DNA from: Dactylorhiza incarnata
Lineage: Eukaryota > Streptophyta > Magnoliopsida > Asparagales > Orchidaceae
Assembly (NCBI GenBank): GCA_033032865.1
Contig: JAWHQI010000185.1
Coordinates: 1,426,001-1,490,000 of the forward strand
Direction: 5' to 3'
Length of the DNA: 64,000 bases
Shown here: positions 1-64,000 of the stretch, piece after piece
Layout of the letters: each line of letters starts with the position of its first letter
Position numbering within the stretch: the first letter of the stretch is position 1
Program-made: the position numbers and the translations under genes
Notes under the pieces: generated by a model
The model's input: the letters and a program-made list of their open reading frames with translations, nothing else
Databases searched by the model: none
Told to the model about the DNA's origin: nothing

Positions 1-982
1 TCAGCGTACTATATTGACAAGTCTTATTATTGATATCTCTGGTGTTCAGTTGAGTGTTCATCGCACCAGTGAAGAATTTTTCTATACCCCGCCTTACGAG
101 CCTTTTGACTATGTACTCATCTTAGGAGTTTCTTATAGCACCTAAAAAACCAAATGTAAGGAGTTGGTCGTGTTAGTTGTTCATCTTTTACATTTATTGC
201 ATAATCATCTAGTGCATGACTCTTATGTGTTGCATGGTTCACGTCTATTAGATATTTTGCATTATTTGCATGAAATGCACAAATTAATCTGAAAATATTA
301 CTAGCAGTGATGAATTATATAAGGCACAAGCAGATAAACACAGGCGTGAGCAACATTTTCAAGTGAGAGAGCAGGTCATGATCCGAATTCGCATGAGGAG
401 GCTCCCCAAAGGAGCCGCTGAGAAGCTACAACTTAAACAAATGGATCCTTATAGGATTAAAAAGAAAATTGGAACAAATGCCCACGAGATCGATCTCCTT
501 GTGGATATGGGTATTCATCCCGTATTTAATACGGAAGATTTGACAAATTATTTTGAGTCTCTCAAGCATAGGGATCCCTACCTTGAGCCACTTACAGCAC
601 CCTCACCGTTACAACTTGACCACCTTGGACGAGCACTTGTGGGCTTGCAAGCATCCCCCATGATTCCACTGGTTCTTTTGGAACCACCAGCGCGAGGTGA
701 GGACTGAGAGGATAATCGACATTGCGTGCACGAGTGCACCACCATCCCAGATGGTCTTTCTTGCCGTTAGTGCACTGGAGTGGGCACCCCACCTTTGAGG
801 ACAATCGGTTATCGATGATGGAGCTTGATAAACTTGCCCCCGATATTCAATGCCAGCTTGTTCATCTCCATTCATTGGAGATGAATGCTTTTCAGTCGGG
901 GAGGGTTGATAGGGATCGATGTTGGACTACAGGACACTACTCGACGATGCCCGTATTCATGTACTCGCGCAAGAGGCATTGA
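1..982 (+). pseudogene. Decayed chromovirus pol 3' end (integrase C-terminus plus tail)
   Basis: The frame open from about 363 reads like the C-terminal region of a Ty3/gypsy integrase: a VMIRIRMRRLPKG stretch, then a GIHPVFNTEDL box, which normally follows the DDE core. A second frame (722-982) carries WSGHPTFEDNRLSMMELDKL. This aligns with the chromodomain-like tail of element G at about 53840-53930 (WRGRPASDDSRLSASEVDLL). At least one frameshift separates the two parts, and 1-360 is too decayed to read, although ending-integrase fragments such as PFDYV are visible. The last ~25 codons run into the LTR that starts at 907. The rest of the element lies left of the window. Assignment to the chromovirus group is firm; the family is inferred from similarity to G. 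Confidence 0.75.
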
Positions 983-1568
983 TCGGATCGACGATCCGAG
1001 ACTACGAGCGCGTCCAGAGAGTCGTTTTATTATTACTATGTATCTTGTTTTTTTTTTTACTTGAATTTAGTGTTTTAAGACACTGGGTGTAACGGTCAAT
1101 CATAGTCGTTCACGTCGGGTGCCCAACCGCCCCTCTCGTTATAAATAAGGGCGGAGGCTTTCAGTTTTGGTCATTGATGATTTTATGAGCAAATCCAAAA
1201 CCGGCAATCTTTTCGTGGTGCGACGCCACGAGACCTCGGGGTGCGACGTCCCAATTTATTTCCTGTATTATCTCATTTTCCTCTTTGTATTCCCATTGCA
1301 ACTCCAAGTTCACAGAATTTCATCCAAAAAAATCGCAAACCGATGTTCATCTTCTTCTCCCAGCGCCTGTAATCGCGCACTGTTTTCCTTCGGAATTCAT
1401 CAAACCGTTACTCGTGCTCATCACAAGCAACGTCCGACCCTCCTCTCCTACACGATAACATTGCCAACAGTAACATCACTGTTCATCTTCTTCCCTGTCG
1501 CCAGTAACCATAAGTAACCGCATGGCATCCCCTCACTTGTATGTTTCTCCTCTCTCGCACGCATCGAC
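907..1568 (+). mobile_element. 3' LTR of the decayed chromovirus, first part
   Basis: A purine tract (GGGGAGGGT) ends at 906 and is followed by TGATAGGG, the same layout as the GGGGAGGAT|TGATGG junction at the 3' LTR of element G. A TATAAATA box lies at 1140-1147, about 235 bp into the LTR. The LTR is cut at 1568 by a copia insertion and resumes at 3634. A CATCA at 4034-4038 could be its far end, giving about 1.07 kb once the insert is removed, but no second copy is in the window to confirm it. Confidence 0.6.
1140..1147 (+). promoter_or_regulatory. TATA box of the chromovirus LTR
   Basis: TATAAATA in a GC-richer stretch of the LTR. It is probably the former LTR promoter. Confidence 0.45.
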
Positions 1569-1703
1569 TGTTAAAAGGCAAGCTATCATTGGCTGGGTGG
1601 TGATTGTATCTCAAGCAGTGGCTGCAGGGGAATAAATAGGGTTTTTTGTGGGTGAACCAACAAGAACGTGAGAAACCTAAAGGTGCGTTCTCCACTTCTA
1701 ACA
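1569..1703 (+). repeat. Copia-1 5' LTR (135 bp)
   Basis: It starts TGTTA, ends TAACA and is followed directly by the primer-binding site. An ATAAATAG TATA-like box lies at 1632-1639. Its last ~70 bp match 3559-3628. Confidence 0.88.
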
Positions 1704-1715
1704 TGGTATCAGAGC
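1704..1715 (+). other. Copia-1 primer-binding site
   Basis: TGGTATCAGAGC, complementary to the 3' end of plant initiator tRNA-Met, abuts the LTR. Confidence 0.9.
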
Positions 1716-2194
1716 AGGTTGTCGTCGACCTTAAGGCTCGGTGTTCGTCTATCATCCAGCATCAACGATATTTCCTCTCCATCCAGCATCGACGATCTTT
1801 CCTCGTTCAATCGTCGTCGTCGATCGTTCCAGTCGACGTTTATTCCGTCGTTGATTCCTGTCTGCGGCATTCTGTCGACGATCAATCCAATCTGTGGCGT
1901 TCCCGACTGCGCCTGTTCCTTCTGACGACGTCTGTACAAGTGTCGTTCCCGCCTGCCGTGGGTTCTTGCATCGACGCCATTGTTTGCACCTTCGGAGTCT
2001 CCATCTGTTGTCGTCGCCCTTCCTGCTGCTTTGATGTGGGAATCCGTTGCAGTCAAGCCGCAGTTTCTCGTTCAAGCTTTGACTGCAGTCCCTCTTCCTT
2101 CAAGCTTTGGTTGTTGTATGTTATTGTAGGTTGTTTCTGCCGTTTATTCTCGTTCCCCTCTTCCAGTTGTTGGCCTTTTTTCCTTGCGGCCCTA

Positions 2195-2948
2195 ATGGAT
2201 GAGAAACTAAAGGGTGTGAATGTCCCTGAAGGGGATGTTGATCACTCTAGATATTATAGTGGAGGAAGTTCAAACATTGATTTCAACCAGGGTGTGACTC
2301 ACATCAAACTGAAAGGGAGAAACTATCTCCTATGGGCTCAGGCTATGCGAAATTCATTGGAAGTCGTTGAAGACTTGGGTTTATCATCGGATCCAAGCAG
2401 GCCCCAAGCAAGACTGACCCCTTGTCTGAGGAATGAGAAGATGAGAATCTTATTGTGATTAATTGGCTTGTCAACTCTATGGAACCCAAGATTGAAGTCA
2501 ATTCTTTTTCTGTCAAACTGCTAAAGAAATATGGAAACTAATTGAACCGAATTACTTCAAAAAGAAAGACTTGGCGAGAATATATCAACTCCAAACAGAA
2601 TAGATACACATGACAGAAATGAATGACTTCGAGGAATATTATAGCAAACTGACTCATAAATGGGCGAAAATTTATCAAAACACTGATATCCAGACCATTG
2701 AAGACTACAAGATTGAACTTATGCAACGAAGGGTGTTTGAAATGCTTTTTGGTCTTCCTTCAGAGCATGAATTCCAGAGAGTTCAGATGTTGGGAAGAGA
2801 TTATGTGCATGATTTGGAGGTTGTTGCCCACTATATTCGAGGGGAGGTGAGTTGTATAAACTCTCTTCGTACTGATGTTCATATTGGTCATGATAAATCT
2901 GCTCTTGTTGCTGAACAGAAGAAGTGGCATTCCAGAAATATAAGATAA
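2195..2948 (+). pseudogene. Copia-1 gag (broken)
   Basis: The chosen ATG at 2195 opens MDEKLKGVNVPEG and runs into LKGRNYLLWAQAMRNSL, the gag signature of copia UBN2/UBN2_3-type capsid domains. A stop at 2458, a frameshift and another stop near 2600 break it. The same protein continues at 2610-2948 with a capsid C-terminal part (EEYYSKLTHKWAKIYQNTD, LLFGLPSE-like). A TAA at 2946 separates it from the zinc knuckle. Capsid would package the element RNA in the cytoplasm. The open frame upstream of 2195 is leader and LTR and is not counted as protein. Confidence 0.8.
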
Positions 2949-2963
2949 GAAGATAAGAGTAAG

Positions 2964-3558
2964 ATGAAGTGTCCTCACTGTGGGAAGAAAGGACATGGGA
3001 AAGAGAAGTGTTGGGACTTGCATCCCAACTTGGTTCCTCCTGCTTGGATTTGTGGTACTGATGGGAAGTATGTGAGATCCCAAGCTGCTATGTATAGCAT
3101 TTTGGAGAACACTGATTATCTTCTGGAAGAAAATAAAACTTTAACTAGAGAACTCAAGGCTCTGAAAGCTAATGTTGGGAGACCTCTTACTACAGACTTG
3201 TCTGGTACAGCTGCTCATGTTCAAACTACCTCTCTACCTACTATTGAGTTATCTTCTCCCTGGATTATTGACTCGGGAGCCTCCGACCATATGACAGGAT
3301 CTTCTAAGGATATTACTTATATCTCTCCCGCATCTGACAGTGTTAGACTTGCTGATGGATCTTCTGCTTCAGTGACTGGTAAAGGGATTATTCAACTTTA
3401 TCCCTCAATTTCCCTCAAGTCGGTTGTTGTTCCTTCATTTCCTACAAACCTGCTTTATGTGAGCAGTTTAACCAAACAACTTAATTGTGCTATCACTTTT
3501 TACTCTTCTCATTGTGTTTTCCAAGATCTGGCGAGTGGGAAGCCGATTGGTGGTGGAC
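2964..3558 (+). pseudogene. Copia-1 zinc knuckle and protease
   Basis: In frame with the last part of gag but after a stop. It opens with a CCHC knuckle (CPHCGKKGHGKEKC), then a linker of about 70 residues, then the aspartic protease motif WIIDSGASDHMTG with the D-S-G triad, and runs on to LLYVSSLTKQLNC, typical of the end of the copia protease. At about residue 198 the frame passes straight into LTR sequence, the scar of the pol deletion. It cannot complete a polyprotein. Confidence 0.85.
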
Positions 3559-3628
3559 AAATAGGGTTTTTCGTGGGTGAATCAACAAGAAAGTGAGAAA
3601 CCTAAAGGAGCGTTCTCCACTTCTAACA
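3559..3628 (+). repeat. Copia-1 3' LTR remnant (70 bp)
   Basis: It matches 1634-1703 of the 5' LTR with a few substitutions and ends TTCTAACA just before the target duplicate. AAATAGGG is present in the LTR and at the junction, so the deletion may have used a short homology. Confidence 0.85.
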
Positions 3629-3633
3629 TCGAC

Positions 3634-4386
3634 CTCTCCAAACCAAGTTGCCGACCGATCGATCATTCCCGTCTTGCAAGCAGAATTCCTACCACCAGCA
3701 GTTCGACGCCCCTTTCACCATCTTGCCCCACCCAACTTCCAACCCTCATAAACTATACATGTCTTTCCCTTGTTCCCCATCCGCAACCCCCTCTCTTGGT
3801 AAACACCATTGTCGATTCCCCTCTTCTTAGCAACAAACTCCTGTCGATTCCTTCTTCCGCCGCAAATCCATATCCTCCATCCTCAACTCAGTTGATAGTC
3901 ATTCTCCATGCCGATTTCATGCATCTCTGGCTCGCAACCTCTTGTGGATCCCTTACCACCGCCACTGACGGGTCTCCGAGATTTTGAGTATTATTGTATT
4001 ATGTTTTATTCTTTCTTATTGAATATTGAAAAACATCACATAATTGTTTGGGTATTTGACTTGTTTGTGTAGTTGATTTCATTTTCGTACTATCCTATTA
4101 AATTCATTTGTGAAAGTTCGTAGTTGAAAGCACCACGTGCGTAAGGTGTGCGTGACATTGCTTGAACACTTGAAATCAAATATTCATATCACGATTAATT
4201 TGCCAAACTTTATATAATTATAATTGCTATAATTTTATTTCTGGATTAAATTAAAATTATTCACGCATCATTTAGATTGAGGTCGTTGAGTCTGTCTTGC
4301 ATCACTCACATAAGCTTGCATTAAGCGTCAGCACAACCACCTCACAAAGCCTACCCTGCGTCACAGGGCCTCGTCCTGGCACATAC
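3634..4386. other. LTR continuation, then unassigned AT-rich DNA
   Basis: 3634 to about 4038 is the probable remainder of the chromovirus LTR interrupted at 1569. It is C-rich at first with no supported coding. From about 4040 the DNA is AT-rich, with no gene, RNA or recognisable element. Confidence 0.4.
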
Positions 4387-5079
4387 TGATATCCAACAAT
4401 AATGTGAGTACAGACCATCAACGAGGATTTCCATTACACTGTACATTCATTTCACCTTAAGATAATACATTCATTAAGCAGCGGGGATATAAGAACTATA
4501 AATTAGAGTTATAAATGAGTGCAACCAAAGCACTATAAATTAGGACAACGTTCATCGATTAAATTTGTGATTTCATCTAGGGTAGGATTAAACTTCTGGT
4601 GTTAACACAACCTTAAGTTAGGGAACGGGTGATTTGGTAACTTTCCAAAGATAAACATGATCATTTCATGTCTCTTTTTAATCTCATATCCTCTCATAAC
4701 TTAATTCCATCTAATAAGGCCTTAACTAGTCATATACCTACTGATTTCTAAAGAGGAACGTCACCCAGGAGGCCTATAAATTCTACTGAAAGCCTTGTTC
4801 CTGACTCAGAATAGGTTCATAAGTTTTAATTTCTACAACAAAAATTTAAAATCAATGGGAATCCTGCAAATTTTGATCTCACTTGTCGGTTTGTTCTTAG
4901 CAATATTCAGTTCACTGGAATCTGAATTTGTACATCATCGCAGAAATTAAGTGGGATAGTCGTGCAAGTTTAGGGTCATGCATAGTTAACAAGAAGATTC
5001 TGCATTTGATCTTTGTTTCACAGTGGATTCAAGTTTCACAGTGGATTATAATATGCTCATAAGGATAGGAAGTCATTAC
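4387..5079. repeat. Tandem duplication, copy 1 (~690 bp)
   Basis: Begins TGATATCCAACAATAATG and ends ...GGAAGTCATTACC. Almost the whole unit is repeated immediately downstream with scattered substitutions and small indels. No open frame is conserved between copies. The unit may be intron or intergenic DNA. Confidence 0.85.
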
Positions 5080-5691
5080 CTTGATATCCAACAATACTGT
5101 GAGTAAAGACTATCAACGAGGATTTCCATTACACTGCACATTCATTTCACCTTACGATAATACATTCATTAAGTAGCGAGCATATAAGAACTTGTCGAGG
5201 TAATAATTGTTGTCATACACAAGTATTGGAATTATAAATGAGTGCAACCAAATCACTATAAATTAGGATGACGTTCATCAATTAAATTTGTGATTTCATC
5301 TAGGTTAGGATTAAACTTTTAGTGTTAACACAACATTAAGATAGGGAACTGGTGATTTGGTAACTTTCCAAAGATAAACATGATCATTTCATCTCTCTGT
5401 TTTAATCTCATATCCTGTCATAACTTAATTCCATCTAATAAGGCCTTAACTAGTCTGTTGGGAAGTCAGCCAGGAGGCCTATAAATTCTACTGAAAGCCT
5501 TGCTCCTGAGTCCTGACTCAGAATAGGTTCATAAGTTTTAATTTCTACAACTAAAATTTAAAATCAAGGGGAATCCTGCAAATTTTGATCACTTGTTGGT
5601 TTGTTCTTAGCAATATTCAGTTCACTGGAATATGAATTTGTACATCATCGAAGAAATTATGTGGGATAATCCGTTACGGATCGCGTATTAT
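5080..5691. repeat. Tandem duplication, copy 2, first part
   Basis: Second copy of the unit at 4387-5079, beginning TTGATATCCAACAATACTG. It is cut at 5691 by element H and resumes at 8266. Differences from copy 1 include a ~30 bp length change near 5190 and a shortened stretch near 5460. Confidence 0.85.
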
Positions 5692-6009
5692 GATTGTACC
5701 ACGCATTATTATTGCTTTAATTTAAGTGTCTAGTTGTCATCTTTTATGTAGGGGGCCACGAGCTCCGGGTCTACTATTAGGCGTCATCATTATCATTATG
5801 TCTTATTATATGTTGTAGCCTATATAAAGGCATTTGAGGTGTTGTATGAAGGCAAGCAAGAAGAATTCTAATTCCCGTCTTGAGTGTGAGGTCTTGGTAG
5901 CTCTCTCCTCCAACGAGCAAGCCCCGCTTAGGCAGCCGCGGTCAAGGCTCCGTAGTATCTCCACCGCTATCCTCTCCATCTCCGGCCATTCCGACCTAGG
6001 CCCGTAACA
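5692..6009 (+). repeat. Element H 5' LTR
   Basis: 318 bp ending GCCCGTAACA. A TATATAAAG box lies at 5821-5829. It is highly similar to 7923-8260. Confidence 0.9.
5821..5829 (+). promoter_or_regulatory. TATA box of the H 5' LTR
   Basis: TATATAAAG; the other LTR has the same box at 8072-8080. Confidence 0.6.
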
Positions 6010-6013
6010 AACT

Positions 6014-6025
6014 TGGTATCAGAGC
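6014..6025 (+). other. Element H primer-binding site
   Basis: TGGTATCAGAGC, complementary to initiator tRNA-Met, lies four bases after the LTR. Confidence 0.88.
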
Positions 6026-6926
6026 TCTCGGTCCTCTCCAGCACGTCATTGCTCGATTTTCTTCAGTCCAACAACCCGAGCCTTCCCTTTTTTTTCCTCC
6101 GTCCAGACACCTCATCAAATCCCGTGGTCCTTCCGCAACGACACCACAATCGCGTTCCTCTTCCGCCGTGCAGCTTCTCTGCTCTTCGAAGACGACGACG
6201 CTCCATCCATCCCTCGTCATTCTTCTTTCGGTCGTCCACGCCTAGACGCAGATCGACGCAAGGGAGCCTCCGTGACCAGTCGCCGATCAGATAGACGCAG
6301 ATCGACGCACATAGCCATCGACCACCAGCTCGTCTCCTCCGCTTCTGTCACCCACCTCGCACACTCTTCCAGCCCGTGCGCCTTTTTCTTCTAGCCCCCG
6401 CCACGTGCAGCAACCCTCCTCCACGCTTTCATCGACGCGTGCAGCAGCCCTGTCCTCCACGCTCTACGCGTGCAGCAGCCCTTATAGCCCTCGACGCAGC
6501 AGCCCTGTCCGTCCACGCCATCTGCCCCATCATTTCCTCAGGCAGACCTCCTCCTACCTAATTATTATCTTATTCCTCACACTTTTCGTGGACCCCACCA
6601 TTATTATTTATCCATCCATCCTGCGTTTTCCAAACAAACCACCTGCCACCCTCTTCATTTCCTAGTTTTAAATTTCGTGGACCCCACCATCACTCTCATT
6701 CGTCTCCATTATTATTATTCCTTCTCATTTAAATACTTAAGTCACTTCATTAATTACCTCTAGCCGCACACCCAACTAGCCCTTTTCTATTCAACTATTC
6801 ACCGGCGCATTATTATTTGAAAATATTGGGCGCAACCGCGGCACCCGTGGCCACTCCCAATCATCTGACACGGCGCAATTCCAACGCCCTGTCACCCGCT
6901 CTTCTTCTCGCTCCTCTTCTCGCACT

Positions 6927-7885
6927 ATGGGTGACTCATCTGACCAACTAAGTCAGATTATGACCATGCTGCAGGCCGTCATGGCACAACAGGCCGCGGA
7001 AAATGCACTCACAGAACGCCAACAGGAGGCCATTACTACGCTCTCCAAGCGCCTTGATGATCTTGCTACCGCCCCCGACACGATCGTACAAGCAGCAGTC
7101 AGGCACCACCACTTCTCCGCCAAGCCCCGCCACTGACCGCCCATGAGTCACCGCTGCCGTTTCCCGCGCACCCAGTCGCTGCGATTGAACCACGCTACAC
7201 CAGATTAGAATTTCCCACCTATGACGGGAAAAGTGATCCCTTGTGCTGGCTCACCAAATGTGAGCAATTCTTCGGCCACCAACAAACTCTGGCAGCAGAC
7301 CGAATCCATCTAGCATCTTTCCATCTGCTCGACTCTGCTATTTTGTGGGTCTCTCGACTTCTCACCGATCGACCGAATCTGTTATGGGACGACTTCAAAA
7401 GGCTATGCAACTTGCGTTTTGGACCTCCTAACCGCAGTAACCCCCTCGGAGAACTCACATATCTACGACAAACAGGGTCAGTAGACGAGTACCTGGAACA
7501 ATTTCAGCTTCTCTTGGCGCATGTTCCCCTTTCCCCGGATATGCAAGTCAACATTTTCACCGCTGGACTTCGCGAGCGCCTGCGACTGGATGTCGAGTTT
7601 GAGGCACCACCAGACTTAGTGACTGCTATGAGTTTGACCCGGTTCTGCGATCGTCTCCTCCAGCTAACACAGACGGCCTACCCTCCTGCCACCAACATTG
7701 TTCAACCAGGTCGTATCGAGGGTCCTCCAGCCCCTCCGGTCCGCCGATTATCTCGGGCAGAGATGCTGCAACGACGCGCCCAAGGATTATGTTTTAATTG
7801 CGACGAGCAGTACACTCGCGGCCACAGGTGCAAACGGCTCTTCTATCTACACGTCGAGGACTCCGACGACGAGGGCATCAGATAA
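6927..7885 (+). pseudogene. Element H gag (one frameshift)
   Basis: The chosen ATG at 6927 opens MGDSSDQLSQIMTMLQ, a coiled-coil-like N-terminus common in plant gypsy gag. Around 7090-7140 the frame shifts once, then runs open as RYTRLEFPTYDGKSDP into the Retrotrans_gag capsid core: LTKCEQFF, WDDFKRLCNLRFGPP, VDEYLEQFQLLLAHVP. It ends with a CCHC knuckle, CFNCDEQYTRGHRC, and an acidic tail HVEDSDDEG before the stop. The knuckle spacing has one extra residue compared with the usual C-X2-C-X4-H-X4-C. The stop lies about 20 bp before the polypurine tract, so no room remains for pol. Confidence 0.88.
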
Positions 7886-7906
7886 ATCTTGAGGACAAGC
7901 TCTTTT

Positions 7907-7922
7907 GGGAGGAAGGGTGAGA
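7907..7922 (+). other. Element H polypurine tract
   Basis: GGGAGGAAGGGTGAGA directly precedes the 3' LTR (TGTTACAG) and would prime plus-strand synthesis. Confidence 0.85.
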
Positions 7923-8260
7923 TGTTACAGATCGCGTATTATGATTGTATCACGCATTATTATTGCTTTGATATAAGTGTCTAGTTGTCATCTTTTATGT
8001 AGGGGGCCTCGAGCTCCGGGTCTACTATTAGGCGTCATCATTATCATTATGTCTTATTATATGTTGTAGCATATATAAAGACATTTGAGGTGGTGTATGA
8101 AGGCAAGCAAGAAGAATTATAATTCCCGTCTTGAGTGTGAGGTCTTGGTAGCTCTCTCCTCCAACGAGCAAGCCCCACTTAGGCAGCCGCGGTCAAGGCT
8201 CCGTAGTATCTCCACCGCTATCCTCTCCATCTCCGGCCATTCCGACCTAGGCCCGTAACA
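7923..8260 (+). repeat. Element H 3' LTR
   Basis: 338 bp, TGTTAC...GTAACA with a 6-bp inverted terminus. It is near-identical to the 5' LTR and is followed by the target duplicate TAGTC. Confidence 0.9.
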
Positions 8261-8265
8261 TAGTC

Positions 8266-8384
8266 GTGCAAGTTTAGGATCATGCATAGGTTAACAAGAA
8301 GATTCTGCATTTGATCTATGTCCCATAATTCAAGTTTCACAGTGGACTATAATTTGCTCATAAGGATAGGAAGTCATTACTTTG
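8266..8384. repeat. Tandem duplication, copy 2, last part
   Basis: Continues copy 2 after element H (GTGCAAGTTTAGGATCATGC...) and ends at GGAAGTCATTAC, matching 4962-5078. Confidence 0.8.
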
Positions 8385-9350
8385 ATTTGTTGTTTCAGTA
8401 GCATGAACGGCGGCGGGTCACTTCCTCGAGCAGGGGATGCCTGCCTCCTCAAACTGCTCATCCTCCCGCTGACGGTTCAGGCTCATTAGGCTGTCTCGGT
8501 GGCTGGGTGAGTGGATGGATATAGAAATCTATTCACCTTCGAAAAGAGAGATCTTTCTCTAATTTATAGTCCTCCAAGTAAAACCATCAATTAACCCTTC
8601 TTTGTGGAAGTAGTGGGGAGGTTGTTTTTACTTAAGACTCTCACTAACTCAACTTATCCATTTCAATTATATACCACTATTAATAAATACGATAATTATA
8701 TTATTAATATTGATATTATTATTTTAAGTCTCTAAAATTTATAAAATCACAAATCAGTGAAACTTACTGTAATATCAATGTTTACATCCGTGCCTCCCGA
8801 TAAAGGTCATATGAATTGCAATTACTTTAGTCGGATCATAATAAATTTTATAAAATACGATACAATTTAAAATACCGGGGTGCTGCAAATTTTCCCACTT
8901 AAATGAGTTTCTTCCTGAAATGAAAAACATACCTGAAAGAAGTAGCTATGGCTATTCGTCACTCATGTCAAATTCCTTCTCCCAAGATTGCTCAGCTTTC
9001 CCATAGTTCCGCCAAAGATTTTAACAAGTGGGATCTCGTCATTCCGGGGTTTACAAATCTTTGAGTTCACAACTCGAACAAGTTATATTTGAGTAGTCAG
9101 CTTATGATCTACCACAGCTTGACATAATTCAATATTCTAATTAGTGCCAACAAGTCTTTCACTTCCTTTCTCATGAGCAAAACACGACTTAACGTTTATC
9201 AATTTAGCCAAAGAATATAGCTCCCCCTAACTACCTAATTCATCAAAGTTGTGGAGGGCAACCTACAAGATGTGGTATTTCCAAACAAAGTATATGGGCA
9301 ATGCCACAATCCAAAATCCACCTTAGCAAAACTCTCAGGTTTCAATATAT
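8385..9350. other. Unassigned region with one exon-like patch
   Basis: TTGTTTCAG at 8390-8398 looks like a splice acceptor and is followed by a GC-rich ~110 bp patch (from ATGAACGGCGGCGGG) that could be a host exon; I do not recognise the product. From about 8540 the DNA is AT-rich. The phrase reading GCAGCACCCCGGTATTTT on the minus strand near 8880 resembles gypsy LTR starts but has no partner here. Confidence 0.3.
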
Positions 9351-9353
9351 TTA

Positions 9354-9575
9354 GGGTCAGTTTGGGGCGGCGTCGGGCCACCATTGTGGGAGTAGACGCC
9401 ACCGCAAGACCGAAAATACAAAAGCGTGCCGCGTGCGGGCGGCGGCGTTTGCTCCCGCATCCCTTCGCAAAAACATCGGTGAGGCTCCGATCCAACCCCG
9501 CCTCCCCACCTCCGGTCGCAAACCCCGCTTCGTTCGCTGCCTCGCCGGAGCTCCGACGGCGCCCCAAACGGACCC
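9354..9575. mobile_element. GC-rich Tourist/Harbinger-like MITE
   Basis: 222 bp with terminal inverted repeats of at least 23 bp and 2 mismatches: GGGTCAGTTTGGGGCGG... on the left and GGGTCCGTTTGGGGCGC... read inward from the right. It is flanked by TTA on both sides (9351-9353 and 9576-9578), the 3-bp TWA duplication of PIF/Harbinger elements. The interior is strikingly GC-rich in an AT-rich setting. It has no transposase. Open frames on both strands here are by-products of its composition. Confidence 0.85.
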
Positions 9576-9578
9576 TTA

Positions 9579-12106
9579 GTGAGATTAACCCAAAACGTTG
9601 AATTTGAATTAGTTTTCACTGATATGTCATTCATCAATCAATGCCCATATTTACATACTATATCGAAAACTAATCACATCATGATTATACAAGTTCACAA
9701 TTAATGCACAGATGAATAACTTGTGTTTACACTAGTACTAACATAACGAGCTTTGTCCATTAAACCCCTTGGTTCAAATAATAATGTCAATGCTTACGGA
9801 TCAACATAGGTGACAACCATAAATCCATCCAATCAACATAGGTGACAACCTTGAATCCATCCAACCAGTGTAGATCTTACTCTAATATCAATGTGCATCA
9901 ACCACCAATGCAATCTTCTCAATAGAGTCTACTATACTAATCTCGACTTAGGAAATGGAATTTCAAATAATTCTCATGACAACCCTCCACTTAGTGCTAT
10001 TTCAATGATTTCTATCAGTTGCAAGTTTTCCCAATTTACCTTTAATTGCATCATTACTTGTGTTGATCACATGATAAACAATCATATTACATAGACAAGT
10101 AAAGACCATTTAACTAACTAATATCCTATATCGCGTGCACTTAAGATTGCACCATTCTCTTAGCCGAAATTAGAATGTGCAATAACCCAAGATATAACAT
10201 CCAAAGCATATAACATCCAGAGTAAATATTCAATATGCATTTCACCACATTATAAAGGAGGTGTAGGAGCTCTACGCATGAATTTCAGTCCACGTGGAAA
10301 AAATCAATCCAATGGATAAAATTATTTGTACTAATGGACCAATGGTCAACTATTTTACTCTCAAATTTTTCCCCTATTGGATTAAAGTTTTTTCTCCATG
10401 CAAACAGAAATTTAGCAATTAAACACTTGATTTCTACATGTTTGTCACACCATTTTATACGTCAATTAATAGAAAATTGTAGTCACGGAACCCGCAGTTT
10501 CTCCATGGATGTGTATGTTTTTAACAATGTAAACCCCAAAATCATTGCAAAAATTGGATAGTTACATGGTTGGTTCTACAAAAATTTCATGTCAAAAGGT
10601 ACACAACTCCTCTTAGCTTTCAGGGTAATTCAGAGCAGGATTTCAACACACAAGTTCTCGAATTTACCAAGGCAGTCCATGCAGGATTTCAATCATTCAA
10701 TTCTAATTAATGGATTCACCAATCAAATTCCACTCCAAATCTCTCCCAAGAAATCATGTTTACAAATGACTCGCGTAATTAAATTGACATTAATATAAAG
10801 TACCCAAATGATAACTATGTATGAAGACCCATAACATAGCAGTTAAATTTTAGAAATTAGAAATGTATAATATCATGTCATTATTGGAATGAATGGAAAT
10901 CTTTGAAATTAAACTAATAACACATCTTATTTTATTTTAGAACATCAAATGGCACCCAATGACTTAATTCTTCTCTCTTTTCATCTTCCCCTCAGGAATT
11001 CACATTCAAGATGTCATCTTTGCAGTAATCAAAAAGCCAGGCTAACATTTTTCCTTGAAGATATGGCAAATATTATCAATGAGATATTTATAAAGTAAAC
11101 AGGCATATATATACAATAGATGCCCTTATACCAATTGTTGGAATCACAGTTGACCTAAGAGATGCTCTGCTCTGATACAAATGGATGCACTCCTTATAGT
11201 ATTAGTTTGCAGGACTATCAAAATATAAATTTAAGACTATTAAACAAGTTGCCGCGTAAATCAACACAAAAGACAAAAACTACTTTCAAATAATCAAATG
11301 TTCGAGAAATAAAACATATAGCACTGGTGGAATAATACTCTAAGAAAAATCATTCCTATCTAAGACCAAATAGAGGAACTAATTAAACTAACATAAAAGG
11401 ACCACACCAAGATAGAAAATCTATGCATCAAACACTCCACAGAAGTACGAATGAAACCGTGAAACTTCTCAATCAAATGCAAAACCCAATGTCAAGAGGA
11501 CGCTTTCATAGTTTCAAGAAACCACAAGAATAATTGAACCAACACTACATAAGTAGAAAAATAACGTCAGAAAGATGCTAATAAAAAAGGAGAAAGAATC
11601 CTCGGCGTCAAATAGCAGATGTAACAGCTCATGAAAATCTACACACACAAAATTCAACTGTAGCATCTCTACTTATATAGCATGCAAAAGAAGCTACAAT
11701 ATAGGAGGAAATATTGATAGGTGTAAGTATCAATAAAAGCATGAAAGACCAATAGGAGGACCCAATCAATCAAAACTATTAAGGATGATTCGAATTTCAA
11801 ATTTGAAACTTAACCTTTTCTACTTTTTAATCTTTTTAATCAGCCTCCTAAAGACTAAATCGAAATAGATACCACTAGCCGCATACAATAACTCAAGCAA
11901 ACACAACGAAACATGGAGGAATTAAACCAAATTAAACTCAATTAAAGTAAGGGCTGAAACGCAAGAATAATAAATGACCCATCTCACAAATGGAATAAGG
12001 GAATAAAATATAGAAATGGAAACCTCAATTAGGTCTGACCAAACATGAACAATCAAATCTGATGCAACCGTCGCCGCATCCAAGGACGCGTGATATCATC
12101 ACAAGA
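9579..12106. other. AT-rich DNA, no gene recognised
   Basis: Short chance ORFs only. Around 11140-11180 the text CCAATTGTTGGAATCACAG...CTCTGATACAAATGG resembles an LTR edge with a decayed tRNA-Met primer site on the minus strand, but no element body is recognisable. Confidence 0.35.
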
Positions 12107-13260
12107 CAATTATCTTTTTATATATTATTTTCTGTTATTTTATTTTCTGCCGTTTTATTTTCCAGCACACCGACGTCATTTTTAGTTCCGGCTCATCGAT
12201 TTGACCACCCGGTGAGACCGTGAATAAATGGTCCGGCAATTTTAGTAGTTAGAACGTAAAAAGGCAAGCTTAATTTATTTAAGGACGCATAAGTCTAATT
12301 CGTAAGGATATCCAAATAGTCCATCAATAAAAGGAATCAATAAAGAAAAGAAATATGAAAATTATTTGAAGGAATACTTGGAATAAGCTTGTTTGGAAAC
12401 AAGAACATTTGGAATAATATAAAAATCAACCTGCCTGGCGTGAGAAGGGACCCTGTTTGGAAAAAGAAATCTTGGAAATAAACTTTAGGAAACAATATTA
12501 TTTGTTGTCCTCTATTTAGGCAGCCTACTAAGATGAGCAGAACCGGACAGAGCAGAGAAACGTAAAATCATTTCTCTGCCATTGCCAGGCAACCCTATTG
12601 AATTCAACGAGCCAACTTCCCTTGCCTCCAGTGTTCTAGTGCGCCGCCAGTTCAAGAAATCAGTTGGTACTCTCCACGACTCAAAGACCAATCGCCAGTC
12701 CTCCGTCAATCGTCGCTGGAAATCTTCAAAAGGCAAGCTCACCACCACTCAGTCCCGACGTCAGCAACTGGAGACGTCGACGATCCTTCATTCTCCGCTT
12801 CTTTTGTGCGTCTGATTCGTTGTTGCCGTTTGTTGTCGTCTCATCTTCCCGTTCCGGCAACCCGTCTTGTCTCTGCTGGCCGGATTGGCGTTGACTGCAA
12901 CTTTTCTTTCCGTCATCTTGTTGACAGAGCACTACCCCATCTGTGCGCGAAAAAACTTCATATCAGACTGTTTCTCTCTATCGTAACCGTGTTGTATCCT
13001 GCTCCATTTAATTAGCTTAGAATTATGCATTCCAACTAAATAACTATAAGTTTGCCTCGAACGTTCTTATTGCTTTAATTTCCGTTAGTCATAAATTATT
13101 ATTGTGTTTTCACTTGTGGATTTGCGGATCTCGCGATGGTTCAATTAGTTAAACGCTTGGAAGTTCAATTTCAAATAAAAATTAACGGTCTTATCAAAGT
13201 CCAAGCGTTGACAGTGATTTGCGCGCGATAACTCAATTTGGCCCGCTTGGCCTACATCAA
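12107..13260. other. Composite patch with a GC-richer core (12530-13010)
   Basis: The core is C/T-rich and resembles an LTR leader or 5' UTR. It begins after a TG-starting stretch (TGATATCATC at about 12110), and GGCCTACA lies near 13254. It could be a solo LTR, but the flanks show no matching 5-bp duplicate. Frames within it (such as 12582-12815) match no family I recognise. Confidence 0.25.
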
Positions 13261-14746
<1,486 letters not shown>

Positions 14747-15698
14747 TGAACGGAAAATTGGAGCGGAAGAAGGCGAAGAGAACGGCTAGGTATGCTCGGA
14801 AAATTGGAGACTATCGTTTTTTTTTTGCACTTAACACCCTAATTTAGGCCCTTTCGCGCGTTGGACCGTAATATTCTATTTTTGGCATTTTGCATTCTCT
14901 AAAGTTTTTAATATTGCACTTTGCACTTTCTTATATCAGCCTTCATTCCTATTTTTTTAATTCTTTCATCCGAATATTATAAAAGGGAGGGATATTTAGG
15001 TCTTTTTAAATAGAAAGCTATTAATTTAGGGCGATGCTATTAGCAGTCCTACGACAGCTATTCGTACTCCTAAAATATCTTAAACGGTTATTCGCAGCCC
15101 TAAAAACACCTAAATTCATTTGATTGCGAATATCAATGAAGCGAGTTATAACATTGTCCTTAATTTATTTCATTTGAACAAAGCCATCGGATTAGATGAA
15201 TAAGAGAGCATGGGGTTCAAAGCTTTAATCTGAACAGATTTTTTTTAGATTAATTATTATTCATCTCATAATGATCATAAAATTGTTCCATGTGATTTAT
15301 TATCTGCAGGCCTTCAATCTTCTATTTTCTTGGATATGCAAATCGTGTATGCTAAAATTGGCGTACTTTTAATCATACAAACTATCTATTTTCATCGCTA
15401 TGTAATGGTCATATTTTTAAACGATACTGATATGTATGCTAAAATTGAATATTTTAGGAAGGATTTAAAATCGTGATTTCGCTACTATTGAGATATAATG
15501 GATATGTACGTCATAAGCCGATTTTTGAAGACGCGTCATCGTTATTCCAACGAATAAAGAGTTAGAACGTCGTCTCGTGGAATACTATGATTGCAAACAT
15601 TGGCTATGTTTTCAAAAAATCATGATTGTCTTGTTTTTAACAAAAAAATATTTATAATTTATAATCTTAGAATTATATTGTTACAAAATTATTGTTTA
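14747..15698. other. RBX1 5' flank and AT-rich intergenic DNA
   Basis: 14747-14810 reads as a short purine-rich 5' leader for RBX1 on the minus strand. No clear TATA box could be fixed. The rest is AT-rich with no element or gene that I can support. Confidence 0.4.
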
Positions 15699-16165
15699 TA
15701 ATAACAACAACACTCAAGCCTTTATCCCACCATAGTGCGGTCGGCTATATGGATCCTCTGTCGTCATTGCGCCCTATCTTTAATCATAGTCTCACTAATG
15801 TCTAAGTACTTTATGTCTTTCCTTATAGTTTCATTCCAAGTCTTTTTTGATCTACCCCTCCCCGTTTAACATGTCTAGTGACTAAACTCTCACAACGCCT
15901 AATAGGTGCCTCTAATGGTCTCCTATGTATATGTCTGAACCATCTTAAACGGGCTTCTTGCATCTTCTCTACAATTGACGTCACTCCTTTCTTATCCCTG
16001 ATACATTTCCTAATTTTATCCAGTCTCGTGTGACCACACATCCACCTAATCATTCTCATCTCCGCAACTCCCATTTTTTGCTCATGTACACCATTCACTA
16101 CCCAACACTCAGAACCGTAGAGCATTGTTGGTCTAATTGCAGTACGATAAATTATAAAAAATAAT
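15699..16165 (-). pseudogene. 3' end of an RTE-type LINE
   Basis: The minus strand encodes MLYGSECWVVNGVHEQKMGVAEMRMIRWMCGHTRLDKIRKC..., the end of the reverse transcriptase ORF of plant RTE-clade LINEs, with the SECW, RMIRWMCG and ARLRWFRH boxes. About 11 residues upstream of the first Met (FIIYRTAIRPT) are also recognisable. The tail reads ...GCCGACCGCACTATGG and GGGATAAAGGCTTGAG, then a (TTG)n/TTATTAT run near 15700, the usual RTE 3' terminus. It is 5'-truncated at about 16165, as expected for LINE copies, and is frameshifted before its normal end. Confidence 0.88.
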
Positions 16166-16624
16166 GTTTGCCTACAAACTTTATAGTAAAGAGACCTTGT
16201 TATAAAGATAATATTTCAATGTCATTGATGGGTAATCACTACTTTTCAATATCATTAATGTCTACAAACTATGAAGTTCATAATGAGTACTATCACTTGC
16301 ACATAATAATACAAAAAAATCCATAATAATAAGAACACATAAGATTAATTGTTCATTTAAATATCTATCTCTGCAACCCAAACTATCAGTTGAAGTCTTC
16401 AAATCCTGCAAAAAAATGCAAAAATTATGCAAATGTGAAATTATACAGAAATCCCAACAACTTAGGAATTCCACATCCCATTTTCACATGTTGAAAATAT
16501 TAGAAATGATAAATTTGTTGGTTCAGTAAGTATTTCCTATGAAGTAAAAACCTTTTTCTTTACCTACATGAAAATATAATACTATGTTATTTTAATAGTT
16601 CAACAATTATTGAATTAAAACAAT
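16166..16624. other. AT-rich DNA, nothing recognised
   Basis: No supported feature lies between the LINE and the truncated edge of element D'. Confidence 0.4.
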
Positions 16625-16897
16625 TAATGGAGCACTGATCAGTAACTTTGATCTGGAAGCTATTGTTGGCAATGGTTGATCTGGAAGGCAGACCTACTTG
16701 AACATCTGGCTGAACAAGTCGCCAGAACAACCTGCGCAAGCTGCTTGGATAAACATGCGATCTCCCAGATCAGACCGCCCAGATCAGATTGACTGAGACA
16801 GAACCGGCCAGAGCACCAGCGCAGACCGCGCGGCCTCTATGGTCTCCAACCTGCAGACCGCCCAGCACCATTCCACTTCCACTTCAAAAATTTAACA
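16625..16897 (-). repeat. D' 3' LTR, truncated
   Basis: On the minus strand it begins TGTTAAATTTTTGAAGTGG directly after the purine tract AAGGGGGAG (16898-16907). It contains AGACCGCGCGG (near 16830), the same palindrome core as the D LTR. The left limit is approximate. Confidence 0.7.
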
Positions 16898-18473
16898 CTC
16901 CCCCTTGAAGTGGGAAGTGGAAGTCAGCCCAAGCAAACTCCGCAACCGACCAAAAGGTCCCTTCGTCAGTGGCTTAATAAATATGTCAGCAACGTTCTCC
17001 TTGCTCGGCACATGCTCTACAGTCAGAGATCCCTCCAACACCTTCTCACGAATGAAATGGTGATGAATCTCTATGTGTTTCGTACGCGCGTGATAAACTG
17101 GATTGTTCACTAGTTTGAGAGCACTCTCATTGTCACCACGTAGCAGAGTAGGACCTCGCACCTCCCTATGAATGTCCTCCACAAGCCTCCTAAGCCAGAT
17201 GGCTTCCTGAGCCGCCAAAGCCGAAGCTTTGTACTCCGCTTCTGTGGTAGAGACAGACACAGAATCATGCTTCTTGTTGCACCATGATATAGCTGTAGAG
17301 CCTGTCATAAAGACATATCCAGACGTCGATCTTCGATCATCCGAATCTCCTCCATAATCAGTATCCATGTACCCGTGCAAACAAAAGCCCGAATCTCTCT
17401 CGTAGAAGAGACCCAAATCCGAGGTGGATTTGACATACTTCGATATACTCCTAGCCGCCACAAGATGAGGTTTCCGAGGCTCTGCCATAAACCGACTCAC
17501 CCTGCCAACTGCATAAGCAATATATGGCCTCGTGATCGTCAAGTATATCAGACTTCCAACCAAAGCCCGGAACACCAAAAGATCGGTAAGAACCTTCCCT
17601 TCATCTCGTCGAAGATGAACTCCAACCTCCAGTGGAGTAGAGCTGCTCTTTCCCCCTTCCATGCCGAACCTCTTCACGATACGATCCGTATAGCCCTTTT
17701 GGGAAACAAGCATACCGCTCTCTTTCCTCTCCACTTCGAGCCCAAGGAAATGGTGGAGCTCACCCAAATCCTTCATCTCGAATCAGATAGCTAGCTCAGC
17801 ACGAAGCCTAGCTACCTCCATTTTAGAATTCCCCGTGACGATCATATCGTCAACGTACAGCAGCACCAAGACCTGAAGCTCCCCCGTCTTCTTTACGAAT
17901 AAGCTTGAATCTGAATCAGAAGCGAAGTATTGGCAGAACTGGAGGTATTCTGCGATCTTCCCATACCATGCCCGAGGCGCTTCCTTCAATCGTAAAGAGC
18001 CTTCTTGAGCTTGCAAACATATCTTGGGTTCTCTTCGGATACATAACCAGGCGGCTGATCCATGAAGATATCCTTGTCAATCTCGCCATATAAGAAAGCG
18101 TTCTTCACGTCGAGTTGCCAAATATTCCACCCTTGGCAAGTTGCCAATGCGATCACCACCCGGACCGAAGTCATCTTGGCAACGGGGCTAAACGTCTCTT
18201 CATAATCCTCCCCATACTTTGAGAGAAACCTCGAGCTACAAGGCGAGCCTTGTCCCGCTCAATACTATCATCAGCCTTCTTCTTCAGTTTGAAAACCCAC
18301 TTGCAAGTCACTAGAGTAACTCCCTCAACCTTAGGCACCAAGTCCCAAGTCTCATTCTTCCTAAGGGCAACCATCTCTTCATCCATGGCTCCTTCCCACT
18401 CCTTGACTCCAATGGCATTTTCATAACAAGATGCCTCTCTCACCCAGGGGGCCTGCGAAGAAACATGAGACAA
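16892..18473 (-). pseudogene. D' reverse transcriptase and RNase H
   Basis: The RT begins in 18473-18171 (TWDLVPKVEG, TCKWVFKLKKKADDSIERDKARLVARGFSQ). It passes a frameshift to 18174-17986 (WQLDVKNAFLYGEIDKDIFMDQPPG), another shift, then the catalytic box LLYVDDMIVTG at about 17870. A TGA at 17783 stands where the D relative has CGA (Arg), and the frame then continues as FEMKDLGELHHFLGLEV. RNase H follows: DTDYGGD, STTEAEYKASALAAQEAIWLRRL, DNESALK and HHFIREKV, ending HFKGEC, exactly as in D. The enzyme would copy element RNA; this copy cannot. Confidence 0.88.
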
Positions 18474-19608
18474 AGCTCACCAAGTTTTCGCCCGTATACC
18501 GATCTGGTGGAATAATGGTCCTCTTGGACCTCCTCAGAGCTTGACCCTGAACCACCTCTTCAACTGCAGTTTCTGGACTAGCTCTCCTTTCAGGTAAACA
18601 TGGAGCATTGCTGCCCCTGCTTCCAGAACTTGAAGCACCTGACCCAGAGCTAGAAATACCTGGAGCACCTAGAGAAACAGACAACTCCACCAGAACTTCC
18701 TTTGCAGCTTCCTCTGGTCCACCATCTACCCTGCTTCCTTGTAACTCTACAGAAGAGCTACCTTGGTATGACGTCAGCTCGTCAAATACCACATCCCTAG
18801 AGACCACATATCTCCGTATCTCGGGATCCATGCATATCCACCCTTTCTTCCGGTCATCATAACCGACGAAGACTAGTTTCCTTGCCTTTGCATCTAGCTT
18901 CGTTCGAAGGGCATCCGGAATATGCACGTAGCAGGTAGAACCAAACACTCGAAAGTGTTCCACCCTTGGCTTCTCCTTGAACATCAACTTATGAGGGGTC
19001 TTCATGTTGATGGGACTGAGTGACATCCAGTTGATAACATAGGCCGCACAAGACATTTCCTCTGCCCAGAAGGACTTTGGGATACTCTTGGCATGAAGCC
19101 AACATTTGCAAGTCTCCATCAGGTGACGGATCTTCCGCTCTGCAACTCCGTTCTGTTGTGGAGTGTGAGCACAAGAAAGCTCTTTTTGGATGTCATGCTT
19201 CCTGCAGAAGTTAAAGAACGCCTTGGAGGTAAACTCCCCTCCATTGTCAGTTTTGAACCTCTTGACCCGCAGGTTGAGCCGACCTTCCACCAGCTCCTTG
19301 AACTCCACAAACTTCTTGAACGCCCCTGACTTCTCCTTCAGAAAATATACCCAAGTATATCTGGTGAAGTCATCAACAAAAATCAGCATATACCTGCTAC
19401 CTCCAAGACTGGCAGTGTTGGTAGGTCCAAACAGATCACCATGTATACACTCCAATGGTCTTTTATATCTGCTTTGTGATTTGTCAAATGGAAGACGTTG
19501 AGCCTTACCAAACTGGCAACCTGCACAAACATGACCATCCACAAAAGATGACAAGCTAGGCAGACCTTTCACCAGGCCTCGTCCCGCCATAGCTTTCAAC
19601 TTATCCAT
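18421..19608 (-). pseudogene. D' integrase
   Basis: The longest clean frame of D' (395 residues). It opens inside the GAG-pre-integrase zinc region (LPSLSSFVDGHVCAGCQFGK), then the integrase core with all three catalytic acids: HGDLFGP, KTDNGGEF and the E of TPQQNGVAERK. A serine/glycine-rich linker follows, then RRSKRTIIPPDRYTG before RT. Just upstream, a TAG stands where the D relative has Trp in the zinc-binding WHERLGH box, so the pol line is cut there. Confidence 0.88.
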
Positions 19609-19752
19609 TCCAACATGCCCAAGTCTTTCGTGCTAGATCGCAGCGCTGTCGTTAACCCTCATCTTATCAACATAAGAACTTGTTGAAAGAACAAACAAGT
19701 CCTTCACCCGTCTCCCAACATGAGTGACCTCAGCTTTCACCGCTGAAACATT

Positions 19753-20976
19753 TCAGAGAAATTTCACTTCTGTTGGACCGAACAGAACGTGATAGCCAGC
19801 ATCCACAACATTGGTCACTGAGAAGAGGTTCTTCTTCATTCCCGGAACATGATAGACACTCTTCAACGTAAGAGTACCTCTATCATCGTTCAACGAAACC
19901 ACACCCTCCTTCTCTACTACATGAATAGTATCATCAGCCGTAATGATAGCGTCATTACCTGTATATGCTTGCAATGAGGAGAACTTCAACTCATCCCCGG
20001 TGAGGTGATGACCACACCCAGAGTCCACTATCCAATCATCCTGATAGTTGAAGGAAGTCATAGCCCGAACACACGTGCCCGTCATGAATGCATATCCACC
20101 ACCCCAACTACCTTCAGAATTGGAACCAGCCTCCTCCTTTCCTGCAGCATGCTCTGGCTGAAGATTAACTTGGCAGTCTCTCTTGAAATGACCAAGCTTG
20201 TTGCACCTGAAGCATCTATATCCTTCCTTCTTCTTCCCATCACGCTTAGGAGCATAGCTCCTCTCCTGCTGATATGAAGTAGACGGACCATCATCTCCAG
20301 ATGTCTTCTTCTTCTTGTCCCATCTCTTCTTCTTGCCAGAGAAAAGAACCTCACCTTCTCCCCCAGAGACAGACATCCTAGCCATTTGCTTAGCCAAACT
20401 CTCTTACGAAGCAAGTAAGTTCTCCAGCTCCAGCAACGATGGCTGATTGGCCCAGCCTTGAACAAAAGTAACAAAGACCACATACTACCTCCGCAAGCCG
20501 CGGATTATGTGCCTCTTCAGCTTAGCTTCTGAGATAGGCTCATCTGGGTCCAATGCCGATATCTCTGCGCAAAGGTTCTTCATCTTCAAGAAGAAAGTTG
20601 AGATAGACAAATCTCCCTGAGTTGCTTTCGCCAACTCATTCTCCAAGAACTGTAGCCTAGCTACATTCTTCTTATTGAACAAGCCATCCAAGGCTGTCCA
20701 AATTTCAGCAGCTGACCTACATCCGATGATGTGATCAAACAACTCTGGAATGATAGCTCTCTTGAGAGTGAACTCCGCCTTAGCATTCATTCTCTTCCAA
20801 GCCTTCACGAGCTCAGCATTCCCTTCAGCAGGAATAACAGCTTGTCTTGCTTCTCCTCCTACAACCTCCCACAAATCCTCGCCAAGAAGATAGCTCTCCA
20901 TGCAAGACTTCCACTTCTTGATGTTAGTCTGCGTAAGGAGCTCAATACCAAGACCTCTAGCATATCCTCCTTCCAT
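19753..20976 (-). pseudogene. D' gag and protease
   Basis: ATG at 20976 opens MEGGYARGLGIELL and the capsid region (WKSCMESYLLGEDLWEVVGGE, NKKNVARLQFLENELAKATQGDLSISTFFLKMKNLCAEI). A TAG follows GLRR at 20485 and a TAA follows LAS near 20398. The frame then reads a CCHC knuckle (CFRCNKLGHFKRDC) and the protease WIVDSGCGHHLTG, and ends at a TGA near 19753. All these pieces lie in the same frame, so a few nonsense changes rather than indels account for the breaks. Confidence 0.87.
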
Positions 20977-21069
20977 TGCTGTCCTACTGATTGTTAAATA
21001 ACTTGAGGAACCCGAGAGAAGTATCAGCGATTACTGCCCAGCAACCTCAGCAACCTACCTCTGATACCA

Positions 21070-21165
21070 TGTTAAAAAACTTGAGGTCCGGAGATGAAGT
21101 AAAAAATGTGGAACACTTCACAAAACCTTCCACAAGTGTAGCACAACAATGACAATGGGAAGACC
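21070..21165 (-). repeat. D' 5' LTR remnant (U5 end)
   Basis: The plus strand reads TGTTAAAAAACTTGAGG right after the reversed primer site CTCTGATACCA (21059-21069). Only 96 bp remain before D inserts, with AGACC (21161-21165) as the left target base set. The remainder is not found beyond D. Confidence 0.75.
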
Positions 21166-22306
21166 TGTTGAAAATGTTGAAGTGAAAGTTTGTGGGAGTT
21201 GGCAATCTAGGGGAGACCACGCGGTCTGGTCTTACCGCACGGTTTTGCGGTCTCCTCTGGCGGTCTGACCTCTCTGGTCTAGTCGCAAGTTATTCAGCGT
21301 GACTGCCGGTCTTCTGTCCAAGGGTACCGAGGTGAAGCCGCGCGGTCTGGTGCTTGTGACCGCGTGGTGGGGGCAGCCCGGTCTAGTGGCTGTCCGGTTT
21401 CTTTGTGGTGCGCGCAGACTAAGGTCTTCTTAGTCGTGCGGTCTCCGGTGTGTGCTCGCATGGCTGGTCCTTCGGCGATCTGCTGGTATATGCGGTCACA
21501 GGTGTCTGGTCGACTTGGCGGGCTGTTGCCCTAGTCGGCATGGTGTGTTCGCGGTCTCTGGAGGAGGTCGGGTGGCGAACACTAGTGGTGAGCGGCTTCT
21601 TGGAGGAGTGGCGATCTCCTTGTCTATGATGAAGCTGACGAGCTCACTAAGCAGGAGGATCCTTTGCTGATCGCGCGGGTTGACCGGTCTGGTTGCGCGA
21701 TCAAGGGGCGGTGACTCTATCTCATAGGGTGGTGACTGGATCAGGTCTCACGCCTATAAATAGGAGCCACTGTTGCAGCAATCACATCGCACCAAGTGTA
21801 AGCAGAACTCGCGGCTAGTTCTTGCGGTCTCATCTCTTGTGACCGGTCGGTCTTGCTGATTGAACTTCTTTTGTGCAGCTTCTGCGGATTGTGTGGGAAG
21901 CAGCAGTCATCTCCTTTTCTGAAGGTGTTCGGGCGGTCTCGCGGCTTGCAGTGTAGGTTGCTGGTGTTCGGGAGAATCAGTGGTAGATCGCTGGGTTCTC
22001 AGTTGATGTTGATCAAGTCGCTGACAGGCAGTTCGGGCGGTCTCGTCTTCTAGTCGAGCGAACTGTCAGGTCAGGCGGTCATGCGGTCTCGGGAAGGCAG
22101 ACCGCTGGTTATCTCTTCAGCTTGCTTTTCTCTTCAGTTTTTGTGTACTGGTGAAATCATGTCTCGCCATGTATACCTCGCCTTGTAATGAAGTTTTCTG
22201 CTAGCATCAATAAAGATTGAAGTTGTTTTTCACGTGCTTTTAGTTGTTGGCTTGAACTTTGAGTTATACTATTCCTGCTCACTCCTAGATCTTGGAAAAT
22301 TTCACA
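21166..22306 (+). repeat. Element D 5' LTR
   Basis: It runs from TGTTGAAAATG to ...AATTTCACA. The U3 part is GC-rich and dense in GGTCT/AGACC motifs, including AGACCACGCGGTCT near 21216. The TATA box is at 21755-21763. It matches 26463-27566. Confidence 0.9.
21755..21763 (+). promoter_or_regulatory. TATA box of the D LTR
   Basis: TATAAATAG, repeated in the 3' LTR at 27051-27059, downstream of the GGTCT-rich block. Confidence 0.7.
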
Positions 22307-22318
22307 TGGTAACAGAGC
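22307..22318 (+). other. Element D primer-binding site
   Basis: TGGTAACAGAGC, one base different from the usual TGGTATCAGAGC, directly after the LTR. Confidence 0.8.
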
Positions 22319-22394
22319 AAGGTTGGAGTGGATAGAGCAGTGATTAACTCAAATTTTCCATCGCCTTTGTGAAGAAGGAACCAGTGGTAGAGCC

Positions 22395-23200
22395 ATGGAA
22401 GCAAGGGGTCTTGGAATTGAGATGCTAAACTCGACCAACTTTAAGAAGTGGAGGTCTTGTATGCAGAGTTATCTTCTGGGTGAGGACCTCTGGGAGGTGG
22501 TTGGAGGAGAGAGCACGGAGGAAGTTATTCTGATTGGGGATAACGGTCATGAGGTGAGGAACATGAGGCGGATTAATGCCAAAGCAGAGTTTGCCCTGAA
22601 AAGGGCAATATCACCTGATTTGTTTGATCACATCTTGGGGTGTGGATCAGCTGCTGAGATCTGGAGAGCCCTGGATGGGCTGTTTAACAAGAAGAATGTG
22701 GCTAGACTTCAGTTCCTGGAAAATGAGCTGGCCAGATCGGCTCAAGGTGATCTTTCTATCTCTACGTTCTTCTTGAAGATGAAGAACCTGTGCGCTGAGA
22801 TTTCAGCACTGGATCCTGATGAGACAATTTCTGAGGCGAAGCTGAAGAGGCACATCATCCGTGGATTGCGGAAGGAGTATGTGGCCTTTGTGACGTCGGT
22901 GCATGGTTGGACAAATCAGCCATCTCTGCTGGAGCTGGAAAATCTGCTTGCATCGCAGGAGAGTCTAGTAAGGTAGATGGTGAGGGTGTCGGTGTCTGGG
23001 GGGAGATGGCGAAGTTCTTTTCACGGGGAAGAAGAAGAATCATGATAAGAAGAAGAAGACCGCTGGAGGCAATGGGCCTTCAACTTCGGGACAGCAGGAG
23101 AGGGGCCATGCTCCTAAGGCTGAAGGGAAGAAGAAGGGGGAAGGTCCCAAGTGCTTCAGATGCGGGAAGCTTGGTCAAATCAGGAAGGATTGCTGGGTGA
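22395..23200 (+). pseudogene. Element D gag
   Basis: ATG at 22395 opens MEARGLGIEMLNSTNFKKW. The capsid frame is clean for 193 residues to LLASQESLVR, then a stop at 22974. A shifted frame carries a basic Lys-rich stretch and the zinc knuckle CFRCGKLGQIRKDC, where the usual His is Gln; the D' copy keeps CFRCNKLGHFKRDC. Loss of the zinc-binding His suggests this copy could not package RNA well even if the frame were whole. Confidence 0.85.
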
Positions 23201-24465
23201 ATCTTCAGCCAGGGCATGCTGCTGCAGGAAAGGAGGAAGCTGAGGCCAGGCAGAATGATGGAGGATGGGGAGGAGCCTTCTCGGCTTCTGCTGGAGCTGC
23301 GGCTCCTATCAACTATCAGGAGGACTGGATCGTGGACTCGGGGTGTGGTCATCACCTCACCGGGGACGAGTCGAAGCTTTCTTCAGCTCAGCCGTACTCA
23401 GGTAATGATGCCATTATTACTGCTGATAATACCGTGCATGCTGTTGAGAAGGTGGAGGTTGTTTCCTTGGGCAGTGATAGAGGGACACTAACGTTGAAGA
23501 GTGTCTATCATGTGACCGGAATGAGAAAAAATCTCTTCTCCGTGACCAACGTTGTAGATGCTGGGTATTACGTTCTGTTCGGCCCAACAGAAGTGAAGTT
23601 TCTTCGGAATATGGAGGCGGTGAAGGCTGAGGTCGTTCATGTGGGGAGAAGGGAAAAAGACTTGTTCGTTTTATCGACAAGTTCTTATGTCGACAAGATG
23701 CGGACGAATGATAGTGCTGTCATATGGCACGAGAGGTTGGGGCATGTAGGAATGGATAAGCTGAAGGCTATGGCGGTGAAATGTCTGGTCAAGGGCCTGC
23801 CTAGTCTATCTTCCTACGGAGATGGTCATATTTGCGCAGGATGTCAGTTCGGCAAGTCTCATCGACTACTGTTTGACAAGTCGCAGACAAGGAGTAGTGT
23901 GTTGTTGGAGTGCATCCACGGTGACTTGATGGGACCGACTGCTACCCCAAGCCTCAGAGGCAGCAGGTATATGCTGGTGTTGATCGATGATTACACCAGA
24001 TATGTCTGGGTTTATTTCTTGAAGGAGAAGGCGGAGGCGTTTGCCAAGTTTGTGGAGTTCAAGGAGCTTGTGGAGGGTCGGCTAGGCCTGCAAGTTAAGA
24101 ATTTGAGAACTGACAACGAAGGGGAGTTCACCTCTGGTGAGTTCTCTAGTTTTTGCAGGAAGGCGGGCATCCAGAGGGAGCTTACTTGTGCACATACTCC
24201 ACAACAAAATGAAGTTGCAGAGCGGAAGATCCGTCATCTGACGGAGACCTGCAAGTGTTGGCTGCATGCCAAGAGTATCCCAAAGTCCTTCTGGGCGGAG
24301 GGAATGTCTTGTGCTGCCTACGCCATCAACAGGATGCCTCTCAGTCCCATCAACATGTTGATCCCGCATGAGATAATGTTTAAGGAAAAGCCAAGCGTGG
24401 CTCACCTTCGGGTGTTGGTTCCACATGCAATGTGCACATTCCAGATGCGCTTCGGACGAAGCTAG
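23197..24465 (+). pseudogene. Element D protease and integrase
   Basis: A 422-residue frame. Protease motif WIVDSGCGHHLTG near residue 48, GAG-pre-integrase zinc region (WHERLGHVGMDKL ... CAGCQFGK) near 175-225, and integrase core with HGDLMGP, RTDNEGEF and TPQQNEVAERK supplying the D-D-E acids. A frameshift near 24415 ends it inside the integrase C-terminal domain; the protein continues in the next frame from 24432 (HIPDALRTKLDAK). Confidence 0.9.
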
Positions 24466-25304
24466 ATGCGAAAGCAAGGAAGCTAGTCTTCGTGGGTTAT
24501 GATGATCGGAAGAAGGGCTGGAAGTGCATGGACTCGGAGGCGCGGAGATTTGTTGTATCTCGCGACATTGTGTTCGACGAGGTGACATACTACAAGGGAA
24601 GCTCTGGTGTTGAGCTACCAAAAAGCAGGGTGGAGGAGCCGGAGAAAGCTGTGGAAAATCTTCAGGTGGAGCTGCCTGTGTCACCAGGTGGTCCATCAAT
24701 ATCTAGTTCTGAGGCAGAGCCTTCTGGATCAAGAAGCAGGGGGAGCAATGCTCCGAGTACGTCTGGAAGGGGAGCTAGGGAAGAAGCAGCTGTGGATGTT
24801 GCGAGTCAGGGGAAGGAGCTGAGGAGATCGAAGCGAACAATCATTTCCCCTGATCGCTATACAGGAGGAAACATGGTGAGCTTTGTCTCGTGTTTCTTTG
24901 CTGGTCCCTTGGATGAGAGGGAGCCGTCGAGCTTTGAAAAGACCAAAGGCGTGGAACAATGGGATTCAACTATGCAGGAAGATATGAGTGCTCTTGAGAA
25001 GAATGAGACTTGGTCTCTGGTGCCCAGGCCTAAGGGTATCACCCCTGTGACATGCAAGTGGGTCTATAAACTCAAGAACAAGGCTGACGGCAGTATCGAG
25101 CGATACAAGGCTCGCCTTGTGGCTCGGGGATTTTTGCAGCAATACCGTGAAGACTATGAAGAGACATTCAGTCCGGTGGCAAAAATGACTTCAGTTTGGG
25201 TTGTGATTGCCTTGGCGGCATGTTGGGGGTGGGAGATTTGGCAGCTCGACGTAAAGAATGCATTCTTGTACGACGAGATTGACAAGGACATCTTCATGGT
25301 CTAG
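24432..25304 (+). pseudogene. Element D integrase end and RT start
   Basis: The frame picks up at HIPDALRTKLDAKARKLVFVGYDD, crosses a Ser/Gly-rich linker and RRSKRTIISPDRYTG, and enters RT: ETWSLVPRPKG, TCKWVYKLKNKADG, ARLVARGF, ETFSPVAKMTSV and WQLDVKNAFLYDEIDKDIF with the first RT aspartate. A TAG at 25302 stops it where the D' relative reads Asp-Gln. Confidence 0.9.
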
Positions 25305-26465
25305 CCGTCAGGCTTTGTATCTGAAGATTTTCCGGAGCATGTCTGCAAGCTGAAGAAGGCCCTGTATGGGTTGAAGCAAGCGCCAAGGGCGTGGTATGGA
25401 AAGATAGCAGAATATCTCCTATTCTGTGGGTTTGGTGCTTCAGACTCAGACTCAAGCTTGTTCGTCAAGAAGAGCGGGGAGCTTCAAGTCATCGTGCTGC
25501 TTTACGTCGATGATATGATCGTGACGGGGAATTCGAAGGAGGAGGTAGCAAGGCTTCGGGTCGAGTTATCCATCAGGTTCGAGATGAAGGACTTGGGTGA
25601 GCTTCACCATTTCCTTAGACTCGAAGTGCAGAGGAAGGGAAGTGGAGTGCTGGTGTCCCAGGCTGGATATGCGGAGCGAATCGTGGATCGGTTTGGCATG
25701 AAGGAAGGGAAGTGCATTTCCACACCTATGGAAAAGGCCATGAAACTTCGCAAGGATGAGGGGAGGATTCTGGAAGATCCGCTGGTGTTCCGGGCTCTGG
25801 TTGGGAGCTTAATCTATCTGACGATGACCAGGCCGGATATTGCGTATGTAGTTGGCAGGGTGAGCCGCTATATGGCGGAACCACGGATGCCTCATCTACT
25901 AGCGGCCAAGAATATATTGAAGTATGTCAAGGCGACTTCGGATATGGGTCTCCTTTACAGGAGGGATGCGTGCTTCGAGGTGCATGGGTATATGGATGCT
26001 GATTACGGGGGAGATTCGGACAATCGGAAGTCGACGTTTGGATACGTCTTCATGGTGGGCCCTATAGCTATATCATGGTGCAGCAAGAAGCAGGATTCCG
26101 TGTCTGTCTCAACCACGGAAGCGGAATACAAGGCTTCGGCCTTGGCAGCTCAAGAAGCCATCTGGCTTAGGAGGTTGGTAGGAGACGTCCATAAGGAGGT
26201 TCGGGGTCCGACTCTGCTCCGTGGCGACAATGAGAGTGCTCTCAAACTGGTTACTAATCCAGTTTGTCACGCGAGGACCAAGCATATCGAGATAGAGCAT
26301 CATTTCATTCGTGAGAAGGTGTTGGAGGGATCTCTTTCGGTCGAGCATGTTCGGAGTCAGGACAACATTGCTGACATATTCACAAAGGCGCTGGCGAAGG
26401 GGCCGTTCACTCGGCTAAGGAGCTTACTTGGACTGTTTTCAACTTCCCACTTCAAGGGGGAGTGT
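25305..26465 (+). pseudogene. Element D RT (catalytic part) and RNase H
   Basis: After the TAG the same reading continues as [28 protein letters not shown] and the catalytic LLYVDDMIVTGN. RNase H carries MDADYGGD, STTEAEYKASALAAQEAIW, GDNESALK and HHFIREKVLEGS. It ends HFKGEC followed by the stop, whose bases overlap the start of the 3' LTR; the polypurine tract lies inside the last codons. This half is otherwise clean over 360 residues. Confidence 0.92.
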
Positions 26466-27566
26466 TGAAAATGTTGAAGTGGAAGTTTGTGGGAGTTGGC
26501 GGTCTGGGGAGACCGCGCGGTCTGGTCTGACCACACGGTCTTGCGGTCTCCTCTAGCGGTCTGACCTCTCTGGTCTAGCCGCGGGCTATTCGGTGTGACC
26601 GCCGGTCTTCTGTCCAAGGGTACCGAGGTGAGGTCGCGCGGTCTGGTGCTTGTGACCGCATGGTGGGGGCAGCCCGGTCTGGTGGCTGTCCGGTTTCTTT
26701 GTGGTGCACGCGGACTAAGGTCTTCTTAGTTGCGCGGTCTCCGGTGTGTGCTTGCAAGGCTGGTCCTTCGGCGATCTGCTGGTATATGTGGTCACAGGTG
26801 TCTGGTCGACTTGGCGGGCTGTTGCCCTAGTCGGCCTGGTGTATTCACGGTCTCTAGAGGAGGTCGGGTGGCGAACTCGGGTGGTGAGCGGCTTCTTGGA
26901 GGAGTGGCGATCTCCTTGTCTATGATGAAGCTGGCGAGCTCACTAAGCAGGAGGATCCTTTGCTGATCGCGCGGGTTGACCGGTCTGGTCGCGCGATCAA
27001 GGAACGATGACTCTATCTCATAGGGCGGTGACTGGATAAGGTCTCACGCCTATAAATAGGAGCCACTGTTGCAGCAATCACATTGCGCCAAGTGTAAGCA
27101 GAACTCGCGGCTAGTTCTTGCGGTCTCATTTCTTGTGATCGGTCGGTCTTGCTGATTGAACTTCTTTTGTGCAGCTTCTGCGGATTGTGCGGGCAGCAGC
27201 GGTCATCTCCTTTTCTGAAGGTGTTCGGGCGGTCACGCGGCTTGCAGTGCGGGTTGCTGGAGTTCGGGAGAATCAGTGGCAGATCGTGGTGTTCTCAGTT
27301 GGTGTTGATCAAGTCGCTGGCAGGCAGTTTGGGTGGTCTCGTCTTCTAGTCGAGCGAACTGTCAGGTCGGGTGGTCAGGCGGTCTCAGGAAGGCAGACCG
27401 CTGGTTATCTCTTCAGCTTGCTTTTCTCTTTTGTTTTTGTGTACTGGCGAAATCATGTCTCGCCATGTATACCTCGCCTTGTAATGAAGTTTTCTGCTAG
27501 CATCAATAAATATTGAAGTTGTTTTTCATGTGCTTCTGGTTGTTGGCTTGAACTTTGAGTTACACT
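26463..27566 (+). repeat. Element D 3' LTR, end replaced
   Basis: It matches the 5' LTR up to GAGTTACACT, then departs. The last ~40 bp of the D LTR are missing and LTR-end plus primer-site sequence of another element (E) follows. It contains the perfect palindrome AGACCGCGCGGTCT at 26510-26523. Confidence 0.88.
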
Positions 27567-28212
27567 GTGCACTTTCAATTTGTATCAGAGGGAAGTTGAT
27601 CATTAAAAGGTTAACACCTTGATCAAAAGATCTCATACTCTCATTTCTTTATTTTAATATGAATTAAAACCATTTTTCTAAGAAAATGAGTTCTAAGGAT
27701 TATGCATCAACAAGACCTCCAGTGTGTAACATGAATAAGTTTACACTTTTGAAGGCCAGAATAATGTTGTATATGAACTCTATTGATGATGACATTTTTA
27801 ATGTCATTATTACAGGTCCTCCAGTCCCAGTAAAGAAAGATGTTAGTGGGACAGTGACACAAACTACAATCCCTAGAGCAGAGTGTACTGATGCTGAGAA
27901 GAAGGTGAAGGCATGTGATGCCAAATCCATGAATATCCTGGTCTCAATTATGTTAGATGACATATTTCAAAAAGTTGCTGATTGCAACTCTACCAAAGAA
28001 ATCTGGGAATATCTCTCCAGATTAGTTGAAGGCAGTTCTGATAAAAGACAAGAAGCCACTTCTCATATCCCAATATGAGAACTTCAAGAAAAAAGCTGAT
28101 GAAAGCATTGTTGAAATATATGACAGGTTCAGCTTCATCATAAATGAGCTGAGAGGGCTTGACAATGAAATTTCTCTAATAGAAATTAATGACAAGCTCC
28201 TCATGTGCTTTC
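27567..28212 (+). mobile_element. Element E, sirevirus-like copia remnant
   Basis: Only 11 bp of LTR end (GTGCACTTTCA, 27567-27577), a decayed primer site (TTTGTATCAGAGG) and the first half of gag are present. The LTR end is identical to the LTR end of element A read on its own strand. It is cut at 28212 by element C, with CTTTC as the probable target bases. Its remainder should lie beyond 64 kb. Confidence 0.75.
27686..28212 (+). pseudogene. Element E gag, N-terminal half
   Basis: ATG at 27686 opens MSSKDYASTRPPVCNMNKFTLLKARIMLYMNSIDDDIFNVI, closely matching the gag of A (KDYASTRPPICNLEKFALWKTRIRIYLNSIDDELFNVI). A frameshift of one base class near 28045 moves the reading to the frame with LLISQYENFKKKADESIVEIYDRFSFIINELRGL, again as in A. 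It stops at DKLLMCF, where C is inserted. Confidence 0.88.
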
Positions 28213-29485
28213 TGATAGTTTATTTAGGATATAGTCTTAGTCACCTAGAGGGGGGGGGGGGGGGGGTGAATAAGTTTCTTTTATTTTAGGCTAGCTGTTT
28301 TCTGATTTTAGGTTAGTGAAGTATCAAGCACAGAAAACACACAAAGATTTATAGAGGTTCCTCAAGACAGGGTGTCTTGAGTAGTCCTCTTTCCCCCTTC
28401 CCCTTTCTAACAATGAGTTAGAAAAAGGTCAACTTCTCCAAACTAAGCTCAAAGAGCCTACATCACAGATCCCTTAGGATCTCTCATGTTTTCCCAAACT
28501 CTACCTCAGGCTCAACAACCCTACCTCATGCTCAACATCCCTACCTCAGGCTCAATAGCCCTACCTCAGATCACACAATGATCCTACACTCAAGCTGACC
28601 TCTCAGCTCTACATTTCAGGCCAAACAGCCCTACACCCTCAGGCAAAGATGCCCTACAAACTCAGAACAATTAAGTTCCTACAGAAGTAATAAGATGGGA
28701 TTACAATCAGAAGATAAAAGAGGTGGTCTTCTGCTTCTGAACAACTGTGGTTGCAGTCTTGAACCAGTGAGGAGTAGGAATGCCCCAACCTGATTCTTCT
28801 TGATCCTTTCCATCAGATGATGGACTGGATCAACTTGCTCTTTCTTGAGTTGAACAACAGGAGCAATCTCTTCTCTCCTTGCAAACTCAGGTAATCAAGA
28901 AGTGAAAGCTTCTTGGCTGCCGACAATAAACCATTAATCTTGTTCTTCTTTTGTGTGTTGGAGAGTAAAATGTAGGGAGAGTTGTTTACAAATCCCTAAC
29001 TTATTCTTTTTATACTTCAATGATCTTCAACGGCTCTTAGCTGTCCTTCTGACAGGTATGGGAGTGATTGGTGGACACTAAGAAGCCTTTCTGCATCTTG
29101 CGCCAAAAGCAGAACCCGACAGATCATTTTGAATCTATCTCAGCGGTTGGGCTGAGATGGCTTGCTGTCTCAACGACTACTTCTGTCCCGTCCCAGCAGA
29201 TTCGCTGAGACAGACAATTGTCTCAACGGTTTTCTTCTATCTACAGCTCAGCAGGCCCAGACACCTTCTCAGCGGCTCCTGGCCTTGTCTCAGCGGTTCA
29301 GCTGAGACTGAGAGCTTGTCTCAGCGGTTTTGATAGTAAACCTACTGAACATACATCACACCATGGTATGACCCTACCTTGCATGGTCAAGAAATAGAAT
29401 GGGGTTTATCAAATACAACTTGCACTTAGCATTGAGTGTGAAGCTTCTTCAAATCAAGGGAACATTGAGGGTCATTTTCCTAACA
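28213..29485 (-). repeat. Element C 3' LTR
   Basis: The minus strand begins TGTTAGGAAAATGACC after the purine tract AAATAGGGGGAGAT (29486-29499) and probably ends ...ACTATCA at 28213. It contains a 17-base G run (plus strand) at 28250-28266, a TATAAAAAG box (29006-29014) and a cluster of TCTCAGCGG dyads at about 29140-29335. The left end is inferred from where E's gag stops. Confidence 0.78.
29006..29014 (-). promoter_or_regulatory. TATA box of the C LTR
   Basis: TATAAAAAG on the minus strand, about 130 bp downstream of the nearest TCTCAGCGG dyads. Confidence 0.55.
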
Positions 29486-29876
29486 ATCTCCCCCTATTTG
29501 AAGAAGGCAGAACACCCTCAAATGCTAAAGTACATACCATATCAATATTTGTCAAGTTACTTCATAACATGATAATCATTATATCATACTCATATAAACA
29601 TTGTTATAATATTTAGGATAAAATTATAACAAAAGATATTCATGCCAAGTATGTTACAACCGGAGTTTATCAGTCCCATAATATGATTAAATACACATGA
29701 TAGTGCATCACAGATTAACTTATTCAATAATAGTAGAGTAAACTTTTAGCTAAAGCTCAGATTAGCTAATGACATGAGGTGATGACTTCAACATTCCATT
29801 CATAAGTAGTTCAGATAGAGTAATGAGTCATAGTTTAATTTGCATTCACATATTCACAAAATATTTATACATTCAT

Positions 29877-32501
29877 CTAGAGTTTTCGTTTCTTAGAAGA
29901 AGAGCATTCAGGAAAATCAGCAACTGCTTCTTTTCCTTTGACTGAAGCATCTTGGTTTGCTGCAGCATCCATGTCTTCAGCAAATACATCTTCTTGAACT
30001 GGAAGCTCCTTCTTTTCAGTATTGGCAGCCTTAATTTCAGCAATTCTTCTCTTGTTCTCTTGCCTTTGGAAATACAGAAATGGCTTTGGGATGTATCTAG
30101 AAGGCATTCTCTTTGGATTTTCTTTTCTTACTAGATTGGCTTTGAAAACTCTTTCTCTCTTTGAATTTCTCTCTAGATGCTTTATCCATTCTTCAGATGG
30201 ATAAAGCTTGTCAATATCTTTACAGACCTGACCATGGCTTATCCAGGCATTCAGAATTATGTCCTTGGAGTCATCACTCCATTGCTCATAGTCAGGGTCT
30301 CTATTTTGCACATCCCTTTGCTTGGCCATGAATTCTTCAACCAACATTACTTGTTCTCTTTCTCTCTCTTTTTCAAACTTTCATTTTGTGCAATGGCTGC
30401 TTGATGTGGGAAGTCCCAATCTTCTGCCCTGTTGACATCTAAGATAGGATGGTTCAGTGCTATACTGCCAAATAGGGTCTGGAAGACATTCTCAAAGTCA
30501 GCTTGAAGCACACCTTTTAACTTGCCTACTTCTTCATTCAGTTGGGAAGAGGTGGCTCTTGCACAATGGATTAAGAGACAGTGGCAGTTTCTGTTCTCAG
30601 CTCTTCCTTATACCTGTCAGCTTCTTCATTTAACTGCATAGCAGTGGAGTATGCATATTCTTGAAGATGATTGGCTGACTTCTCTATCATCTCATCTGTT
30701 TGACTGACATAATTTTTTACATATCTCATGTCCTATTCAGATAGCTGGAGGTATTTGTCCATAGATCTGAGGATTGTGTTCTGAGAGATCACAGTGTTCT
30801 CTGCTAGATCAAACCATTTGGTCATTTGTTTGTTCAGCATGCCAGTGTTCTCCTTGATATCTTGGAACTCAGTCATGACTGCAATCTTCACATTCACGAT
30901 GGACTGATCAATATAGTCTTTGACTGTTGAAACTGATTGGTCAACATAAATCTTCATAGAGTTGAGGTGATGTTCCAGCATTATGTGAATGGCATTCAGA
31001 ATATTCTCATTGGAAGAGGTGGAAATGGAGGCTTGCTGAGCAGTGATCATTGGGGCTTGAGGCCTTGGTGGACTTGAAGGAGGTACTATGTTAAGTATTA
31101 TCTGCACTGCAGGTTCAGGCAGTACTACAGCTGGAGGATCCATCATCACAACAAATGATGCTATATCATCAATGTGATCAGGGTGGACTTGATCATCATC
31201 CATCTCATCTTCATTACCATCATCTTGATTATCATTATTATCATGATCTTGCTCCTCCCCCTCAGAGAGAGCATCCTTGTCAGATGAGTCCAGGAAGGCT
31301 GGGACAATTATTTGGAGTTAGAGTGAAATACTTAGAAATTCTAAAGTTAAGATTGTTAGGCTTACCAAGAACTTCATCTTTCATAGCAGTTGGCTCTTGC
31401 TGCTTCTCCCCCTCAGTTGGATCAACTTGATTTGATGAGTCCAGAAATTCTAGGACAAGAATTGTGGTGTTAGATTTAATGATTTTGCAATGCTAAGGCT
31501 GGGTTTCTAAGACTTACCAATAACATGATCTTTGTCAGCTGATGGCTCTTGTGGCTTCTCCACCTCAGATGGGGCATCAGATGGGCCTTGTTGGTGTAAG
31601 TCCGAGAGAGCTAGAGAGTCATCAACGTTATGAGATATTCTTCTTTCAAGATTTAGAATTATTGTATCAAGCTCACTTTGTAATCCTTAGGAGAAGGAAC
31701 TTTGTCCTTGTCAGATGTGGCTCCTACACTTCCATCTTGATCATTGATACCATCCATGGGGGGTGGATCTTTTCCTTTTTCCACAGTGGGATAACTCATG
31801 GGAAGCACCCTGGTAAACCTTTCTAATGTTTTGATGTCCATTCTCTTGAGATAATGAAGGTTTACTCCTTTGGATTTGTTGAACTTGTCAGGGTGGGTTT
31901 GGAGTAGGTACATGGAATGAATTCTGCCCATGTTGGGTGCTTGCATACATTCTTTTATTCTTTGAAATAGGACTTGAACCCAAGAGGTTTTTCTTTTTAG
32001 TATAATCCTTGTCATGAGGTCAAACATGTATTGTGATATTGTGTCATGCGACCCTGGTTTGCAGAGGATAACTTTGCCCACAATATCTGACAGTAGTTTT
32101 CCGTTTTGGTTGAAGAATTTTCTTGCTAATGATCCAGTTTTGGTATCATTATACTCTGTCCATTTCAGAGCTTTCTTCTTATCTTTTTCAGAGATTTCAT
32201 CCTCCTCACTGGGACTGCAAGATGGGAGATGTAGACCTTGTTGTAGTTTTGTGGAGGTTATCTTTATTCTTTCTTCTCCTATCTTTGACTTGAGGCATGA
32301 CTTGGTAGTGGATAGCTTAGCATGGCCAAACCATTCCAGAATCTTAGTTCTAAGAATGATACAAGGTTCAGAAAGGAGAAATTACAGGCCTTGGTCTGCA
32401 AGAAGTTGAATTACTCCCTTGATATCTTCTGAAGCATGAGCAAACCCATCCCTGACTATCTCATAGCCTTCAAGAAGATCTTTAGAGCTTTTGGGAGCCA
32501 T
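29877..32501 (-). pseudogene. Element C third ORF (env-position ORF) with introns
   Basis: ATG at 32501 opens MAPKSSKDLLEGYEIVRDG; a TAA falls at about codon 40. The frame then runs clean through WTEYNDTKTGSLARKFFNQNGKLLSDIVGKV and SWVQVLFQRIKECM to SPKDYK (31677). Two short exons (31610-31518 and 31449-31366) and a longer one from 31298 follow, with GT..AG introns between them. The donor after the first exon is uncertain in phase. The long exon gives an acidic Asp/Asn stretch, a Pro-rich segment and a coiled-coil-like region to a stop at 30733. The frame can be followed about 55 residues further and then, shifted, over 30347-29877. The last part is charged and ends SSSKKRKL. No signal peptide or membrane segment is evident. 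The position matches the env-like ORF of sireviruses; the function is unknown. Confidence 0.7.
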
Positions 32502-32594
32502 TGCTGTGGTAGTAGAATACGCTGGGACAGAAGAGAAGGTGATTCATCTCGGCGGCTAGGAAAGAAGGGTCGTGTACCTTTCACTAATAAGATT

Positions 32595-32860
32595 GACTAT
32601 TTATATGGCCTAAGACTTAGGTATAATTAACCCTAATAATTAGATTTAATTGCTCTTATAATTGTAAGTGAAAATGGTTCAATTTGGGGTTGCATTTAGA
32701 CAAAGTATACTGAAACCAACCCGTCTCAGCGGAACCGCTGAGATGGCGACCTAGCCGCTGGGACAGAGCACCGTCAGCCGCTGGGACAGATTTAGCCATC
32801 TCAGCGGCTCAGCTGAGACTTTTCCCAGCTGTCTCAGCGTCTCAGCTAAAACGGACTGTT
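32595..32860 (-). promoter_or_regulatory. Promoter-like block between pol and the third ORF of C
   Basis: The dyad TCTCAGCGG-AA-CCGCTGAGA lies at 32724-32743, with further CTCAGCGG, CCGCTGGGACAG and CTCAGCTGAGAC copies up to about 32850. They are followed (minus strand) by TATAAATAG at 32598-32606 and the third-ORF ATG 97 bp later. The motif family and the order (dyads, then TATA) are the same as in the C LTR. Confidence 0.65.
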
Positions 32861-33042
32861 CTGTTTTAGCTGATCTTACAATCTAACCCTAAATTCATTT
32901 GAGATATGATTGTTTGAAGTCCTAACCATGTCACTAATAGAGTTGATGTGACAACATTTTAAGTTACAACAAGACATGCATTATATAATACATGATTGAA
33001 AGAGAGAAATATTTTACACTATTCAACATTTAACATTCCTAG

Positions 33043-34245
33043 TTAAATTTTGAAAGCATTAAACTTGGCCTCATCTAATGGATTTGTAGAGATATCAACA
33101 ACTTGATTGTCAGTGGGGACAAATTCAAGACATATATCTTTACATTCAACATGTTCTCTTATAAAATGATACCTTATCTCTATGTTCTTAGTCCTGCTAT
33201 GAGAGACATGATTCTTAGCAATAGAGATAGCACTGGATGAGTCACAATAAAGAGGATACTCACTTACCTTGAGGTTGTAGTCCTCTAACTGATGTTGAAT
33301 ACATAGTAGTTGTGTACAACAACTTCCTACAACAATGTATTCAGACTCAGCAGTGGATATTGCCACACTTATCTGCTTTTTGCTACTCCATGATATCAAC
33401 CTCCTTCCTAGGAATTGACAAGAGCCACTTGTGCTTTTCCTGTCTTCTTTGCAGCCTGCAAAATCTGCATCTGAAAATTCTGTTAGTTCAAAATCATTGT
33501 TCTTAGTGTACCAAAGGCCAAGATGCAGGCTGCCTTTAAGGTATCTCAAAATCCTTTTTGCAGCTGAGTAGTGAGATTCCTTAGGACATGCCTGGTACCT
33601 AGCACACACACATGTAACATACATAATATCTGGTCTACAAGCAGTTAAATATAATAGGGATCCAATGATGCACCTGTACATGGATTCATCAAAGGCCTTG
33701 CCCTTCTCATCCTTGTCCAGGGAAATGTTGGACCCCATGGGAGTTTTCAGTGAAAGCTGATTCCATCCCAAACTTCTTGATAAGCTCCCTAGTGTACTTA
33801 GTTTGAGAGATGAATATACCCTCATCAGAATGTTTCACTTGGAGGCCTAAAAAGTACTTGAGCTCTCCCATACTGCTCATCTCAAACTCCCCCTGCATTA
33901 GGTTGGCAAACCTTTTGCAGAGGTTGTCATCAGTAGACCCAAATATTATGTCATCAACATATATTTGGACTAGAAGACACTTGCCCCTTGTTTCCCTAAG
34001 AAACAATGTACTATCTATCTTTTCCCTCAAGAACTTGTTCTTGATGAGAAATCTAGACAATGTCTCATACCAAGCCCTGGGGGCTTGCTTTAAACCATAA
34101 AGAGCTTTCCTAAGTAAATATACGTGATTAGAGAAGGTTGGATGCACAAAACCTGATGGTTGTTCAACATATAACTCTTCCTTCAAGTCACCATTAAGGA
34201 AGGCTGATTTGCATCCATTTGATACACTTTGAACCTATTGTGGGC
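33043..34245 (-). pseudogene. Element C RT and RNase H
   Basis: RT in 34186-33707: [33 protein letters not shown] and catalytic [15 protein letters not shown], a SIRE/Maximus signature. A frameshift near 33750 moves to 33825-33043, which gives MYRCIIGSLLYLTACRPDIMY and RNase H: FSDADFAGCKEDRKSTSGSC, STAESEYIVVGSCC, CDSSSAISIAKN and HHFIREHV-type text. Another break near 34200 separates it from the start of RT. The stop is at 33043, followed by the promoter-like block. Confidence 0.9.
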
Positions 34246-34299
34246 AGCATAGGCAAGAAATAACCTAATTGCTTCTAACCTTGCAATATGGGCAAACGT

Positions 34300-35694
34300 T
34301 TAATCAAAGTATATCCCTTCTTCCTGTCTATAGCCCTTGGCTACCAACCTTGCATTATTCTTTATGATTGTGCCATTTTCATCTAACTTATTCCTGTAAA
34401 TCCATTTGGTGCCAATAATATTGTGTCCTAGAGGTTTTGGCACCAACTTCCATACCTTGCATCTCTTGAATTGTAGAAGTTCTTCTTGCATTGCTTGAAT
34501 CCAAAAGGTGTCGTAGTTGGCTTCTTCAAACTTCTTGGGCTCCATATGTGATAGGAAGCTCAAGAATAGGGCCTCATTATAAGCCCTGCTTCTGGTTAAC
34601 ACACCTGGATTCTGATCTCCAATTATCTGTTCTCTTGGATGATCCCTTAGATGTCTTATAGCTGTAGGCAATCTGTCCTCACCTTGCTGTACTACTTCTG
34701 CTGTTTCAGCAGTGTCTTCAGCACCATGGACCTCTTCCTCTTCAGGGATGGCTGCATCTGAATATGCTTTGCTACTGCTGGGTGTGTCTTGTACAGACAT
34801 CCTTTCCAAGTCCTTTTCATTCCCTGTCAAAATAGAAGAACTAGACCAACCCTTATTGATTAGGCTGGTCTCATCAAATACTACATACATATACTCCTCT
34901 ACAACATGAGTTTTCTTATTATACACTCTATTAGCTCTACTATATGAGCTATAGCCAACAAGAACCCCAACAATGCATTTTTCAGCAAACATTGTTAATT
35001 GAGATTTTCCATTGTTTAAAATGTAGCATTTGGAGCCAAAGATTCTAAAATATGAAATTGTAGGTTGTTTGCCTTTCAGAATCTCATAGGGGGTTATTCC
35101 ATGAACCTTATTGATGGAAACCCTATTAAGAACATAACATGCAGTATTGAATGCCTTAGCCCAGAAGTATTCTGGGAGTGAGGAGTCACTAAGCAATTTT
35201 CTTCCAGCTTCTATCAAGGTTCTATTCCTCCTCTCAGCCACACCATTTTGTTGTGGAGTCCTTGGGGAGGAGAACTCTTGGGTGATACCATATTCTTGAC
35301 AAAACCTTATCATGGCTTCAGATTGAAATTTTGTGCCATGGTCAGTCCTAGTCCTGACCACAACACATTGTAAGTCATTCTGAATTGCTTTGACATGATT
35401 TATAAAGACATTCAATGTATCAGACTTCTTCTTAAGGAAGAATACCCATGTATATTTTGAGTGATCATCAACAATCACCAAAGTATACAACTTTCCTCCT
35501 AGGATCTGAATTGGCAAAGGACCAAACAAATCCATATGCAAGAGATAAAAACATCTTTCAGTGTCTTTGGAGCCAATACTTTTAAAGGTGGCCCTTGTTT
35601 GCTTACCCATTTGGCAAGCATGACAGGGACCACTTTTAATGCATTTTAAATTAGGACTATTCCTAACAAGGTTTTTAGAGAATAGTCTATACAT
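34300..35694 (-). pseudogene. Element C integrase and RT start
   Basis: 464 clean residues. The end of the pre-integrase zinc region (GPCHACQMGKQTRATF), then integrase with HMDLFGPLPIQ, RTDHGTKFQSEAM and TPQQNGVAERRNRTLIEAG (D-D-E), a linker, then RT from FWIQAMQEELLQFKRCKVWKLVPKP to ARLVAKGYRQEEGIYFD. A TAA follows where relatives have Glu (YFDET). The frame lacks its upstream part because of decay near 35700-35800 and the DNA transposon at 35806. Confidence 0.9.
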
Positions 35695-35805
35695 TATCTT
35701 GTAGTTAATGTGAGCAAGTCTCTTGTGTCATTGAACACAAATAGACTCATTCTCATTAGCTACTAGACATACAGATGTAAGAGAATTACTGCATATAAAG
35801 TCTAA

Positions 35806-36877
35806 GAGCATCTCCAACGCGCCTGCATTTTCTCCAAAAAAAAATTTTAGCGGAATTTTTGGCTCCAACCGATCGCCAAATGATGCTGTATAAATGGAGA
35901 TCTTCTCTCTCCTCCTCTAAATTTAGAGGAGGGAGAGAGAAAATGCAGTTGCTGTAAAAAATTTTGTGGATTTTTTTTTAATTTTTTTGTTTAATTGATT
36001 TATTTATAAAACTTATATATATAATTATAATCTTAGTAGCTGCTAATATAAGTTTCCAAATACGACATATAATATATCAATAAAATTATCTTTTTGAGAC
36101 CTACAAAACGAGACTAAAATTGAATACTTTCTAATTATTATTTTTTAATGTATTTTTTATTTATTTAAATGAGATATTTATAAAACTCACTGATTTCAAT
36201 ATATTCATCGTAATCGTCAATATATTTTTTCAAATATGACATATAATATATCAATAAATTCGTTTTTTTGAGACCTACAAAATGAGACTAATATTGAATA
36301 TTTTTTAATTATTATTGAGCATACAAAGAGGAAGAGAAAATGTTTTACTGAATAACATTGCACATAAATTAAAATACATTCAAATTAATATGCATACAAT
36401 TTTCAAAATTACATTGCTTCATTACCATGACGTGCCCACAAATGTTCAATCAGTGCATCTCGAAGTGCGAAATGTGCATCTTTGTCTCTGATCTTCTTAT
36501 GCTGATTTAGGAATTGACGAAATCTTTCGGCTTCACTTGTATCCATCTCTTCAACATTATGAGTCGGTGGTGGCGTAGAAATATCGACTTCTTCATTTTC
36601 ATCTCGTTCATCTTCGACAATCATATTGTGCATTATAATTATGATTTATATAAATATAATTGGCCTGCATATAGCCATTTTCAAATTGTATGGTCTGCAC
36701 ATAGCCAAAGTGAGACTGCATATAGTTATTACATATATATATACATTAAACATAAAAAATATCATGTTCTCTAAATATAGAGAACATGGTTGGAGTTGCT
36801 CTAACCATGTTCTCTATATTTAAAGAACATGGAACAATGAGGATCTCTAAATATAGAGATCCCCATTGGTGATGCTC
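35806..36877. mobile_element. PIF/Harbinger deletion derivative inside C
   Basis: 1072 bp with ends GAGCATCTCCAAC... and ...TTGGTGATGCTC and a TAA duplicate on both sides (35803-35805, 36878-36880), as in PIF/Harbinger. The termini fold into strong hairpins: 35904-35940 on the left; 36763-36788, 36805-36831 and 36841-36862 on the right. A second end-like sequence, GTTGGAGTTGCTC followed by TAA, sits at about 36789-36804. The interior is very AT-rich, with two ~100 bp stretches that repeat the words GACCTACAAAA(C/T)GAGACTAA (near 36100 and 36270). Confidence 0.88.
36409..36633 (-). pseudogene. Harbinger transposase C-terminal fragment
   Basis: Encodes MHNMIVEDERDENEEVD ... RFRQFLNQHKKIRDKDAHFALRDALIEHLWARHGNEAM. 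The HNMIVEDERD and LRDALIEHLWA.HG boxes are the end of the plant PIF/Harbinger (ALP1/HARBI1-like) DDE transposase. Only these 74 residues remain; the DDE core is deleted, so the element depends on a transposase from elsewhere. Confidence 0.85.
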
Positions 36878-36880
36878 TAA

Positions 36881-37052
36881 GCAATAAACATTCCAACTCC
36901 TAGTGCCTGAGAGAATGGTCTCTAAGTCATTAGACTTTTTGATCAAGCACTTGTCATTGTGGAATTCAATGACATAGCCTAGATCACATAGTTGACTTAT
37001 GCTTACTAGGTTGTGTTGCAACCCTTCAATATAAGATACCCTTGTGATTGAG
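36881..37052 (-). pseudogene. Element C protease, C-terminal part
   Basis: Minus strand reads SITRVSYIEGLQHNLVSISQLCDLGYVIEFHNDKCLIKKSNDLETILSG, the end of a copia protease (compare KNVAVVKGLKHNLISISQICENG in A). The Harbinger derivative cuts it on the low side and gypsy F on the high side, so the active-site part lies beyond the window. Confidence 0.85.
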
Positions 37053-38852
37053 TGTAACACCCCAAATTCTGGAAGCAGTTTTGGGATGCTGGTTGCGTTC
37101 GACGAATGGCAGCCTGGCTGCGTTCGACGAACGGCAGCCTGACTGCGTTCGACGAATGACAGTCTGACTAAGTTTGACGAACGACCGCATGGCTGCGTTC
37201 GACGATCGGCCGCCTAGCTACGTTCGACGAACGACAGCCCGTTCGATGAATGCCTGTCAGTTCGTCGAAAGCTGTCCAGTTCGGCGGTTTTTGCGATACA
37301 GACCCATGATTTGTGATCATGGCCGTCAAATCCAAGGGTTTTAGATCCAATGCTTGGGATTTATTCCGGGATTTCTTAGGGTCTGACCATAGGAGTGTTT
37401 ATCCTTTTTATTTCTAAATCCGATCTCTCTTCAAGCTTGAGGAAGAGGAAAGCCGAGGAGGAAGAAGAAGACATCTTCTGCCATTGACGAAGCTCCGAAG
37501 CTCCGAATCGCGAGCCATTTTCAGATCTGGAAAGAACAGCCAGTTGCGGTTCTTTCTATCCGAGTGAAATCTCAAATCTATGGAAAACAAGAAAGCTCCA
37601 AGGGTAACGATCTTCTACTTGGACAAGTGAAGTCCTCCTTTTTATGGCATGTTTGGATGGAGAATCCCTCACAGATTGGTGGAGAAAAGGGAGTTTTCTA
37701 GCGGGTTGATCATTTTGATCCCCTTTGGTTACTTGCATTTAGCATCCAGAATCGTAGTACGGACATAAGCATTGTGTGTGAAACCCATCCGGACAGGTTG
37801 GTCTGGATTGGTGATGGCTATATTGTCGATTGTGCCGGAGAAGACTCCGTGATCTTGTATGTGTTATTTTCGGGTTTTGCGTATTGTTGAGTACTGCAGG
37901 GAGTCATGGAGTTAACCTTCAGGAAATACCCAAAGTTGTGGGCGGATCCGTTGATCTGTCACTACCGCCCGGCGTTAGGGCTAATGCCGGCGGTAGATCC
38001 CAGGGAGCTGTTTGTTGAGGTGTGATACCTCCTTTCGTTGCTCGGGCTGAGGTGAAGCCGTACCCGCATCGTGACGATTGATGCCGACGATTTGAGCATG
38101 GGCAAAGCTGATCCAAACCCGCTCCCATACCGAGTCGGTGAAGAGGTAGCTCCTAGGTGCACCGTAAGATGTTGGGATTAGTCTGTAAGATAAGATAGTC
38201 TTGGCGGTCGAAGCTCATTCAAACTCTTTGTTTCAGGAATTGTTAGGTGTGGCTCGGGGAGTACACCGTGAGAGTGCCTTGAGAGCACAAAATGTGTGGA
38301 CGTGCGTGTCAACGTTGGTGTTGATTGCTTATACATGTGGTGCTTGAATGCACCTTGACAATCTATGCCTATACTGTCTGCCTGCAGGGAAGGAGTACCG
38401 CCACCCCGTCTATAGGGGTGGGGTCGTTATAATATTGGTCAGCTTTAGCTGACCGGTTACTTGTTTCCACGTTTTGGTGGATCGTTGTTGCATGTGCAGG
38501 TGAGCCAAGCGGGAAATAGCTTGCTAGAGCTTATGCTGTGTTGGCCCTCGAAGGCCATCCTCCCCTCTTTTGCTTTCCTTAAATTGCCGGCTTGCATGCC
38601 GATGTATGTTTGAGTTTCAATACATTGTTCAATGTAACGCCTTAAGGCCGTAACTCTTTATTTCATTCCTGGGATAGTGGACAGTTCTAAAAGGTATTTT
38701 TAATCAAATGCTTCCTCTTTCGTTTTATTCACTCTGGTGTAGTTGTAGCTCTTTCTGTTTATCACCTTATAATGCCTAGCTAGTGTGTATAGTATGGCGT
38801 GCGGTCCCAGCCAGACCTACTGTAAAATTATTTGTACTGGCAGGGTGTTACA
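37053..38852 (+). repeat. Element F 5' LTR
   Basis: 1800 bp with a perfect 10-bp inverted terminus. It begins with a 25-bp tandem array. No confident TATA box. Chance ORFs only. Confidence 0.85.
37095..37244 (+). repeat. 25-bp tandem array in the F LTR
   Basis: Six units of 25 bp, each with a GCGTTCGACGAACG-type core (starts at 37095, 37120, 37145, then degenerating), followed by three partial reverse-sense cores (GTTCGATGAA, GTTCGTCGAA, GTTCGGCGG) to about 37290. Confidence 0.9.
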
Positions 38853-38854
38853 AT

Positions 38855-38866
38855 TTAGTATCAGAT
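38855..38866 (+). other. Element F primer-binding site (decayed)
   Basis: TTAGTATCAGAT where TTGGTATCAGAG is expected, two bases after the LTR. Confidence 0.65.
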
Positions 38867-39076
38867 TTAAGGAATCGATCCGTAGTTTTGTGAATTTGAG
38901 GCCGAATTCATTTTAAGGGGTGGAGTGCACGTGTTGTACGTTCACCTAAAACAATTTCAAAACTAACAAGAATGTCCACTTAGGATTGAAAGTCATGCTT
39001 GTTTGTGGAACCTGAGCGTTCCTTGCTTGTGTGTTGTTATGTTTTCGGTCCCTAATCTGTGTTTCGCACAATTATA

Positions 39077-40234
39077 GGTGACTAGGAGTGGTGCGGGGTA
39101 GTCTCAACCCCGTAACACTGCTGAAAGTAGTGCATCCGCTGAGGTACCAGCGACCACTCCTTCTGCTGAGATGGTTAGAATGGTCGCTGAAGCGGTCTTC
39201 GCAATGATCAATAACCAAGCTGGACGGCTTGCACAACCTACTACTCCTATTCCAGAGGTGGCCCCAGTGTCTGTTACGACAGTGGAGCCGAGAGCGGAAC
39301 CTGTGGTAGAGCCCAGGGTGGAACCGAGAGTGGAACATGTAGCTGTGGGGCGAGTGCGCGACCAACAATTGAAGCACTTTCTAAGCTTCAACCCTCCAAC
39401 CTTCCTTGGGACCGAGTCCCCAACAGAGGCTGAGGATTGGCTGGCCATAGTAAAGAAGACCCTAAGGGCAACAACAACTAAAGAGGCGATGAAAGTCACC
39501 TTAGCCACTTTCCTTCTGAATGGAGAGGCAGGGCTTTGCTGGGAGGAACTGGAAGCGCACAAGTTGGACGGTAGAGTTATTACCGAGGTCTCGATTGCAG
39601 AGTTCACATGTCTGTTCCTCCAGAGGTTTATTCCCTCTGCCCAGAGCCGTGAATTGCAAAATCAATTTCTACGGCTAACTCAAGGCGACCGTTCGGTGGA
39701 TGACTACATGCATGAGTTCACGAGACTGAGTCGCTATGCGAGATCTTTGGTAGAAGATGAGGAAGATAAGATGAGTAAATTCTATGAAGGCCTTCGAGAT
39801 GAGTTAAGGCTGCTTTTGGCAGGCCCTATGACTCTTGGTTTTTAGGTTATGGTGCAAACTGCCAGATCACTGGAGCTAGATATGTAGAGAGTGCAACGCG
39901 CAAAAGGCCTCAGCAAGAAGCCAGAATTTCTCGCTCCGACCTCTCAAGTAAAGCCTGAGTTCAGGAAAAATAAGAGGAACTCTAGGTTCGTGGAACCAGC
40001 TCCTTCTAATGTTTCGGGAGCAGCTACTGTGCGGGGTCCTATCACGTGTTTCACATGCGGGAAGGTGGGACACAAAGCCCCGGTGTGTCGAAGTGGTCCC
40101 CCGAAAGCAGGAAATCGAGCGGTGGACTATGCTCATGCGGCGGGTTCATCTTATGCGGAGAAAGGCAAAGCTGCGGAGTCTTCTGCTTCCCAGCAAACTC
40201 CGACCCAACCAAGAGTCTATTCGCTTGGCCAATA
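39077..40234 (+). pseudogene. Element F gag
   Basis: An early stop at 39099 is followed by a clean frame to 39845: AMINNQAGRLAQPTTPIPE, then the Retrotrans_gag core NPPTFLGTESPTEAEDWLAIVKKTL, VTLATFLLNGEAGLCWEEL, LFLQRFIPSAQSRELQNQFLRLTQGDRSVDDYMHEFTRLSRYA and MSKFYEGLRDELR. Stops at 39845 and 39884 interrupt it. The same frame resumes to a CCHC knuckle, CFTCGKVGHKAPVC (~40050), and ends at 40234. Order and motifs are those of plant chromoviral gag. Confidence 0.88.
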
Positions 40235-40299
40235 AGAAGCCATCCGACAAAATGACGTCGTCACAGGTATAAAGTAAAATTTAGCTTTTACAGCTTAAC

Positions 40300-40772
40300 T
40301 TGATTTATATTGTATGTACGACTATACCTTTGTTGATGTGCTTTTAGGCTTCGTTCTAATCTTCAACTATCCGGCGAGATCTCTCTTCGATACAGGAGCA
40401 TCACACTCCTTCTTGTCTAAGGACTCCGTGTTGCGAATTAGAGTACCGTCTATCCTGGTGAAGGATAGACTGGAGGTAGTGCTGCCCAATGGATCTCGGA
40501 TGAGCGCAGATAGGTTGAGTCGTGTAAAGGTGCGGATTGGGAAACATGATTTCGACTTGGAAGCGTCACTACTACCACTAGCTGAGTTTGACGTAATCTT
40601 TGGCAAGGACTGGCTCTCGAAGCAGCGAGCATGCATCGATTGCAATTGAAAGGAGGTTACTCTGGGAAAGAACACCGGTGACGAGACCACATTTGTGGGT
40701 ATGCGAGGAGCAAGCAAGACGCTGATGTCTGCTCTCCAGGTGGTCAAGGCGGTGAGAAAAGGCGGGGAGTTG
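40300..40772 (+). pseudogene. Element F protease and start of RT linker
   Basis: Retropepsin-type protease: SLFDTGASHSFLS with D-T-G, LPNGSRMSADRLSRVKVRIG, and FDVIFGKDWLSKQRACIDCN in place of the usual I-I-L-G-M-D-W-L box. A TGA at 40648 (usually Arg or Trp here) stops it. The text continues as KEVTLGKNTGDETTFVGMRG and LMSALQVVKAVRKGGELL, the linker before RT, where G interrupts. Confidence 0.87.
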
Positions 40773-40773
40773 T

Positions 40774-41285
40774 TGATGGCGACGGCCACCATGATGAACA
40801 AATTGGCGATGAAGATAACGTCCATGGCGCACTGGGTGATCATGGGATAGTGGCGGAAGATGATGATGATGAGCCGCCGACCAAAGACTTACGGCGCCGT
40901 AGCGGTCACGACTACAATCTTCGCCCACGCAACAAGAATTTAATTAATTTATCTTGCTAGTTTATGGTCTGCGTTTATCCATTTATGTGGTTTGCTATTA
41001 ATTATTTTATTTCTGTCATTTTGAATTTGTGGTGTGCGTTTAGCCACTGTTATGGGCTGCTATTGGACTTTTGGATGTAAGCCTTATATAAGGCCAAAAC
41101 TCTATCTATGTTAGTAGAATATTATTGAGATCAATATTAAAACTTTTCCCCCCAAAACCTAAAGCTCCTCTCTCCCTCTTCCTCTCTCATTGCCGCCGCC
41201 AACAAGGGTTTTCCCCTTGCTTTTTTGGTTCGGCCGCCCCCTCTCTCTCTTCTCCCTTCCTCCCTATTCTCTTCTAAATACTATT
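40774..41285 (+). repeat. Element G 5' LTR, first part
   Basis: It matches 53974-54474 with scattered changes and a 19-bp difference near 40990. The TATA-type TTATATAAGG is at 41084-41093. It resumes at 48230 after element A. Confidence 0.92.
41084..41093 (+). promoter_or_regulatory. TATA box of the G LTR
   Basis: TTATATAAGG, repeated at 54271-54280 in the 3' LTR. Confidence 0.65.
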
Positions 41286-42611
41286 TGAAAGTGCACAATT
41301 AACCTCACTAGAATTCTTTAGAGGGGGGGGGGGGGGTGAATAGAGATTTAAAAATTATTTTGTGCAAAGTTAATATATATATGTGTATGATCACAAATTA
41401 GAGCTTCCCACACACCAACAAGAATTAAGCAAGAAAATAAAATAAATGCAAGAAAATAAATCACAGCACAACACAAGAAAATATAGTGGTTCCCCAAACT
41501 TTGGGTAGTCCACTCTTCTACCCCCTTGGTAGGAATTCACTATCTTGCACTGAGTCTTTCGATAAGGAGACTCTTAGAACCACCCTGAGTCTTTTGACAA
41601 GGAGACTCTTAGAACCAACTGAGTCTTTTGACAAGGAGACTCTTAGAACCAGTACACTGAATTTTTTGGAGAGAGATTCTAAAAACTCTTTTACAATGTT
41701 TAAGTGAGAAAGAAAGAAAGGAGAAGAAATAAAAACAAAAAAGAATCTTCTTCCTAGAAAGAAGATTGGAAGCACAAGAAGTGAATTGAATCTTTTTTCT
41801 ATAGAGAGAAGAAGATTTGCAGCCTTTCTCTCTTTGTGAGAGCTATCAGATTTTGCAGCAGTATGACTTCAGAAGCAGAAGAAGAAGAAGTGCTTGAATG
41901 TTGCTGCAGTGCTTTTTCTCAATTTCTCTCTTTTCTCTTGGGAGCTTTTCCTCTATTTCAAATGTGTGTGGTAGATCACTCTTTTTTATTTTCTGCCGAC
42001 CTCCTCTTTATTTATAGCTCTGTTAATTCAACATAATACTATAAGAGGATAATCAATTAGCAGTTAGAGAGAATAGAAAGAAAAAAAATGTTTCCATAAT
42101 GTTTATTTCTGTAGAAGGAAAGAATGAATTCTGATTTCAAATAATATCCAAAATAGAGTTAATCAGATTAGCCAAGAATCAAATAGAAGGAAAGAATGAT
42201 TCAGAACGGCTATAAAATATTAACATTATTCCATACAAATCAGATTTACTGAAAGAAGGAAAGAGATCTGGCGCATATTTAAGTCTGTCAAATAAATCGA
42301 CGTGCGTCGATTGCCATTCGACGCAAGCGTCGAGTACATCCTGTCTGGACGTCGAGAGGTTAATAAGAAAGGTGCGTCGACTAAGGTGCGTCGACTTCAC
42401 TAGTTGCGTCGACTAGAAATCAGAGTAACGTCGACAACACATACGTCGAAATCTTCCTAGAGTTACTTTGACTTAATCTGAAAGAGACATCGATTACATT
42501 TCGACGTTGCGTCGAACACTATTCGACGCATATTTACTTAGCTTTGTTTTTCATTCTTGGAATTCATATTTGACTCATTTTCAGGGCTTAAGAGAAATCA
42601 TTTTCCCAACA
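41286..42611 (-). repeat. Element A 3' LTR
   Basis: 1326 bp, minus strand TGTTGGGAAAATGA...GTGCACTTTCA, preceded by purine tract ATGGGGAGAT. It contains TATAAATA (42009-42016), a 14-base G run (41332-41345, plus strand) and GTCGA-rich dyads at 42290-42531. Confidence 0.93.
42303..42531 (-). promoter_or_regulatory. CpG dyad cluster in the A LTR
   Basis: TGCGTCGA-N7-TCGACGCA occurs exactly at 42303-42325 and 42509-42531. A variant of the same geometry is at 42487-42509, and several TGCGTCGA half-sites lie between. The cluster is upstream of the TATA box on the minus strand. The other LTR keeps both exact dyads. Confidence 0.85.
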
Positions 42612-42782
42612 ATCTCCCCATATTTGTCTTAACCCTTCTTAGAGAGAAATTAGCATATAATTAACATAGCAAAGCATTTGTAAAGATAATGAAGATTTCA
42701 CACAATCAGAAGAGAATATATAAACAAACTTCATGTTCAGACCAATCACAAAGTAAAGTATGTGAAACATTGTTTTCAAGTA

Positions 42783-43916
42783 TTATTCAGGAGGAGTAGG
42801 AGGAGTTTTTCTTTTTCTCTTGAATACTATTGTGGATTGCTCTTTCCCAGTAGCAGGTGATTCCCTCAGCTCCCCCTGGGTCTCAGCTCCCCCTGCCCCT
42901 GACTCCTGAGCCCCTTCTTCAGCCATCACAACATCAACTTCATTTCCTTTTTCAGTTTCAGCAGCTGGTTCATTTTCTTCTTGATTTATAGCAGTATTCA
43001 ATTCTTTCTCACCTTCTTCCTTTTCAGCCTCATTTTCTGCTCTGCTTCCCTCCCCTTGCAGTAGTACCACTTGGTCTGCAGCCTCTCTTGCTATGCTGAG
43101 TACCTCAATTGTTTGTTCATCAATATGGAGCTCAGGTACTAACTCATTCCCAATTGTCTTGAGCAGTGCAAGACTGTCAGATTTTGAAGAAGAAGGGGAT
43201 TTGTGAGAAGGAGATTTAGGATTGGAGGGCTGATTTTCATCTAGATTCTCCCCCTTCTTGACCTTCTTGGCCAAGGAGGTTAAGAAAGACTTAGTCACTC
43301 TAGAGGAAGAGAGAGATGACTTCAGATCTTGCACAGAGGCACTGACCCCATCTATTTGGGTGTGCATGTGAAGGATGGAGGAATGAATCTGGGAGCAATG
43401 CTCATCTAGCATTGCTTGGAATCTTTGAGCTGTGGATTGTATGCATTGGGTGATGAGAGCCTCAGTGGATTCAGATGGTTCATGGTGTGAGAGATGATGA
43501 GGTGATGGTGGAGGAGGAGGAGAGGGTAGTCTATTATCTGGATGAGGTGTATCTGAATGAGGAGGTGGAGGGATAGAAGAAGGCTGAGTAGGTGATTGAG
43601 GAGGTATTGGTGAGGATGATGCTGGGACAGAAGATGTGATTGTTTGAGAAGGAGGAGGATGAGCAGGAGAGATAGGAGGAGATGGAGTATTTTCAGGGAT
43701 GGAACCAGGCTTGGGAATTTGCCTGGTCCATTTGGAGAAGAGGGCAATGGACATCCTCTTTCCAAGAGGGATAGGAATTCCTTTTGACCTGCAGAGATCA
43801 GGGAAGGAATAGAAGAGAACCTGACTCATGATTCTCATATAAGCATTTTCCTTGTGGGAATATTTGGAGGCTATCATTTTGAGAAGACAGCTGACCCAAT
43901 CCACCTTCTTCTTCAC
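42783..43916 (-). pseudogene. Element A third ORF, N-terminally truncated
   Basis: 377 residues open from the deletion junction: VDWVSCLLKMIASKYSHKENAY ... GIPIPLGKRMSIALFSKWTRQ, then a long Pro/Ser-rich region, a helical stretch (QRFQAMLDEHCSQIHSSILHMHTQIDGVSASVQDLKSSL), a Lys/Glu-rich part, and the end IVFKRKRKTPPTPPE. The first part resembles the third ORF of C (SWVQVLFQRIKECM ... KGVNLHYLKRMDIKTLERFTR), as do the order Pro-rich then helical and the basic C-terminus. About 180 N-terminal residues present in C are missing. It lacks a clear signal peptide or membrane segment. Function unknown; it occupies the env-like position of sireviruses. Confidence 0.75.
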
Positions 43917-43917
43917 A

Positions 43918-44766
43918 GAAACTACAAATCATCTGATTCTCAAATTCAGTCCCATGGTCACTTCTTATAATTGAAACATTTGTGTTGAACTCAGATTGAA
44001 TCTGTCTTATGAATTTTGAGAGAATTTTATGGGTTTCAGATTTAACTCCTAGAAAGAATACCCAGCTAAACCTAGAATAATCATCAACAATGACCAAGGT
44101 ATAGGATTTTCCACCTAAGCTTTGAGTGGATATGGGACCAAAGAGATCCATGTGTAGTAAGTATAAAGACCTGGGAGAGTCATCCTTACCAATGGGTTTG
44201 AAGGATGATTTGGTTTGCTTTCCTAGTTGGCAAGGTCTGCATGGAGAATCCTTAGAGTACCTACCCTTTGGTAAGCCTCTGACTAGGTTATTCTTAACTA
44301 GTTTACTGATTGTTTTGTAGTTTAGATGACCTAGTCTCCTATGCCATAATTCATTTTTATCAATAATATTGTTGAATAAGCAAACTTCTGTGGGTGAAGA
44401 GCTAAAGTCCACTACATATACTCTCCCTTTTCTAATTCCATTTAGTACTGTAGCACCAGTCTTGATATCTATAATATGGCAGAATAGTGTAGTGAATTTT
44501 ACCTCATACTTACCATTCTCACATATCTGACTTATACTTATCAGATTGTGTTTTAGTCCTTTGACTACTGCCACATTCTTGAAGGTGACTTTCCCTTCTT
44601 TGAAATCTCCAAATCCCTTAGTTTGGCCACAGCTAAAGTCTCCAAAGGTTACTGATGGTCCAAGTCTATCCACAAAGTTGATTAATAGGTTTTTGCAACC
44701 TGTCATGTGCATGGAGCATCCACTGTCCAAGTACCACACCATCCTGGAGATGTGATACATCTGCAC
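43918..44766 (-). pseudogene. Element A protease and truncated integrase
   Basis: Protease VWYLDSGCSMHMTGCKN (D-S-G) near the start, then FKNVAVVKGLKHNLISISQ, the pre-integrase zinc region ELWHRRLGHLNYKTISKLV ... PCRPCQLGKQTKSSF, and the integrase core with HMDLFGPISTQS and RSDHGTEFEN (first two acids). About 10 codons later the frame crosses the deletion junction and reads nonsense of the third ORF in another frame. The catalytic Glu, RT and RNase H are absent. The pol frame differs from gag and starts 20 bp after the gag stop. Confidence 0.9.
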
Positions 44767-44786
44767 ATAAAAGTTTAAACATTAGT

Positions 44787-46814
44787 TTAGACCCTGCTGA
44801 GCTGGGGTCCCTTTCTCTCATTAGTAAAAGATTTAATAAAAGAATAAGAGGGTTTTTCAGGATATCCTTCCTCCTTATGGGGTACTGGCTTATCATACCA
44901 ATCTTCTTGGATGATATCACAGAAATAGTGTTCATAATAGAAGGACATGGATTGAGGGACCTGTTTGGAAACAAAAAATTTTCTGTCTGATTTATTGCGT
45001 CGATAGGGATTCGACGTAGACTTATGGTTGCGTCGATATGAATTTGATGTAGGTTTCTGGTTGCGTCGATATGAGGTCGACGCTTCCTTCATTCTGAGTC
45101 TACTTTTAGTCGAAGCATGTGAGAGATTACGTTGAGTGGAGGTCGACGCGATTTGGTGTATGCGTCGATTAGAAATCGACGCACGTGGATAATAATTCGA
45201 CATATGTTCAGAATTTTTGTGAGGATACTTTCCTAAGATTCCTTTATCTGTAATGGGATTAGGTTCATTAAAAACAGTGGTTGTTTCTGGACCTACTTGT
45301 GATCTAATTCCTGCTAGATGATTCTCCCTAGTGAATTGAATGGGATGTTTCCAGACAGGTTTGCTGAATGTTTGTGATTTAGATGCTTCATTAGTATTCA
45401 GCTTTAGTTGTCTAAATCTATCAGTGAGATTCTCAGAGATGTTCTTGAGCTTCTGACCTCTTCCATTCAGAGAGTCCTCAAAGGCTTTAGCCTTTGCCAG
45501 CTCTTTCCTTAGTGTTAGATTTTCTGAATGGATTTTGTCTAATTCCTTCTTTGAGAGCTCTTGATTGAGCTTATAGTTTTCATAATGTGTATTCACATGT
45601 TTGAGATTTCTTAATTCAATTCTTAATTCTTTTACTTCTTTTTCAGATTTGATTAGATCTAAACAGAATTCTTTGAAATCTTGTTTGAAATCAGTAGAAG
45701 AGAAATCTATATCATCAAGTATATTTACCATAGATGTATCATCAAGCTTCTCAGTGGCCATCAGACAGGTTTCCTCTTGCTTGACCTCTTCCTGATCATT
45801 GTCTGATGAGGTACTTCTTTCAGATTCTGAATCACTCCAAGATTGAGCAATGAATCCTCTTTCTTTCTTTTTCTTCTTTAGATCTGTTCTTTTCAGATCT
45901 TTCTTAGTGCTGTTCTCCTTAGGACATTCAGGTGCAATATGTCCAGGTTTCCTGCAAGAGTAACAGATAATCTCTTTAGTAGGTGTTTTATTATACCTGG
46001 TTTTTGAATCTCTTCCTCTGGATCCTTCTGTTTTGATCCACCTCTTGAACTTCCTAGCCAGGAAGCTGATTAGTTCCTCATCACTAGTAGATGGTTCACC
46101 TTCAACAGCTTTCAACGCAACACTCTTTTCTTTTGAGAGTGGAGAGGCCTTTTCTTTCTCAGCTCTGGTTTTCAACAGTTGTTCATAGGATTTTAATTTA
46201 CCCAACAAGACATCTGTTGATATTTCTTTTTGACTTCTGTAGTCTTTGATTGGCCAGATTCTTGAGTCCCAAGAGCTAGGAAAGCAAGTTGGCAATTTAT
46301 CATTTATCTCAGTGAGAGATATGTCCTTCTTAAGTGTTCTCAATTCATTGACTATGATGCTGAATCTTGAATACATGTCAGCAACACTTTCACTTTCTTT
46401 CTTTTGGAAGTTTTCATATTGGGAGATCAGTAGTGCCTTTCTATCCTTTTTCTCATCAGCACTTCCCTCTACCATTTTGGTGAGAGCTTCCCATACTTCC
46501 TTAGCTGACTCACAATCAACAATCTTTTGGAAAATTTCATCTGAGAGGGTTGAGACTAGGATATTCATAGCCTTGGCATCATGTCCTTGGGCTTTCTTCT
46601 CATCTTCTGTCCATTCAGCTCTTGGAACAAGTGTTTCAGTCACTTTTCCACTTGAATCCTTCCTGAATGGCTTGGGGGGACCTATCAAGATCACATTAAA
46701 CAATTCATCATCAATAGAGTTTAAATAAATTCTAATTCTTGTTTTCCAAAGTGCAAACTTTTCCAGGTTGCAAATTGGTGGTCTGGTGGAAGCATAATCT
46801 TTGATTTGTGCCAT
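44787..46814 (-). CDS. Element A gag (intact, 675 aa)
   Basis: ATG at 46814, 96 bp inside the 5' LTR edge, opens MAQIKDYASTRPPICNLEKFALWKTRIRIYL, the sirevirus gag start also seen in E. The capsid (UBN2-type) region covers about residues 10-230 (LLISQYENFQKKESESVADMYSRFSIIVNELRTL). A CCHC knuckle, CYSCRKPGHIAPEC, is at about 284-297, followed by a Lys-rich and acidic linker and coiled coils at ~385-480. About residues 540-610 hold an 11-residue repeat with YRRN cores (SYRRNQKPTSN, SYRRNHKSTSN, PYRRNK). Gag forms the particle that packages element RNA. It is the only uninterrupted element protein in this window. Confidence 0.9.
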   Translation of the reverse strand: MAQIKDYASTRPPICNLEKFALWKTRIRIYLNSIDDELFNVILIGPPKPFRKDSSGKVTETLVPRAEWTEDEKKAQGHDAKAMNILVSTLSDEIFQKIVDCESAKEVWEALTKMVEGSADEKKDRKALLISQYENFQKKESESVADMYSRFSIIVNELRTLKKDISLTEINDKLPTCFPSSWDSRIWPIKDYRSQKEISTDVLLGKLKSYEQLLKTRAEKEKASPLSKEKSVALKAVEGEPSTSDEELISFLARKFKRWIKTEGSRGRDSKTRYNKTPTKEIICYSCRKPGHIAPECPKENSTKKDLKRTDLKKKKKERGFIAQSWSDSESERSTSSDNDQEEVKQEETCLMATEKLDDTSMVNILDDIDFSSTDFKQDFKEFCLDLIKSEKEVKELRIELRNLKHVNTHYENYKLNQELSKKELDKIHSENLTLRKELAKAKAFEDSLNGRGQKLKNISENLTDRFRQLKLNTNEASKSQTFSKPVWKHPIQFTRENHLAGIRSQVGPETTTVFNEPNPITDKGILGKYPHKNSEHMSNYYPRASISNRRIHQIASTSTQRNLSHASTKSRLRMKEASTSYRRNQKPTSNSYRRNHKSTSNPYRRNKSDRKFFVSKQVPQSMSFYYEHYFCDIIQEDWYDKPVPHKEEGYPEKPSYSFIKSFTNERKGPQLSRV
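44996..45204 (-). repeat. 33-bp tandem dyad array inside A gag
   Basis: Units start at 44996, 45029, 45062, 45095, 45128 and 45161, exactly 33 bp apart. Each holds a left arm like TGCGTCGA, a 7-base spacer and a right arm like TCGACGCA; the copy at 45161-45183 is perfect. A further decayed right arm lies at 45197-45204. Arms and spacer length are those of the LTR dyads. On the minus strand the array encodes the YRRN repeats. Confidence 0.9.
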
Positions 46815-46897
46815 ATGATAAAATAGTTTTGAAAAATATATATATGAGAGGTAGGATCTTTTTGATCAAGGAGTTATCCTTTTTAGATCAACCTGCC

Positions 46898-46907
46898 TCT
46901 GATACCA
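46898..46907 (-). other. Element A primer-binding site
   Basis: Plus strand CTGATACCA next to the LTR edge at 46910, i.e. TTGGTATCAGAG on the element strand. Confidence 0.88.
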
Positions 46908-46909
46908 AT

Positions 46910-48224
46910 TGAAAGTGCACAATTAACCTCACTAGAATTCTTTAGAGGGGGGTGAATAGAGATTTAAAAATTATTTTGTGCAAAGTTAATATATATATGT
47001 GTATGATCACAGATTAGAGCTTCCCACACACCAACAAGAATTAAGCAAGAAAATAAAGTAAATGCAAGAAAATAAATCACAGCACAACACAAGAAAATAT
47101 AGTGGTTCCCCAAACTTTGGGTAGTCCACTCTTCTACCCCTTGGTAGGAATTCACTATCTTGCACTGAGTCTTTTGATAAGGAGACTCTTAGAACCACTC
47201 TGAGTCTTTTGACAAGGAGACTCTTAGAACCAACTAAGTCTTTTGACAAGGAGACTCTTAGAACCAGTACACTGAATTTTTGGAGAGAGATTCTAAAAAC
47301 TCTTTTACAATGTTTAAGTGAGAAAGAAAGAAAGGAGAAAAATAAAAACAAGAAAGAATCTTCTTCCTAGCAAGAAGATTGGAAGCACAAGAAGTGAATT
47401 GAATCTTTCTTCTATAGAGAGAAGAAGATTTGCAGCCTTTCTCTCTTTGTGAGAGCTATCAGATTTTGCAGCAGTATGACTTCAGAAGCAGAAGAAGAAG
47501 AAGTGCTTGAATGTTGCTGCAGAGCTTTTTCTCAATTTCTCTCTTTTCTCTTGGGAGCTTTTCCTCTATTTCAAATGTGTGTGGTAGATCACTCTTTTTT
47601 ATTTTCTGCCGACCTCCTCTTTATTTATAGCTCTGTTAATTCAACATAATACTATAGGAGGATAATCAATTAGCAGTTAGAGAGAATAGAAAGAAAAAAA
47701 ATGTTTCCATAATGTTTATTTCTGTAGAAGGAAAGAATGAATTCTGATTTCAAATAATATCCAAAATAGAGTTAATCAGATTAGCCAAGAATCAAATAGA
47801 AGGAAAGAATGATTCATAATGGCTATAAAATATTAACATTATTCCATACAAATCAGATTTACTGAAAGAAGGAAAGAGATCTGGCGCATATTTAAGTCTG
47901 TCAAATAAATCGACGTGCGTCGATTGCCATTCGACGCAAGCGTCGAGTACATCCTGTCTAGACGTCGAGAGGTGAATAAGGAAGGTGCATCGACTAAGGT
48001 GCGTCGACTTCACTAGTTACGTCGACAAGAAATCAGAGTAACGTCGACAACACATACGTCGAAATCTTCCTAGAGTTACTTCGACTTAATCTGAAAGAGA
48101 CGTCGACTACATTTCGACGTTGCGTCGAACACTATTCGACGCATATTTACTTAGCTTTGTTTTTCATTCTTGGAATTCATATTTGACTCATTTTCATGGG
48201 TTAAGAGAAATCATTTTCCCAACA
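46910..48224 (-). repeat. Element A 5' LTR
   Basis: 1315 bp, near-identical to 41286-42611. Its TATAAATA is at 47622-47629. The G run is 6 bases here against 14 in the partner LTR. Confidence 0.93.
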
Positions 48225-48229
48225 CTATT

Positions 48230-48900
48230 CCTCCACCACCTTTCATCTCTCTAGTTCCCCTTTCATCCACGGCTCCAAAGCTTCACGTGCAAGAAGGAAA
48301 GGCTTGGGTGATCTTCTACGGCGTGAAGCGGAGAAGACGGACATGTTCTTCATCCTTGGTGCGCTTCCTGTGGATCTCGAGGGACGGCGATCATTTCTTG
48401 TGGATCCAAAATCTCGGATCTACTTTTCCGAGAGGTGTAACGAAAATTACTACTCAAGAGATTTTCCCTTCTTTGATAGTCTTGTGGTGGACGATTTTTG
48501 CGTGGATTTTCGAAGCTTAAATTTTCACGGTATTTTTTAATAATAGATCTATGGTTTTCGTTTGGTTTTCCGATAACTCTCGAGAGGATTGGACACCCTC
48601 GCTTTTTTCTAGTCGGGATAGATCCTACCACTTTCGAATCGTGATTTTCTTTGGTGGATCTATTTTGGTACAACTCCAAGCTCGTCGGAGCCAATATTGT
48701 TCCTTTTAGCCGGAGCGGATTTTGGCCTATAGCCATTCTCCGAACCATTTGCGGTGTGGCTACCCGTACGTTAGCGCGAAAGATAAATAAAATATATTGT
48801 GATTGCTGCATTTCGTCAGTGTGTGTTAAAGAGGGGGTAGAACGTACGAGAGTCGTAGTTTCGTCATCCGTGTAGGTTCGATTTGGTCGGGCCTACATCA
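48230..48900 (+). repeat. Element G 5' LTR, second part
   Basis: Continues the LTR after A and ends GGGCCTACATCA, complementary to the TGATG start. The first ~320 bp match 54475-54794. The uninterrupted LTR would be 1183 bp. Confidence 0.9.
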
Positions 48901-48903
48901 ATT

Positions 48904-48915
48904 TGGTATCAGAGC
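48904..48915 (+). other. Element G primer-binding site
   Basis: TGGTATCAGAGC begins a few bases after the LTR end at 48900. Confidence 0.9.
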
Positions 48916-49272
48916 GAGGTTCGTGTTAATTTCTAAATTGACGCATTCCTTAGGTTTTCGTAGAACGCCGACACTCACAATCTTCACACGATTTGGCACT
49001 CAAAATTTAGAAATAAAATTTCGCCGGTTTGCGAATAGCGGTCTAAAATTCTCATTTTTAGCGAAATTCAAAAAAAAAAATCCTGGAAATTCTACTTATT
49101 ATTTTCTGTAATAAATTTTTTTTTACTTGCCTTAGTTATTAGGCGGGAATAAAAGTATCTTTCGTAAAAATTTTTGTCCTGATCTAAAATATTCTGGCCT
49201 GCATTTAGTAAAAACAAAAAAACAAATTTTCTGCACAAAATTCAAAAACAAAAATCACTTGTCCTGTTGTTC

Positions 49273-50500
49273 ATGCGCACTAGGCTTGGCATGAAGTATC
49301 TCCCAACCACTTCCACCGTGACAGACGACCATGAGGACGAGCACGCTCCGACAACGATTGCGAAACTTCGGGACGAGTTTAATGCTAAGTTCGATGCACT
49401 CACACAGTTAATACGAGGGTTAGCATTAAATCAAGCGGCGCCTCGAAATCCCGCTGCCAACCAATGAGATGAGAGACCAAACCATCCCCGTAATCAGGAC
49501 GATGAGCAAGCGCCTCGAGCTCCTCATGAGTTCGATGTAACTAGAGCCGTGAAAATTGACCCACCGTCATACGATATGGTATGGGTGAACCCCAAGTATT
49601 TTTAGACTGGATTATGGAGATCGCGTGTTATTTTGAGTGAAAAAATCTGACGGACGGTGAGAAGGTGCGGGTGGTACGGATGAAGCTTCTGGGTAGGGCC
49701 AAAACGTTCTGGTTGAACGAAGAGAGGCGTCTAGGTACCGTGAATGGAGCACCCCCAATTGGGTGGGCTGCCATGAAAGCACTCCTGTCTGACCAATATG
49801 TCCCTGCGTATCACCGAACCCAAATGTTCGACGAGTTAGCCACCCATAGTCAGGGGGCAAATCGGTAGCGGAGTACATGGGACTCCTTAAAGATATGATG
49901 GTGCGGTGTGACGTCCGGGAAATGCCCGAAGTTACACTATCTCATTTTCGTAAGTGACTCAACCCGGATATTCAAGGCAAGCTCCTGCGTTATGGTCATA
50001 CAGACCTTAACACGACATTCAATGCCGCCTTAGACATAGAGAAGAACAACGCATACAAGTCCAAGGGACGAGCATTCCAGAAGGGAAAGTCCCTTTTAGG
50101 ACCCCCACCTTCGTCCTCCATGAGGGACAAAGGAAAGTTTCGATCGACTGTTTCAAATTCTGTAGTCATTACAGCTAGGAACATCAGGAATCCCACTGGT
50201 GAGAGAGTTCCGATAAGACGGATTAGTTAGACTAATGCCACATGTTATTCTTGCGGGATCCAAGGGCACTACTCTAGTGAGTGTCCCACTAAGAGTAAAC
50301 CCTTGGCACTATTAGACTCCACGTCTGAACCCGCCGAGATCGTCTATGAAGCCGACAATGAATCTGATGCCGAGCTAAGTGATATTGAATATGATTCTTA
50401 TATGATGGTTATGAGGTGTATTTTGGCCACACCATGTGCGCCGGATGAGTATAATCGGACGAATATCTTTGCATTGAATTTTAAAAGTGGTGAGAAGTGA
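49273..50500 (+). pseudogene. Element G gag
   Basis: It starts near ATG 49273 with LRDEFNAKFDALTQLIRGL, then breaks at 49467. Around 49588 a +1 frame reads GMGEPQVFLDWIME, the YDG.P.PQ.FLDWI-type gag motif. 49665-49868 gives VRVVRMKLLGRAKTFWLNEERR and WAAMKALLSDQYVPAYHRTQMFDEL. A CCHC knuckle, CYSCGIQGHYSSEC, is at about 50248-50289. There are multiple frameshifts and stops. Capsid and zinc parts are in the order expected for a chromoviral gag. Confidence 0.85.
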
Positions 50501-51006
50501 TGCAAATTAATAATAGATAGCAGTAGTAGTATGAATGTCATTTCGGAGAACGCTATCACTCGTATGCATTTAGTCACTGAACTGCACCCCCATCCGTATA
50601 AAATAGCGTGGGTAAGCAAAACATCTATTGCGGTCTCTAAACGCTGTCTAGTGCCGCTTACGGTGAAGGGATATATCGATAAGGTGTGGTGCGACGTCAT
50701 CCCCATGGATGTTTGTCATGTACTACTAGGACGCCCGTGGCTATATGATTATGACGTGTTCCACTTTGGACGAGCCAACACCTACGAGTTTAAGTTTAAT
50801 GGTAAGACCATTGTCTTGAAACCTTCACCGCCTAAGGATCCGACGACTGCCTCCAAAGACACAATTGTGCCTGCGGAAAAGAAAATAATAGGCTTGATAA
50901 GTAAGAATGAGCTAGAGCGTGAGACTTTCTTGAATGGCGCCATCTATGCTTTAGTATGTCTACAAGCTAAGGACGATTCACCATACCATTATCTCTGCGA
51001 ACACTT
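50501..51006 (+). pseudogene. Element G protease
   Basis: Reads LIIDSSSSMNVISENAI, where the catalytic D-S/T-G has become D-S-S. It continues VSKRCLVPLTVKGYIDKVWCDVIPMDVCHVLLGRPWLYDYDVFHFGRANTYEFKFNGKTI, the L-L-G-R-P-W-L box typical of plant gypsy proteases. The stop before it at 50498 separates it from gag. The Gly to Ser change in the active site would inactivate the enzyme. Confidence 0.85.
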
Positions 51007-52749
51007 TTGGAAGAGTATAAGGATGTCTATCCGGTGGACTTACCATCTAAGTTGCCACCCATGAGGGAAATCCAGCACGAGATTGATTTCGTCCCGGGCT
51101 CATCATTGCCAAATCTCCCCCATTATCGACTCAATCCCTCCGCACATAATGAATTGCAAACGTTGATTTCAGATTTATTAGCAAAGGGATATATTCGCCA
51201 TAGTAAGAGTCCATATGCCGTCCCTGCACTTTTGGTCCCAAAGAAAGATAAGTCGTGGAGATTGTGTGTAGATTACCGGGCCATAAATAAAATTACTGTT
51301 AAATATAGGTTTCCCATCCCACGTTTGGACGATTTATTAGATATGTTATCTGGAGCCACCATATTCTCAAAGTTGGATCTTAAAAGTGGTTACCACCAAA
51401 TAAGGATACGGGAGGGAGACGAATGGAAAATGACATTTAAGTCTAAGGATGAGCTCTATGAGTGGTTGGTGCTTGGAGAGGGGCTCACCAACGGTCCGAG
51501 TACTTTCTTGCGGTTGATGACCCAAATATTTAAACCATATATGGGTAAATTTGTTGTGGTCTGTTTTGATGACATCTTAGTATTTAGCCTCTCGCCGATG
51601 GACCATGAAGAACATTTAAGGACGATCCTTACAACATTGCGCCAAGAAACTTTATTTATTAATCTTAAAAAATGCGCATTTGGTGTGACTTCCGTAGACT
51701 TTTTAGGATATATAGTGAGTTCCGAAGGTATTCATGTTGACCATAAAAAGGTCCAAGTTATTAGAGAATGGCCGGAACCAAAAAAAATCCAGAAGGTTAG
51801 AAGTTTTCATGGATTGGCCACATTTTATCGAAGGTTTATTCGCAATTTTAGTAGTATCATGACACCAATCACTGAATGCATGAAGAAGGGTGATTTTATT
51901 TGGACTAAAGAGGCCACTACTGCATTTCAAATGATTAAGGAACGGATGTCCGAAACCCCACTACTACGGTTGCCGGATTTTAGCAAGGTGTTTGAATTAT
52001 CATGTGACGCATCTGGGTTAGGAATCGGAGGAGTTTTAAGTCAAGAGGGACATCCGATGGGTTACTTTAGCGAGAAGCTTGCGGGCCCGAAGTTAAATTA
52101 CTCCAATTATGATTGTGAGTTCTATGCCGTAATACGTTGTCTACAACATTTGCGACACTATCTTATATCGAAAGAATTTGTAATCTTATCAGATCATGAG
52201 GCGCTAAAATTTGTAAACTCCCAAAGTAAAATCAGCCCTCGGCACGCCAAATGGGTCTTGTACCTTCAGGAGTACACATTCATTATCAAGCACCTTAAGG
52301 GTACGCTAAATCGTGTGGCGGACACTCTTAGTCGTGTCACCCTATTATTATCTGCAATGGAAGTAACAGTCATAGGCTTTGAGAGAATTAAGGATGAATA
52401 TGTTCAATGCCCGGATTTTAAGGATATATACTTAGCCGCTCAGGACAATTCCCCTTCTACTATATCTGCATACTACATCCACGACGGTTATCTATTTAAG
52501 CATACACAATTATGTATTCCCCATTCCTCGCTACGCCATTTCATTACATGGGAGTTACATAGTGGAGGGTTAGGTGGACATTTCGGTCGAGATAAAACTA
52601 TCACACTAGTCGAGGACAAATTCTTTTGGCCAGGCCTCAAACCAATGGTCAATAAAATCGTAGGGAGTTGCCGTGTATGTCAATTAGCGAAAGGTAACAA
52701 GACCAATGCGGGTCTTTACACACCACTGCCGATTACGTCTGTCCCATAG
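51007..52749 (+). pseudogene. Element G RT, RNase H and integrase zinc domain
   Basis: 580 clean residues. RT at about 60-240: GYIRHSKSPYAVPALLVPKKDKSWRLCVDYRAINKITV, FSKLDLKSGYHQIRI and VVVCFDDILVFS (Phe instead of Tyr before DD, common in this group). RNase H at about 325-445: SCDASGLGIGGVLSQEG, NYDCEFYAVIRCLQHLRHYL, SDHEALKF and GTLNRVADTLSR. Integrase zinc domain (H-H-C-C) at about 515-565: ELHSGGLGGHFGRDKT ... CRVCQLAKGNK. A TAG at 52747 (usually Trp in PWEDVSMDF) is the only break before the integrase core. Confidence 0.93.
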
Positions 52750-53259
52750 GAGGACGTTAGTATGGACTTCATATTGGGCTTACCCCTGACATTTAGGCGA
52801 CACGATTCCATTCTGGTCATAGTGGATCGATTTTCCAAAATGGCCTACTTTATCGCATGTAATAACATCAACGATGCATCACATGTTGCTAAGTTGTATT
52901 TCAAGGAGGCCGTGGCTCATCGGGGCGTCCCCAAAACGATAGTGACTGATAGGGACGTTAAATTTACTAGCTATTTCTGGAAAACACTTTGGAAGCTTTT
53001 GGGTACTAGACTTATGTTTTCATCGGCCTACCATCACCAAACGGATGGGCAAACGGAAGTGGTTTACCGAAGCTTGGGTGGTTTACTTCGTTGCCTAGTG
53101 GGTGATCATAAAGGTACGTGGGACCTTATTCTTCCTCATGCTCAATTAGCTTATAATAATTCTAAGAATAGGTCCACTGGTTTATCTCCAAATGAGATCG
53201 TACATGGATATAAGGCGCTCGTGCCTCTTGACTTGGTTCCGTTACCGCCATCTTTTTAA
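52750..53259 (+). pseudogene. Element G integrase core
   Basis: Continues in the same frame after the TAG: EDVSMDFILGLPLTFRRHDSILVIVDRFSKMAYF (first Asp), VTDRDVKFTSYFWKTLWKLLGT (second Asp), YHHQTDGQTEVVYRSLGGLLR (Glu), and AYNNSKNRSTGLSPNEIVHGY. It ends with a TAA at 53257. The DDE triad is intact. After the stop a decayed stretch reads HKRAVPLNIGDLVMVRLIPERMPSSTIKKL, the integrase C-terminal GPY/F-type region. Confidence 0.92.
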
Positions 53260-53677
53260 TCCAGTCAATTTGCACAGGACTTTGCCTCGCACATTCACAC
53301 TCTCCATAAGCACATTAGCGAGACGTTAGCTAAGCAATATGCTATTTATCAATAGAATGCTAACGTACATAAGCGAGCAGTCCCCTTGAATATTGGTGAT
53401 TTGGTAATGGTTCGTCTTATCCCTGAACGGATGCCTTCGAGCACCATAAAGAAATTGCGAATAGGAGAGCCGGTCCTTTTCGGGTCTTAAAGAAGCTAGG
53501 CGAAAATGCATATCTATTAAAGTTACCCGCTGATTGGGGAATCTCCCCTATTTTTAACGTTTCAGATTTAACGCTTTATGTCGCTCCACCACCTGAACTG
53601 TCTGTCTCTCCGTTTAATATTTCCACTATATCTTCTAATGGGGTGGTGGTGAGATTGTTTCTGGATCGCCCTCTCCT

Positions 53678-54160
53678 TTGGATTCTACGAGAGGTATGTT
53701 GCCTACTGATGATGAAACATGTTTTTCTTCTTTGCCTAATGCATTTCCAAGGTTCCCCCGGACCGATTTCTTGCCCGACAGGATTTTGCAGGATGCAGTG
53801 TTTCCCACTCCCGACGGTGACATTCACAGGTTTTTGATCCGGTGGCGAGGTCGCCCTGCTTCAGACGACTCTAGGCTCTCTGCCTCGGAGGTGGATCTTC
53901 TGGACGCGGATCTACTACGCAGTTACTTTCCCGCACACTCATCGGTGATGAGTACTTTTGAGCGGGGGAGGATTGATGGCGACGGCCACCACGACGGCCA
54001 AATTGGTGATGAAGATGACCTCCATGGCGCACTGGGTGATCATGGGATAGTGGCGGAAGATGATGATGATGAACCGCCGGCCAAAGACTTGCGGCGCCGT
54101 AGCGGTCACGACTACAATCTTCGCCCACGCAACAAGAATTTAATTAATTTATCTTGCTAG
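53678..54160 (+). pseudogene. Element G chromodomain-like tail, overlapping the 3' LTR
   Basis: A 160-residue frame: DFLPDRILQDAVFPTPDGDIHRFLIRWRGRPASDDSRLSASEVDLLDADLLRSYF. This is the chromodomain position and shape (ILQ ... R-F-L-I-R-W-R-G) of chromovirus integrases, which is thought to guide insertion into particular chromatin. From 53974 on, the frame lies in the LTR: an acidic stretch (AEDDDDEPPAKDL), RRRSGHDYNLRPRNKN and the stop at 54158. The 5' LTR holds the same tail (40774-40959) uninterrupted, so it has been conserved as coding within the LTR. Confidence 0.85.
53961..53973 (+). other. Element G polypurine tract
   Basis: AGCGGGGGAGGAT directly before TGATGG of the 3' LTR; it also lies inside the coding frame. 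Confidence 0.85.
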
Positions 54161-54794
54161 TTTATGGTCTGCGTTTATCCATTTATGTGGTTTGCAAATC
54201 TGTCATTTTGAATTTGTGGTGTGCGTTTAGCCACTGTTATGGGCTGCTATTAGACTTTTGGATGTAAGCCTTATATAAGGCCAAAACTCTATCTATGTTA
54301 TTATAATATTTTTGAGACCAATATTAAAACTTTTTCCCCCAAAACCTAAAGCTCCTCTCTCCCTCTTCCTCTCTCATTGCTGCCGCCCACAAGGGTTTTC
54401 CCCTTGCTTCTTCGGTTCGGCCGCCCCCCTCTCTCTCTTCTCCCTTCCTCCCTATTCTCTTCTAAATACTATTCCTCCACCACCTTTCATCTCTCTAGTT
54501 CCCCTTTCATCCACGACTCCAAAGTTTCACCTTCAAGAAGGAAAGGCTTGGGTGATCTTCTACGACGTGAAGCGGGGAAGACGGACGTGTTCTTCATCCT
54601 TGGTGCGCTTCATGTGGATCTCGAGGGACGACGATCATTTCTTGTGGATCCAAAATCTCGGATCTACTTTTCCGAGAGGGGTAACAAAAATTACTACTCA
54701 AGAGATTTTCCCTTCTTTGATAGTCTTGTGGTGGACAATTTTTGCGTGGATTTTTGAAGCTTAAATTTTCACGGTATTTTTTAATAATAGATCT
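53974..54794 (+). repeat. Element G 3' LTR, first part
   Basis: 821 bp matching the 5' LTR up to AATAATAGATCT, where B begins. The rest lies beyond the window. Confidence 0.92.
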
Positions 54795-55570
54795 TGTTGG
54801 ATCTGATGGCGCCCTTAGAGGGGGGGGGGGGTGAATAAGGGGTTTACTGTTTTTAAGATAAACAGACAGATTTTAAAGAAACAGAAAACTTTTTAGCACT
54901 GATGCTAACGCCTGGCGTTGACTAGTTAACGCCTGGCGTTATCCCTCCAGAAAAATATTTTGGCAGAAATAAACAAAGTGATTTTACTTGCACAATTTCA
55001 AATGAAATATAAATCCAGAAAAATAGATATACTGAAAAAGGAATTTTATATATCACAAAATGATTACAAGGATAATATTTCAATAACGCTTGAAATTGTG
55101 GCGACAAGTTGAAGATCTCCTTTTTGTTCCTTCACCAGTCCTTCTCCCAAGGACCGGTTGGCTATAGCCTATCTATCCCCAGATAAGGCCTCTAGCCACC
55201 CCTAGATCTACCCTTGACCTAGTCGCCACGCACAAGGCAGCGAATTACCCCCTAAGCCGCACAAGGACCTAGTCGCCACACGCAAGGCGACAATTTTCAC
55301 TACGGTTACAAGTAAATGAAAAGATAAAGATACAAATTTGAATAAAAGACACCCTATATTGAAGAGTGCTGAAGGAGATGTTGAAGACACGCTTTGATCA
55401 TCATCGGAGTTGAAACGAGCGTCCTTCTTCAAATTGACCATTACAAATTTCCTTCTCACTCTTGTTCCTCAATGGTGGTGTTGGGAGTTCTCTGAATTTG
55501 GGCATGAAATGCTCTCTCAAAAGATTGGAGTGAAGGCTTCAGAAAACTGCTTTGAACACCGAACTCAGGT

Positions 55571-55580
55571 CTTTTATATA
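55571..55580 (-). promoter_or_regulatory. TATA box of the B LTR
   Basis: TATATAAAAG on the minus strand; also at 63790-63799 in the other LTR. Confidence 0.65.
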
Positions 55581-55683
55581 GACACGGGAGCTAATGCCTG
55601 GCGTTAGGGTTAACGCCAGCGTTACGCATCGTGTCTGGCAGTTGCTGAAGTCATGCAAAAAGACTAGACCGTGATAGAACAAA

Positions 55684-56006
55684 TTTTCGTCGAACGGAAC
55701 TGATTTCGCCGAACGGAACTGATTTCTCCGAACTCGCCTTCGTCGAATGCACCCTTCATCGAACGGAAAAACCGCCACCATCAGGATCGTGCAAACCGCC
55801 AGGAATGTGACAAAACAAACTTTCGTCGAACGGAACAATTTCGTCGAACGGAAACACTTTCGTCGAACGGAGCTCAACATTCGTTGAACGCAGATTCTCA
55901 TTCGTCGAATGCAGCCTGTCAAGTGCAAATTCGTCGAGCGCATGAATTTTCGTCGAACGGAGTTCCTCGTTCGTCGAACGCAGGTTCCATTTGTCGAATG
56001 CAGCTT
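55684..56006 (-). repeat. TTCGTCGAACGG array in the B LTR
   Basis: 14 copies or variants of a 12-bp unit (TTCGTCGAACGG or ...TGC) at irregular 13-50 bp spacing, upstream of the TATA box on the minus strand. The core is the reverse complement of the F LTR repeat core. The start of a matching array is visible in the other LTR from 63904. Confidence 0.9.
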
Positions 56007-56209
56007 CCTTCTCAGCAGTTTTCTTCACAATAGAAGTTAACGCGGGGCGTTAACAACTAACGCGGGGCGTTAGCTCTCTTTCCAGAGAATCCTCTGTACA
56101 TAGGGTTATTTAACAATAGTACCTGCACACTTATAAACACAAGCAAGATCAAAGACATAGTGTGATTTGTTATTCTCAAACTTAGAGATGTGGAACACAA
56201 GCTCCAACA

Positions 56210-57930
56210 ATCTCCCCTTTTTGATAATAACAAATCCACTAATAAGAAATAAAAATTGAGTATTGTTTATAGAATATGATAAGCGTGATAATCATGCATA
56301 CTCCCCCTATGTGAATACTCCCCTACATGAATGCATGACATAATGTACTCCCCCTAAATAATAGATTTCTCTAAGTTATTTCTTGAAATTAGTCTCTTCT
56401 CCCCCTTTTGTTATAATCAAAAGAAGATAGGGATGAGTAGTAGGAATTTGTTCTTTTGTGCACTCTATAAAGATAATTGTAACTTTTTGAAAGTGAACAC
56501 AGTGAAAGCAATATTTGAACATCGTTAAGAATTTGTAAGAACAAAACATAATAGGCGTTGTAAGTCAAATAAGTAGATGTTTTGAATCGAAATACTAAAG
56601 TTGCAAATACATTTGAAATTTGGAATATTTAAAGTTATCAAGCAAGAATATATAATATCAATGGAATATTGGTTTACAATGTAAAATAATTTGCATTTCA
56701 AGAAATCATAAACATTATAAAGATCATGCTTTGCTATCTAGTGCATTTATTCATGATTGTAGAGAACAATGTAGGTAAGCTTTAAGTCCAATTCTCATGA
56801 GTGGAAGTATTATAATTGATAATGATGTGTACACTAAATGTGTTTTGATAAAGCATACAAGTGTAGAAATCAAACAACATGAAACTATGTAATGTAAGAG
56901 CATAAATTGAATTGAACCAAAACAACTTTACTTTCACAAATTTCAATGCACTATAATTTTTTTTAAAGAGAAGTGGTGAAAATTTTGCTTACACAAGACA
57001 CTTTACAATTCTTTCCAAGGTGCTCAACCTCACAATGCTCATTAAGACTTATCAGGAGGTTCAAGTAGTGCTTGGTGGAGTTATCCTTGTCATTCATTTG
57101 TTGCTTCTTAGATTTAGTGTCAAAGGACTCCGAATTCACTTGTTTGGCAAACATAGTTTATATTTTGTTTTGAATTTTATTTACCACATTTCTCTAAATA
57201 CAAGTGCATGAAAAACAAAGAATTCAAGAAAGAATTCAATGTTGTGTAGGTAAATTGTTTATGAAATTCAAAATAAGTTCTTATACTACACAACCATGTA
57301 AAAGTAAGATTTAAAAACACATGTATATTAACCAAAAAGTGTAAGTGAGAAAATCATTATCAAAGATAAAAACTTTACTCATACTTAGAGGCATGTAAAA
57401 GCCTTTCGACATATGTTATCTATTCTCAAACTCTTTGCACATTTGAAGATAATTAATTTTGAAGGCATGATTAAATCAAAACCAATGTTTGTAATGAAAC
57501 TTGAAGGTTTAAATTAAACATTGTAAATAATCTTGAACCAATATCTATATAATCATTCTTGAAATCAACATTTAAGCTTATAGTAATTTTTTTGTTTTTA
57601 AGTTTTGAAAGAAAACACACAAAACACACAAAATACCAACACAGTTGTAAAAACACACACAAAAAATTTTCTGAGCATAGAAGCTAATGCCAGGCGTTAA
57701 CTTCTTAACGCCGAGACAGAACACCAATTTTTGATTTTTTGAAAAATATTTTTTATGATACATTTGTAATATAAATAGGCCTTCATACAGTTGAAATTTC
57801 AGACATTATGGAGTTGATATGATGGCCTTTTTAGCGTGTTTTGGTGGTTTTCCCATAGTTTTTTAATTAATATATTTTTGTTAAAGAAAAAAAATTAAAG
57901 TACATAAAATAATTTGATAGATTTTTATAA
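56210..57930 (-). other. Element B post-pol region without ORF
   Basis: A very AT-rich stretch between RNase H and the 3' LTR, where C and A carry a third ORF. No frame above ~65 codons and no similarity to the third ORFs was seen. A dyad pair typical of the B LTR lies at 57686-57712, about 225 bp after the end of RNase H. Confidence 0.6.
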
Positions 57931-57933
57931 GGC

Positions 57934-59373
57934 TCAAAGTGACATTTCTAAGACACCTAATTCTAACCTAAGCACGTGAAAATGTGCATCGGGTAGAGGT
58001 TTGGTAAAAATGTCGGCAATTTGTGATTCCGTCCCTATAAAACTAATTTTAACATGTTCTTTCTTAATATGATCTCTAATGAAATGATGTCGGACATTTA
58101 TATGTTTAGATCTAGAATGATGTACGGGATTGTTTGTGAGATCTATAGCGCTCTTGTTGTCACACTTTAATTCAATGTTATTTAGATAAACACCAAAGTC
58201 TTCTAACGTTTGGGTCATCCATAATGCTTGTGCACAACAACTACCTAGTGTGATATATTCGGCCTCGGTGGTGGAGAGGGCAACATAATTCTATTTCCTA
58301 CTCGACCATGATATAAGTGAAGGGCCTATAAAATGACACGTGCCACTAGTGCTTTTACGATCTAATGAACATCCCGCATAGTCCGAATCAGAAAAACAGT
58401 ATAGAATAAAACAATTATTATGAGGATACCATAAGCCTAATCTAGATGTTTCGATTAGATATCTAAAAATACGTTTAACCGCTTTTAAATGTGATTCTTT
58501 TGGGTTAGCTTGAAATCTAGCACATAAGCAAACAGAAAACATAATATCGGGTCTAGATGCGCTTAAATAAAGCAATGAACCTATCATTCCTCTATATAAT
58601 GTTTGATCTATTGAAATACCGGCTTCATCTTTTCCTAACTTTAGTGATGCACTCATAGGAGTATTGGCTTGCTTTAGGTTTTCAAATCCAAATCTCTTAA
58701 GGATATCATGAACATATTTAGTTTGACAAATAAATATACCATCTTGTTTTTGTGAGATTTGAAATCCTAGAAAATAAGTTAGTTCTCCTACCAAGCTCAT
58801 TTCAAATTCATTTTTCATCACTAAAATAACTTCATTACATAACTCTTCATTAGTGGCTCCAAAAATGATATCATCAACATAAATTTGCAATATAATCAAA
58901 TCATTATCTACATGCTTAATGAAGAGTGTATTATCCGCACTTCCTATTTTATAACCGTGCTTTATCAAAAATAATGTCAATCTATCATACCAAGCACGCG
59001 GCGCATGCTCTAATCCATAAAGCGCTTTTTCTAACTTACACACATGATTAGGAAATTTTTCATTCGCAAAACTGGGGGGTTGTTCTACATAAACTTCTTC
59101 TTTTATAATCCCGTTTAGAAATGCACTTTTAACATCCAATTGAAATAATTTAAATCTTTTAAAACTCGCAAATGCAAGAAATATTCTAATTGATTCTAGG
59201 CGAGCAACGGGTGCAAAAGTTTCATCAAAATCTACCCCTTCGATTTGTGAATAACCTTGTGCAACAAGTCTTGCTTTATTCCTTGTTATCCTAGAGTCAC
59301 CATCTAATTTATTTTTGAAAATCCATTTGACTCCTATAACTGGATGATTAGATGCCTCTCTACTAAATTCCAA
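57934..59373 (-). pseudogene. Element B RT and RNase H
   Basis: RT is clean over 360 residues from 59373: PVIGVKWIFKNKLDGDSRITRNKARLVAQGYSQIEGVDFDETFAPVARLESIR, FQLDVKSAFLNGIIKEEVYVEQPP, LEKALYGLEHAPRAWYDRL and catalytic [17 protein letters not shown]. RNase H begins CFSDSDYAGCSLDRKSTSGTCHF. A TAG near 58291 follows SSRK; the same protein resumes to 57934 with KCDNKSAIDLTNNPVHHSRSKHINVRHHFIRDHI and IADIFTKPLPDAHFHVLR. Only a short upstream gap separates it from the 59684-59334 piece. Confidence 0.92.
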
Positions 59374-59684
59374 ACCTTGTTACGTTCAAATTGATTTAAT
59401 TCATCATTCATAGATATAAACCAAAATTCATCATTTAAAGCGGTTGAAACATTTTTTGGTTCTATTTCGGATATAAAACAAAGGTTTGAAAAAGACTCAT
59501 GTAAAGAAGAACAAGTACTTACCCCTTTTGATGGTTCTCCTATCACAAGCTCCTTTGGATGATCCTTAGTGAACTGCAACACACTTGGAGGAACATATTC
59601 AATTATCTCATTTTCTTTCTCCTCTTGTTCTTCTTCTTTTTCTTCTCCTTTTTCTCCAAGTGATTCATCATTCTCATGCTCCAA
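59334..59684 (-). pseudogene. Element B integrase-RT linker
   Basis: Acidic Glu/Lys-rich linker (GEKGEEKEEEQEEKENEI), then FTKDHPKELVIGEPSKGVSTCSS and the RT start FWFISMNDELNQFERNKVWNLV. It ends with a frameshift near 59360 into the RT frame. Confidence 0.85.
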
Positions 59685-59786
59685 AGGGGAAATAGGTTCG
59701 TCTTCATTTCCTGTATGATTAGAATCTACACAAGGAACAAACTCATCAAATCTTACATGTATAGACTCTTCAACTACTTTAGTTCT

Positions 59787-60402
59787 TTAATTATATATTC
59801 TATAAGCCTTGCTAGTTGAAGAGTAACCAATGAAAATTCCCTCATCGCATTTTTCATCAAATTTTCCTAGTGTATCTTTAGTGTTTAAAATGAAACATTT
59901 ACAACCAAACACATGAAAATAAGATACATTAGGTTTTCTTTTAAAGTAAAGCTCATAAGGTGTCAATTTTAAAATAGGATGAAGCATGACACGATTAATG
60001 ATATAACATGAAGTATTAACCGCTTCGGCCCAAAATGATTTAGGCAACCCATATTCACACAGCGTAGTGCTTGCTAGCTCTTGAAGGGTTCTATTTTCCT
60101 CTCCACTACACCATTTTGTTGTGGGGTGCGAGGAGCGGGAATTCATGTTTAATTCTTAAATCATCAAAAAAAGATGAAAATTTATCATTTTCAAATTCTC
60201 CTCCATGATCCGAACGTATGCATTTAATATTTAAATCAAGTTCATTTTGAATACGAATGCATAGTTTAGTAATTTCAAGGAATGCATCAGATTTGGAAGA
60301 TAGAAATAATGTCCAACAAAATCTAGAAAAATCATAAATTATTACAAACGTATATTTTCTACCTCCTAGACTAGAAGTGCTAACCGGTCCAAATAAATCC
60401 AT
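59787..60402 (-). pseudogene. Element B integrase
   Basis: Two overlapping frames with a frameshift at about 60120-60140. First: MDLFGPVSTSSLGGRKYTFVIIYDFSRFCW and IRSDHGGEFENDKFSSF (two catalytic Asp; the usual VDDFSR has become IYDFSR). Second: NRTLQELASTTLCEYGLPKSFWAEAVNTSCYIINRV and KRKPNVSYFHVFGCKCFILN. The Glu-bearing TPQQNGVVERKN box is at the shift. The zinc region just upstream (60480-60600) is decayed. Confidence 0.88.
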
Positions 60403-60625
60403 ATGAATTAATTGGAGAGGTCTAGTGGTAGAAATTACATTTTTGCTCTTAAAAGAATTTTTTGAAAATTTTCCTTTTTGGCAAGGCGTACAAGAGAAGA
60501 TAAATTTCCATTAAGCATAGGTAATCCCTTAATTAATTTATTTTTTCATAATTTCAAAATAAGCTTGTGCTAGAATGACCAATGCGCCTATGCCAAAGTT
60601 CTAATTCTTCATTTTTAGAAATAAA

Positions 60626-60994
60626 TCATTTTAAAGAAGAATTTGAAAGATCATTAAAAGTAATCATATAAACATTATGCATCCTAGGTGCGGTGAGTAC
60701 GACATCATTTATTTTAGAATTTATAATTTTACAAAGATTTGTAGATGATTCAAATAATACATTTAAACCTTTATCACACAATTGACTAATTGATATTGGA
60801 TTATGTTTTAAACCATCTACATATAGAACATTTGAAATTGAGAAAGAATCGTTACCCAATGTACCGATGCCCATGATCCTTCCTTTACCGTTGTCACCAA
60901 ATGTCACCATCCCTCCTTTCTTCATCTCAAGGCTAAGGAACTTTGCTTTGTTTCCCGTCATGTGTTTGGAGCATCCCGAGTCCAAATACCACAC
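60626..60994 (-). pseudogene. Element B protease
   Basis: MWYLDSGCSKHMTGNKAKFLSLEMKKGGMVTFGDNGKGRIMGIG with D-S-G, then ISNVLYVDGLKHNPISISQLCDKGLNVLFE, the standard end of the copia protease. It ends with a stop inside the pre-integrase region. Confidence 0.9.
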
Positions 60995-61024
60995 ATCCTT
61001 TTTGTCCTTAGCCTGCCAACATAC

Positions 61025-61681
61025 TTAAAAAGGAGATGAGAGTAAAGATCCAGATACCCAAGAGGTTCCTACCACAGAATAGGTGGAAACCTTAGGCACC
61101 CAGATTTGCTTTATAGCACTGTGACCCTTTTTCTTACAAGAGTTTGAGGTGTGTCCAAATAAATGACATTTGGCACACGCTATAAAAGGGGATGATACCC
61201 TTTTTGAAGTTTTGGGAAAGCTCTTGCTAGAATATGAGGTAACATTTAAGTTTTTAAAATTATTATTACTAGAAATAATTTTTCTGGAATTATTGCTCAC
61301 GCCGGCATTAGGAGTTAACGCCTGGCGATAGGTTCCAGAACTATATCCAAGGCCTGATTTGTCATTCCCATGGCATTGGTTGGCCAAGATCATGTCCAGA
61401 GATCTTTGTCCAACTCCGAATTTTTTAATAGCCAAATTTAAATCATGAATACGGGCTTTGAGAGCGGTGTTTTCCGTTACCAACATAACGCACCGATTCG
61501 CAAAACTCTTCTTCCCATCCTCTATTTGAGAAAGAGAGGTTTTTAAAGTTCTTTCCAAATGCCCATTCTCCTTAGTAAGAAGTTCAATAGTGGAGTGGGA
61601 TTTAAAAAGAGCTTCTTCAAGTTCTTTCACTCTTGCCAAGGAGTGATTGCACTCTTGGCAAGATACCTTTTCTTTCCCCAA
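61025..61681 (-). pseudogene. Element B gag, C-terminal part
   Basis: A coiled-coil-rich N-part (CNHSLARVKELEEALFKSHSTIELLTKENGHLERTL), then SGTYRQALTPNAGVSNNSRK, then a second zinc knuckle CAKCHLFGHTSNSC and KQIWVPK before protease. The YRQALTPNAG stretch is where the LTR-type dyad AACGCCTGGCGAT (61316-61328) and a variant (61298-61308) lie in the coding DNA, at the same relative place as the dyad array in the gag of A. Confidence 0.85.
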
Positions 61682-62850
61682 TTGTTTAGATAATTTTTTA
61701 TTTTCTTTTAAAAAAAGTTTATTTTCAGAATTTAGAATATCAATATCTTTTAAACTTTTATCAAAAAATTTGCATGTTTGTAAATATTCAATATATAACT
61801 CATCATAGGAAATAGGGAGAGTTACCTCATTGTCGTTTTAGACACTGCATTCATCTTCGGATATCTTGTTACTCTTTCCCATTAGGCACATGTTTGCCTC
61901 TTCTTCATCACTAGTGGATGAGCCGCTTGAAACCTCAGAGGAGGAGTCATCCCATGTAGCCGCTTTTAGGACCTTCTTCTTCTCATTTCCCTTGTGCCCT
62001 TTTTCTTTACGCTCTTTCAGATATTTTGGGCACTTGCTCCGAATATGTCCGGTCTTTTTACAATGGTAGCACTCCGGTGGTGGTCATTCATCATCGTCCT
62101 CGTCGCTTCCTTTCTCTTTCTTTGATGAAGATCCCTTTTTGATGAAATATTTCCGGAAGGTGATTCTCCTTTCCGGATTCTTCATGAACCTTTTGAACTT
62201 TTTCACAAAAGGCTCTCCTCATCCTCTTCATCATCATCTTCATTTGCCTCCTTCTTTGACTTTAAGGCCAAGCTCTTCTTCTTTGGCTCCAAGTTGTACT
62301 CTTGTTGGTGAATTTTGAGTTCAACCTCATGGGTCTTGAGGTTCCCAATAAGGCTCTCAATTTGGAGCTTTTTCAAGTCGTGCGACTCCGAGATATCTGT
62401 CACCTTTGGATTTAACTTTGGAGGGAGAGACTTTAGAATTTTTCTCACCAAGTCGCCGTTGGAGAACACCTTTCCAAGCACTTTTGAGTCGTTGACGATT
62501 TTGGTGAACCTTGTGTACATAGAATCCACGTCTTCATCCGTCTCCATCCTGAATTTCTCATACACGGATTCAAGTTGGAAGAGCTTTGAATCCTTCACCT
62601 GCGAAGTGCCTTCATGAGTAATTTCTAAAAGATTCCAAATATCATAAGCTGTTTCACAAGCACAAGTTCTATTAAATTCCGTTCCATCCAAAGCACAAAA
62701 TAACGCATTCATTGCTTTAGCGTTATTCTTACATCTCAACTTATCATTGTCATCCCATCTATCTTTAGGTTTTTCCATAGTGACTTCTCCAACAACAAAT
62801 GTTGGTGGAGAATAACTTTGTTCTACATACCCCAAACGTCATTATCTAAA
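61682..62850 (-). pseudogene. Element B gag, N-terminal part and first zinc knuckle
   Basis: From 62835: KPKDRWDDNDKLRCKNNAKAMNALFCALDGTEFNRTCACETAYDIWNLLEITHEGTSQVKDSKL, then LFQLESVYEKFRMETDEDVDSMYTRFTKIVNDSKVLGKVF and LRSLPPKL-type text, the UBN2 capsid of sireviruses. It ends at 62203 in an acidic run. In another frame near 62080-62040 lies CYHCKKTGHIRSKC, a CCHC knuckle. The start codon is lost or unclear near 62870. Confidence 0.87.
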
Positions 62851-62997
62851 GCAGTTAAAAACAACGCATTCTAGTTTTCCAACAATTATAATCAGTTCCA
62901 GTAAATAGTGGAGGTCTACTTATCCCTTGACCCTCCAAAAAGGCATGATCGTGATGCGACATTATTCCCGGTTGTGAGACCGTTTTGGAATAACCTC

Positions 62998-63009
62998 TCT
63001 CTGATACCA
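62998..63009 (-). other. Element B primer-binding site
   Basis: Plus strand CTCTGATACCAAG, two bases before the LTR edge at 63012. Confidence 0.88.
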
Positions 63010-63011
63010 AG

Positions 63012-64000
63012 TGTTGGATCTGATGGCGCCCTTAGAGGGGGGGGGGGGGTGAATAAGGGGTTTACTGTTTCTAAGATAAACTGACAGATTTTACAGAAAC
63101 AGAAACTTTTTAGCACTAATGCTAACGCCTGGCGTTGACTAGTTAACGCCTCGCGTTATCCGTCCAGAAAAATATTTTGGCAGAAATAAACAAAGTGATT
63201 TTACTTGCACAATTTCAAATGAAATATAAATCCAGAAAAATAGATATACTGAAAAAGGAATTTTATATATCACAAAATGATTACAAGGATAACATTTCAA
63301 TAACGCTTGAAATTGAGGCGACAAGTTGAAGATCTCCTTTTTGTTCCTTCACAGGTCCTTCTCCCAAGGACCGGTTGGCTATAGTCTATCTATCCCCAGA
63401 TAAGGCCTCTAGCCACCCCTAGATCTACCCTTGACCTAGTCGCCATGCACAAGGCGGCGAATTACCCCCTAAGCCGCATAAGGACCTAGTCGCCACACAC
63501 AAGGTGGCGATTTTCACTACGGTTACAAGTAAATGAAAAAGATAAAGATACAAATTAGAATAAAAGACTCCCTATATTGAAGAGTGCTGGAGGAGATGTT
63601 GAAGACACGCTTTGATCATCATCGGAGTTGAAACGAGCGTCCTTCTTCAAATTGACCGTTGCAAATTTCCTTCTCACTCTTGTTCCTCAATGGTGGTGTT
63701 GGGAGTTCTCTGAATTCGGGGATGAAATGCTCTCTCAAAAGATTGGAGTGAAGGCTTCAGAAAAACTTCTTTGAACACCAAACTCAGATCTTTTATATAG
63801 ACATGGGAACTAACGCCTGGCGTTAGGGTTAACGCCAGCGTTACGCATCATGTCTGGCAGTTGCTGAAGTCGTGCAAATAGACGAGACCGTGACAGAACA
63901 AATTTTCGTCGAACGGAACTGATTTCGTCGAACTCGTCTTCGCCGAATGCACCCATCATCGAACGAAAAAACTGCCACCATCAGGATCGTGCAAACTGCC
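63012..64000 (-). repeat. Element B 5' LTR (partial)
   Basis: 989 bp visible, near-identical to 54795-55790. It includes a 13-base G run near 63037, the two dyads at about 63124-63157 (one now TCGCGTT), and TATATAAAAG at 63790-63799. Confidence 0.93.

Follow-up and report, generated by a model that had tools for sequence, protein, structure and literature searches.

A cluster of the LTR palindrome within gag of a Sirevirus-type element suggests a sequence that is both protein code and DNA control site

The gag reading frame of element A, a minus-strand Sirevirus-type Ty1/copia element without RT/RNase H, contains an array of the same palindromic motif that occupies U3 of its LTRs. The element was analysed within the window, the whole 64-kb stretch of Dactylorhiza incarnata DNA under study. 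The motif is common to both locations. The array keeps the gag frame and occupies the 3′ portion of the gene, ∼200 nt upstream of both the gag stop and the pol frame, and both a distinct codon choice and nearly all CpGs of the element interior are confined to it. This suggests that the gag array is both protein code and DNA control site. With a probability of approximately 0.6, it represents one more cluster of RM-type boxes belonging to the element itself, which may function as an internal control site. The array analysis covers one genomic copy of element A, with relatives compared as protein.

The LTR pair of element A differs by 23 mismatches over 1315 aligned columns (Table 1). The copia-type gag of ∼660 aa with a CCHC knuckle expected of a Sirevirus corresponds to the 692-aa frame, and the other Sirevirus features were identified by eye. 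The terminal polypurine tract (PPT) is joined to a conserved attachment site, the junction with the 3′ LTR reading ATGGGGAGATTGTTGGG in the sense direction. Multiple PPT copies are present in the linker, two sense CAGGGGGAGCTGAG being located at 42865-42896, and an inverted repeat surrounds the PPT/3′ LTR junction, in which sense GGGTTAAGA before the PPT is partnered by TCTTAAGCC in the 3′ LTR (8/9) and by TCTTAACCC in the 5′ LTR (9/9). A poly-C integrase signal, sense CACCCCCCTCTA, is observed ∼35-45 nt before the LTR end. RT and RNase H were not found among the Pfam domains of element A, and ORF3, presumably 'env-like', has no Pfam match at E 0.01.

Table 1. Positions of element A features and motif copies in the window.
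Feature	Position	Strand	Detail
Element A 3′ LTR	41286..42611	-	1326 bp; TSD CTATT at 41281-41285
Element A 5′ LTR	46910..48224	-	1315 bp; TSD CTATT at 48225-48229
gag reading frame	44787..46865	-	stop to stop 692 aa; Retrotran_gag_2 and one CCHC zinc knuckle (zf-CCHC)
pol piece	43798..44781	-	Pol_BBD, gag_pre-integrs, rve
ORF3	42783..43928	-	reading frame
Polypurine tract	42612..42621	-	adjoins 3′ LTR; sense ATGGGGAGAT/TGTTGGG; by eye
U3 motif zone, 3′ LTR	42290..42540	-	13 CGTCGA cores, 27 CpG, o/e 2.20
U3 motif zone, 5′ LTR	47904..48154	-	13 CGTCGA cores, 28 CpG, o/e 2.16
gag array zone	44990..45205	-	216 nt; 21/22 interior CpGs, o/e 2.25
Exact dyad, 3′ LTR	42303-42325		pattern scan
Exact dyad, 3′ LTR	42508-42530		pattern scan
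Exact dyad, 5′ LTR	47916-47938		pattern scan
Exact dyad, 5′ LTR	48121-48143		pattern scan
gag unit 1	45161-45183	-	exact dyad
gag unit 2	45128-45150	-	3 mismatches
gag unit 3	45095-45117	-	3 mismatches
gag unit 4	45062-45084	-	1 mismatch
gag unit 5	45029-45051	-	3 mismatches
gag unit 6	44996-45018	-	1 mismatch

A scan of the whole window for the dyad pattern TGCGTCGA-N7-TCGACGCA, allowing ≤3 mismatches, detected 10 matches, compared with a shuffle mean of 0.06 and a largest value of 2 in 100 shuffles. A sequence-only reading of this DNA had proposed two exact dyads kept in both LTRs, a third exact dyad in gag and six gag units at exactly 33-bp spacing. The LTR dyads are indeed exact and identical in both LTRs, although the second starts at 42508 and not 42509, and the scan recovered both the third dyad and the spacing, with one unit exact and five carrying 1-3 mismatches. 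The array also lies in the gag frame as proposed, but the YRRN repeats attributed to it are encoded by 3/6 units only, and S-x-x-x-R-R by 4/6. Each LTR contains 2 perfect dyads, a number that stays the same when ≤3 mismatches are allowed, and 13 half-site cores; in gag the corresponding counts are 1, 6 and 8. Six consecutive half-sites in the 3′ LTR (42350-42444) have the same orientation and all are without a partner. U3 and the gag array have the 13-mer ACGTGCGTCGATT in common as their longest identical stretch, longer than in shuffles (mean 8.8, maximum 11, n = 100). CGTCGA is absent between 42524 and 44997, the stretch preceding ORF3 being deleted in element A, and no clear TATA box was noticed by eye past the gag array.

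Synonymous recodings of the array, using codon usage from the rest of gag, reproduced it in 0/3000 cases. The best recoding reached 2 mismatches (1/3000) and 2966/3000 lacked any unit with ≤3 mismatches, compared with six in the real array, whose closest unit has 0 mismatches. The gag dyads are thus commoner than codon use predicts, the opposite of what was named beforehand as grounds for abandoning the idea, and the earlier view that chance sharing is implausible agrees with the 10 matches against 0.06 expected, the recodings and the shared 13-mer. Arginine is encoded by CGN at 10/12 positions in the array and at 0/32 in the remainder of gag (Fisher P 2.7e-8), serine by TCG at 5/13 and 1/63, and alanine by GCG at 3/4 and 1/25, respectively; as the units arose by duplication, their codons are not independent tests. 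For pairs with the same residue, the codons match in 25/42 cases within the arms and in 10/24 cases outside them, which is a weak difference. The 4.3-kb interior of element A contains 22 CpGs, 21 of which are located within the 216-nt array and 19 inside dyad footprints (binomial P 1e-26), while 20000 recoded arrays average 1.8 CpGs and never exceed 8, vs the real 21. The 251-nt U3 motif zone accounts for 27-28 CpGs in each LTR, leaving 2-4 for the remainder, and CpG o/e is 2.16-2.25 in the motif zones vs 0.00-0.14 in other segments of element A. We infer that the gag array is under selection at the DNA level.

Retention of the array for its basic repeat peptide, as an RNA or nucleic-acid binding tail with the dyad a by-product of codons, is unlikely but has evidence in its favour. 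Alignment reaches the array in 2/13 relatives only, P0001 and P0002, whose gags are 45 and 43% identical in the alignment to that of element A. S-x-x-x-R-R occurs four times in element A and three times in P0002, where the copies are spaced by 11 residues, and P0001 has two copies separated by 21 residues, in each case exceeding shuffles of the last 150 residues (0/20000 for element A and fractions of 0.0006 and 0.0024 for P0002 and P0001, respectively). In place of the repeat, element C, P0004 and P0012 carry another CCHC knuckle in the direction of the C-terminus. Foamy viruses similarly possess arginine-rich gag tails instead of zinc knuckles. A role of the peptide by itself leaves unexplained the identical dyad in U3, the CGN codons found only in the array and the confinement of CpG. 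Two wider protein searches scored the best 7992 and 7984 candidates by shared words, and the P0001 tail as query had P0001 as its sole match. Viral contigs yielded no relative for either the pol piece or the gag alignment, and prokaryote genomes none for the gag alignment; these collections are not plant genomes.

The dyads could alternatively form hairpins in the genomic RNA that serve its packaging or dimerisation, gag/pol recoding or siRNA production, a reading we consider quite improbable. Both the array and U3 fold better as RNA than shuffles (z -4.25, 0/200 and z -2.75, 2/200, respectively), but any palindrome yields good folding. A conserved stem is reported for the gag/pol boundary of Sireviruses, an inverted repeat at the gag end as in element A; in the portion of the source concerned with it (PMC5009743) the stem is a single 27-nt boundary motif, whereas the array is located ∼200 nt upstream. 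The gag/pol boundary piece of element A itself folds weakly better than shuffles (z -2.23, 6/200). In maize Sireviruses, palindrome arrays in the LTR regulatory region are small-RNA hotspots (Bousios et al. 2016, as summarized in passages of PMC5311732 and PMC10760457), and element A shares such palindrome arrays in the LTR but has its motif in gag as well. Across 8 distinct copies, 0 pairs changed on both sides and 84.4% of cells are paired, compared with 84.9% with shuffled partners; the six gag units retain 8, 6, 5, 7, 5 and 7 of 8 paired positions. A DNA site is therefore favoured over an RNA hairpin, because arm covariation is absent, half-sites in U3 are unpaired and most changes break pairing, and the hairpin as a preserved feature is unsupported in these 8 copies. 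Of the roles listed in the sequence-only reading, a protein site thus appears better supported, while the RNA hairpin is weakened by covariation, pairing and half-sites alike.

Similarly doubtful is an accident in which a U3 piece entered gag by template switching or recombination and then became a functionless in-frame minisatellite. Consistent with this, the 13-mer common to U3 reaches beyond the arm, the 33-bp period is frame-neutral and 5/6 units are imperfect; against it, the arms are 79-81% identical between gag units while spacer and linker have fallen to 41% and 38%, respectively. The array does not look recent, because the arms outlast spacers and linkers and the S-x-x-x-R-R layout is present in P0001 and P0002 despite their divergence. 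Anti-silencing sites read by the ORF3 product, on the analogy with VANC drawn in the sequence-only reading, are highly improbable: short family-specific motifs repeated over the element, here in control region and body, are common to VANDAL and element A, but VANDAL is a DNA transposon, element A is copia and ORF3 is without a Pfam match.

The reading as a cluster of RM-type boxes can be compared with Sirevirus RM boxes, which are palindromic, CpG-rich and located in LTRs and before ENV (Bousios 2010, PMC2829016). In the parts of that paper drawn on here, RM clusters occur in LTRs, in the linker, where 77/79 precede ENV, and at the ENV start, two CpG islands are predicted in pol, in Osr9 and Osr8, and the function of the boxes is left open. 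Like RM boxes, whose sequence varies by family, the motif of element A is repeated in the upper half of the LTR, in a zone 71-321 bp from the start of the 1326 bp LTR, and its clusters coincide with CpG islands as judged by CpG o/e. Unlike RM boxes as presented in those parts, the core is CGTCGA/TCGACG and not CGG-CCG, only 2 perfect dyads are present per LTR, TATAAATA lies ∼280 bp beyond the zone vs ∼37 bp, and one additional cluster is found in gag, which is not listed there as a location. Tnd-1 (ACAATCGATTGT) is an RM exception there, with a TCGA core rather than CGG-CCG. RM boxes are defined by at least 8 palindrome copies per element, a count which in element A depends on whether perfect dyads, dyads with ≤3 mismatches or half-site cores are taken. 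The motif is RM-like, not canonical RM. As such palindromes are described as RM boxes in the parts of PMC2829016 considered, the LTR motif is largely known and the cluster within gag is the new part, a parallel that the sequence-only reading does not draw. Del LTRs also have a CpG island at the LTR 5′ end, but Del is a gypsy lineage and a coding-region array is not among the features in the sections of PMC4029996 describing it.

In line with the RM-type reading, element B of the same window, copia by its pol domains, has a palindrome both in a zone presumed to be LTR and ahead of its ORF3; these two zones contain 26/36 CpGs of the region 28900-35750, and its four ORFs 4 CpGs in 3528 nt. The longest stretch common to the motif zones of elements A and C is 9, compared with a shuffle mean of 9.1, in a test which is blunt, element B's own two zones just equalling the shuffle maximum of 12; a host factor common to A and C is unsupported at this chance level. 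Sites of the TGCGTCGA type at 6253-6491 look unrelated, as the surrounding DNA is GC-rich and precedes the gag of a gypsy element (Retrotrans_gag 7061-7885), and two dyad matches in viral contigs were taken as chance, the ∼1 kb around each being GC-rich and not LTR-like. A literature search with the motif strings returned no plant retrotransposon paper among the matches listed.

In the mechanism we propose for the gag array as a cluster of RM-type boxes, these boxes would be CpG-containing DNA sites, composed of the half-site TGCGTCGA and the N7 dyad, which otherwise fill U3. One stretch of gag would encode the basic S-x-x-x-R-R repeat peptide and simultaneously retain the DNA motif. A sequence-specific nuclear protein, host or element-encoded, could bind the half-sites in U3 and gag, and the gag cluster may serve transcription towards pol, either as an enhancer or promoter within the element or as a patch protected from methylation. 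The array probably has a regulatory role, while the binding protein and the transcriptional effect are speculative. An internal transcriptional role was proposed earlier for RM clusters before ENV. Tentatively, a Sirevirus subgroup may keep the gag tail repeat as protein code and as a family-specific RM array, so that the coding array would track the LTR motif of its family and provide a control region inside the element, ahead of pol, where CpG has otherwise been almost entirely lost. The SSN[GVA]..RR-type peptides of the relatives are what TCGTCGA-N7-TCGACGA would encode, and both arms would therefore have changed together.

An RM-type cluster sharing a reading frame provides a clean test, as synonymous codons separate DNA-level from protein-level selection. 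Furthermore, an element nearly free of CpG except at the motif sites would make these sites unusually legible for CG methylation or for protection from it.

CpG confinement to the gag array of element A, a minus-strand Sirevirus-type Ty1/copia element analysed here as one copy, is a new result. The interior of the element (4298 nt) contains 22 CpGs, with 21 located in the array and one at position 46116, and 19 of the 22 lie within dyad footprints. CpG o/e reaches 2.25 in the gag array but is 0.02 on the N-terminal side of gag and zero throughout the pol piece, the linker/ORF3 part and the gag tail, while in the LTRs values of ∼2.2 are observed in the U3 motif zones and 0.00–0.14 in other segments. 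Recoding of the array peptide in 20000 trials produced a mean of 1.8 and a maximum of 8 CpGs, compared with 21 in the real array. CHG trinucleotides in gag are close to expected levels, CAG 25 vs 28.3 and CTG 32 vs 30.2. The N-terminal side of gag (45206–46814) has a single CpG in 1609 nt, yet CAG and CTG occur there approximately as expected.

Coordinates of element A and of other elements in the window
Feature	Position	Strand	Remarks
Element A	41286-48224	minus	
Gag of element A	46865-44787	minus	
Gag array	44990-45205		
Pol piece of element A	44781-43798	minus	Pol_BBD, gag_pre-integrs, rve
ORF3 of element A	43928-42783	minus	
U3 motif zones	42290-42540, 47904-48154		
Element B	27600-35800 (stretch)	minus	copia by rve, RVT_2
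Element B motif, presumed LTR zone	29137-29330		
Element B motif, upstream of ORF3	32517-32860		
Presumed gypsy LTR stretch	37053-37290		
Gypsy-type gag	39102-39845		downstream of presumed gypsy LTR
Protease	40299-40649		downstream of presumed gypsy LTR
Element C LTR stretch	55670-56090		

CpG purging is not unique to element A, because o/e is also 0.00–0.07 in four ORFs of element B, which looks like a Sirevirus, with values of 0.25–0.99 in 11 chosen ORFs from other elements in the window. Thus, it is the concentration of CpGs in a gag array, not their purging, that is special to element A. Mismatches between its two LTRs touch CpG in 3 of 9 cases in the motif zone vs 2 of 14 elsewhere, so that, although these are few sites, CpG loss probably continues after insertion. 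CpG abundance in the motif zones suggests, again from few sites, selective maintenance of these CpGs in the lineage.

The dyad TGCGTCGA-N7-TCGACGCA is present as two exact copies per LTR and one in gag, where five further units carrying 1–3 mismatches follow steps of exactly 33 bp. The total of 10 matches vs 0.06 expected bears out the sequence-only reading, in which LTR and gag share the dyad and the gag units are 33 bp apart; one of its coordinates was off by one. Codon chance does not explain the gag dyads. When the array peptide was recoded 3000 times with codons drawn at their frequencies in the remainder of gag, no unit whatsoever was observed in 2966 recodings and the best retained 2 mismatches to the dyad (1/3000), vs six units in the real array. 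Codon choice differs between array and outside for Arg as CGN (10/12 vs 0/32), Ser as TCG (5/13 vs 1/63) and Ala as GCG (3/4 vs 1/25) but not significantly for Thr as ACG (1/6 vs 0/35), counts which, given that the units arose by duplication, are not independent draws. Same-residue unit pairs use an identical codon in 25/42 cases for arm codons vs 10/24 elsewhere, a weak difference.

The preserved feature appears to be a DNA site rather than an RNA hairpin, a role that had been put forward for the dyads from the sequence. Array RNA folds better than shuffles (z −4.25), but good folding is expected of any palindrome. Among eight dyad copies, six from gag and two from one LTR (the identical copies in the other LTR being left out), no base pair changed on both sides, and the paired fraction of 84.4% is not above that of shuffled partners (84.9%); sense-strand gag units pair at 8, 6, 5, 7, 5 and 7 of 8 positions. 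In addition, each U3 contains 13 CGTCGA cores, of which, in the 3′ LTR, six are consecutive (42350–42444), in a single orientation and without a partner, the other seven having inverted arrangements.

Element A has LTRs of 1326 and 1315 bp, differing by 23 mismatches over 1315 aligned columns, and the TSD CTATT at both ends. RT and RNase H were not detected in its interior, nor was a Pfam match to ORF3. A PPT/att junction, repeated PPT-like runs, an inverted repeat at the PPT/LTR junction and a poly-C run close to the LTR end, all identified by eye, resemble those described for Sireviruses in PMC2829016. The LTR part also resembles RM boxes, the palindromic, CpG-rich Sirevirus motifs of that paper. 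In contrast, the CGG-CCG core is absent, as in Tnd-1, the published exception, and RM copy number is reached only by including half-sites or imperfect dyads in the count. A motif cluster in gag was not found in the literature searched, including the accessible parts of PMC2829016, PMC5311732, PMC5009743, PMC3601003, PMC10760457 and PMC4029996, and an earlier mention is possible.

Motifs are also observed in neighboring elements. Element B carries a palindromic motif, GTCTCAGCGG..CCGCTGAGAC, in its presumed LTR zone and upstream of its ORF3, and its four ORFs (3528 nt) have only 4 CpGs. The presumed gypsy LTR, with TGTAACACCCC at 37053 and no second LTR found, shares the 16-mer CGTTCGTCGAACGCAG between its motif array and that of the LTR of element C, a copia element and thus of a different superfamily; in 100 shuffles the shared stretch had a mean of 9.3 and a maximum of 13.

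Identity between gag units is 79 and 81% in the arms, 41% in the spacer and 38% in the linker. Protein searches returned at least 5 and at least 11 gag relatives, at least 13 distinct, with Platanthera, Lotus and Tanacetum named among the matches listed. Among the 13 listed, only alignments of P0001 and P0002 (Platanthera zijinensis) cover the array, those of the other 11 extending no further than residue 456 of 692. Their identity to element A gag is 45 and 43%, respectively, in a multiple alignment and 38 and 37% by BLASTP. In the array region S-x-x-x-R-R occurs three times in P0002, at steps of exactly 11 residues, and twice in P0001, 21 residues apart; a single match near the C-terminus of P0005 is taken as chance, and none is present in P0004, P0012 or element C. 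Judged from the peptides SSNG, SSNV and SSNA, a TCGTCGA-type dyad may encode the P0001 and P0002 repeats. A second CCHC zinc knuckle is found in P0004, P0012 and element C and is absent from the gags of element A, P0001 and P0002. The array occupies the C-terminal region of gag in which the former three, all Sirevirus-type, carry this knuckle.

The gag array may have a regulatory role. Whether RM boxes regulate Sireviruses is posed as a question in PMC2829016, where RM clusters before ENV are taken, without test, as support for an internal promoter. The gag array is located ∼200 nt upstream of the gag stop codon and the pol frame, a position which would fit this idea if applied to pol. The gag and pol frames do not overlap (44760–44790), and a stop occurs in the pol frame 2 nt past that of gag. 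Ahead of the first pol ATG, the sequence as read directly shows the splice-acceptor-like CTAATGTTTAAACTTTTATGTGCAG, along with a branch-point-like CTAAT. On Sirevirus gag/pol, the review PMC5009743 concludes that 'Puzzles awaiting resolution abound'; one possible answer would lie in a transcript that is internal or spliced.
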